This document shows positions 1-39,847 of a stretch of 39,847 bases of DNA, piece by piece. The notes beneath the pieces are model-generated. The model was given only the letters and a program-made list of their open reading frames with translations. It did no database searches and was not told the DNA's origin. Both the position numbers and the translations under genes were made by a program. This stretch comes from Acidobacteriota bacterium (GTDB taxonomy: Bacteria > Acidobacteriota > UBA6911): positions 1 to 39,847 of the forward strand of contig JAFGSS010000029.1 of assembly GCA_016934555.1 (NCBI GenBank), given 5' to 3'. Numbering within the stretch: the first letter of the stretch is position 1; every line of letters starts with the position of its first letter.

Positions 1-488
1 ACGTTTTCCAGCACGACCAGGTTGCTCGGCATGGTCACCGCGAAGTAGGGCTCGGCGGTCACGGCAAGGCCGAATGCCTGCAGTTCGGTCGTCACGTTGA
101 CTTTCCCGCGGTTTCCGTTCAGGAGGATCTCGCCCAGGTTGGAGGTCCGTCCCTCCGGGGTGATCGCCCACAGCACGTAGGTAAGGTATTCGGCGCCGTG
201 CATGTTGGCCGGCTTCATTTCATCGAATTCCACCTCGATCTCGATATAGCCCTGTTTGCTCTCCACCTTGGCCTCGCCGCTGGCATCGGGGAGGAGGGAT
301 GTTCCACTGAAATCAATTTTTGTGGCACCGTTGCGGTGCTGATAGTTCACGGCCTTCATTGTGCGTTCGGTCACGGTTACGCGATAGAACGGAGCGGAAG
401 GGGTCGGGTTCGCGGCAGGCGGCGGTTGCCCAGACAGCATCCCGCAGGACAAGGCGCACAGCGCCAGAAACATACTTGGCATTTTCAT
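1..488 (-). CDS. Exported protein of unknown function, C-terminus cut by the window edge
   Basis: An open frame runs on the minus strand from ATG at 488 to the window edge with no stop, about 162 residues. It begins MKMPSMFLALCALSCGML, a short basic start followed by a hydrophobic stretch, so it is probably exported; the Cys in LSCG could be a lipid-attachment site, though the lipobox is imperfect. The following Pro/Ala-rich linker leads into a beta-rich region with YLTYVLWAITPEGRTSNLGE and LQAFGLAVTAEPYFAV. I associate such segments with uncharacterised acidobacterial envelope proteins that often carry a further C-terminal domain, which would lie outside the window. No clear Shine-Dalgarno is visible, only a purine-rich GTGGGAAAA. 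The function is unknown. Confidence 0.7.
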   Translation of the reverse strand, partial: MKMPSMFLALCALSCGMLSGQPPPAANPTPSAPFYRVTVTERTMKAVNYQHRNGATKIDFSGTSLLPDASGEAKVESKQGYIEIEVEFDEMKPANMHGAEYLTYVLWAITPEGRTSNLGEILLNGNRGKVNVTTELQAFGLAVTAEPYFAVTMPSNLVVLEN

Positions 489-552
489 TTTTCCCACACT
501 TTCTTTGACAGGATTCAATGCACTCTTCGTTTGCCGCTGCCGTCCGGCAGGG

Positions 553-1254
553 CTATTTATTCCGCAGGGAATATCTGTTCATGAGCTCGATCAGCTCGGT
601 TCCTGCGGTCGATTTCCTTGTTTTCGTCCCGGTAACGATCTCACGGTTGGTTACCTTGTCCCCGTATAGCGCCGTATTCGTATCTTCATCCGGCCTGAGG
701 GTGGCGCCGTTCAAAGCGACGCCCGCAAACAATCCGCGCGAACGGGAATAGGACAGGATCTGGGCGTCGAGTTGGAGATCGGTTCCCGCCGTCGCCGACC
801 GGCCCACCGGTCCCGCGGCCACCGAGGCGTCGGCCCCGAGCGTGAACTTGCTCGAAAGGAGTTTATCGACGCCGCCGCTGTTCATCACGAGCATGATTAC
901 GTCGGTCTCCGAGCCTCCGATTTGAAAACCAAAGCTCCCGCCTTCCACCATGATGGCGGCCGGCGCGGACCATCCCGATCCCGAATCCTTGCGGCAAAGA
1001 AGGTAACCCTTGCCGTATTTGGCTCCGATGATGAACGCGGCCTTTTTCATTCCCGGAACGATCACGATGCAATGTGCACTCTGAAGCAGTTCCTGGGGGA
1101 TGGCTTTGTCGGGCGTCGCCATGATCTCGTTCATGACAGCGGCGGATTCCTTCAGGCGTTCGGCGGCATCCTCTTCCGCGAACAATAATCCCGCAGCCAG
1201 CACTGCCGCGCCGGCGCATAAAAGGGCAATCTTTCCAAATTTTGTCAGCCTCAT
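553..1254 (-). CDS. SYLF-domain (Ysc84-like) lipid-binding exported protein
   Basis: The protein has 233 residues. The start is ATG 1254, preceded by AAGGAG at 7 nt; an upstream in-frame ATG at 1311 lacks such a site. Residues 1-27 (MRLTKFGKIALL then Ala/Gly/Leu-rich to FAEED) form a Sec signal peptide. The mature part matches the SYLF/Ysc84 family: an N-terminal helix with AAVMNEIMATPDKAIP, then AHCIVIVPGMKKAAFIIG, SGWSAPAAIMVEGGSFGFQIGG, and a C-terminal part with GPVGRSA, AQILSYSRSRGLFAGVALNG and YG. SYLF domains bind phosphoinositides in eukaryotes; in bacteria these exported proteins are common but their role is unclear, and they often sit with stress genes. Neighbours on the same strand are two small membrane proteins of that kind. 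Confidence 0.88.
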   Translation of the reverse strand: MRLTKFGKIALLCAGAAVLAAGLLFAEEDAAERLKESAAVMNEIMATPDKAIPQELLQSAHCIVIVPGMKKAAFIIGAKYGKGYLLCRKDSGSGWSAPAAIMVEGGSFGFQIGGSETDVIMLVMNSGGVDKLLSSKFTLGADASVAAGPVGRSATAGTDLQLDAQILSYSRSRGLFAGVALNGATLRPDEDTNTALYGDKVTNREIVTGTKTRKSTAGTELIELMNRYSLRNK

Positions 1255-1369
1255 AATCTCTCCTTGTTGCGGCGTCAAATCCGTTGAATTCGTAAATCGC
1301 CCCCGGTCCATGCCGTTCCAGGGGATGCAAGCGCCCAGGGGATCGGGGCCTGTGCGCGCGGACGGAGGG

Positions 1370-1600
1370 TTATCCCCGGCCCTTTTTCCGCGTACCGGCG
1401 ATCACGAGGGCGACCCCCCCCGCCAGCGCCAATCCGCCCACGATCGGAGGGAGCGGGATCCGGTCCTGCGTTTCGGTCGTGGCATGGATCGGTCCGATAT
1501 CCACCAGTGTTTCCTTGCGAGTGTAATGGATGCCCTGATACCCGAGCGCCAATGCCCCCAGGATGATCAGCGCAATTCCAATCCAGGTGATCGGTTTCAT
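1370..1600 (-). CDS. Small two-helix membrane protein (DUF3185-like)
   Basis: The protein has 76 residues, starting at ATG 1600 with GGAAAGG about 8 nt upstream. A longer in-frame extension to 1900 would run through the 50-residue gene upstream and has no protein-like content, so it is rejected. Helix one is MKPITWIGIALIILGALALG and helix two is in PPIVGGLALAGGVALVIAG, separated by a polar loop (YTRKETLVDIGPIHATTETQ) and ending in a basic tail RKKGRG. This layout matches small inner-membrane proteins of the DUF3185 type, which I have seen beside stress and cold-shock genes. The gene lies 17 nt after the 50-residue gene and is probably co-transcribed with it. Its function is unknown. Confidence 0.82.
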   Translation of the reverse strand: MKPITWIGIALIILGALALGYQGIHYTRKETLVDIGPIHATTETQDRIPLPPIVGGLALAGGVALVIAGTRKKGRG

Positions 1601-1617
1601 GATGTGCCTTTCCGCAG

Positions 1618-1770
1618 CTAGGCGATGCCTCTTCCGCCGCGAAGAACCCGGAACAGGATCACGACAACGGCAAGCACCAGCAGAAGGTGAATGAAGCCGC
1701 CCATCGTGTAGGAAGTGGCCAGTCCCAATACCCATAAAACAAGCAGTACAGCTAAAATGGTCCAGAGCAT
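1618..1770 (-). CDS. 50-residue membrane protein, lmo0937-like
   Basis: This gene is too short for ordinary ORF cut-offs. ATG 1770 is preceded by a near-perfect AAAGGAGG, and the frame runs 50 codons to TAG at 1618. The protein is MLWTILAVLLVLWVLGLATS then a short YTMGG turn, a second hydrophobic helix (FIHLLLVLAVVVILF) and a basic tail RVLRGGRGIA. Length, two helices and the Gly turn match the lmo0937 family of tiny membrane proteins, common in environmental bacteria and of unknown role. It lies 17 nt upstream of the 76-residue membrane protein. The strong ribosome-binding site and clean composition make it very likely real. Confidence 0.85.
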   Translation of the reverse strand: MLWTILAVLLVLWVLGLATSYTMGGFIHLLLVLAVVVILFRVLRGGRGIA

Positions 1771-1842
1771 TTGAACCCTCCTTTGACGCACCCGCCTTCC
1801 ACGGGATTATGGATCGCAGGTGATGCCTACTCTCTTTATACC

Positions 1843-1859
1843 CGCCCGGGGCCCGGGCG
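1843..1859 (-). terminator. GC-rich hairpin downstream of the glucan synthase
   Basis: Two perfect 7-nt arms, CGCCCGG and CCGGGCG, flank a 3-nt centre, about 100 nt beyond the stop of the glucan synthase in its direction of transcription. There is no T-run, so it may be a weak terminator, a 3' end stabiliser, or part of the leader of the small gene starting at 1770. No other gene is seen in 1771-1962. Confidence 0.3.
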
Positions 1860-1962
1860 TCAGTTCCGGATGGATCAGGCGCGCGGTCAAAGGAGCTCAC
1901 ATGGCGGATGCCGGCGCTCGGAGGGGAGCGATTCGGGGTGCGGCCCGTCCCCGGCTTCAGCG

Positions 1963-4900
1963 TTATCCCTTCCGCCCGCCTCCGACAACGGATACCTTCG
2001 CTTCGACGGTGTGCTCTCTGCGGTCATCGACAAGGGATACGTACGGGCCCTCCTGCCGGATGCCATCGACCGTCACCGTCATTGCGCCCTTTTCCCCGTG
2101 CGTCTGCAGGACGGTGATGTGATACACGGTTTCCCGGTAGCGGTAGTGTATGGTGTACGTTTTCCAGTCCGCGGGCAGGCAGGGCGCAAAACTCAACGTG
2201 TCGGCTTCCAGCTTCAGGCCCAGAAGCGATTCCAGGACAAGCCGGTACATCCAGCCGGCCGAACCCGTGTACCAGGTCCATCCGCCGCGGCCCGTGTGGG
2301 GTGAGAGGGCATAGATGTCGGCGGCGACGGAATAGGGTTCCGCCTTGTACACCGCGACGGAGTCGGAAGTCATCGCGTGGTTTATGGGGTTGATCATGGG
2401 CAGCAGTTCCCACGCGCGCCGGCTGTCGCCCAAGGCGGCAAAGGCCATGGCGGCCCAGATCGCGGCATGGGTGTACTGCCCGCCGTTTTCCCTGACGCCC
2501 GGGACATACCCCTTGATGTAGCCGGGATTCATGCCCGAGGTGTCAAACGGCGGGTCCAGGAGTTGGACCAATCCATGATCGCGGCGGACCAGCCGCCGAT
2601 CGACCGCCTCCATGGCCATGCGTGAGCGTTCGACCTCTCCCGCTCCGGACAAAACGGCCCAGCTTTGCGCGATCGAATCTATCTGGCATTCGGGATTGCC
2701 CGCCGATCCGAGCGGCGACCCGTCGTCGAAGTAGGCGCGGCGGTACCACGCGCCGTCCCATCCGTTCAGCTCCAGGTTGCGCCGCACGGCATCCGCTTCG
2801 AGGCGGCAGCGTTCGGAGAACGGGACGTCTCCGTGTCCCCGGGCGACAGGCTCGAAGCGCCGGAGCACTTCATGGAGGAAGAATCCCAGCCAGACGCTTT
2901 CGCCCCTGCCGTGTTCGCCGACAAGATTCATGCCGTCGTTCCAGTCGCCCGAGCCGATGAGGGGCAGCCCGTGTTCGCCAAATCTCAGGCCCCTGAGGAT
3001 GGACCGGACGCAGTGGTCATAAAGGCTCGCTCTTTCCTCCGAGGGGGCGGGCAGATCATAGTAGGAGTCCTCCTCGGCGCCTACCGGACGGCCCTCGATG
3101 AATGGAACCGGCTCCTCCAGAACCCCGGTGTCGCCTGTGCTCGATACATAACGGCTGGTGGCCAGAGGGAGCCACAGGAAATCGTCAGAACAATGCGTGC
3201 GTACGCCGCGGCCTGAAGGGGGGTGCCACCAATGCTGGACATCCCCTTCCGGGAACTGGCGTGCGGCGCTGCGGAGCAGGTGTTCGCGCACGAGGCGGGG
3301 CTCGGCGTGGATCAGCGCCATCACGTCCTGCAGTTGGTCGCGGAAACCGAAGGCGCCGCCCGGCTGGTAGAATCCGGTCCGGGCCCAAAGGCGGGAGGCG
3401 ATGGTCTGGTAGAGGAGCCAGCCATTGGCCAGCACGTCGAGAGACCGGTCGGGTGTTTCCACCTGGACCGCGCCGAGGGTGTGGTTCCAATAGTGCCACA
3501 CCGCCTCCAGCTCCCGGCGCGCCGCGGCAGGTCCCCTGAAACGGTGCGCCAGGGCGCGGGCGTCGTGGGCATCACGCCCGGCGCCGAGCCTGAAAAGGAT
3601 CTCGCACTCCTGGCCATCGGCGAGTTCAAACGGAACCTGGACCGCCGCGCAGGGGTCCAGGGCGGCGCCCACCCTCCCGGAGAGGCCGGAACGCTTCATG
3701 GCGGCCGGACTCCGCAGGGTGCCGTTGCGCCCGAGGAACTCCCTGCGGTCGCCGCTGAAGGATCGCGATGCCTGATCCACGTCAAAAAAGGCGACCCGGT
3801 CGGCAAACTCCACGTTAAAGGGATTGCGCGCAAAAAGAGCGGTGCCGTCGGGATCGACTTCCGTGACGATGTGCATGGCCGATTTCGAGCGCAGATCTCC
3901 CAGTACCCACTCCAGGTATCCCGTGGCGGAAAGGCGACGGGTGCGCCCGGATTCGTTGCGCACTTTCAATACCGTGAATTTGACCGGCGCATCCAGAGCC
4001 ACGTAGACCCACATTTCGGTACGGATGCCGAATTCCGCGTGCTCGAAGACGCTGTATCCGAACCCGTGGCGGCTGGCGTAGGGGGTGGCCCCGGGGGACG
4101 GCAGGGGCGTGGGCGACCAGAACGGACCCCGCTCCTCATCGCGGAGGTAAAAGGCCTCTCCGCTCGAATCGCTTACGGGGTCGTTGTTCCAGGGGGTGAT
4201 GCGAAATTCACGGGCGTTGTCACCCCAGGTGCAGGCTCCGCCGCTCTCTGAGACAATGGTGCCGAACATCGGGTTGGCCAGCACATTGGTCCACGGCGCC
4301 GGCGCCGCCTGCCCTTGCGAGGTGGTGATGACATACTCGCGCCCATCGGGGGTGAATCCCCCCAGGCCGTTGAAGAATAGGAGATCGGGGCGAGGCTGGG
4401 GGGCGGACGGCGCGATTTCCGTCGGGCGCATGCGGGCGGGTGTGAGGTTTGGAGGGATGGAGGCCACGGGGCTGTGACCATCGATCTGGTCGGCCAGCGA
4501 TCCCCGGCCGTCGCTGATGATGGCGCGCGCGACCGTCTGGAGCAGAATCCGGTCCTCCTCCGACATCTGTTCCGCGGTCCTTACAAAGACCCCCCCCGGC
4601 CGGTCGGCCACATTGGCTTCCGTGCCCGCGGCTACGAGCCCCAGGATCTGTTCCTGCAGCCCTTGCCTGTAGCCGGCGTGGTCTTCGTTCCAGATCACCA
4701 TGTCGACCGCCAGTCCTTTCAGGCGCCAGTACGCGTGAGCCTGTACAAGCCGGCGAACGAGATCGATGTTGGCCCGGTCCGCAATGCGCACGAGCACGAT
4801 CGGCAGGTCTCCGGAAATGGCGTAGCCCCACAGGCCCGACTGCCCGCGGGCATTTCTGACCAGGATGCTCGCGTCGGCACGGAGTGAAGAATTGGCATAG

Positions 4901-7900
4901 GTGATGGAGCCGGCAAGACGCGCATACATCTGTGCATCGGCCTCGGTCGCGTTCAGTTGCCGCAACAGCACCTGGCTGTGTGTCCATGCCAGGTCGAAGA
5001 CGCGATCGGCCATACGTTGATCCTGGTATTTGTCGACCAGAGCCAGGCAGATTGCGCGTGTCTCTCCGACGCCGGTGACTATGTTGACCGTTGCCGTTTC
5101 TTCCGGATCGAGCGCCATGTGACGGCGGATGGCCGCAATCGGATCCAGCACGGACCCCTCGCTGCCGGAGAGCTCCCATGCGCCCGTCATCGCATGCGGA
5201 TCGGCGACCGTATGTCCCCGGCCCAGGAACGCCATCCGATCGGTTTCATAGGAGACCGCCCCGCCCTCAACTCCGTGGACCGCCACCAGGTGAAACATCC
5301 ATGGCGCCTTTTCCTCGACGGAGCGGGGCCGGCGTGTGGCTAGAATCGCGTGTTGCGGGCGGACGATTTCGGTCTGCACGAAAAGATTGCTGAATGCGGG
5401 ATGCAGCGCGTCGGCGGCGGGCGAAGCGAGGGCGATCTCGGCGTAGCTCGTCACATCGAGCGCCCTTCGTATCCTGGACCGGTTCGTGATGTGGATCCGG
5501 CGCAGTTCTATGTCGTCTTCGGGGGATACGGCGATCTCGGTATGCGTGTCCAGATCGCGGCCGCTGGTGCGGAACTCGGCCCGTCCCTCCGAGAATACCG
5601 CTTCGTAGGTCTGGGACCGCCTGGGCGCCGGCTGGCAGGTATTGGCCCAGAATTTTCCGGTGGTCGTGTCGCGGATATAGCAGAAGGTCCCCCAGTTGTC
5701 GCAGGTCGTGTCTTCGCGCCAGCGCGTGACGGACAGGTCCTTCCAGCGGCTGTACCCGCCGCCCGCGTTGGTGACCATCACGTGATACCTGCCGTTGGAT
5801 AACAGCTGCACCTCCGGTATGGGAGTATCCGGGTTGTGGAAAACCCGCACCGGTGTTTCGATGCCTTCGGCCGTAGTGCCGAAATCGGGACTCTCGGCGG
5901 TCCGGGAGTAGAAGGCCATTGCCCTGGGGACGCGCTCCTGGAGCAACAGCATCGTTGCCTGGAAGGACACATCCGATTGGAATCGCTTCTGCATCGGTCG
6001 GCCCAGAAGCAGGTGGGCCAGGGAAAGCAGGCTCATGCCCTGGTGGTGGACCATGAAGGATCGAACCAGCCCATGCGGTTGTCCCCGGGGCACGCGCGAA
6101 GGCGTGTAGTCGATCGCTTCGTAGAACCCGTATTTCCCCTCGAACCCTTCCGCGGCAAGAGTCTGGAGATTCAGGCAAGCCTCTTCGGGCGCCACCATCA
6201 GCGCCAGCGCGGAAGCATAGGGGGCTACCACCATATCGTCGGCCAGGCCGCGCTTGAGTCCCAGGCCGGGTACTCCAAACGCGCGGTACTGGTAGTTGAG
6301 ATGGACGTCGATCGCGTTGTAGCCGGATTCGGAAATGCCCCAGGGGACCTCACGTTTTTTGCCATAGGCTATCTGGCGGTCCACGGCCGCGATGCAGGAG
6401 CGGTCCAGCAGCGTATTGTCGTAGGAGGGCATGACGAGGAGAGGCATGAGGTACTCGAACATGGAACCACTCCACGAAAGCAGAACCGGCTTGCCGTCGG
6501 CGGCGGTGAGCAGGCGACCCAGGGCGAACCAGCTCTCCTGCGGAAGTTTTCCCTGCGCTATGGCGACAAAACAGCACAACCGGGCCTCGGAGGCCAGCAG
6601 GTCGTAATAGCTCGAGTCGCGCCGATGTTCGGTAACGTTGTACCCTATGGTCAGCAGATGGGAGGCTTTGTCGAAGAGAAAGTCGTATTCGATATCTGCA
6701 AGTTCGCCCGATATCCTCACCATCCGTTCAATGGCGGTCATTCTTGCGCTCGCCCGCCTGGCGGCCTCCGCCGCGAGTTGCCTGAAGCCGGGCGGATCTT
6801 CCGGGGCTCCCGCGACGGCTCCCGGGTCCCGGCCGGCCGGAGTCAGGGGCGGCAAGGGCGCGCCGAGGCCCGCCAGTTGCCGGAGTGTCGGGATTCCGTC
6901 GATGCCTGGGATCTCCGGCGTGCTCTCGGGAGACGTCGGCGGCAGGACCCAGGGGGCAAGATAGGTCAATTCCTCGAAGGCCAGCCTGCATTGCCGGAGG
7001 AGGGCGAGGGCCCACAATTGCGACTGGCTTTCGGTGCTCCCGGTGCCGAAGGCGTCGACGAGAACCGAGGCGGAGGCGGTCAGCCGTTCCAGCTGGCGGC
7101 AGGCCGCCATGAGGGTCGTCGGGCGGGAACCGGAGGCGAGATCCTTCTGCATCCTTGCGAGCTCCCCGGGAGCGGCTCCCCCCGCCGCGTCCGCTAGGAT
7201 GCGCAGCGTGTCGTTCAGCCCGTCGAACAGTTGCGGGCCCACGATCGCGTTATCGGGAAGTGCCAGCAGCCCCTGCCGCAGGGTAAGCAGGTGACCCGCG
7301 AGGTTGCCGCTGTCGACCGTCGAAATATACATGGGCAACAGGGGTTTCAGGGATTGCGTGTCATACCAGTTGTAGAAATGGCCGCGATGGCGTTCCAACG
7401 CTCCCATGGTATGAAGCGCCTTCTCGGTGCGTTCCATGAGTTGTCCCGCCGGAATGTAACCGAAATCGAAGGCGGACAGGTTTGAGAGCAACGCAAGTCC
7501 CATGTTGGTCGGTGAGGTGCGGTGGGCCAGGGTGGCGGCGGGATGCTCCTGATAGTTGTCCGGCGGCAGCCAATGATCCTCCGGGCCGACGAATGTTTCG
7601 AAGTAGGCCCAGGTTTTGCGCGCGAGCTTCCGCAGGAAGAGGATCTGGACGGCGGTCAGTTGTGCGGTACGGCGAGCCGGCGGCCGGCTGAACCACCAGG
7701 CGCAGAAGGGCGAGACAAACCAGAGCGCGAGCAGGGGGGCGGCCGATCCCAGCGCGGCCGGCCGCGAAAGCGCCAGAAGAGCGGCGGCGGCGGCCGCGAC
7801 GGCCGGGCCGATCCACAGGGCCCGGCAAAAGGCGACGAGGCCCCCGTGGTCCCGGGGATTCGGCTGGCCGGAGGGGCTCCATTCGAGAAGGCGCCTGTGC

Positions 7901-10689
7901 GCCAGCAGCATCCGCCAGACGGTGCGTACGATCGCGTCCAGGCTGAAGTACATTTCGTAAGGAAGGCATACCAGAGAGAACGCAGACTGTGCCAAATGCC
8001 TGGTGGCGCCGCGCGCCACGGTGGCGATGTGCTGCCGCAGCAATACATCGGCGGGCTTTTGAATCAGGTCCAGAATGCAGGCCGTCAGTGAGGGAATCAG
8101 AAGGATCCCGATGACCGACAGGAGCCAGGCTCCGGGTGACCGCAAGCCCGCCCAACCGAACAGCAACAGGGCCGTCAGCGCCGGAGGTACCAGGCTGCGG
8201 CGAAGATTGTCCGCGATTTTCCATGCCGAAAGGGCGCTGATCGGGTTTCTCCGGCGCCGCCCTTCAAACGCGGGAACGCGGGGCAGCAGCCATCCTGCAA
8301 TTTGCCAATCCCCTCGAATCCAGCGGTGACGGCGGCGCACGTCCATGCCGTATCCCGAAGGATATTCATCGAACAGTTCCACATCGCTCAACAGGCCCGA
8401 CCTTGCGTAGCAGCCTTCCAGGAGATCGTGGCTCAGGATGCGGTTCTCCGGGAAATGTCCATGAATGGCTCTTTCGAATGCATCAACGTCGTAAATGCCT
8501 TTGCCGATAAAGGAGCCCTCGCGGAACAGGTCCTGATACACGTCCGAGACCGCGCGGGTATAGGGGTCGATGCCGGGCTCACTCCCGAAAAGACGCGCAT
8601 ATCGAGACCGGTTCACGCTGGGCAGACTCGCCGCCACGCGCGGCTGGAGGATGCCGTACCCGTCCCTTATGCGCTGTGCCTCCTCGTCATACACGGCGCG
8701 ATTCAGGGGATGCGCCATGCTGCCCACCAGCTTCCACGCGGAAGCTCGCGGCAGTTGCGTGTCCGTATCGAGCGTAATCACATACTTCACGTTCGATAAG
8801 ACCGAAGTGTCGCCGAGCACGGCGGTGAAAGGGTTTTCCGGGCCGCCGCGCAGAAGGGCGTTCAAATCCGTCAGCTTCCCGCGCTTGCGCTCATAGCCCA
8901 TCCAAACTCGCTCGTGGGGATTCCACCGGCGCCCGCGGTGAAACAGAAAGAACGGCGTGCCTTCAGCGCTCCCGTATTTTGCGTTCAGCTCTCCGATTCC
9001 ATTTCGGGCGCTCCGTAAAAGCGGTTCATCCCCGGGAGCCGTTTCTTCCGGAGCGTCGAGGAAATCGGTCAGGAGGCCGAAGTGAAGGTTCCGGTCCCGG
9101 TTCGCCAGGAATCGTACCTCGAGCGCTTCGACCAGGTCCTCGATGCCTTGAATATCCGTAAGCATGGTCGGGATCACAACCAGCGAGCGTGATTCCGGAG
9201 GAATCCCTTTTGAAAAGTCCATCCGCGGCAGCAGGTGCGGCGGTACCAGAAGCGCCGCCAGGCGGTTTACGAGCGCGACCGCCAGATGGCTCCCGCCCAA
9301 CAACGAGAGGGTGCCGATCAGGGCAAGCGGCCAGTGGTTCCATCCCCCCGCATGAGCCAGCGCCGTCAGCCACCCGGCGATAGCCGCGGTGAGCAGGAGG
9401 ATGGCGGCCAGGTAGAGGGGGAGCGCGAACCGGCTGGCCATGCGATCCATAATCCCGGACAGGGATCGGCTCACTTCGCAGGCGCGTTCGAGCTCCTGCA
9501 ATCCCTTGTCGATCAGGTAGAAGCCGACGTGAGCCTCTCGATGGTCGATCCCTTTGTGTGCAGCGGCGTCGAGTGCCAGTTGGACGGCGCTGCCGGCAAC
9601 CTCCTGCTCGGACCGGGGGCTGTTTTTGGCCATCCTCTCGACTGCATGACGGTAGCGATCGCGGGTGAAGAAATCCATCCTGCCGTAAGCTCCTCCCGGA
9701 TCCCGGCGCAGGGTCTGCTCGACGACACTCATCGTCTCGACGAATTCCCGCCAGTCCATCGTTGCCAGGAAACGGAGGCTGCCGATGCTGTTGCCAATGG
9801 ATACCTGATCGGCGGCCTGTTGCTGATTTTCGGACTGCACCAGCTTGTCGATCGTCAGGCTCGTTTCGGAGAGCTGCTGTTCGATCCAGGTAAGGGGGAG
9901 TGCCAGGGCCGCGCTCTGTCCCTGCAACCGGCGCGCAAACTCCGCGACAAACGAACTGCATATCGGGGGATGGGAACGGGCCATGTCGGCGATTGCCAGA
10001 ATCAGGTCCTTGGGATTCCGGTCGGCGACTTCCAGCATCCGGTCCGCCCAGTAGTCGGCGAAGTTGCGGTCTGTCCGGTCGATGGCGATCCGCAGCGCGA
10101 TGCGGCGCAGGTTTTCAATCAGCGCCAGACGCAGCATGATCGGGATCGCCCACAGTTCGCCCAGTTTCAGGGGAGTTTCGGTCTGGTAGGCCGCTACAAA
10201 ACCGCCGAGGCTCTCGCTGTCCACCCGGCCGTCGCCATGGGCGATCGTTTCCAGGGCAATGTCATAAACGCGCGGGAGTCCCGCCGAGAGGCCATCGCGC
10301 AGGCGCGGAAGTTCTGCGCTGTACCCCTTTGGCAGATGTCGTCTGGCGGTGCTTATCTGCTCTTCGATCAGATAGAAGTTGTCGAGCAGCCACTCGCCCG
10401 CCGGCGTAATCCGGCGGCTGTCCCGGACGGCATCCTCGAGCAGGTTCCGGACCTCGACGAGGACTCTTTCGTTCTCCGCCAGCCGGGTAAGGAGGCGGCC
10501 TGCCTTGCCTCCCACGCTCAATGTGTGCAGGCGCGCCAGGGTCCTGCCATACGGCTCCATCTGTGCGCGGCTGAAGAGCTCGGATCGCAGCAGGGGCTCG
10601 TTGTTCTTATATTTCCGCGCCGGGCCATGTCGGCGGGGTCTTTTCCGCGATGGCCCCAGATTCCCGATAAATGACAAGATGGGCTTCAA
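1963..10689 (-). CDS. ndvB: Cyclic beta-1,2-glucan synthase, NdvB-type (GT84-glycoamylase-GH94)
   Basis: The protein has about 2,908 residues from TTG 10689, which has AGGGGGAG 8 nt upstream; the usual length of this family is 2,800-2,900. An in-frame ATG at 10869 would add 60 atypical residues. The layout is an N-terminal helical region opening with PLLRSELFSRAQMEPY, membrane helices (near residue 440 and again near 870-1,100), a GT84 glycosyltransferase domain with the DTDTQLPR acid motif near residue 641 and RRHRWIRGDWQI, a glycoamylase-like domain (about 1,330-1,560), a paired beta-sandwich region, and a C-terminal GH94 phosphorylase domain with GSGDWNDGMN near 2,580. In known systems the inner-membrane enzyme polymerises UDP-glucose into beta-1,2-glucan, trims it by phosphorolysis and cyclises it; the products are periplasmic glucans for osmoadaptation and host contact. 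No NdvA-type exporter is in the window. It is divergent from the sugar transferase. Confidence 0.95.
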   Translation of the reverse strand: MKPILSFIGNLGPSRKRPRRHGPARKYKNNEPLLRSELFSRAQMEPYGRTLARLHTLSVGGKAGRLLTRLAENERVLVEVRNLLEDAVRDSRRITPAGEWLLDNFYLIEEQISTARRHLPKGYSAELPRLRDGLSAGLPRVYDIALETIAHGDGRVDSESLGGFVAAYQTETPLKLGELWAIPIMLRLALIENLRRIALRIAIDRTDRNFADYWADRMLEVADRNPKDLILAIADMARSHPPICSSFVAEFARRLQGQSAALALPLTWIEQQLSETSLTIDKLVQSENQQQAADQVSIGNSIGSLRFLATMDWREFVETMSVVEQTLRRDPGGAYGRMDFFTRDRYRHAVERMAKNSPRSEQEVAGSAVQLALDAAAHKGIDHREAHVGFYLIDKGLQELERACEVSRSLSGIMDRMASRFALPLYLAAILLLTAAIAGWLTALAHAGGWNHWPLALIGTLSLLGGSHLAVALVNRLAALLVPPHLLPRMDFSKGIPPESRSLVVIPTMLTDIQGIEDLVEALEVRFLANRDRNLHFGLLTDFLDAPEETAPGDEPLLRSARNGIGELNAKYGSAEGTPFFLFHRGRRWNPHERVWMGYERKRGKLTDLNALLRGGPENPFTAVLGDTSVLSNVKYVITLDTDTQLPRASAWKLVGSMAHPLNRAVYDEEAQRIRDGYGILQPRVAASLPSVNRSRYARLFGSEPGIDPYTRAVSDVYQDLFREGSFIGKGIYDVDAFERAIHGHFPENRILSHDLLEGCYARSGLLSDVELFDEYPSGYGMDVRRRHRWIRGDWQIAGWLLPRVPAFEGRRRRNPISALSAWKIADNLRRSLVPPALTALLLFGWAGLRSPGAWLLSVIGILLIPSLTACILDLIQKPADVLLRQHIATVARGATRHLAQSAFSLVCLPYEMYFSLDAIVRTVWRMLLAHRRLLEWSPSGQPNPRDHGGLVAFCRALWIGPAVAAAAAALLALSRPAALGSAAPLLALWFVSPFCAWWFSRPPARRTAQLTAVQILFLRKLARKTWAYFETFVGPEDHWLPPDNYQEHPAATLAHRTSPTNMGLALLSNLSAFDFGYIPAGQLMERTEKALHTMGALERHRGHFYNWYDTQSLKPLLPMYISTVDSGNLAGHLLTLRQGLLALPDNAIVGPQLFDGLNDTLRILADAAGGAAPGELARMQKDLASGSRPTTLMAACRQLERLTASASVLVDAFGTGSTESQSQLWALALLRQCRLAFEELTYLAPWVLPPTSPESTPEIPGIDGIPTLRQLAGLGAPLPPLTPAGRDPGAVAGAPEDPPGFRQLAAEAARRASARMTAIERMVRISGELADIEYDFLFDKASHLLTIGYNVTEHRRDSSYYDLLASEARLCCFVAIAQGKLPQESWFALGRLLTAADGKPVLLSWSGSMFEYLMPLLVMPSYDNTLLDRSCIAAVDRQIAYGKKREVPWGISESGYNAIDVHLNYQYRAFGVPGLGLKRGLADDMVVAPYASALALMVAPEEACLNLQTLAAEGFEGKYGFYEAIDYTPSRVPRGQPHGLVRSFMVHHQGMSLLSLAHLLLGRPMQKRFQSDVSFQATMLLLQERVPRAMAFYSRTAESPDFGTTAEGIETPVRVFHNPDTPIPEVQLLSNGRYHVMVTNAGGGYSRWKDLSVTRWREDTTCDNWGTFCYIRDTTTGKFWANTCQPAPRRSQTYEAVFSEGRAEFRTSGRDLDTHTEIAVSPEDDIELRRIHITNRSRIRRALDVTSYAEIALASPAADALHPAFSNLFVQTEIVRPQHAILATRRPRSVEEKAPWMFHLVAVHGVEGGAVSYETDRMAFLGRGHTVADPHAMTGAWELSGSEGSVLDPIAAIRRHMALDPEETATVNIVTGVGETRAICLALVDKYQDQRMADRVFDLAWTHSQVLLRQLNATEADAQMYARLAGSITYANSSLRADASILVRNARGQSGLWGYAISGDLPIVLVRIADRANIDLVRRLVQAHAYWRLKGLAVDMVIWNEDHAGYRQGLQEQILGLVAAGTEANVADRPGGVFVRTAEQMSEEDRILLQTVARAIISDGRGSLADQIDGHSPVASIPPNLTPARMRPTEIAPSAPQPRPDLLFFNGLGGFTPDGREYVITTSQGQAAPAPWTNVLANPMFGTIVSESGGACTWGDNAREFRITPWNNDPVSDSSGEAFYLRDEERGPFWSPTPLPSPGATPYASRHGFGYSVFEHAEFGIRTEMWVYVALDAPVKFTVLKVRNESGRTRRLSATGYLEWVLGDLRSKSAMHIVTEVDPDGTALFARNPFNVEFADRVAFFDVDQASRSFSGDRREFLGRNGTLRSPAAMKRSGLSGRVGAALDPCAAVQVPFELADGQECEILFRLGAGRDAHDARALAHRFRGPAAARRELEAVWHYWNHTLGAVQVETPDRSLDVLANGWLLYQTIASRLWARTGFYQPGGAFGFRDQLQDVMALIHAEPRLVREHLLRSAARQFPEGDVQHWWHPPSGRGVRTHCSDDFLWLPLATSRYVSSTGDTGVLEEPVPFIEGRPVGAEEDSYYDLPAPSEERASLYDHCVRSILRGLRFGEHGLPLIGSGDWNDGMNLVGEHGRGESVWLGFFLHEVLRRFEPVARGHGDVPFSERCRLEADAVRRNLELNGWDGAWYRRAYFDDGSPLGSAGNPECQIDSIAQSWAVLSGAGEVERSRMAMEAVDRRLVRRDHGLVQLLDPPFDTSGMNPGYIKGYVPGVRENGGQYTHAAIWAAMAFAALGDSRRAWELLPMINPINHAMTSDSVAVYKAEPYSVAADIYALSPHTGRGGWTWYTGSAGWMYRLVLESLLGLKLEADTLSFAPCLPADWKTYTIHYRYRETVYHITVLQTHGEKGAMTVTVDGIRQEGPYVSLVDDRREHTVEAKVSVVGGGRKG

Positions 10690-10723
10690 TGCAGGTCTCC
10701 CCCTTTTGTGCCGGAATTTTCCC

Positions 10724-10746
10724 CGGACCCATCGGGGATGGGACCG
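10724..10746. promoter_or_regulatory. Inverted repeat in the glucan synthase leader
   Basis: The arms CGGaCCCATC and GATGGGaCCG surround GGG, symmetric apart from one A/A pair, 34 nt upstream of the TTG start of the glucan synthase and inside the 249-nt divergent region shared with the sugar transferase. It could be an operator or an mRNA stem-loop. No convincing -35/-10 pair was found in this intergenic region on either strand. Confidence 0.4.
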
Positions 10747-10938
10747 ACTGACAGGACTTGTACCATGAGGGCACGGGGGCGTCAGTTCACTATTGCACAC
10801 AAAGGGGTGGATCGAAGTCTCCGTTACCCTGCGTCCGGAGTGAGCAAATGTGGACATAGGCGTGTGCAAACGGGTGCAGATTTAAAAAGCGCTTCGGAAA
10901 TAATGGGGGAGGCTGCAACACACCCGAGGCACGTCATC

Positions 10939-12318
10939 ATGCTGAGTTTTTTGAGCTTAAGGAAGTTCGGAACGGTTGTTCTCGAATACGCGATGCTGGC
11001 GGGACTGATCCTTTATGTCTGGCTCGTTTCTCTTCAGGATTCCGTGGCGCAGCCTCCCCATGTGGGTCTCATCGCCTTCAAGGCGCTGTGCATCGCCATG
11101 ATATTTCAGATCTTTCTGCACTTGAGCGACGCACGCGACTACCGGAGGACGCGGAGGCTGTCTGCAAGCATGATGCGGGTGGCGAAGGCGCTGCTGCTGG
11201 CCTCCCTGACCCTCTGGGCCTCATGCCTCCTGTTTCCGCACCTGCTCGTCGGGCATGAAACCCTTGCGCGCATTCTGGTGGCAAGCTCCGTCTTCCTGGT
11301 GGCCTGGTACGCGCTGGTGCGCTGCTATTTCCATAGCCGGGTCCCCCGGTCCAACATTGTCCTGCTCGGAACAGGCCGGCTGGCGCGCGAGCTGGTACGC
11401 GAAATTCTCCGCCGGCCGGAGCTGGGCATCGGGGTGAGCGGTTTCCTGGGCGACGATCCGGCGTTGGTGGGTGTATCCATCGTCAACCCGAAGGTGATCG
11501 GACTCTACGGAGAGCTTCAGCGGATCGTTTCCACTGAAAAGGTGGATCGGGTCGTGGTGGAGCTGGAAAACCGCCGCGGGCAGCTCCCCATCGATGCGCT
11601 GCTGAAGCTCAAGACCCAGAACATCCGCGTAGAGGAAGCGGCTTCGCTTTACGAGCGCGTCACCGGGAAGATCGCGGTGGAAAATCTGAAGCCGAGCTGG
11701 ATGATTTTCAATCCGGGCTTCGAGTTGTCAAGGCGGCACGCGAGGGCGGCGCGGATCCTTTCGGTCCTGCTGTCCCTGACGGCGCTCCTGATCCTGTCTC
11801 CCGTCATCCTGCCGGTCATGATTCTGATCAGGCTGGATTCGCCGGGCCCGGTATTTTTCCGGCAGGAAAGGGTGGGGAGAAACGGGAAGCCGTTCATCCT
11901 GTGGAAATTCCGCTCCATGTGCATGCACGCGGAGCGCGAGACGGGACCCGTGTGGGCGAAAAGGAACGATCCCCGGGTCACACGCCTGGGCCGGTTCCTG
12001 CGCCGGTCCCGGCTGGATGAGGTGCCGCAGCTCTACAATGTCCTTCATGGAGACATGAGTCTCATCGGACCGCGTCCGGAGCGCCCCGGCTTCGTGAAGG
12101 AGCTTTGTGCAACGACGCCCTATTACAAGATCCGGCACGCGGTGATGCCGGGGCTGACCGGGTGGGCCCAGATCAACTACGCGTACGCCAACTCCATCGA
12201 GGATTCGGTGGAAAAATTGCAGTACGATCTGTTCTACGTCAAGCACAGGTCGATAGCCCTCGATTTGATCATCGCCTTCGAGACCATCAAGACCATCCTC
12301 GTCCGCCCCGGTTCCTGA
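10939..12318 (+). CDS. Polyprenyl glycosylphosphotransferase (exopolysaccharide sugar transferase)
   Basis: The protein has 459 residues from ATG 10939 (GAGG 10 nt upstream). The open frame extends back to 10708 but that part lacks protein character. The N-terminal half has four to five membrane helices, then a Rossmann-like segment with VLLGTGRLARELVREIL (CoA-binding-like fold). The C-terminal half is the bacterial sugar-transferase domain: a membrane-dipping helix, then GPVFFRQERVGRNGKPF, KFRSM, RVTRLGRFLRRSRLDEVPQL, NVLHGDMSLIGPRPERP and PGLTGWAQINY. Such enzymes transfer a sugar-1-phosphate from a nucleotide sugar to undecaprenyl phosphate, the first step in building an exopolysaccharide repeat unit. 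Length and layout resemble the EpsB-like transferases of PEP-CTERM/exosortase organisms. No other polysaccharide assembly genes are nearby, so its product is not identifiable here. Confidence 0.93.
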   Translation: MLSFLSLRKFGTVVLEYAMLAGLILYVWLVSLQDSVAQPPHVGLIAFKALCIAMIFQIFLHLSDARDYRRTRRLSASMMRVAKALLLASLTLWASCLLFPHLLVGHETLARILVASSVFLVAWYALVRCYFHSRVPRSNIVLLGTGRLARELVREILRRPELGIGVSGFLGDDPALVGVSIVNPKVIGLYGELQRIVSTEKVDRVVVELENRRGQLPIDALLKLKTQNIRVEEAASLYERVTGKIAVENLKPSWMIFNPGFELSRRHARAARILSVLLSLTALLILSPVILPVMILIRLDSPGPVFFRQERVGRNGKPFILWKFRSMCMHAERETGPVWAKRNDPRVTRLGRFLRRSRLDEVPQLYNVLHGDMSLIGPRPERPGFVKELCATTPYYKIRHAVMPGLTGWAQINYAYANSIEDSVEKLQYDLFYVKHRSIALDLIIAFETIKTILVRPGS

Positions 12319-12368
12319 AAGCGGTCCCGCGCGCCCCATGCCCTTCCGTCGGCCAGGCTCTTTTCCTT

Positions 12369-12396
12369 GCAGAACTAGGCGCCCGCCTAGTTCTGC
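12369..12396. promoter_or_regulatory. Perfect 28-bp dyad between sugar transferase and Crp/Fnr gene
   Basis: The arms GCAGAACTAGGCG and CGCCTAGTTCTGC are perfect 13-nt inverted copies around CC. It starts 50 nt after the sugar-transferase stop and ends 112 nt before the regulator ATG. It may be a terminator, but no T-run follows (GCGCGGGCG instead), so a dimeric-protein operator, possibly autoregulatory for the Crp/Fnr protein, is equally possible. Confidence 0.6.
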
Positions 12397-12508
12397 GCGC
12401 GGGCGTTTCCTGTTACGCTGTTTATGGCATGGAAGCAGGATCGGTGCCGAGCGGGTGGACTGCAGTGTTCTCTTTTCCACCCACCCATTCCCTGGGAGGG
12501 AGAATACC

Positions 12509-13165
12509 ATGGCAACACAACAGGAAGCGCCTGTCAATTGGGAATCGGTTCTCGACGGCATTTTCCGCGGGAAAACCGTAATCGAATGCGGGGAGGGACG
12601 AAACGTCTACCGCCAGGGACAACCTGCGGACTCCCTTTATTATATCCGGAAGGGCAAGGTCAAGCTGACGGTCATTTCTCCCGAGGGCAAGGAGGCGATT
12701 GTCGCCGTTCTGGGCGCCGGCGATTTCTTCGGCGACGGATGCCTCGCCGGACAGCATTTGCGGATCGCAACGGCGGTGGCGATGGCCGATTGCACCTTGG
12801 ACAAGATTGACAAACCGTTGATGGCCCGCATCCTTCACGAGCATCACGATATTTCGGAGTTGTTCGTCAGGCACCTGCTGTCGCGCAACATCCGATACGA
12901 GGCGGACCTTATCGACCAGCTGTTCAACTCCAGCGAGAAGCGCCTGGCCCGCATTCTCCTGCTGATTTCCAATTTCGGCAAGGAAAGCAAATCGGAACCC
13001 GTGATCCCCAAGATCAATCAGGACACCCTGGCGCAAATGGTCGGTACGACCCGGTCCCGGGTCAGCCATTTCATGAACAGGTTCCGGGAGCACGGATTTA
13101 TCGACTACGATGACGGCGGTTTGACCGTGCATAGCGGCCTCCTGACAGTGGTTCTTCATGACTGA
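12509..13165 (+). CDS. Crp/Fnr-family transcription regulator
   Basis: The protein has 218 residues from ATG 12509, preceded by GGGAGGGAG about 6 nt away; the upstream in-frame extension to 12338 crosses the dyad and is rejected. Residues about 15-125 form a cyclic-nucleotide-binding beta-roll (GRNVYRQGQPADSLYYIRKG, VKLTVISPEGKEAIVAVLGA, GDFFGDGCL). A long dimerisation helix follows, and a winged helix-turn-helix at about 165-205 contains INQDTLAQMVGTTRSRVSHF and MNRFREHGFIDYD. No N-terminal Cys cluster is present, so it is not a classical oxygen-sensing Fnr; whether the roll binds cAMP is not clear because the phosphate-binding Arg-Ser signature of true Crp is replaced (LRIATAVAMADC). It sits between the sugar transferase and the sensor kinase, so it may control either. 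Confidence 0.92.
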   Translation: MATQQEAPVNWESVLDGIFRGKTVIECGEGRNVYRQGQPADSLYYIRKGKVKLTVISPEGKEAIVAVLGAGDFFGDGCLAGQHLRIATAVAMADCTLDKIDKPLMARILHEHHDISELFVRHLLSRNIRYEADLIDQLFNSSEKRLARILLLISNFGKESKSEPVIPKINQDTLAQMVGTTRSRVSHFMNRFREHGFIDYDDGGLTVHSGLLTVVLHD

Positions 13166-13182
13166 GCATCCCCGTTGCGCAT

Positions 13183-16100
13183 ATGCGGCGATTGACGCGG
13201 CGCTCGCAGGGGATGCATAATCCACAAGTCCATTCGGGTTTCGAAGACACTGACGCGGCTCAAGAAACGAAGGCAATCGTGGGAAGCCCCAAAAAAATGT
13301 CGCGGAGCACCGCCGCCGCCGATCCGGGGGCGGCGGAGAACAAAGCGGACGGGAAGGCCGGATCAGCCGAAGCCCTGCCGGAAGGCGACACCCCGGGCGC
13401 GGGCGACCGCGAGGATGAGGATGCGCGGATACCGGCCGCATTCCCCATCGTCGGAATCGGTGCATCCGCCGGGGGGCTGGAGGCCTTTAAGGGACTCCTG
13501 CAACACCTCCCGGTCGACGCCGGTATGGCCTTCGTCTTCGTCCAGCATCTCGCTGCCGGGCATGCCAGCATGCTGCCTTCGCTCCTGTCCCGGACCACGA
13601 AGATGCCTGTTTTGGAGGTCCGGCACGGCATGCCGGTGGAGCCCGACCGCGTTTACATCATCCCCGCCAACACGTTGATGAGCGTTGCCTCCGGCGTCCT
13701 GAAACTGGAACCTCGTCCGGAGGAGCACGGGGCGCCGAGGCCGATCGACTACTTCCTCCGCTCCCTGGCGGCGGACCGGAAAGCGGACGCGATCGGGGTG
13801 ATCATGTCGGGCGCGGATTCGGATGGCGCCCTGGGTCTTCAGGCCATACGTGACGAGGGCGGCATCGCGATCGTTCAATCCGAGAGTTCGGCCAGGCATC
13901 CCGAAATGCCGAGAGCCGCCCTCGCAGCCGGGGTCGTGGATTTGGTGTTGTCCCCGGAGGAAATAGGGGACGCGCTGGGGAGGTTCGGAAGGAAGCCTTC
14001 GCCGACCGGAGAGGAATTATCGGGGGATCCCGCCAATGAGCGCGGCGAAGAAGATCCGCTGAACCGGATCCTGGCGCTGGTCAGGGGCGCCTCCGGCGTC
14101 GATTTTCGAGGCTACAAGCGTGGAACCGTCCAGCGACGCATCCATCGCCGAATGATTCTGCAAGGGCACGAGGATTTGGAGACCTACGGTTCGGTCCTGG
14201 AGTCCCATCGCTCGGAACTGCAGATGCTGTTCGAGGACATGCTCATCCCGGTCACCGGCTTCTTCCGCGATCCCGAAACTTTTCAGGCGCTCCAGGACCG
14301 TTTGCTGCCCCGTTTGTGGCGCGAACGGGAAGCGGGTAAACCCCTGCGCCTGTGGGTGCCCGGCTGTTCGACGGGCGAGGAAGCCTACTCGATCGCCATG
14401 TGCCTGATCGAAACCATGCAGGCATCGTCAGTATCGCCCCCCGTTCAGATTTTCGCCACCGACCTCAGCGAGCATGGAATTTCGGCCGCCCGGGCCGCCA
14501 TCTACCCGGAGCGGCAGGTCGCCAGGCTCTCACCGGAACGAAAGGCGCGCTTTTTCCGGCGCGTGGAAAACGGCTATCAGGTCATCAAGCCGATTCGCGA
14601 AATGTGCGTCTTCGCGCGCCACAATCTGCTGGCGGACCCGCCGTACTCCCGTCTGGATCTGATCAGCTGCCGGAATGTCCTGATCTATCTCCGCGCGGAT
14701 TTGCAGAGCAGGGTGATGGCCACCTTTCACTTTGCCCTGAGGCCGGGAGGCTATCTTCTGTTGGGTCATTCGGAAGGAGTGCAACGCTTCGAGGAGTTGT
14801 TTGCGGCGATGGATGCCCAGCACAAGGTTTACGTCAGGAAGCCCGGCGGCGAGCATGGCGGCATGGAAATCGTGCGCGGGAGCGCCGCGGGGGAACCGCC
14901 CGGAAACCTCACCCCGGCGCCCTCCTGCCGTCGGCAGAGAACGGAGCAGGGGGAACTGGAGAAGGCGGCCGAACGTCTCGTCCTGTCCGAGTACGGACCG
15001 GCATGGGTGATCGTGAACGATCGTTTTGAAATTCTGCACGTGCAGGGGGATACCAGTTCCTTTTTACGGCTGGCACCCGGCCGGGCCACGCATGACTTGA
15101 TGAAAATGACCCGGGAATGCATTCGGGGCGAGTTGCGGAAGTTGATGGCCCGGGCAAGGAGTGAAAAGCACCGGATTCAGTCGGCCGTTTTTCAGGCGAG
15201 CGACGGCGGCGAAATCCGCAGCATCCGGCTGGAGGTGCGTCGGATCGCCGGTTCGGAGGGGCAGGACGGCCGATGGCTGGTTTTGTTCTTTGCCCCGGGA
15301 TCCGACAAGGAAATGGAGCCCGGGGGGTTCCGAAGCGGCCAGGCGCGCCCGGACTCCGGGGCGGATGCCATCGAGGTGGAGCGGCTCCGACAGGAACTCC
15401 TGCTGACCAGCCAGCATATGCAGTCCCTGATTGATGAACGGGACGCGGCCAACCAGGATATCACTTCCGCAAATGAGGAAATCCAGTCCAGCAACGAGGA
15501 ACTGCAGAGCATCAACGAGGAGCTGGAAACTTCGAAAGAGGAGCTGCAGGCAAGCAACGAGGAACTCAACACCCTTAACGAAGAACTGCATAACCGGAAC
15601 AGGGAATTGAGCCGCCTCAGCGACGACCTGTCCAATCTTCTGAGCAGCACCACCATACCGATTTTGATGCTCGACAACGAATTGCACCTGCGCAGGGTGA
15701 CGGCCGCGGCCGAAAAGAGCTTCCATATTCGGGCCGGCGACATCGGGCTGCCGTTTGAGAGCATCCGGCGGCGGCTGAAGGTCGATGGCCTGGAGCCGAT
15801 GATGCGGCGCGTGATGGAGACGCTGAGCGCGGAAGAGCTGGAGGTGCAGGATCTCGACCAACGCTGGTATCAATTGGCCATCCGCCCGTACCGGACCGCG
15901 GGCAACCGGATCGAGGGCGTGGTGCTCACACTCATCGACATCGACCAGATCCGGCAAGCGCAGATCCGGGCCGACGCCGCGCGTGATTTCGCGGAGTCGG
16001 TGGTCGAGTCGGTGCAAACGCCCCTGGTGGTGCTGCGCGGCGACCTGCGGATCAGGAAGGCGAACCGCGCCTTTTGCGAGTCCTACGGATTGGAGGCTGC

Positions 16101-17097
16101 GGAAATCGAAAACCGGTTCTTTCACGAGATCGACGGCGGCCGGTGGAACCTGTCCGGACTCCAAAGCGCCTTGAGGCGGCTTCCCGCAAAACAGGAACGG
16201 CTCGAAAAATACGAGCTCGAACTCGCGTTCCCCGGATTGGGCAGGAGACAGCTCCTGGTGAGTGCGCAAAGCGTCCAACCTGAAGGCGAGAACCAGATCC
16301 TGGTCGCGATGGCGGATATCACCTCCCAGAAACGGGCGGAGCTCGTTCTGATCGACGAACAGGAGCGGTTGAAGCGCAACCTGGAGTTCGAGAAAGCGGC
16401 CCTTCATGAGACCGAAGCCGCCCTGTTACGGAGTCGCAATGACCTGCGGGCGCTCACGGCGAAGCTCCTGTATGCGCAGGCGGAAGAGCGCCGGCGGGTA
16501 TCCAGGGAGTTGCACGACGATTTGAGCCAACAGCTGGCCAAGCTGCAGTTTGACGTGGAGACGATGGAGCAGCACCTTCCTTCGGACTCCGGGGAAATGA
16601 GGGAAAAGCTGCTGAATATGCGCGACGGGGTGGAGAGCCTCTCCAATGATATCCGGCGGATCGCCTATGAACTGCATCCGTCGGCACTCGATCACCTCGG
16701 CCTCTCCGTTGCGCTGCGCTCTCACATCCGGGAGTTCATGGAACGAGAGGGAATCACGGTCCGCTTCACCACTCGAAAGGTTCCGGCCAAAATCCCCGCC
16801 GAAGTCGCCAACACCCTGTATCGCATCGCTCAGGAAGCGCTCCGCAATGTCGCCAAGCATGCAGGCAAAACGGCCGTCAGGATGGCGCTGACCGGGGGCG
16901 GGAACCAGTTATCCCTCGTTATCCGGGACGATGGAATCGGATTTGACGTGCATTCGGCGCAGGACAAGGAGGGACTGGGACTGATCAGCATGCAGGAACG
17001 GGCGCGCCTGGTCCAGGGGGACTTCTCACTGGAGACCCTGCCCGGACGCGGCGCGACCATTACGGTCCGGGTACCTCTGGATTTGCAGGAAGCCTAG
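13183..17097 (+). CDS. CheB-CheR-PAS-histidine kinase fusion protein
   Basis: The frame has 1,304 codons. The start is uncertain: ATG 13183 has no ribosome-binding site, GTG 13279 has GAAGG at 5 nt, and ATG 13297 is also possible; the first 85 residues are low-complexity. Domains: CheB methylesterase-like (about 86-265; GIGASAGG with Ser95, VQHL with His122, GADSDGALG with Asp214) without a receiver domain; CheR methyltransferase-like (about 300-560; PVTGFFRDPETF, VPGCSTGEEAYSIA, LLADPPYSRLDLISCRNVLIY); a repeated NEELQSINEELETSKEELQ coiled coil near 765-810; two PAS-like domains; and a HisKA_3 kinase (ELHDDLSQQLAKLQ, His1111; ATPase with DDGIGFDV and GLGLISMQERA). The family couples chemotaxis-type adaptation enzymes to phosphorelay in one cytoplasmic polypeptide. 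The cognate response regulator starts on the next base. Confidence 0.95.
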   Translation: MRRLTRRSQGMHNPQVHSGFEDTDAAQETKAIVGSPKKMSRSTAAADPGAAENKADGKAGSAEALPEGDTPGAGDREDEDARIPAAFPIVGIGASAGGLEAFKGLLQHLPVDAGMAFVFVQHLAAGHASMLPSLLSRTTKMPVLEVRHGMPVEPDRVYIIPANTLMSVASGVLKLEPRPEEHGAPRPIDYFLRSLAADRKADAIGVIMSGADSDGALGLQAIRDEGGIAIVQSESSARHPEMPRAALAAGVVDLVLSPEEIGDALGRFGRKPSPTGEELSGDPANERGEEDPLNRILALVRGASGVDFRGYKRGTVQRRIHRRMILQGHEDLETYGSVLESHRSELQMLFEDMLIPVTGFFRDPETFQALQDRLLPRLWREREAGKPLRLWVPGCSTGEEAYSIAMCLIETMQASSVSPPVQIFATDLSEHGISAARAAIYPERQVARLSPERKARFFRRVENGYQVIKPIREMCVFARHNLLADPPYSRLDLISCRNVLIYLRADLQSRVMATFHFALRPGGYLLLGHSEGVQRFEELFAAMDAQHKVYVRKPGGEHGGMEIVRGSAAGEPPGNLTPAPSCRRQRTEQGELEKAAERLVLSEYGPAWVIVNDRFEILHVQGDTSSFLRLAPGRATHDLMKMTRECIRGELRKLMARARSEKHRIQSAVFQASDGGEIRSIRLEVRRIAGSEGQDGRWLVLFFAPGSDKEMEPGGFRSGQARPDSGADAIEVERLRQELLLTSQHMQSLIDERDAANQDITSANEEIQSSNEELQSINEELETSKEELQASNEELNTLNEELHNRNRELSRLSDDLSNLLSSTTIPILMLDNELHLRRVTAAAEKSFHIRAGDIGLPFESIRRRLKVDGLEPMMRRVMETLSAEELEVQDLDQRWYQLAIRPYRTAGNRIEGVVLTLIDIDQIRQAQIRADAARDFAESVVESVQTPLVVLRGDLRIRKANRAFCESYGLEAAEIENRFFHEIDGGRWNLSGLQSALRRLPAKQERLEKYELELAFPGLGRRQLLVSAQSVQPEGENQILVAMADITSQKRAELVLIDEQERLKRNLEFEKAALHETEAALLRSRNDLRALTAKLLYAQAEERRRVSRELHDDLSQQLAKLQFDVETMEQHLPSDSGEMREKLLNMRDGVESLSNDIRRIAYELHPSALDHLGLSVALRSHIREFMEREGITVRFTTRKVPAKIPAEVANTLYRIAQEALRNVAKHAGKTAVRMALTGGGNQLSLVIRDDGIGFDVHSAQDKEGLGLISMQERARLVQGDFSLETLPGRGATITVRVPLDLQEA

Positions 17098-17748
17098 ATG
17101 AGACCGCGATTGCTGCTGGCCGACGACCACACGCTGTTGCTGGAGGGAATCCGGTTGATGCTGGAACCGGAGTTCGATCTGGTGGGAAGCGTGGAGGACG
17201 GGCAGGCGCTTCTGGCCGCGGCAAAGAAACTGAAGCCCGACATCATCCTTCTCGATATCTCCATGCCGCTCCTGAACGGCATCGACGCGGCGCATCGGCT
17301 GCGTAAGATGGTGCCCTCGGCGCGGTTGATCTTTCTGACCATGCACGCGGGCGCGGATTATGTCGCCGAAGCATTCCGGGCGGGGGCGAGGGGGTACCTG
17401 TTGAAGAGATCGGCGGCCTCGGAATTGCTCGCCGCCATCCGGGCGGTATTGAAGGGGGACCATTACGTGAGCCCGCTCGTGACCCGAAACGCGCTGGAAT
17501 TGCTGATTTCATCAGCGAAACCGGGGAGCAAATTCTCCGATCGCATGAGCCCGCGCCAGCGGGAGGTTCTGCAACTGGTGGCCGAAGGGCGAAGCCGCAA
17601 GGAAATTGCCTCCATCCTGAATATTTCCGTGAAAACCGTCGAGTATCACAAGTCGAAGCTCATGCGCGAACTGAATCTGCAGGGCGCGGCGGATTTCACG
17701 CGCTATGCCATCGAGCACGGCATCATCATGCCCGAGCGCTCTTCCTGA
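17098..17748 (+). CDS. NarL/FixJ-family response regulator
   Basis: The protein has 216 residues; the ATG immediately follows the kinase stop codon, so the two are translationally linked and form a kinase-regulator pair. The receiver domain (1-120) shows the acidic pair DD at 9-10, phosphoacceptor Asp53 in IILLDISMP, a switch Thr in FLTMHAG and the conserved Lys in YLLKRSA. The C-terminal LuxR-type helix-turn-helix (about 150-210) reads SPRQREVLQLVAEGRSRKEI, ILNISVKTVEYHKSKLMREL. It is expected to bind DNA as a dimer when phosphorylated by the HisKA_3 kinase upstream. The targets are unknown; the glucan synthase and sugar transferase are plausible by location only. Confidence 0.95.
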   Translation: MRPRLLLADDHTLLLEGIRLMLEPEFDLVGSVEDGQALLAAAKKLKPDIILLDISMPLLNGIDAAHRLRKMVPSARLIFLTMHAGADYVAEAFRAGARGYLLKRSAASELLAAIRAVLKGDHYVSPLVTRNALELLISSAKPGSKFSDRMSPRQREVLQLVAEGRSRKEIASILNISVKTVEYHKSKLMRELNLQGAADFTRYAIEHGIIMPERSS

Positions 17749-17973
17749 CCCGCCATAGTCATCAGCCTGGACAATTCATGAAGTTCCTGAAGGGTGCCTG
17801 CGGCCGGGCAGGTCCACGACGTTGCGCGGGTGGGAGGAGTGATCAATATTGAACTGCCCCGGGATTACTCCGGCGATAGGATGGTTTCATGGACCGGAAC
17901 CGATGGAGGGGCACGGTCCTATGGGCTCGCCGGGTTGGGATGAAGGGAGCGAAACGACGTTGTCGGAGGGAAT
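17749..17973 (+). other. Intergenic region without a convincing gene
   Basis: This 225-nt gap holds a short palindrome TCAATATTGA at 17843-17852. A 34-codon GTG-initiated frame (17839-17943) has only a purine tract fused to its start codon and unremarkable composition, so I do not call it. The stretch directly before 17974 supplies the next gene's GGAGGG ribosome-binding site. Confidence 0.4.
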
Positions 17974-18258
17974 ATGAGCGCATGCAATTTTGAATACCTG
18001 CTGCAGTTCGTCAACGAGGAGTTGGATCCGGACAGGCAGCTGGACCTGTACGAGCATCTGAATCGATGCCCTATCTGTCGCGACGCGGTTTGCCAGATTT
18101 CGCGCGACCTGAAAAGATCGCTGTTCATCTATTGCGCGGGCCGCGTACCGCACCTTTCTCCGCGGCGCCGGGCGGAAAGGGTCCGGCCCGGAGACGCGCA
18201 ATCAAGGACAAGCCGCCCGGTGCGCCGGGTGACGGGAAGAAGCCGGGGGCGCGCTTGA
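17974..18258 (+). CDS. Small zinc-finger (zf-HC2-like) anti-sigma-type protein
   Basis: The protein has 94 residues from ATG 17974 with GGAGGG 5 nt upstream. The N-terminal 45 residues look like the zinc-binding anti-sigma domain: Cys4, then a helix ending in HLNRCPICRDAV, giving the H-x3-C-x2-C arrangement (His27, Cys31, Cys34). The rest (from about residue 50) is Arg-rich and has no recognisable fold or membrane helix, unlike typical membrane-bound anti-sigma factors. No ECF sigma gene is adjacent. The odd Arg/Pro-rich tail could mean that the original stop or frame has been lost, since the next 370 nt hold no gene. The role is probably regulatory, but this is inference from the motif. Confidence 0.7.
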   Translation: MSACNFEYLLQFVNEELDPDRQLDLYEHLNRCPICRDAVCQISRDLKRSLFIYCAGRVPHLSPRRRAERVRPGDAQSRTSRPVRRVTGRSRGRA

Positions 18259-18630
18259 GAAACAGGGAGCACGGGATGAGCGTGTCGGGTCCGGGATCCC
18301 GTGCCGCGCCTTCGGGGAGCCGTTGCGGCAGATCGCCGGCCATTCCGGGCAAGAAGGCGCCGTAGTGCCGGGGAAAGTGCGCCCGGGCGGCCGGGCGAAC
18401 CCCGGGTTCGATGCCGGGACGGAGACCTGCGGCGGGCTGGTGGCGGCGGGCGTCCTCGTTCGGTGGATGGTGACGCGATCGGGTCTGCGGAATGGGGCGT
18501 TCAGCGCCGCGCTGCCGCTGAGTACCGAAGCCCTGATTCCGGAGATCAGGGATGACACGCGGTGAAAATCCCGGTCTCCGGATCCGGGCTCAACCCCCCT
18601 CGAAAGAGGGACATCACGACAGGATGACAA
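18259..18630. other. 372-nt stretch without a recognised gene
   Basis: Short open frames exist on both strands here, but all are Arg/Pro/Gly-rich with no motif. The best plus-strand candidate, a 29-codon frame from ATG 18277 with GGGAG 7 nt upstream, is Ser/Pro/Arg-rich and unconvincing. The region also holds the upstream sequence of the cold-shock gene, where a structured leader would be expected, but no clear one was identified. Confidence 0.4.
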
Positions 18631-18834
18631 ATGAAGGAACAAGGGACGGTAAAGTGGTTCAATGACGAAAAAGGGTACGGTTTCATCAGCCGGGAATCAG
18701 GGGATGACGTTTTCGTTCATCACAGCGCCATTCAGGCTGAGGGCTTCAAATCTCTTAACGAAGGGGACAGCATCGAGTTCGAGGTGACTCAGGGCCCCAA
18801 AGGATTACAGGCTCAGAGCGTGGTGAAACTGTAG
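18631..18834 (+). CDS. Cold-shock domain protein (CspA family)
   Basis: The protein has 67 residues from ATG 18631 with CAGGA about 9 nt upstream. It is a complete single cold-shock domain: [18 protein letters not shown] contains the RNP1-type KGYGFI, and DVFVHHSAI is RNP2, followed by the usual [19 protein letters not shown] and VVKL end. Such proteins bind single-stranded RNA and DNA, melt secondary structure and act as translation helpers in cold or growth transitions. It is preceded by a gene-free region that could carry its 5' leader and followed by a strong hairpin before a convergent gene, so it is probably transcribed alone. Confidence 0.96.
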
Positions 18835-18875
18835 GGCGGCAGGTTGTGCGGGGGAGGATGCGGACTCGGGTGCGT

Positions 18876-18915
18876 TCCGCGGCCGTCCGGCGATCGTTCG
18901 CCGGGCGGCCGCGGG
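18876..18915 (+). terminator. Long hairpin between convergent cold-shock and CoA-transferase genes
   Basis: A 17-bp stem (arms 18876-18892 and 18899-18915, with two G-U wobbles in plus-strand RNA) closes a 6-nt ATCGTT loop; the inner arms are GGCCGTCCGGCG and CGCCGGGCGGCC. It begins 41 nt after the cold-shock stop and ends 5 nt before the CoA-transferase stop on the other strand. There is no long T-run (CACGCTTAAGCTTTCTT follows). It probably ends the cold-shock transcript; pairing is weaker in minus-strand RNA. Confidence 0.6.
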
Positions 18916-18920
18916 CACGC

Positions 18921-20540
18921 TTAAGCTTTCTTCCTGGATTCGATGATGCCCTTGAGCGCCCCCCATTCCTCGTGGAAGAGGTGTTCCGGCATCGGGCGCA
19001 GGTCGGGGGAAATTTCCGGCTTGAAATCCATGTGGGCCAGGATGTCCTTTTCCAGGTCGATGCCCGGGGCGATCTCGACGAGCGTGACCTTGCCGTCGAT
19101 GAGCTGGAAGACGGCGCGCTCGGTGATGTAGAGGATGGTCCTCCCCTTGGCGGCGTACTTGCCGCTGAAGGTGATCTGCTCGACCGCGTCGATGAACTTC
19201 CTGCGGTTCCCCTCCTGGAGGATCTTCACCTTCCCGTTTTCGGCCGTCACCTTGAGCCCGCCGGTGGTGAAGGTGCCGCAGAAGGCCACCCTCTTCGCGG
19301 TCGTGGTGATGTTGATGAAGCCGCCGCACCCGATCGGGCGGCCGCCGAACTTGCTGACGTTCACGTTGCCGAATTTGTCGATTTCGCCCATCCCCAGAAA
19401 GGTCTGGTCGATGCCGCCGCCGTCGTACCAGTCGAACATGTTCGGGTGCATGACGAAGGCCTCGGGGTTGTAGGTCATGCCGAAGTTGGGCCAGCCGGCG
19501 GGGACCCCGCCCACCGCGCCCGCCTCGGTCGTCAGCGTCATCATGTGCGAAACCCCCTCGTGCCCGGTCAGGGTCGCCATGCGGTCGGGGATCCCGATGC
19601 CGAGGTTGACCACCGAATTCGGTTCGAGCTGCATGGCGGCGCGGCGCAGGATGAACAGCCGTTCATCGAACGGGAGCTTCGGCAGGGCGCCCAGGGGCAT
19701 GATGACGTCGCCGCTGAAGGCCGGCTGGTAGTAGACCCCTTCGCTCTGCATGTGGAATTCCTGGGGGTTCTTGGCGATGACGACGTAGTCCACCATCACC
19801 CCCGGTACCTGGATCGACTTGGGATGGAGCGTCCCCGCCTTGGTGACGTATTCCACCTGGGCGATGACGATGCCGCCCGAATTCTTCGCCGCCTGCGCCA
19901 CCGGGAGCGCTTCCAGGAAGGCCCCCTCCTTTTCCATGGAGATGTTGCCGTGTTCGTCCGCCTTGGTCCCGCGGATCAGCCCGACGTGAATCGGGAACGG
20001 TTTGTACCAGAGGTACTCCTCCCCGTTGAAGGTCACGACCTCGTTGAGGTCGGGCGCCTGCCGGGTCAGGTCGTTCATCTTCCCCCCCTCGACGCGGGGG
20101 TCGACGAAGGTACCCAGCCCGATCTTGGTCATCACCCCGAAACGCTTCGCGGCGATTTCGCGGTACATGTGGACCACCACCCCCTGGGGGAAGCAGTAGG
20201 CCAGCATCTTGTTGTTCTGGATGAGGGCGCCGATGTTGGGCGATCCGTGCGTGTGCGCGCCGATGAAGCGGGTGATCAACCCCTCGATGCCGATCACGTG
20301 GGGCCCCTTGTCCTTGTGGTTCCCCATGGCGGACCCGCAGACCAGGGTAAGATCCTTCGGGTGCTTCGTTTCCTCGTAACGCTTGGCGATCGCCCTCCCG
20401 ATCTCCTCGGGCCATCCCGCCAGGCCCATGATGGGCGCACTGATGGTCACGCCATCCTGTATGAGAGCCGCGGCCTCTTCAGCGGAGATGACCTTGGATC
20501 CGCCGGATTTTGAAGCATCGGCCATTTCTGTTTCAATCAT
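18921..20540 (-). CDS. Acyl-CoA:acetate/3-ketoacid CoA-transferase, fused alpha-beta type
   Basis: The protein has 539 residues from ATG 20540 with AAGGGGGAG about 6 nt upstream (a second ATG at 20525 is less well placed). It is a type I CoA-transferase with the alpha-like half (about 15-270) and beta-like half (about 290-520) in one chain, as in YdiF and propionate CoA-transferase. The alpha part has LIQDGVTISAPIMGLAGWPE and HTHGSPNIGALIQN; the beta part has NLGIGIPDRM and TTEAGAVGGVPAG, in which Glu339 is the expected catalytic residue forming the glutamyl-CoA thioester. It would exchange CoA between acyl-CoA and a free short-chain acid in the cytoplasm. The acyl preference cannot be told from sequence alone. 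No beta-oxidation or fermentation genes are adjacent. Confidence 0.93.
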   Translation of the reverse strand: MIETEMADASKSGGSKVISAEEAAALIQDGVTISAPIMGLAGWPEEIGRAIAKRYEETKHPKDLTLVCGSAMGNHKDKGPHVIGIEGLITRFIGAHTHGSPNIGALIQNNKMLAYCFPQGVVVHMYREIAAKRFGVMTKIGLGTFVDPRVEGGKMNDLTRQAPDLNEVVTFNGEEYLWYKPFPIHVGLIRGTKADEHGNISMEKEGAFLEALPVAQAAKNSGGIVIAQVEYVTKAGTLHPKSIQVPGVMVDYVVIAKNPQEFHMQSEGVYYQPAFSGDVIMPLGALPKLPFDERLFILRRAAMQLEPNSVVNLGIGIPDRMATLTGHEGVSHMMTLTTEAGAVGGVPAGWPNFGMTYNPEAFVMHPNMFDWYDGGGIDQTFLGMGEIDKFGNVNVSKFGGRPIGCGGFINITTTAKRVAFCGTFTTGGLKVTAENGKVKILQEGNRRKFIDAVEQITFSGKYAAKGRTILYITERAVFQLIDGKVTLVEIAPGIDLEKDILAHMDFKPEISPDLRPMPEHLFHEEWGALKGIIESRKKA

Positions 20541-20897
20541 CGAACTCCCCCTTGCTCATCGAGTTATCGTTAAACCCAATCCTTTGAAATATTGCAGTCT
20601 GTTCGCACATATGTATTTGCGGGGATATGCAGCGCGTTCGGCAACTCCCGGGAAAGGCGCGGCCGGCGTGTCGGCCGATCTTCCCGCCCGATATTGCACT
20701 CCGGGCGCACCCGAAGATTACCGCAAATGGCTAACCATTGTATGCTAAAAAGAGCCACCGCCAAATGGTAAATTTGGGGCCGGGGCCGATTTGAAGGCCG
20801 ATTCCTGTTGCCAATCGGCCGCAAGTCTCCGAAGATGTCAAGTCCGGGGGTACGGGCGCTCCCCGGATGACGATTTTACATCAGGACTTACGATCCT
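20541..20897. other. Divergent intergenic region
   Basis: This 357-nt region lies between divergent genes and contains no gene I can support. It is richer in A/T than the genes around it. It holds a small hairpin (CCAAAT-GGTAA-ATTTGG, 20761-20777) and an 8-nt inverted pair ATTTGCGG/CCGCAAAT about 110 nt apart. A TATGCT hexamer near 20741 could be a -10 for the rightward gene but lacks a good -35 partner. Confidence 0.4.
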
Positions 20898-21998
20898 ATG
20901 CATTCCGACAAGCCAGCGACGGGTCGCGGCGAGTCCGGCCGGACCGTGTGCCGTCAGTGCGGGGCCGAACTCCGGTTCGAGCCGGGGACGGCCGAACTGC
21001 GCTGTTCCCACTGCGGGGCCGCCTGGCCGATCCCCCCCGGAGGGGGGGTGGAGGAACGGGACTACGCGGCGGCCCTCGAGCAGTCGGCCGGGGAGCGGGA
21101 GACGGGGGAGGTCTTCGAGGTGTCGTGCGGCCAGTGCGGCGCCCGGACCATCGTCCCGGAGCACAGGACCGCCGGGCCCTGCCCCTTCTGCGGCCGACCC
21201 ATGGTCTACGGGCATGCGACCCGCAGGATCCGGCCCGATGCCGTCCTGCCGTTCGGCCTCTCCCGCCGCCGGGCCGTAGAATGCCTGCGCGGCTGGATCG
21301 CCCGCCTCTGGTTCGCGCCGGCGGGACTGGGACATCACGCGCGGATCGACGACGCGGTCACGGGACTCTACGTCCCTTTCTGGACCTACGACGCCCGCGC
21401 GCACACGCGGTACACCGGGGAACGGGGGGATCATTATTACACCACCGAGAACCGGACGGTCCGCGAGGGGGGGCGCGTCGTAACCCGGCCCCAACGGGTG
21501 CGGCATACGCGCTGGAGCCCGGCCGGCGGGACGGTGGAACTCCCCTTCGACGACATCCTGGTCCATGCGGGGAAGTCGCTTCCCGACCGTTACGCCGATC
21601 TGATCGAGCCGTGGGATCTCGCGAAGCTGGTCCCCTACTCGGACGCCTACCTCAGCGGCTTCCGGGCGGAATCCTACCAGGTGGGGCTCGAAGAGGGGTT
21701 CGCCCGGGCGAAGGGGCTGATGGCGCCGGCGGTGGAATCGGCCGTCCGGAGCCATATCGGGGGGGACGAGCAGCGGATCCATTCCGCCGATACCGAATAC
21801 ACGGACCTCACCTTCAAGTACATCCTGCTGCCGGTCTGGACGAGCGTCTTCCGCTTCCGCGGCAGGGCGTACCCCATCGTCATCAACGCGCGGACCGGGG
21901 AGGTGCAGGGGGAGCGCCCCTACAGCGCCTGGAAGATCGCCGGCGTCTCGGCCCTGGTTCTCGTCGCGGCGCTCCTGGCCCTCCTGTGGTTGCGCTAG
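20898..21998 (+). CDS. Zinc-ribbon protein with a C-terminal membrane anchor
   Basis: The protein has 366 residues from ATG 20898. Four CxxC pairs (CRQC, CSHC, CGQC, CPFC) in the first 100 residues form two zinc ribbons. A mixed region follows with PFGLSRRRAVECLRGWI, a Trp-rich GLYVPFWTYDARAHTRYTGE and HYYTTENRTV, and later YILLPVWTSVFRFRGRAYPI and VINARTGEVQGERPYSAWK. The last 20 residues are hydrophobic (GVSALVLVAALLALLWLR), so the soluble part probably faces the cytoplasm, tail-anchored. Databases often mislabel such proteins as primosomal protein N' or helicase because of the ribbon; there are no helicase motifs here. The function is unknown. It is convergent with msrA, with 7 nt between the stops and a GCCGCC/GGCGGC hairpin (22001-22018) there. 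Confidence 0.85.
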   Translation: MHSDKPATGRGESGRTVCRQCGAELRFEPGTAELRCSHCGAAWPIPPGGGVEERDYAAALEQSAGERETGEVFEVSCGQCGARTIVPEHRTAGPCPFCGRPMVYGHATRRIRPDAVLPFGLSRRRAVECLRGWIARLWFAPAGLGHHARIDDAVTGLYVPFWTYDARAHTRYTGERGDHYYTTENRTVREGGRVVTRPQRVRHTRWSPAGGTVELPFDDILVHAGKSLPDRYADLIEPWDLAKLVPYSDAYLSGFRAESYQVGLEEGFARAKGLMAPAVESAVRSHIGGDEQRIHSADTEYTDLTFKYILLPVWTSVFRFRGRAYPIVINARTGEVQGERPYSAWKIAGVSALVLVAALLALLWLR

Positions 21999-22005
21999 GG
22001 GCCGC

Positions 22006-22674
22006 CTACCCGGGCGGCTTGATCCTCTCCCGGAAGATTTTCCGGAACTTCTCGATCTTGGGGGTGATGACGCTTCTGCAGTAGGCCTTTTCGGGGTTCC
22101 GGTCGTAGTAGTCCTGGTGATAGTCCTCCGCCGGCCAGAATGCGCCACGGGGGACGATCTCGGTGACGACGGGCCGGTCCCAGATGCGGTCCGCCTCGAG
22201 GCGCGATTTCAGCTCCTCCGCCAGGGCCTTCTGCTCCGCGTCATGATAGAAGACGACCGAGCGGTATTGAGGCCCGACGTCGTACCCCTGGCGGTTCGGC
22301 GTGGTGGGGTCGTGGGTCCGCCAGAACACCTCGAGCAGCTCGGCGTAGGAAATCACCGCCGGGTCGTAGGTGACCTCGACGGCCTCGGCGTGCCCGGTAT
22401 CCCCCCGGCTCACCTGTTCGTAGGTGGGGTGGGCCAGGTGCCCGCCGCTGTAGCCGGAGACCACCCGCTCGACCCCCCGAAGCCTTTCAAAAATCCCCTC
22501 GGTGCACCAGAAACATCCGCCGGCGAAGGTGGCCGACCGGAAGCGTGCCTCGTCTTTTTTCTCCATATCCGCGGATCCTTTCCCCCGCGCGGCGGGGAGC
22601 GTGCCGGACCCCGGGCCGCATCCGATGAGGCCCAGGACGATGGTCAGGACGGCAACGCGGGCGCGCACTCTCAT
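22006..22674 (-). CDS. msrA: Peptide-methionine (S)-S-oxide reductase, predicted lipoprotein
   Basis: The protein has 222 residues from ATG 22674 with GGGGGGAG about 5 nt upstream. Residues 1-19 (RVRARVAVLTIVLGLIGC) form a lipoprotein signal ending in LIGC, so the enzyme is probably exported and lipid-anchored rather than cytosolic. The MsrA domain shows ATFAGGCFWCTEGIFERL with catalytic Cys54, GVERVVSGYSGG, PTYEQVSRGDTGHAEAVEV, FFW-type FWRTHDPTTPNRQGYDVG, QYRSVVFYH and AEDYHQDYY; KAYCRSVI supplies a probable resolving Cys. It reduces methionine-S-sulfoxide in oxidised proteins using thioredoxin-like donors. The active-site position is Cys, not selenocysteine. No MsrB or electron-donor gene is adjacent. 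Confidence 0.95.
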   Translation of the reverse strand: MRVRARVAVLTIVLGLIGCGPGSGTLPAARGKGSADMEKKDEARFRSATFAGGCFWCTEGIFERLRGVERVVSGYSGGHLAHPTYEQVSRGDTGHAEAVEVTYDPAVISYAELLEVFWRTHDPTTPNRQGYDVGPQYRSVVFYHDAEQKALAEELKSRLEADRIWDRPVVTEIVPRGAFWPAEDYHQDYYDRNPEKAYCRSVITPKIEKFRKIFRERIKPPG

Positions 22675-22866
22675 AAAACTCCCCCCTTTTCCGGCCGACT
22701 CCGGCCCGGAACAACATAAGATCCCGGACCCCGGATTGCCAGCGGCGGCCGGCCAGAGACAATTTGCAATCCCGGGGGAGTTTGATCATACTACTCGCCT
22801 TGACGCCCAGGCCCACGCGCCGCCGCCCGCAGAGGGGGCGCCGCCAACGTCGATTCGAGGAAACGG

Positions 22867-25800
22867 TTGTCTATGCTTTACCTACTGATTCTCGCCTGCT
22901 TTCTGGTCTCGGGGATTACGGGCTTGATCTACCAGGTCCTCTGGACCCGTATGATCGTCGGCATCATCGGGAGCTCCCCCTTTTCGGTCACCATCGTGCT
23001 GGCCGTCTTCATGGCGGGGCTCGGGCTGGGGAGCGCCGTCGCGGGGAAGACGGTGGACCGCGTCGCCCGGCCGGAAAAGCTGATCCGGATCTACGGCCTG
23101 CTCGAGCTGGGGATCGGGGTCTACTGCCTCCTCCTCCCCATGCTGCTCCTGCTCTTCAAGCCTCTGTACGCCTGGATCTACAACCGGCTGTTCGACCATT
23201 TCCTCCTGTATAACCTCCTGACCTTCGCCGGGTGCGCCCTGCTGCTGATCATCCCGGCCACCTTCATGGGGGCCACCCTCCCGGTGCTCAGCCGGTTCTT
23301 CGTCAACACGCTCTCGCGGGTCGGGACGCACGTGGGGCGGCTGTACGGGCTGAACACCATCGGTTCGGCCGCGGGGTCGCTGCTGTGCGGTTTCTGGCTG
23401 ATCAACCTCGTCGGGGTGCGGGGGGTTCTGGCCGTCGCCGTCCTGCTCAACGCCGGCATCGGCGTCCTCTGCCTCCTGGTCAGCCGCCGCCGGACGGGCT
23501 GGATCGCGCCGCGGGAGACGGAAGAACGGGTCGAGCCGCGCGCATCGAAGTCTCCCCGTCCCGCCCTCCCCGCCCGGGAGGTGGTGCCGGTCGGAGTCGT
23601 GCTCGCGGTGTTTGCCGTCACCGGGTTCTGCGCCATGGCCTACGAGGTGATCTGGACCAGGCTGCTGGGGCTGCTGGTCGGCCCGACCACCTACTCCTTC
23701 ACCGTCGTCCTGGTTACCTTCATCACCGGGCTGGCGCTCGGGAGCTTTTTCTTCGGGTGGCTGGGGGACCGGGTCAAAAGCCCGGCCGTGCTGCTCGTTC
23801 TGACCCAGATGGCCGCGGCGCTCACCGCCCTCCTGTCGAGCCAGGTCATCGGCAACAGCCAGATCTTTTTCGCCAAGCTGATCCATCTCTACCAGGACAG
23901 CTTCGGTTCGCTCTATCTCATGAAGGGGACCGTCCTCTTCGGGTTCATGTTCCTGACCACCTTCTCGCTCGGGGCCGCGTTCCCCCTGGTGGGGAAGATC
24001 TATACGCGGTCGCTCGCGGCCACCGGCCGCTCCATCGGCTATGCCTACGCCGTCAATTCCATCGGTGCGGTCCTGGGTTCCGCCACGGCGGGCTTCATCC
24101 TGATTCCCTACCTCGGGAAGGAAAACGGCCTCCGCGTGGTCATCGGCCTGCAGCTCGCCGCCGCGCTCGGGGCGTGGCTCGTCATCGCCGCCAGGGGGCG
24201 GAGCGCCTTCCCCCGCCGCTTCGCCCTGGCCGTCCCCGCGCTCCTCGGGTTCGGGCTGATGACGGCGTTCCCCAGCTGGGACCACGTCATGCTCTCGATG
24301 GGGAAATACCACCGTTTCGACCGGCCCGAGCTCCGCGACATCGGGTGGCTCCAGTCGCTCTTCGCCTGGGAGAAGCATTTTCCCGGCCTGAAATCGGAAA
24401 AGCTCCTCTTTTACGGCGACGGCATCGGCGGGTTCACCACCGTGCTCGAATCGACCGGACTGCTGGGGGACGTCAACTACAACCTGTGCAACAGCGGCAA
24501 GCCGGACGCCTCCTCCACGCGGGACATGGACACGCAGACGCTCCTGGCCCATTTCCCCCTGCTGTATCACCCCGCCCCCGACGACGTCCTGGTCATCGGC
24601 CTCGGGAGCGGGATCACCGCGGGCGAAATCCTTCACTACCCGGTCAAACGGCTGGACGTCGTCGAAATCAACGAGCAGGTGGTGGAGGCGAGCGGCTTCT
24701 TCACCCCCTGGAACAACCGGGTGCTGGAGGATGCGCGCACCCGGCTGATCGTCCAGGACGGGAGGGCGCACCTGGAACTGGCGAGCCGGGAGTACGACCT
24801 CGTCACCAGCGAACCGTCCAACCCCTGGATGTCGGGGATCGCCGCCCTGTACACCCGGGACTTCTTCGAACTGGTGGCCGCCCGGCTGAAGCCGGGGGGG
24901 ATGTTCGTGCAGTGGATCCCGGCCTACCAGATGGACTGGGAGGCCTTCTCCATGATCGGGCGGACCTTCGCCTCCGCTTTTCCCCGGAGCCTGCTGGTGT
25001 CGACCAACCCGGCCCGTCCCTCGAGCTTCCTCTTCGTGGGGATCCAGGGGGAGGGGGGGCTGGACCCCCGGACGGCGGAGGCGAACCTTGCCCATGCGGC
25101 CAAATCGGGCAATATCCGCCTCGCGGACGGCCGGATCTTCCAGAACCTCATCGTCAGCGACAACCTCCCCTCGCTCTTCGCCGAGGGGCCGATTCACACC
25201 GACAACCACCCGCTGCTCGAGTACCACGCCCCCCGCGCGATGCACGTCATGGACGACACGATCATCCGGCGGATCGGCTCCGCCGCCGGGTACGGCGTCA
25301 GCGCCGGACTGGCGGCCGCCATCCACGAGAACCAGGGCGACGTCGGGTGGCAGGTGGCCTACGCGGAATACTTCCTGAACTTCCGCGGAATCGACAGTTC
25401 GGTCCTGCAGTACCGGGTGAACCTCGCCGCGGCGACGCCGGCGGAGAGGGAGCGGCACGCGGCGAACGTCGAACGGTTCTGCAGGTTGAACCCGGTCACG
25501 GAGTTTCGGGCGCTGACCGATCCCGCCATCCGGGAGCGGTGCTACGCGGCCCAGGAGGAGGCGGTCACGGCGCGGCTCGGGCGGGTGACGGACAAGGCCC
25601 CGCTCTACTCCCACCTGGGGGCGATCAGCCTCGAGAACCGGAGGCCGGAGAAGGCGATCGACTATTTTTCGCGCGAAGCGGCGCTCCATCCCCGGGACAA
25701 GGCGGCTCACAACAACCTCGGGACGGCCTACGCTTCGGCGGGCCGGCACGCGGAGGCGGCCGGTCAGTACCTCCGTGCCCTCGAGATCGACCCCGGCTAT

Positions 25801-26058
25801 GTCCAGGCCCGCATCAACTTCGGCCTCTCCCTGGCGTCCCAGGGCCGGTCGCGGCTCGACGAGGCCATCGCCCACTTCCGGGCGGCCCTGGACCTCGATC
25901 CCGAGAACGCCGATACGCACAACCACCTGGGTACGGCGCTGCTGGCGCAGGGGAACGTCAACCCGGCCATCGTCCATTTTTCGCGGGCGCTCGAAATCCG
26001 GCCCGGTTTCGCCCCGGCGGAGAACAACCTCCGGAGGGCGCTCGCGCTCCGAAGGTAG
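22867..26058 (+). CDS. Membrane protein fused to spermine-synthase-like domain and TPR repeats
   Basis: The protein has 1,063 residues from TTG 22867, where GAGGA lies at suitable spacing; ATG 22873 is the alternative. Residues 1-210 and 235-480 hold two blocks of hydrophobic helices with a repeated signature (GLIYQVLWTRMIVGIIG and CAMAYEVIWTRLLGLLVG). Residues about 530-760 form a SAM-dependent methyltransferase-like domain of the spermine/spermidine synthase superfamily: VLVIGLGSGITAGEIL, LDVVEINEQVVEA, DLVTSEPSNPWMSG, LKPGGMFVQW. The polyamine-binding Asp motifs of true spermidine synthases are not evident, so aminopropyl transfer is doubtful. Residues about 900-1,060 contain TPR repeats (AHNNLGTAYASAGRHAEAA and two more). 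Such fusions are widespread and uncharacterised. A 9-bp hairpin follows the stop. Confidence 0.9.
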   Translation: MSMLYLLILACFLVSGITGLIYQVLWTRMIVGIIGSSPFSVTIVLAVFMAGLGLGSAVAGKTVDRVARPEKLIRIYGLLELGIGVYCLLLPMLLLLFKPLYAWIYNRLFDHFLLYNLLTFAGCALLLIIPATFMGATLPVLSRFFVNTLSRVGTHVGRLYGLNTIGSAAGSLLCGFWLINLVGVRGVLAVAVLLNAGIGVLCLLVSRRRTGWIAPRETEERVEPRASKSPRPALPAREVVPVGVVLAVFAVTGFCAMAYEVIWTRLLGLLVGPTTYSFTVVLVTFITGLALGSFFFGWLGDRVKSPAVLLVLTQMAAALTALLSSQVIGNSQIFFAKLIHLYQDSFGSLYLMKGTVLFGFMFLTTFSLGAAFPLVGKIYTRSLAATGRSIGYAYAVNSIGAVLGSATAGFILIPYLGKENGLRVVIGLQLAAALGAWLVIAARGRSAFPRRFALAVPALLGFGLMTAFPSWDHVMLSMGKYHRFDRPELRDIGWLQSLFAWEKHFPGLKSEKLLFYGDGIGGFTTVLESTGLLGDVNYNLCNSGKPDASSTRDMDTQTLLAHFPLLYHPAPDDVLVIGLGSGITAGEILHYPVKRLDVVEINEQVVEASGFFTPWNNRVLEDARTRLIVQDGRAHLELASREYDLVTSEPSNPWMSGIAALYTRDFFELVAARLKPGGMFVQWIPAYQMDWEAFSMIGRTFASAFPRSLLVSTNPARPSSFLFVGIQGEGGLDPRTAEANLAHAAKSGNIRLADGRIFQNLIVSDNLPSLFAEGPIHTDNHPLLEYHAPRAMHVMDDTIIRRIGSAAGYGVSAGLAAAIHENQGDVGWQVAYAEYFLNFRGIDSSVLQYRVNLAAATPAERERHAANVERFCRLNPVTEFRALTDPAIRERCYAAQEEAVTARLGRVTDKAPLYSHLGAISLENRRPEKAIDYFSREAALHPRDKAAHNNLGTAYASAGRHAEAAGQYLRALEIDPGYVQARINFGLSLASQGRSRLDEAIAHFRAALDLDPENADTHNHLGTALLAQGNVNPAIVHFSRALEIRPGFAPAENNLRRALALRR

Positions 26059-26064
26059 GGGCCG

Positions 26065-26086
26065 GCGGATGCGCCGACGCATCCGC
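26065..26086 (+). terminator. Hairpin just after the spermine-synthase-like gene
   Basis: Perfect 9-nt arms GCGGATGCG and CGCATCCGC enclose CCGA, starting 7 nt after the stop codon at 26058. No T-run follows, so if it is a terminator it is of the T-poor type. It lies upstream of the candidate pfkA promoter, which fits a transcript boundary here. Confidence 0.5.
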
Positions 26087-26111
26087 TTCCGGCCGCGGGC
26101 GGGAATTTGTG

Positions 26112-26117
26112 TATAAT
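26112..26117 (+). promoter_or_regulatory. Candidate -10 element for the phosphofructokinase gene
   Basis: A perfect TATAAT stands 69 nt before the pfkA start, in otherwise GC-rich sequence and just after the hairpin closing the previous gene. No good -35 hexamer stands at 16-18 nt, so this is a weak call based on the exact -10 match and the position. Confidence 0.35.
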
Positions 26118-26186
26118 CTCCGGAGACCCGGGCGCGGGCGCCGAATCGCCCGACAGGGAAGGATCCGTGGAGGAAAGAGGGTTCCT

Positions 26187-27278
26187 ATGAATAAAATCCA
26201 TCGCATCGGGATCATGACTTCGGGGGGGGACTGCCCCGGGCTCAACGCCGTCATCCGGGCGGTCGCCAAGGCCGCCCTCGGATCGCACCACCTGGAGGTC
26301 ATGGGAATAGAGGACGGGTTCCTGGGGCTGATCCAGAACCGCATGCGGATGCTGGACAACGAGTCGGTCAGCAACATCCTGACGCTCGGGGGGACCATCC
26401 TCGGGACCAACAACAAGGTATCGCCCCGCAACTACGCGGTGAGGATCAACGGTCAGATCGAGAACCGGGACGTCACCGACCGGTGCCTCGAGCATATCGC
26501 GCACAACCACCTGGACGCGCTGGTCGTGATCGGCGGCGACGGGTCGATGGCGATCGCGTCCGATTTCGTCCGCCTCGGGGTCAACTGCATCGGCGTCCCC
26601 AAAACCATCGACAACGACCTGTACGGGACGGACGTCACCTTCGGCTTCGCCACCGCCGTCAGCGTCGCCACCGACGCCCTGGACCGGGTCCACACCACGG
26701 CGGCCAGCCACCACCGCGTCATGATCGTGGAGGTCATGGGGCGCAACTCGGGCTGGATCGCGCTCCATTCCGGCATCGCCAGCGGGTCGGACGTGATCCT
26801 GATCCCGGAGATCCCGTTCGACGTCAAGATCATCTGCGATTACGTGACCTACCGGGCGCGGCACGGGAAACGCTTCAGCATCCTCTGTGTCTCCGAGGGC
26901 GCCATCCCCGTCGGGGGGAAGCAGGTGGTCGACCGGGTGGACCCCACGAGCCCCGATCCGATCCGGCTCGGCGGCATCGGCCAGGTCCTGGCCGAGCAGG
27001 TCGAGGGGGCGACCGGGATCGAGACCCGGACGGTCAAGCTCGGCCACGTGCAGCGGGGGGGGAGCCCGGTGCCCGCCGACCGCGTCCTGGCCACCGAATT
27101 CGGCTACAAGGCGATCGAGATTCTCTGCGCGGGGGAACGGTCGCGCCTGGTCGTGATGAAGGGGCGGACCGTGACCCATATCCCGCTCGAGGAGGCGGAG
27201 GGGAAGCAGAGGCTGGTGCCGGTGGACCACCCCCTCATCCTCGCCGGCCGCAACGTCGGGACCTGCTTCGGAGATTAG
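26187..27278 (+). CDS. pfkA: 6-phosphofructokinase, group III (mixed-substrate) type
   Basis: The protein has 363 residues from ATG 26187, with AGAGGG about 6 nt upstream. A long overlapping frame in the same phase continues 5' of this start, but the protein-like part begins at MNKIHRIGIMTSGGDCPGLN. Diagnostic motifs are MTSGGDCPGLNAVIRAV, VVIGGDGSMAIA (phosphate donor site), VPKTIDNDLYGTD (catalytic Asp), EVMGRNSGWIAL and LGHVQRGGSPVPADR. It phosphorylates fructose 6-phosphate in glycolysis. At the two residues that separate donor types this enzyme has Gly (GGDGS, ATP-like) and Lys (PKTIDND), the combination of the group III branch; the Gly suggests ATP, but pyrophosphate or mixed use in this branch cannot be excluded by reading. 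Confidence 0.96.
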   Translation: MNKIHRIGIMTSGGDCPGLNAVIRAVAKAALGSHHLEVMGIEDGFLGLIQNRMRMLDNESVSNILTLGGTILGTNNKVSPRNYAVRINGQIENRDVTDRCLEHIAHNHLDALVVIGGDGSMAIASDFVRLGVNCIGVPKTIDNDLYGTDVTFGFATAVSVATDALDRVHTTAASHHRVMIVEVMGRNSGWIALHSGIASGSDVILIPEIPFDVKIICDYVTYRARHGKRFSILCVSEGAIPVGGKQVVDRVDPTSPDPIRLGGIGQVLAEQVEGATGIETRTVKLGHVQRGGSPVPADRVLATEFGYKAIEILCAGERSRLVVMKGRTVTHIPLEEAEGKQRLVPVDHPLILAGRNVGTCFGD

Positions 27279-27320
27279 GAGGCGCGGGCGACGCCTTCGA
27301 TTCAAAGGGGAGCTGCGCTC

Positions 27321-28520
27321 ATGCCCCTTCGGCTGCGGTTCGGGAAAGGGCCCGTTCCTTCTGGAAAATCATGGGCCGGGAAGTGGTGCCTCCTCCTTGT
27401 TCCGGCCGCCTGCGCCGTCGGTCTTCTCGCTCTTTCCGTGTCGGGAATCGGGCGCCCGACGACCCGGCTCCAGGCCCTGAGCGGGGCGTTCGCCGGGTTG
27501 CGCGCCATGGCCGTTCACGATCCGCGGTTGCATCGGAGGGTCTTCACCTCGTACTCGAATCGTCTCGTACAGGGAATGGACAAGGCGGACCAGGATCTGC
27601 TGGCCAGGGCGCTGTCGGACGGAAACCGCGCCTACGACCGCGCCCGGTGGCGTTACGGACTGATGCCGGTGGAGCTCGGGATCGTCATCGACGGGGTGGA
27701 GCACCGGTTCCTGAGCGACGAGATCCTTTTCAACCGTTACCGCCGCAATTACCTGGACCTTCGCGATTCATCGTCTTTCGGGACCCGGGGGGAATTCCTG
27801 CCGTGGGAAATGTTCCGCTCCGTCCAATACGACCAGCTCCCGCGGCCGCTCGGCCAACTGATCCTCCAACTGCAGATCGACCGGTACCGCAGATACCTGC
27901 AGCCGTCGCTGTGGCCAGGGATCGGGGTCCAGGAGTGGCGCACGGTGCCCGATCCGGTCCTCAAGATCGCGGCCTACCGCATGGTCCGGTACTGGGCCGG
28001 GATCTATGCGCCCGAGGGGATGCGCCGGGAAGAGGCCGCGCGGATCGTTGCCTCCATCGGAAGGGTCGAGAGCCTGTTCGACCTGGACAAGATGGTGCAT
28101 CGGGACCCTGCCACCGGGAGGGCGGACCTGGGTTTTCTCCAGATATCGGAACCGTTGCGGCGGAGGCTGCGCGGGCTTTCGGAGTTCAGAGACTGCAGCG
28201 ACAGCGACTTCCTGAAGCCGTGGGTTTCGATCCGCGCGGGGGCTTACAGCTTCTTTTCCATTTTCCTCGAAGGGGCCGGCGGGGACGTGCTCGAAGCGAT
28301 CGGTCATTACAATGCGGGCCGCCACGGTCCCCGGGAGCGGGCGGAGGAATACCTGGAAGCGGTGGCGGGGCAGTTCCAGCGGGCTTTCGTCCGCCGCACC
28401 TATTCCCCCACCCTGCGGTTCATCCTGATGACGGCGCACGGGGATTATGTCCGCGGGGTTGAAGAGGACCGTCTCTACGCCGCCCAGCGGTCTCAGTCCG
28501 CCTCGAAGGGGAAGCGGTAG
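27321..28520 (+). CDS. Lytic transglycosylase (SLT domain), membrane-anchored
   Basis: The protein has 399 residues from ATG 27321 with AAAGGGGAG 9 nt upstream. A basic start and a hydrophobic segment (WCLLLVPAACAVGLLALSV, about 22-40) give a signal anchor into the periplasm. Residues about 85-190 are family-specific (LMPVELGIVIDGVEHRFLSD). The SLT lysozyme-like fold at about 240-345 shows AARIVASIGRVESLFD with the expected catalytic Glu in the VES motif, DLGFLQISEPLRRRL, SIRAGAYSFFSIFLE and EAIGHYNAGR. Such enzymes cleave the MurNAc-GlcNAc bond of peptidoglycan, making 1,6-anhydro ends, for wall turnover or insertion of secretion or pilus machines. Its 3' end overlaps the convergent dehydrogenase gene by 28 bp. 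Confidence 0.88.
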   Translation: MPLRLRFGKGPVPSGKSWAGKWCLLLVPAACAVGLLALSVSGIGRPTTRLQALSGAFAGLRAMAVHDPRLHRRVFTSYSNRLVQGMDKADQDLLARALSDGNRAYDRARWRYGLMPVELGIVIDGVEHRFLSDEILFNRYRRNYLDLRDSSSFGTRGEFLPWEMFRSVQYDQLPRPLGQLILQLQIDRYRRYLQPSLWPGIGVQEWRTVPDPVLKIAAYRMVRYWAGIYAPEGMRREEAARIVASIGRVESLFDLDKMVHRDPATGRADLGFLQISEPLRRRLRGLSEFRDCSDSDFLKPWVSIRAGAYSFFSIFLEGAGGDVLEAIGHYNAGRHGPRERAEEYLEAVAGQFQRAFVRRTYSPTLRFILMTAHGDYVRGVEEDRLYAAQRSQSASKGKR

Positions 28521-29608
28521 GGGAGGCCCAGCTCGTCGCGCATGGCGCACAGCTCGCGCTGGACAACGGGGTCGAGCGGGACCCCTCTTTTCTCCCGCTC
28601 GAGCCAGGCGAGGTACTCCTTTTCCCCGCAGGTGTAGATGCGGTCCCGGCCGGGGCTCCTGCGCGAACCGCGGAGCGTGCGCAGGATGTCGCCCGCCGTC
28701 TTCTTGAAGGACGCGAGGTCGGTGAAGCACTCGATGTCGATGGCGATGAAGAAATGGCCCAGCGCGTGGGGGGCGGGGCGCCCCTGGGCGTCCACCCCGC
28801 CGAGCTGCCGGAGGAAGGCCCCCTGCTGCAGGGCGGCCGAGAGGATCTCGACGGCGGTGGCGAACCCGTACCCCTTGTAGCCGCCGGTTTCTTCGCCCAG
28901 GCCCCCTATGGGGGTGAAGGCGCATTTTCCCTGGAGCAGGTCCTCGAGGATTTTCACGGGGTCGGTTTCGGTGTTCCCCTCCAGGTCGACGACCAGCCCC
29001 TCCGGGCACTGCTTCCCCTCGCGTGCGTACTGTTCGACCTTCCCCCGCTGGATGACGCTGGTGGCATAGTCGTTGGTGAAGGGGAAGGGATCGTCGGTCG
29101 GGAAGCCGAACACCAGCGGGTTGGTGCCCAGCAGGTTTTCCACCCCGTGGGTGGGCGCGATCGACGGGCGCGCGTTGGTCCCGGTCACCCCGATCATGCC
29201 CGCGGCGACCGCCATCAGCGGGTAATGGGCCGCGTAGCCGTAGTGGGTGGAATTACGGACGGCCACCATCCCCAGGCCGTGGACGCGGGCCTTTTCGATC
29301 GCCATTTCCATCGAGCGGCGGGCGATGACCATGCCCATCCCGTGGTGCCCGTCCACGACGGCCGTGGCCTTGCAGTCGCGCACGACCTCCAGCTGCGTCA
29401 CCGGGCGCTGGACTCCGGTCTTGACGATGCGGTCGTAGTAGATGGGCTTCAGCCGGCCGACCCCGTGGGAGTCGATCCCGCGCTTGTCGGCCGTGATCAG
29501 GACTTCCGCGCAGACCCGGGCGTCGGCGTCGGGGACCCCGACCCCCCTGAAGACATCGACCATGAAGGCTTCCAGCTCATCGAAAGAAATCCAGGTTTTC
29601 GGGCTCAA
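28493..29608 (-). CDS. Malate/L-lactate dehydrogenase, Ldh2 family
   Basis: The protein has 371 residues from TTG 29608, which has CAGGAG 6 nt upstream; the in-frame extension to ATG 29779 adds 57 residues without family character. Family motifs are ADKRGIDSHGVGRLKPIYYD (with the conserved DSHG His), VDGHHGMGMVIARRSM, VRNSTHYGYAAHYPLMA, GTNARPSIAPTHGVENLLGTNP, FPTDDPFPFTNDYATS and GGYKGYGFATAVEILSAAL. The family uses NAD(P)H to interconvert 2-oxo acids and 2-hydroxy acids (malate, lactate, ureidoglycolate and similar); the substrate here is not predictable. It is cytoplasmic. A candidate promoter lies at 29663-29690. The C-terminus overlaps the transglycosylase gene. Confidence 0.93.
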   Translation of the reverse strand: MSPKTWISFDELEAFMVDVFRGVGVPDADARVCAEVLITADKRGIDSHGVGRLKPIYYDRIVKTGVQRPVTQLEVVRDCKATAVVDGHHGMGMVIARRSMEMAIEKARVHGLGMVAVRNSTHYGYAAHYPLMAVAAGMIGVTGTNARPSIAPTHGVENLLGTNPLVFGFPTDDPFPFTNDYATSVIQRGKVEQYAREGKQCPEGLVVDLEGNTETDPVKILEDLLQGKCAFTPIGGLGEETGGYKGYGFATAVEILSAALQQGAFLRQLGGVDAQGRPAPHALGHFFIAIDIECFTDLASFKKTAGDILRTLRGSRRSPGRDRIYTCGEKEYLAWLEREKRGVPLDPVVQRELCAMRDELGLPYRFPFEAD

Positions 29609-29662
29609 GGTGATCTCCTGTGCCCCGTTCTTACGGACACGTCCGCCGGCCGGGGAACGCCA

Positions 29663-29690
29663 TCTTATCACCAATCGGGGCGGGCGCAAA
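29663..29690 (-). promoter_or_regulatory. Candidate sigma-70-type promoter for the dehydrogenase
   Basis: On the minus strand, TTGCGC (29690-29685) and TAAGAT (29668-29663) are separated by 16 nt, about 55 nt upstream of the TTG start. Each hexamer matches the consensus at 4-5 of 6 positions. Confidence 0.35.
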
Positions 29691-29731
29691 TGCCCCGACA
29701 GTCCCCCGGGACGCGGGCGTGCAAACGCCGT

Positions 29732-29761
29732 TTGGGAGTTTCCCGGTTTTCGGTATATGAT
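29732..29761 (+). promoter_or_regulatory. Candidate promoter for the exeA-gspB-selenoprotein run
   Basis: TTGGGA (29732-29737) and TATGAT (29756-29761) are separated by 18 nt, 47 nt before the ExeA-like ATG. Transcription from here could read through gspB, the selenoprotein gene, the small exported protein and the MoaD-like gene, which follow with gaps of 1 to about 52 nt. Confidence 0.35.
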
Positions 29762-29808
29762 GGAGGCGCTTCCGGCCATTTCGCAGCTACGGAGAACGGT
29801 GCAGCGGC

Positions 29809-31431
29809 ATGTATCTCAAATACTTTGATCTGGAGGAACCCCCGTTTTCCCTGACCCCGGACCCGCAGTATCTCTTCATGAGCGGGCGGCACAGGGAAGG
29901 GCTCGCCCACCTCCTTTACGGGGTGCAGCAACCGGGCGGCTTCGTGCAGCTGACGGGGGAAATCGGGTCGGGGAAGACCACCCTCTGCCGCTGCCTGATC
30001 CGGCAGCTGCCCCCTGACACCGATATCGCGCTGATCCTCAACCCCCGCCTTACGGTGACGGAACTGCTCGCCGCGGTCTGCGACGAGCTCCGGATCCCCT
30101 ACCCGGAGAAGACGGCGAGCGTCAAGGTTCTGGTCGACGCCTTGAACGGGCGGTTGCTGGAGTCGCACGCCCTCAGGCGCCGGACGGTCCTCATCATCGA
30201 CGAGGCGCAGAACCTCGACGGTGACGTGCTCGAACAGGTCCGGCTGCTGACCAACCTGGAGACCGCCCGGGAGAAGCTCCTGCAGATCATCCTGATCGGG
30301 CAGCCGGAGCTGCTCCGCATCCTCGGGAGCCGCCGGCTGCGGCAGCTGTCGCAGCGCATCACGGCCCGCTATCACCTCGAGCCCCTGTCGCGCAGGGAGA
30401 CTTATGCCTACGTCCGGCACCGGCTCCTGGTCGCCGGGAGGAGGGAGCCGCTCTTCACCCGGTGGGCGCTCCGGAGCGTATACGCCCGCAGCCGGGGGGT
30501 GCCGCGCGTCATCAACATCATCTGCGACCGGGCCCTGCTCGGGGCCTATGCCCAGGACCGGAAGAAGATCGGCGCCGGCATCGTGCGCCGGGCCAGCAGG
30601 GAAACCCGGGGACAGGTCCCGCTCCGCGCCAGGTTCAGGCCCGCCCTGGCGGCCGGGATCGTGCTCGCCCTCCTCCTGGTCGCCGCCGGGGCCTGGCTGT
30701 TCAGCCCCGCGGCCCGTTCCCGCAATGGGGGCCAGGCCCCCGCCGCGGCCCGGAGGACTCCGGGCCCGACCGTCCCACCGCCGGCGGACGCTTCGTCCCC
30801 CGTCCCGGCCGGAGGGGGGACGGCGATGTCGCTCGAGGCCGCGCTTGCCGGCGCCGGCAATACCGATGCCGCGAGCTTCACCGCCCTGTACCGGCTCTGG
30901 GGCGCGGAGATCCCGGTCGCTTCCCCCGATTCGGGCTGCCGGGAGGGAGGGCGCGAGGGGTTCGCATGCCTCTTTCTGAACGGCAACTGGTCGAAACTGC
31001 GCCGATACAACCTCCCGGTGATCCTGGAACTGGTGATGCCCGGAGGGGGGCGCCACCGGGTGACGCTGGTGGAACTGGCGGAAGGATCGGCCCTGCTCGA
31101 TATCGGGGGGCGCCGGCGGGAGGTTCCGCTCGATGAGATCGACCGGTTGTGGGACGGGGCCTTTATCCTCCCCTGGAAGCCCCCGTTCCCCGTGCGCATC
31201 CTTTCGGCCGGGATGCGGGGGGAGGACGTGGGGTGGATCCGCAACACCCTCGACCGGCTGGAGGGAGGCACTCCCTCCCCGGGGGACCCGCTCCTGTTTG
31301 ACGGGGACCTCGAGCAACGCATCATGGCTTTTCAAAAGAGAAAAGGGTTGATTCCAGACGGGATGGCCGGCTCGGAGACCCTGGCCCGCCTCCTGCTGGA
31401 TCTCGACCGGGGGCCTGCGCTGAGGCGATAG
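29809..31431 (+). CDS. gspA: ExeA/GspA-type AAA ATPase with C-terminal peptidoglycan-binding domain
   Basis: The protein has 540 residues from ATG 29809. It begins MYLKYFDLEEPPFSLTPDPQ, the hallmark start of ExeA-like ATPases. Residues 1-270 form an AAA domain: Walker A GEIGSGKTTL (about 50-59), Walker B VLIIDEAQNLD, sensor-like LIGQPELLRIL and GVPRVINIICDRALLGAY. One membrane helix follows (about 280-305, AAGIVLALLLVAAGAWLF), then a Pro/Ala linker and a periplasmic part with a family-specific domain (about 345-450) and a C-terminal peptidoglycan-binding domain (LDRLEGGTPSPGDPLLFDGD, AFQKRKGLIPDGMAGSETLA). ExeA with ExeB/GspB helps place the type II secretin through the peptidoglycan layer. 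GspB follows after 1 nt. The pilus genes 4 kb downstream are a possible partner machine. Confidence 0.92.
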   Translation: MYLKYFDLEEPPFSLTPDPQYLFMSGRHREGLAHLLYGVQQPGGFVQLTGEIGSGKTTLCRCLIRQLPPDTDIALILNPRLTVTELLAAVCDELRIPYPEKTASVKVLVDALNGRLLESHALRRRTVLIIDEAQNLDGDVLEQVRLLTNLETAREKLLQIILIGQPELLRILGSRRLRQLSQRITARYHLEPLSRRETYAYVRHRLLVAGRREPLFTRWALRSVYARSRGVPRVINIICDRALLGAYAQDRKKIGAGIVRRASRETRGQVPLRARFRPALAAGIVLALLLVAAGAWLFSPAARSRNGGQAPAAARRTPGPTVPPPADASSPVPAGGGTAMSLEAALAGAGNTDAASFTALYRLWGAEIPVASPDSGCREGGREGFACLFLNGNWSKLRRYNLPVILELVMPGGGRHRVTLVELAEGSALLDIGGRRREVPLDEIDRLWDGAFILPWKPPFPVRILSAGMRGEDVGWIRNTLDRLEGGTPSPGDPLLFDGDLEQRIMAFQKRKGLIPDGMAGSETLARLLLDLDRGPALRR

Positions 31432-31432
31432 C

Positions 31433-32092
31433 ATGTCGTACATACTGGATGCATTGAAAAAGGCGGAACGGGAGCGGGGGCTGGCGCGGGTGCCGGACCT
31501 CGGCTCCGTTCACACGGAGCCCCAGGCACCGCGCCGCGGCAGGTGGATCGTGAGTGCGGTCGCCCTGGCCGTCCTGATCGCCCTCCTTTGGGCTTTCTAC
31601 CCCAGGGCCGACCGCGACATGCGGCTTGCGGCGGAACCGCCCGAGGGGGGGGCGGTCGCCGCCGGACCGGTTGCGGCGCCGGCGCCCGCCGGGGAGCCTC
31701 CAGCCGCCGGGCGCGGGGAGGAAGGGGCGCGGCGGCAGGCAACGCCGCCCGCCGCGCCGGTCGCCGCTTCCGTACCCCGGCAGGCCGCACCCCCGGCCCC
31801 GGCGCCCGGGCCGCCCGCGACCCGGAATCCACCGGCGCCGGTCTCCGCCGCCACGCCGGCCACGCCCGCCTCGCCCGTCCCCGACATTCCTCTTCGCGAC
31901 GCGGTGGCGGGGATGACCCTGAGCGTTCATATGTACAGCGAGCAACCGGAGGACCGCATGGTCTTCATCAACGGGAGACGCTACGTCGAAGGGGAGCTGG
32001 TCGACAGGAGGTACCTGCTCGAAAGCATCACACCCGAGGGGGCGGTGCTGCGCCTGGGCGGGGAGAGGGAGATCGTGCGCCCGGGAAACTGA
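31433..32092 (+). CDS. gspB: General secretion pathway protein B-like (GspB)
   Basis: The protein has 219 residues; the ATG begins 1 nt after the gspA stop, so translation is probably coupled. The start MSYILDALKKAERERGLARV is the standard GspB/ExeB N-terminus, cytoplasmic, followed by one membrane helix (about 38-58, WIVSAVALAVLIALLWAF). A long Pro/Ala-rich linker (about 65-145) probably spans the periplasm, and the C-terminal 65 residues form the GspB C domain (LSVHMYSEQPEDRMVFINGR, YVEGELVDRRYLLESITPEG, VLRL). It works with ExeA to organise or protect secretin assembly. The linker is unusually Pro/Ala/Gly-rich, partly reflecting the GC content. Confidence 0.9.
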   Translation: MSYILDALKKAERERGLARVPDLGSVHTEPQAPRRGRWIVSAVALAVLIALLWAFYPRADRDMRLAAEPPEGGAVAAGPVAAPAPAGEPPAAGRGEEGARRQATPPAAPVAASVPRQAAPPAPAPGPPATRNPPAPVSAATPATPASPVPDIPLRDAVAGMTLSVHMYSEQPEDRMVFINGRRYVEGELVDRRYLLESITPEGAVLRLGGEREIVRPGN

Positions 32093-32127
32093 CCGGACGC
32101 GGGGGTTTTCATCAAAGGAGGCGCCCC

Positions 32128-33903
32128 ATGGCACGACAGGGAGGAAAACCGACGACATCGCTGGTTACGGTCCTGGACCCGCGCGGGCAGCCCACGGCCG
32201 AGGTGGGGCCCCGCCCCCTGGCCCCCCGCCTGGACACCCTGCGGGGCCGGACGGTCTATTTCATCGACGTCGGGTTCGGAGGGGGCTGGGAGTTCCTCGA
32301 GGAGGCGGTGGACTGGTTCCGGCGCCATCACCCCGAGGTGAAAACGGTGCTCGAGCGCAAAAAGGGGATCATGTTCGCCGACGAGCCGGAGACGTGGGCC
32401 GAAATCCAACAGAACGGGGACGCCGTGGTCTTCGGCGTGGGGGGTTGAGACGGGTGCACGGCGAGTGTCGCCGCCCATTGCAGGGAACTGGAATCGAAAT
32501 ACGGCCTCCCCACCGCGCCGCTGGCCAGCGCCCGCTTCGCCGACTACGCGGAGCGCGACGCCCTCAACCACGGGATGAAGCTGCGCTTCAGCTTCCCCCC
32601 CTATCCCCTCGTGGGCAGGCCACGGGAGGTGCTCCGCCGCTACGTCGAGGGGAACGACGCCGTCACCGGGCGCCCGCTGATGCCCCAGGTTGTCGAGGCG
32701 CTGACGGCCCCCCTGACCGAGGAGGAGCGGCACCCGCGGGCGGCCCGCCGGGCCCCCCGCCCGAGGCTGCTCCAGCCGGACACGGAGGAGAACCTCCACC
32801 GGCTCTTCCTCGAAAACGGCTGGACCGACGGGGCCCCCATCGTCCTGCCCACGGAGGAAAGGGTGGCGCACGCCCTCACCGGGACCGCGGCCGATCCCGG
32901 TGAGGTGGTGGGGCGCCTGTCGGTCACCATCCACCAGGAGAAGCTCGAATACACGGTGGAGAAGGTGGCCGTGAACGCGGTGATGGCGGGGGCCGGCCCC
33001 GAACACCTCCCCGTGATCCTGGCGCTCGCGGCCAGCGGCGAATGCTCCATGCCCAGTTCCACAACCTCCTTCGGCAGGATGGCGGTGGTGAACGGGCCGA
33101 TCCGGGAGGAGATCGGCATGAATTCGGGCCTGGGCGCCCTCAGCCCCTTCAACCATGCCAACACGGTGATCGGGAGGGCGTGGACCCTCCTGACCCTGAA
33201 CCTGGGGGACGCCCGGCTGGGGGAGACCTTCATGGGGTCGACGGGCAACAACCTGAATTACCAGGACATGCTCTTCGCCGAAAACGAGGAACGCAGCATC
33301 TGGGACCCCTTCCACGTGCGGCAGGGGTTCGGGCGGGACGAAAGCGTCCTCAGCCTCTTCCAGGGGTGGAGCGTCGTCAACAGCATGGGGGCGGCCGGGT
33401 GCCGCCGCCCGGCCGAGGAGGAGACCCTGATCCTCATGAACGCCTTCCCCGCGATACACGGGGCCCTCACCCTGGTCATGGACCCTTTGGTGGCCCGGCA
33501 TCTCGAGGAGCGGGGGTTTGACGGTCCGGAGAGCCTCGCGCGCTACCTGTCGGAAAACTTCCGGATGCCGGCCGGGCAGTTCTGGGGGTCCGACGTCGTC
33601 TATTCCCTGGTGGAGCCCTCCGCGCGTGCCGGGGTGCAGCCCTACGCCTCCTGGCTCGACCTCCCCGGCGACGCGCCCGTCGCCCCCTACACCTCCCCCG
33701 ACAGGATCCACGTCGTGGTGGCGGGCGGGGAAACCCAGGCCCTGTGGCTGACCACCGACATGTGGCACACCGGGTCGGTGTCCATCGACCGGTGGAGGCC
33801 CGAAAGCGGCGTGTACCGGGAGGATGAACGGGCCGCGCGGCGGCGCGAGGCGCGCCGGAAGCGGCATGCGGCCGCGCTCAAGGCTTCCGGCTACGATCTC
33901 TAG
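32128..33903 (+). CDS. UGSC-type selenoprotein with in-frame TGA (selenocysteine) at codon 107
   Basis: One 591-residue product is proposed from ATG 32128 (AAAGGAGG 7 nt upstream) to TAG 33903. Codon 107 (32446-32448) is TGA; every codon before and after is open and in the same frame. The N-terminal part reads LAPRLDTLRGRTVYFIDVGF, GGGWEFLEEAVDWFRRHHPE, KKGIMFADEPETWAEIQ and DAVVFGVGG, then U-D-G-C-T (Sec107, Cys110), ELESKYGLPTAPLASARFAD and FPPYPLVGRP. This fits the UGSC-containing (seleno)protein family with U-x-x-C spacing. The C-terminal part (about 210-591) starts LFLENGWTDGAPIVLPTEER and has STTSFGRMAVVNGPIREEI and WTLLTLNLGDARLGETFMGS. A SECIS-like hairpin follows the TGA. The chemistry is unknown to me; a redox role for the Sec/Cys pair is inferred. 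Automated calling would give two broken genes. Confidence 0.88.
32452..32479 (+). promoter_or_regulatory. Bacterial SECIS-like hairpin after the TGA codon
   Basis: The RNA folds as CGGCGA-GUG-UCGCCG (32459-32473), a perfect 6-bp stem with a GUG apical loop. Outside a 2x2 mismatch, four further pairs or wobbles extend it to 32453-32456 with 32476-32479. Sixteen nt separate the TGA from the loop, and a G opens the loop. Both agree with known bacterial SECIS elements, which bind SelB just downstream of the UGA. Confidence 0.72.
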
Positions 33904-33932
33904 CCCCTTCCCCCGTGTGCTACCATACGGGG

Positions 33933-34454
33933 ATGAGATGGTTTGCGCTGCTGCTGTTGCTCGGGTCCGCGCTGGCCGCGGGGCTCGAAAAGGCGCCCGC
34001 GGAGGAGGGGGTCTACCTGCTCCGCGGGGACGCGGAATGGGTGAAGCTCGAGCCCGCCCCGGTCGCCGGGACGCGGATCCGGGGCCTCGAGACCTTCATC
34101 GAAAGCGGCGGGTACACCCGCTTTTTCGTGGATACCGCGCTTGAGGGGGCGAAGGCCGCGCGGCGCACGACCGATCGCCTCCCCCGTTTTTTCTGCCGCG
34201 GCCCCTTTTCCCCCGCCGACATCCTGATCGTCCGCCTCACGCCCCAGGGGGGGGGGCGGCTCAGCCGGACCTCCCCTGGGGCGGCCTCGATGACGAACAA
34301 GCCGGGATTTCCCCAGGGGGACCTCGTCCGGCTCCGGACGTCGGCCCACGACGACGGTTCCTTCCTGGCCGTCCCCGAGGACCCTCTCCCCCCCGGCGAA
34401 TATCTCCTGGTGACGGACGACATCGGCTCCGGGCGCGATTTCGGCGTCGATTAG
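33933..34454 (+). CDS. Small exported protein of unknown function
   Basis: The protein has 173 residues from ATG 33933; a GTG at 33915 would add six residues before the signal peptide and is less likely. MRWFALLLLLGSALAAGLEK is a clear Sec signal peptide. The mature protein is beta-rich: EEGVYLLRGDAEWVKLEPAP, ETFIESGGYTRFFVDTALEG, then RFFCRGPFSPADILIVRLTP and a C-terminal EDPLPPGEYLLVTDDIGSGR with FGVD. This resembles a family of uncharacterised exported proteins I associate with Acidobacteriota; no catalytic motif is visible. It begins 29 nt after the selenoprotein. No Shine-Dalgarno is evident; a TACCAT hexamer ends 6 nt before the ATG, which could make this mRNA leaderless. Confidence 0.8.
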   Translation: MRWFALLLLLGSALAAGLEKAPAEEGVYLLRGDAEWVKLEPAPVAGTRIRGLETFIESGGYTRFFVDTALEGAKAARRTTDRLPRFFCRGPFSPADILIVRLTPQGGGRLSRTSPGAASMTNKPGFPQGDLVRLRTSAHDDGSFLAVPEDPLPPGEYLLVTDDIGSGRDFGVD

Positions 34455-34506
34455 GCCATTCCGGCCCGGGACCGGTTTATGCTATTTTTTGAGGGGGAGG
34501 AAAACG

Positions 34507-34776
34507 ATGAGCGTTACGGTCCGCATCCCTGCAATCATCCGCCAGTTCGCCGGGCAGGAATCGGAGGTCCGGCTGGAAGGGAAGACGGTGGGCGAGGTCC
34601 TGGAGAACTTCAAGGCCCGGTTCCCCCTGGCAGGGGAGCGCTTCTTCTCGGAGCGCACCCTGCGCTACATGAACCTCTACCTGAACGAGCAGGATGTCCG
34701 CTCCCTCGGCAACCTCGAAACCCCGGTGGGGGACTCGGACGTCCTGTCGATCGTGTTCGCCGTGGCCGGCGGTTAG
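34507..34776 (+). CDS. MoaD/ThiS-family sulfur-carrier-like protein
   Basis: The protein has 89 residues from ATG 34507 with GGGAGG about 7 nt upstream; an ATG at 34489 adds six residues. It is a ubiquitin-like beta-grasp protein: SVTVRIPAIIRQFAGQESEV, VGEVLENFKARFPLAGERFF, NLYLNEQDVRSLG, VGDSDVLSIVFAVAGG. The C-terminal Gly-Gly is the site that E1-like enzymes adenylate and convert to a thiocarboxylate in MoaD, ThiS and CysO, which donate sulfur to molybdopterin, thiazole or cysteine. No E1-like (MoeB/ThiF), MoaE or cofactor gene is next to it, so the pathway is open. It is convergent with the racemase-like gene, with 1 nt between the stops. Confidence 0.9.
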   Translation: MSVTVRIPAIIRQFAGQESEVRLEGKTVGEVLENFKARFPLAGERFFSERTLRYMNLYLNEQDVRSLGNLETPVGDSDVLSIVFAVAGG

Positions 34777-34777
34777 G

Positions 34778-35488
34778 TCAGGCCCCGCGCCCTTCTTTTC
34801 CCAGTGCCCAGTCGACCGCCGCTTCCGCAAGGATTTCCGTCGCATCGAGGGTGGGGTAGCCCGCGGCTTCGGGATCGAACGCCAGGGGGATTTCGGTGCA
34901 GCCCAGAATCACGGCCTGCGCCCCCCGGCGCACGAGGCTCCTCCCCGCCGCGTGAAAAAGCTCCCGCGTGCCCTCATCGTGGGCGCCCGCTTTGACCTGC
35001 ATGATGGCGCGGTGCAGCCGCTCCTGGCCCGGTGCATCGGGGACCAGTACCCGGAGCCCGGCCTTCTCCAGGGTACGGTGATAGACCCCGCCCCGCACCG
35101 TTCCCGAGGCCGCCAGCAGCCCCACCCTTTCGATCGACGGGCGCCCGCTCACGATCCTGCGGCAGGTTTCTCCGATCATGTCGAGGAGCGGGATGCCGAT
35201 GCGGGGGGCGATTTCGGGAAGAAAATGGTGGGAGGCGTTGCAGGGGATGGCAATGATGCCGGCGCCCGCGCGCTCGAGCACTCGCGCCGACTCGACCAGC
35301 GCCTCGAGCGGGCTCGGCCCCTCGCCCAGGATCGCCAGGGTCCGGTCCGGGATCTTCGGGTTGGAATAGATGAGGACCCGGGGGTGGTCCTGGTCTTTCC
35401 GCGCCGGGACGAGGCGGATGATGCGACGATACAGGTCCAGCGTCGCCTCCGGCCCCATCCCCCCAAGGATCCCTATCATCCGGTCCAT
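34778..35488 (-). CDS. Aspartate/glutamate racemase-family protein
   Basis: The protein has 236 residues from ATG 35488; an ATG at 35554 adds 22 residues and cannot be excluded. The start MDRMIGILGGMGPEATLDLY is the classic opening of cofactor-independent aspartate racemases. The two catalytic Cys are present: Cys83 in IIAIPCNASHHFLP and Cys197 in AVILGCTEIPLAF. Further family motifs are SNPKIPDRT and RVGLLAASGTVRGGVYHRTL. The enzyme inverts an acidic amino acid through a two-Cys mechanism, usually Asp (or another amino acid in broad-specificity members), giving D-amino acids for the cell wall or signalling; the substrate is not predictable. There is no Shine-Dalgarno at 35488, but TATAAT (35500-35495) ends 6 nt upstream, suggesting a leaderless message. 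Confidence 0.9.
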   Translation of the reverse strand: MDRMIGILGGMGPEATLDLYRRIIRLVPARKDQDHPRVLIYSNPKIPDRTLAILGEGPSPLEALVESARVLERAGAGIIAIPCNASHHFLPEIAPRIGIPLLDMIGETCRRIVSGRPSIERVGLLAASGTVRGGVYHRTLEKAGLRVLVPDAPGQERLHRAIMQVKAGAHDEGTRELFHAAGRSLVRRGAQAVILGCTEIPLAFDPEAAGYPTLDATEILAEAAVDWALGKEGRGA

Positions 35489-35494
35489 TTGCGG

Positions 35495-35500
35495 ATTATA
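35495..35500 (-). promoter_or_regulatory. TATAAT just upstream of the racemase-like start
   Basis: On the minus strand a perfect -10 hexamer ends 6 nt before ATG 35488. Transcription would then start at or next to the A of the ATG, a leaderless arrangement. No clear -35 is visible in the GC-rich sequence upstream. Confidence 0.35.
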
Positions 35501-35748
35501 GGGCCGTCGTACCGTGGCCGCAAGGGCCGGCTCGAGCGGGAATTTTTCGCTCATTTCCCCCCGCCCCGGTTAGATAAGGGCATCCCCCGGACCGGGACCG
35601 GAAAATCGATACATAAAACCCTCCCCGGTGCCGATAACTATACCCGACGAGCGGATGCGTCCGCGCGGGCATCCCCTGTTTGCGGGGAGGTGTGCCGGCG
35701 GAAGTGCCGCGGGCCGGGGATTCCTACGGGAGGGGATCGGACAGGGCG

Positions 35749-37479
35749 ATGGCCACTCAAATAGGAGAATTGCTGATCAAGGAAAGCCTTCTGACCCAGG
35801 AGCAGCTCCACCTCGCGCTCAAGCACCAGCGGGAGAACGGCGGGCGGCTGGGATCGATCCTCATCCAGCTCGGGTTCGTCGAGGATGACGACATCACCTC
35901 CCTGCTGAGCCGTAAATACGGGGTCCCTTCCATCAACCTGGCCTATTTCGAGATCGACCCCGGCATCATCAAGCTGATCCCGATGGAGGTGGCCCAGAAG
36001 TACATGGTCATCCCGCTGAGCCGGGTGGGGAGCACCCTCACGGTCGCCAGCACCGACCCGACCAACGTCTTCGCCCTGGACGACATCAAGTTCATGACCG
36101 GCTTCAACGTCGAGCCGGTGGTCGCCACGGAGGCCTCCGTCCTGGAGGCGCTCGAAAAGTACTACGGGACGGCCCATTCCATCGAGCTGAAAAAGGTCTA
36201 CGAGGCGATCGCGCAGGGGGACAAGGACAGCCTGGAGTTGAACCTGGAAGCGAGCGGGGACGAGGAAGAGGTCTCCATCGACCAGCTGCAGCGCTCGAGC
36301 GAAGACGCCCCCATCATCAAGCTGGTGAACCTGATCCTGTCGGAATCGCTCAAGCGGGGGGCCAGCGACATCCACATCGAGCCCTACGAAAGGGATTTCC
36401 GGGTGCGCTTCCGGATCGACGGCATCCTCTACAACATGATGAGCCCGCCGCTGAAGCTGAGGGACGCCATCACCTCGCGCGTGAAGATCATGGCGAAGAT
36501 GGACATTTCCGAAAAGCGGCTCCCCCAGGACGGCCGGATCAAGATCCGGACTTCGTCGGGGGGCAGGAAAAAGGAGATCGATTACCGCGTCTCCTCCCTC
36601 CCGACCCTGTTCGGCGAAAAGATCGTGCTGAGGATCCTCGACAAGGACGTGCTGCCGCTCGACATGAGCATGCTGGGGTTCGAGCAGAGTTCGCTCCGGA
36701 AGATCGAGGCCGCCATCGCCAAGCCTTACGGGATGGTGCTGGTCACCGGCCCCACGGGAAGCGGCAAGACCTCCACCCTGTACGCGTCGCTCAACCGGCT
36801 GAACACCCCCGAGACCAACATCATGACGGCCGAGGACCCGGTCGAGTACAACTTCCGGGGGATCAACCAGGTCCAGATCAAGGAACAGATCGGACTGACC
36901 TTCGCCGCCGCGCTCCGCTCCTTCCTCCGGCAGGACCCGAACATCATCCTGGTCGGGGAGATCCGCGATTTCGAGACCACCGAAATCGCCATCAAGGCGG
37001 CGCTCACGGGCCACCTGGTGCTGTCGAGCATCCACACCAACGACGCCCCGTCGACCATCTCCCGGCTGCTGAACATGGGGATCGAGCCCTTCCTGGTGGC
37101 GACATCGGTGCACCTGATCTGCGCCCAGCGCCTGATCCGCAAGATCTGCCCGGAGTGCAGGACGGAGGTCAAGACCCCCGTTCCGGCCCTCGTCAAGGCC
37201 GGGTTTTCGGCCGAAGAGGCCGAAACGCTCCGCACCTTCAAGGGGGAGGGGTGCAAGACCTGCAACGACACCGGCTACAAGGGCCGGGTCGGCATGTACG
37301 AAGTGATGGAAATCAGCGAAGCGATCCAGGAGCTGATCCTCATCGGGGCCTCGGCCCGGGAGATCCGCCAGAAGGCGGTGGAGGAGGGGATGCTCACCCT
37401 GCGCCAGAGCGGGCTGGAGAAGATCCGCGCCGGGATGACGACGCTGGACGAAGTGCTGCGGGAAACCGTCGAGATCTAG
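35749..37479 (+). CDS. pilB: Type IV pilus extension ATPase PilB
   Basis: The protein has 576 residues from ATG 35749; an in-frame upstream extension to 35680 is low-complexity. The N-terminal MshEN/GspE-N region (about 1-150) reads IGELLIKESLLTQEQLHLAL, RKYGVPSINLAYFEIDPGII and PTNVFALDDIKFMTG. The ATPase core shows ASDIHIEPYERDFRVRFRID, Walker A GPTGSGKTSTLYASLN (near 334), the Asp box TAEDPVEYNFRGINQVQI, Walker B NIILVGEIRDFETTEIA and the His box VLSSIHTNDAPSTISRLL. A zinc tetra-Cys module follows (CPEC, CKTC near 465-505). PilB hexamers in the cytoplasm drive assembly of pilin through the PilC platform. It is the first gene of pilB-pilT-pilC. GspE of type II secretion is closely related, but the adjacent pilT supports PilB. 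Confidence 0.96.
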   Translation: MATQIGELLIKESLLTQEQLHLALKHQRENGGRLGSILIQLGFVEDDDITSLLSRKYGVPSINLAYFEIDPGIIKLIPMEVAQKYMVIPLSRVGSTLTVASTDPTNVFALDDIKFMTGFNVEPVVATEASVLEALEKYYGTAHSIELKKVYEAIAQGDKDSLELNLEASGDEEEVSIDQLQRSSEDAPIIKLVNLILSESLKRGASDIHIEPYERDFRVRFRIDGILYNMMSPPLKLRDAITSRVKIMAKMDISEKRLPQDGRIKIRTSSGGRKKEIDYRVSSLPTLFGEKIVLRILDKDVLPLDMSMLGFEQSSLRKIEAAIAKPYGMVLVTGPTGSGKTSTLYASLNRLNTPETNIMTAEDPVEYNFRGINQVQIKEQIGLTFAAALRSFLRQDPNIILVGEIRDFETTEIAIKAALTGHLVLSSIHTNDAPSTISRLLNMGIEPFLVATSVHLICAQRLIRKICPECRTEVKTPVPALVKAGFSAEEAETLRTFKGEGCKTCNDTGYKGRVGMYEVMEISEAIQELILIGASAREIRQKAVEEGMLTLRQSGLEKIRAGMTTLDEVLRETVEI

Positions 37480-37512
37480 AGGGCGCACAACGACATTTCG
37501 AGGAGTGAGACG

Positions 37513-38640
37513 ATGGCCACCTTGCCCGAATTGCTGCAGAAAACGCTCCAGTCCGGGGCTTCGGACCTTCACCTGACCACGGGGGTGCCCCCCCAGATCC
37601 GCGTGGACGGCCGGCTGCGGCCGGTCAACGACGAGATCCTGGCCGCCGCCGACACCAAGCGGCTGGCCTACAGCGTCATGACCGACGGGCAGAAGCACCA
37701 GTTCGAGGAAAAGTGGGAGATCGACTTCTCCTTCGGCATCAAGGACCTGTGCCGGTTCCGCGCCAACGTCTTCAACCAGCGGGGGGCGGTCGCCGCGGTG
37801 TTCCGCATCATCCCGTTCGAGGTCAAGGGGTTCCAGAGCCTCAATCTCCCCCCCGTGGTGGAGAAGCTGTGCGACAAGCCGCGCGGCCTGATCCTGGTCA
37901 CGGGGCCGACGGGGAGCGGCAAATCGACCACGCTCGCGGCCATGATCGACAAGATCAACTGCGAGCGGCACGAGCACATCCTGACGATCGAGGACCCGAT
38001 CGAGTTCCTCCACTCCCACAAGAGCTGCATCGTCAACCAGCGCGAAGTCAGCGCCGACACCCACTCCTTCTCCGACGCGCTCCGGGTGGCGCTGCGCGAG
38101 GACCCCGACGTGGTGCTGATCGGCGAAATGCGCGACCTGGAAACGGTGGAGGCCGCCCTGCGCATCGCCGAAACCGGCCACCTGACCCTGGCCACGCTCC
38201 ACACCAACAGCGCCGCCAGCACCATCAACCGGATCGTGGACATCTTCCCCTCCGGGCAGCAGCCGCAGATCCGGGCGCAGCTGAGCCTGGTCCTGGAGGG
38301 GATCCTCTGCCAGGCGCTGATCCCGCGGGCGAGCGGCTCCGGGCGCGCCATGGCCATGGAGATCCTGGTGCCGACCACGGGCATCCGGAACCTGATCCGC
38401 GAGGACAAGATCCACCAGGTCTACAGCTCGATGCAGACGGGGCAGGACAAGTACGGCATGCAGACGTTCAACCAGTCGCTGTCGCACCTGGTCCTGACCA
38501 AGCAGATCAGCAGGGAAGACGCCCTCAACAAATCGTCCAACGCCGAAGAACTCCAGGACCTCATCCAGCGCGGGGTCGGGCTCAACCTGCAGGCCACGGC
38601 CCACCGCCCGCAGCAGGCCGCGGCCGGAATGCGTCAATGA
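37513..38640 (+). CDS. pilT: Type IV pilus retraction ATPase PilT
   Basis: The protein has 375 residues from ATG 37513 with GAGGAG about 8 nt upstream, 33 nt after pilB. Motifs: LLQKTLQSGASDLHLTTGVP, VDGRLRPVN, Walker A GPTGSGKSTTLAAMID (near 133), Asp box TIEDPIEFLHSHKSCIVNQR, Walker B DVVLIGEMRDLETVEAAL, His box LATLHTNSAASTINRIVD, and the PilT-specific C-terminal motif GIRNLIRED (AIRNLIRE in classic PilT). The hexameric cytoplasmic ATPase depolymerises pili, powering twitching movement. The C-terminal tail (HRPQQAAAGMRQ) is variable in the family. Its presence between pilB and pilC marks the cluster as a retractile pilus rather than type II secretion. Confidence 0.97.
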   Translation: MATLPELLQKTLQSGASDLHLTTGVPPQIRVDGRLRPVNDEILAAADTKRLAYSVMTDGQKHQFEEKWEIDFSFGIKDLCRFRANVFNQRGAVAAVFRIIPFEVKGFQSLNLPPVVEKLCDKPRGLILVTGPTGSGKSTTLAAMIDKINCERHEHILTIEDPIEFLHSHKSCIVNQREVSADTHSFSDALRVALREDPDVVLIGEMRDLETVEAALRIAETGHLTLATLHTNSAASTINRIVDIFPSGQQPQIRAQLSLVLEGILCQALIPRASGSGRAMAMEILVPTTGIRNLIREDKIHQVYSSMQTGQDKYGMQTFNQSLSHLVLTKQISREDALNKSSNAEELQDLIQRGVGLNLQATAHRPQQAAAGMRQ

Positions 38641-38657
38641 TTCTGAAAGGATAAGCC

Positions 38658-39847
38658 ATGCCAACCTATGCCTACCGCGGACGAAACCTCCGGACCAACG
38701 AAAGCGTCCTGGGCGAACGCTTCGCCACCAGCCCCCAGGCCCTGGCCGGGCTGCTGCGGCGCGAGCAGATCGCACCGGCCTCCATCCGCGAGAAGAAGGA
38801 CTCGGGACTGAATTTTTCCTTCAAGAAAAAAGTGTCGCAGAAGGAGGTGGCGATCTTCACGCGCCAGTTCTCGGTCATGCTGGGGGCCGGCCTCCCCCTG
38901 ATCCAGGCCGTGGACGCGATCGGGAGCCAGCACCCGAACAAGGAGTTCAAGGCCGTCCTCGAGCAGATCAAGGGGGACGTGGAGTCGGGGACCACCCTTT
39001 CGGCCGCCATGGCGCGCCACCCCAAGGTGTTCGACACCCTTTACACCAACATGGTCGCGGCGGGCGAGTCGGGCGGCATCCTGGAAACGATCCTCCAGCG
39101 CCTGAGCGTTTTCATCGAAAAGATCGTCAAGCTGAAGGGGGCGCTGAAATCGGCCCTCATCTACCCGGCCACGATCCTGACCATCGCCGTCGGGGTGGTC
39201 GCCGTCATCCTCTGGAAGGTGGTGCCGGTGTTCCGCACCCTCTACGAGGGGTTCAACGTCGACCTGCCGCTGTTGACGCGCGTCGTGATCGCCCTGTCGG
39301 AGATCGTGGAACGGTTCATGATCCCCATCGTCATCCTCATGATCCTGGCGGCCTTCGGCTTCAAGAGCTACTACAAGACCGACAAGGGGCGGCACTTGGT
39401 GGACAAGGCCATCCTGAAGATCCCGGTGATCGGCGAGGTGATCCGCAAGATCGGGATCGCCCGCTTCACCCGCACCCTGGCCACCCTGCTCTCGAGCGGC
39501 GTCCCGATCCTCGAGGGCCTCGAAGTTACGGCCAAGACCGCCGGGAACGCCATCCTCGAGGACGTCATCCTCGAGGTGCGCCAGCGGATCGAGGCGGGCG
39601 GGAACATGGCCGACCCGATGCGCCAGTCCGGTTTCTTCCCCCCGATGGTGACCCAGATGGTGAGCGTGGGGGAATCGACGGGCGAAATCGACTCGATGCT
39701 CACCAAGGTGGCCGACTACTACGAAGAAGAAGTCGACACGGTCATGGCCAACCTGATGACGATCCTCGAGCCGATCCTGATGGTCTTCCTCGGGGTCGTC
39801 GTCGGCGGCATCGTCATCGCCATGTACCTGCCCCTCTTCAAGCTGAT
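38658..39847 (+). CDS. pilC: Type IV pilus inner-membrane platform protein PilC (3' end cut)
   Basis: There are 396 complete codons from ATG 38658 (GAAAGGA about 7 nt upstream), open to the window edge. The start MPTYAYRGRNLRTNESVLGE is typical of PilC/GspF. Two related T2SSF domains are visible (about 68-190 and 270-390): FTRQFSVMLGAGLPLIQAVD, YTNMVAAGESGGILETILQR, then FTRTLATLLSSGVPILEGLE and VTQMVSVGESTGEIDSML, with membrane helices after each (ALIYPATILTIAVGVVAVIL; TILEPILMVFLGVVVGGIVI). The sequence ends MYLPLFKL, where family members have only a few residues left, so very little is missing. It is the rotor platform that PilB and PilT turn. It lies 17 nt after pilT. Confidence 0.97.
   Translation, partial: MPTYAYRGRNLRTNESVLGERFATSPQALAGLLRREQIAPASIREKKDSGLNFSFKKKVSQKEVAIFTRQFSVMLGAGLPLIQAVDAIGSQHPNKEFKAVLEQIKGDVESGTTLSAAMARHPKVFDTLYTNMVAAGESGGILETILQRLSVFIEKIVKLKGALKSALIYPATILTIAVGVVAVILWKVVPVFRTLYEGFNVDLPLLTRVVIALSEIVERFMIPIVILMILAAFGFKSYYKTDKGRHLVDKAILKIPVIGEVIRKIGIARFTRTLATLLSSGVPILEGLEVTAKTAGNAILEDVILEVRQRIEAGGNMADPMRQSGFFPPMVTQMVSVGESTGEIDSMLTKVADYYEEEVDTVMANLMTILEPILMVFLGVVVGGIVIAMYLPLFKL

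Follow-up and report, generated by a model that had tools for sequence, protein, structure and literature searches.

The window (the whole stretch of 39,847 nucleotides analysed, from a contig of an uncultured Acidobacteriota bacterium) carries on its plus strand a gene for a predicted selenoprotein of the UGSC family, at 32128–33903. The sequence reads AAAGGAGGCGCCCC-ATG at 32128, with a ribosome-binding site (AAAGGAGG) and spacer at 32113–32127 (plus strand), and the frame meets a TGA at codon 107 (32446–32448), which by frame and alignments is the predicted selenocysteine (Sec) of a U-D-G-C motif (U107, C110). Beyond this codon there is no further stop until the TAG at 33901–33903, giving a product of 591 residues; paralogs, full-length homologs and a Pfam match all bear on this gene model. 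The product comprises an N-terminal UGSC domain (residues 1–200; 32128–32727), delimited by Pfam, profiles, a structure model and a fold search, and a C-terminal domain (residues about 201–591; 32728–33903), studied by profile, profile-profile and fold searches, which may bind substrate. Re-reading the sequence confirmed what a first-pass annotation had reported of the frame: the start at 32128, the TGA at codon 107, a single open frame to 33903, and an ATG at 32575 that lies 42 codons downstream of the TGA. Under the standard code, gene prediction truncates this gene at residue 106, and the active site of the family is then missed.

The gene sits amid type II secretion and pilus genes, in an order that is syntenic in a congener (G005). 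These neighbours give no functional clue, and no gene that points to a substrate adjoins this copy. Elsewhere, the window encodes a 1304-residue protein with CheB, CheR, PAS and histidine-kinase domains (13183–17097), followed by a LuxR-type response regulator (17098–17748). A 2968-codon open frame occupies 1963–10869 on the minus strand, and its 3' part (1963–3900) encodes glycoside hydrolase family 94 domains.

Because long chance frames are common in GC-rich DNA, an open frame alone is weak evidence; the window has 129 open reading frames of at least 90 amino acids, including one of 628 amino acids on the strand opposite. What lifts this frame above chance is a Pfam UGSC match (PF24696) that runs across the TGA, together with the 13 genes that have a TGA in the same column. 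The match covers residues 14–174 and with 72.1 bits exceeds the cut-off of 25, so that the family name guessed in the first-pass annotation was right. The protein does not reach the equivalog cut-off of the NCBIfam UGSC model NF041046 (45.5 versus 125 bits, far short of it), and neither Pfam nor NCBIfam has a model that matches its C-terminal domain. Selenoproteins of the UGSC type have been known since 2008, among them a fused form with an extra domain (PMC2398784). As a kind, the protein is thus already known, although the family lacks a characterised function.

The window's genome is a draft of 3.25 Mb in 233 contigs, 96.6% complete. Counting the one in the window, it has 13 family genes that contain an in-frame TGA, and in all of them the TGA falls in one aligned column. 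The same TGA is present in an ortholog from a second assembly (L139), and the recurrence of this codon in paralogs, in congener copies and in that ortholog excludes a sequencing error. Homologs with a cysteine aligned at residue 107 were also sought and found, in other bacteria: nine loci (L062, L065, L066, L067, L076, L080, L084, L087 and L107) have TGC or TGT at this position, within a CxxC-type motif. The TGA might instead be a real stop, leaving a pseudogene with a nonsense codon, or else two genes, the second of which could start from the ATG at 32575. However, that start would fall inside the conserved domain, the identical TGA recurs in paralogs and congener copies whose frames are intact beyond it, and silent sites are kept in the hairpin described below; we consider a real stop very improbable. 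Decoding of TGA as Trp, Gly or Cys, genome-wide or through a suppressor tRNA, would likewise keep the frame open, and the cysteine found in homologs would suit it. Yet TGA ordinarily ends the genes nearby, among them the next one upstream (32090–32092), selA, selB and selD are encoded in the genome, and the hairpin occurs in TGA genes and is absent from Cys homologs, which makes this alternative the least credible of all.

The first-pass annotation had predicted that the organism would have SelA, SelB, SelD and tRNA-Sec. The first three were found, with selA, selB and selD all above curated cut-offs; tRNA-Sec was not found in the draft contigs, which is what a real stop would lead one to expect. 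All nine congeners, however, have a tRNA-Sec above cut-off. In G005 it lies at 5284–5382 of locus L162, and the corresponding region of the window's genome is split between the ends of two contigs: C69 (5024 bases) ends at its match to base 5471 of L162, and C82 begins at its match to base 2307, so that the syntenic place of the tRNA gene is lost in a contig gap. The selD gene (L042, G000:C149:344–1273) itself has an in-frame TGA and therefore probably encodes a selenoprotein as well.

Downstream of the TGA, at 32459–32473 on the plus strand, the transcript could fold into a SECIS-like hairpin with a 6-bp stem (CGGCGA/UCGCCG) and the apical loop GUG, the loop lying 16 nt from the UGA. A loop at this distance that starts with G fits the bacterial SECIS model. 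We assessed the hairpin by stem statistics, a codon null and conservation. Of 109 distinct TGA sequences, 83% can form at least five of the six stem pairs, compared with 8% of 13 Cys homologs; fewer sequences pair when the stem is slid to other registers, several stem pairs show compensatory changes, and in 100 of the 109 at least one of the first two bases of the loop is G. Against a null in which the protein is kept and synonymous codons are drawn from the gene's own usage, the mean z of TGA genes is −0.83, which differs from the +0.14 of Cys homologs (p = 0.001) and from the +0.17 of a control segment 60 bases further downstream (p = 1e-11). The window gene's own hairpin is not stronger than this null (z +0.77), and the hairpin evidence is accordingly evidence at the level of the family. 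Within the window gene's subfamily, compared as 12 distinct sequences that come from several phyla, the stretch of unvarying third codon positions coincides exactly with the hairpin, and those outside it vary; one of the invariant codons is the rare serine codon AGT, which encodes 7 of the 225 serines counted in window genes. An Rfam search of 31000–34600 returned a single match, to a togavirus frameshift element, which was below threshold and which we take to be due to chance.

Together, these computational results indicate that the in-frame TGA is almost certainly decoded as Sec by SelA, SelB, SelD and tRNA-Sec with the help of the downstream hairpin, yielding one UGSC selenoprotein of 591 residues. 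The first-pass annotation had read the locus as one gene with TGA as Sec rather than as two fragments, and the paralogs, the Cys homologs, the hairpin and the sel genes all support it in this.

Family members are unusually concentrated in this genus. Each of its nine other genomes searched has 11–26 family matches, nearly always with just one TGA in frame, whereas a search of further genera from the same family, class and phylum gave 0–2. In the family tree, a quick tree with long branches that should be read with care, the copies of the window's genome are scattered over many separate clades, most of which hold relatives from Myxococcota, Chloroflexota, Pseudomonadota or other Acidobacteriota. 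Because so many of these clades have relatives elsewhere, the paralog set appears to be old and diverged rather than the product of a recent tandem burst. A hydrophobic N-terminal export signal is predicted in 11 of the 13 copies, the exceptions being the window copy and L010. A single uncultured genus thus devotes Sec to more than ten diverged copies of one family; by way of background, the largest selenoprotein set among the bacteria of a 2025 study comprised at least 46 genes, counting all families (PMC12013277).

Some relatives carry no Sec. A divergent paralog in the window's genome (L022, G000:C76, open reading frame on the minus strand at 1045–2754) has Met-Gly-Thr-Ser in place of U-x-x-C and so lacks both redox residues, and further Sec-less relatives occur in L058, L059, L094 and L121. 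Family members were also found in bins named Actinobacteria (75–78% identity to the window protein) and Klebsiella pneumoniae (L045, L053 and L071), which are probably misnamed or mixed.

To place the N-terminal domain structurally, we used an AlphaFold2 model, which is confident both at full length (pLDDT 93.7) and for this domain alone (93.5). In the model, Sec107 lies between a strand (99–105) and a helix (108–123). A fold search with the domain returned flavodoxin/Rossmann-type matches, and thioredoxin was absent from the top 50. GrdB is selenoprotein B of glycine/sarcosine/betaine reductase. Profile alignment with hhalign matched the UGSC N-terminal domain to the domain that carries Sec in GrdB-type proteins, with a probability of 95.5 and an E-value of 1.4e-8 (for a single comparison, like all our hhalign E-values), aligning Sec on Sec over about 70 columns around this residue. 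The probability was still 92.2 when Sec and C110, the cysteine at +3, were masked; as controls, the best of 30 column-shuffled profiles reached about 0.2, and reversing the template gave 0.8. GrdB-type sequences were extended past their TGA for this alignment, as Pfam GRDB matches end short of the Sec. The NCBIfam models for GrdB and GrdF also pick up one member of the family, at about 1e-4, and none of the 14 family proteins of the window's genome matches PF07355. We conclude that Sec very probably stands at the tip of strand 99–105 and the start of helix 108–123, within a domain of flavodoxin/Rossmann-like fold that shares ancestry with the Sec domain of GrdB. This predicted fold differs from that put forward in 2008, when the UGSC family was suggested to be thioredoxin-like (PMC2398784).

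Two observations concern GrdB-type proteins themselves. Matches to PF07355 (GRDB) in L173, L174 and L177 end one residue before the Sec codon, and searches built on this model therefore miss the active site. Three other loci (L175, L176 and L178, from Chloroflexota and Bacillus dakarensis) encode short proteins with a GrdB-type Sec domain and a U-P-x-C motif, outside the usual GrdB.

The C-terminal domain gave no alignment with GrdB, and the pyruvoyl proprotein GrdE was rejected as a relative (probability 0.2); within the window, no GrdE gene was seen beside this copy. Among solved structures, sequence searches yielded no credible relative of the window protein, and fold searches yielded generic flavodoxin/Rossmann matches for the N-terminal domain only, with no convincing match for the full-length model.

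Among 79 family loci, 16 have a thioredoxin-reductase-like gene. These loci belong mainly to Pseudomonadota, all of them outside the window's genus, and in most the gene directly adjoins the family gene on the same strand. Family genes of Chloroflexota and Bacillota have CoA transferases and parts of peptide-type ABC transporters among their neighbours.

From the relation to GrdB and the reductase neighbours we infer a mechanism for the protein, whose most likely function, by analogy, is that of a reductase with a Sec nucleophile and an attached substrate domain. A small substrate would be held by the C-terminal domain; the selenolate would attack its activated C–N or C–X carbon, or another oxidised group; C110 would resolve the oxidised Sec, forming a selenenyl-sulphide; and a thioredoxin-reductase-like flavoprotein, or some other donor of thiols, would reduce this again. 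The thirteen copies, which have diverged and of which eleven carry export signals, would serve different substrates. This sequence of selenolate attack, resolution by C110 and re-reduction is modelled on GrdB and PrdB, and we regard the chances that it holds here as evenly balanced. The broader explanation, a UGSC Sec reductase related to GrdB and equipped with a substrate domain, is in our judgement probable.

Two other functions deserve consideration. If the protein were a thioredoxin-like redox protein with a general disulfide, peroxide or repair function, as the 2008 proposal for UGSC would have it, the UxxC motif and the thioredoxin-reductase-like neighbours in one clade would follow naturally; the confident model, however, alternates strands and helices without the thioredoxin arrangement, the fold search yields flavodoxin/Rossmann-type proteins, and the profile alignment ties the N-terminal domain to GrdB, so that this function seems unlikely. 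Alternatively, Sec might bind a metal, selenium or another inhibitor, for detoxification or sensing mostly in the periplasm, and reduce no substrate. Such a role would sit well with the many predicted export signals, with the soft selenolate/thiol pair and with a window copy that has no metabolic operon around it. It accounts poorly for the homology to a catalytic Sec domain, the large conserved domain attached and the flavoprotein reductase neighbours in one clade, and we consider it just as unlikely as a thioredoxin-like role. As for the array of 11–26 genes per genome in the genus, we suggest, with considerable reserve, that its members might be selenoenzymes related to GrdB, most of them exported, whose substrate domain has a new fold and which each act on a different small organic compound, cleaving it reductively. 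If this were true, the genus would have in its periplasm an equivalent of the Stickland-type or reductive-dehalogenase repertoires.

Compared with known systems, the window protein agrees with the UGSC family (PF24696, NF041046) in its N-terminal domain, its UxxC motif and the exchange of Sec and Cys at the same residue; some members of that family also carry a fused extra domain (PMC2398784). It differs from the UGSC NCBIfam model in its motif (UDGC rather than UGSC) and in its length (591 residues versus a model of 147 positions), and its genome is set apart by 13 copies. Neither the genus-wide multiplication of the UGSC family nor its relation to GrdB appears in the literature that we searched, and the latter offers testable chemistry for a family that has been without a function since 2008. 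With GrdB (PF07355) and the D-proline reductase protein PrdB, the protein shares a Sec that comes after a strand and opens a helix, a Cys at +3 and, after this motif, (V/I/L)E-x-x-G-(I/L)P; unlike GrdB, whose motif is UxxCxxC, it lacks the Cys at +6, and it also lacks the N-terminal half of GrdB. GrdB-like proteins with a predicted Sec have been proposed to cleave the C–F bond of fluoroacetate (PMC10838667). The fluoroacetate reductase FarB, a GrdB homolog of Cloacibacillus, resembles the window protein in being of GrdB type, with a predicted Sec and a proposed C–X cleavage, but FarB is itself a GrdB with a GrdE-like partner in its operon, and the comparison between FarB and UGSC proteins runs through GrdB only.
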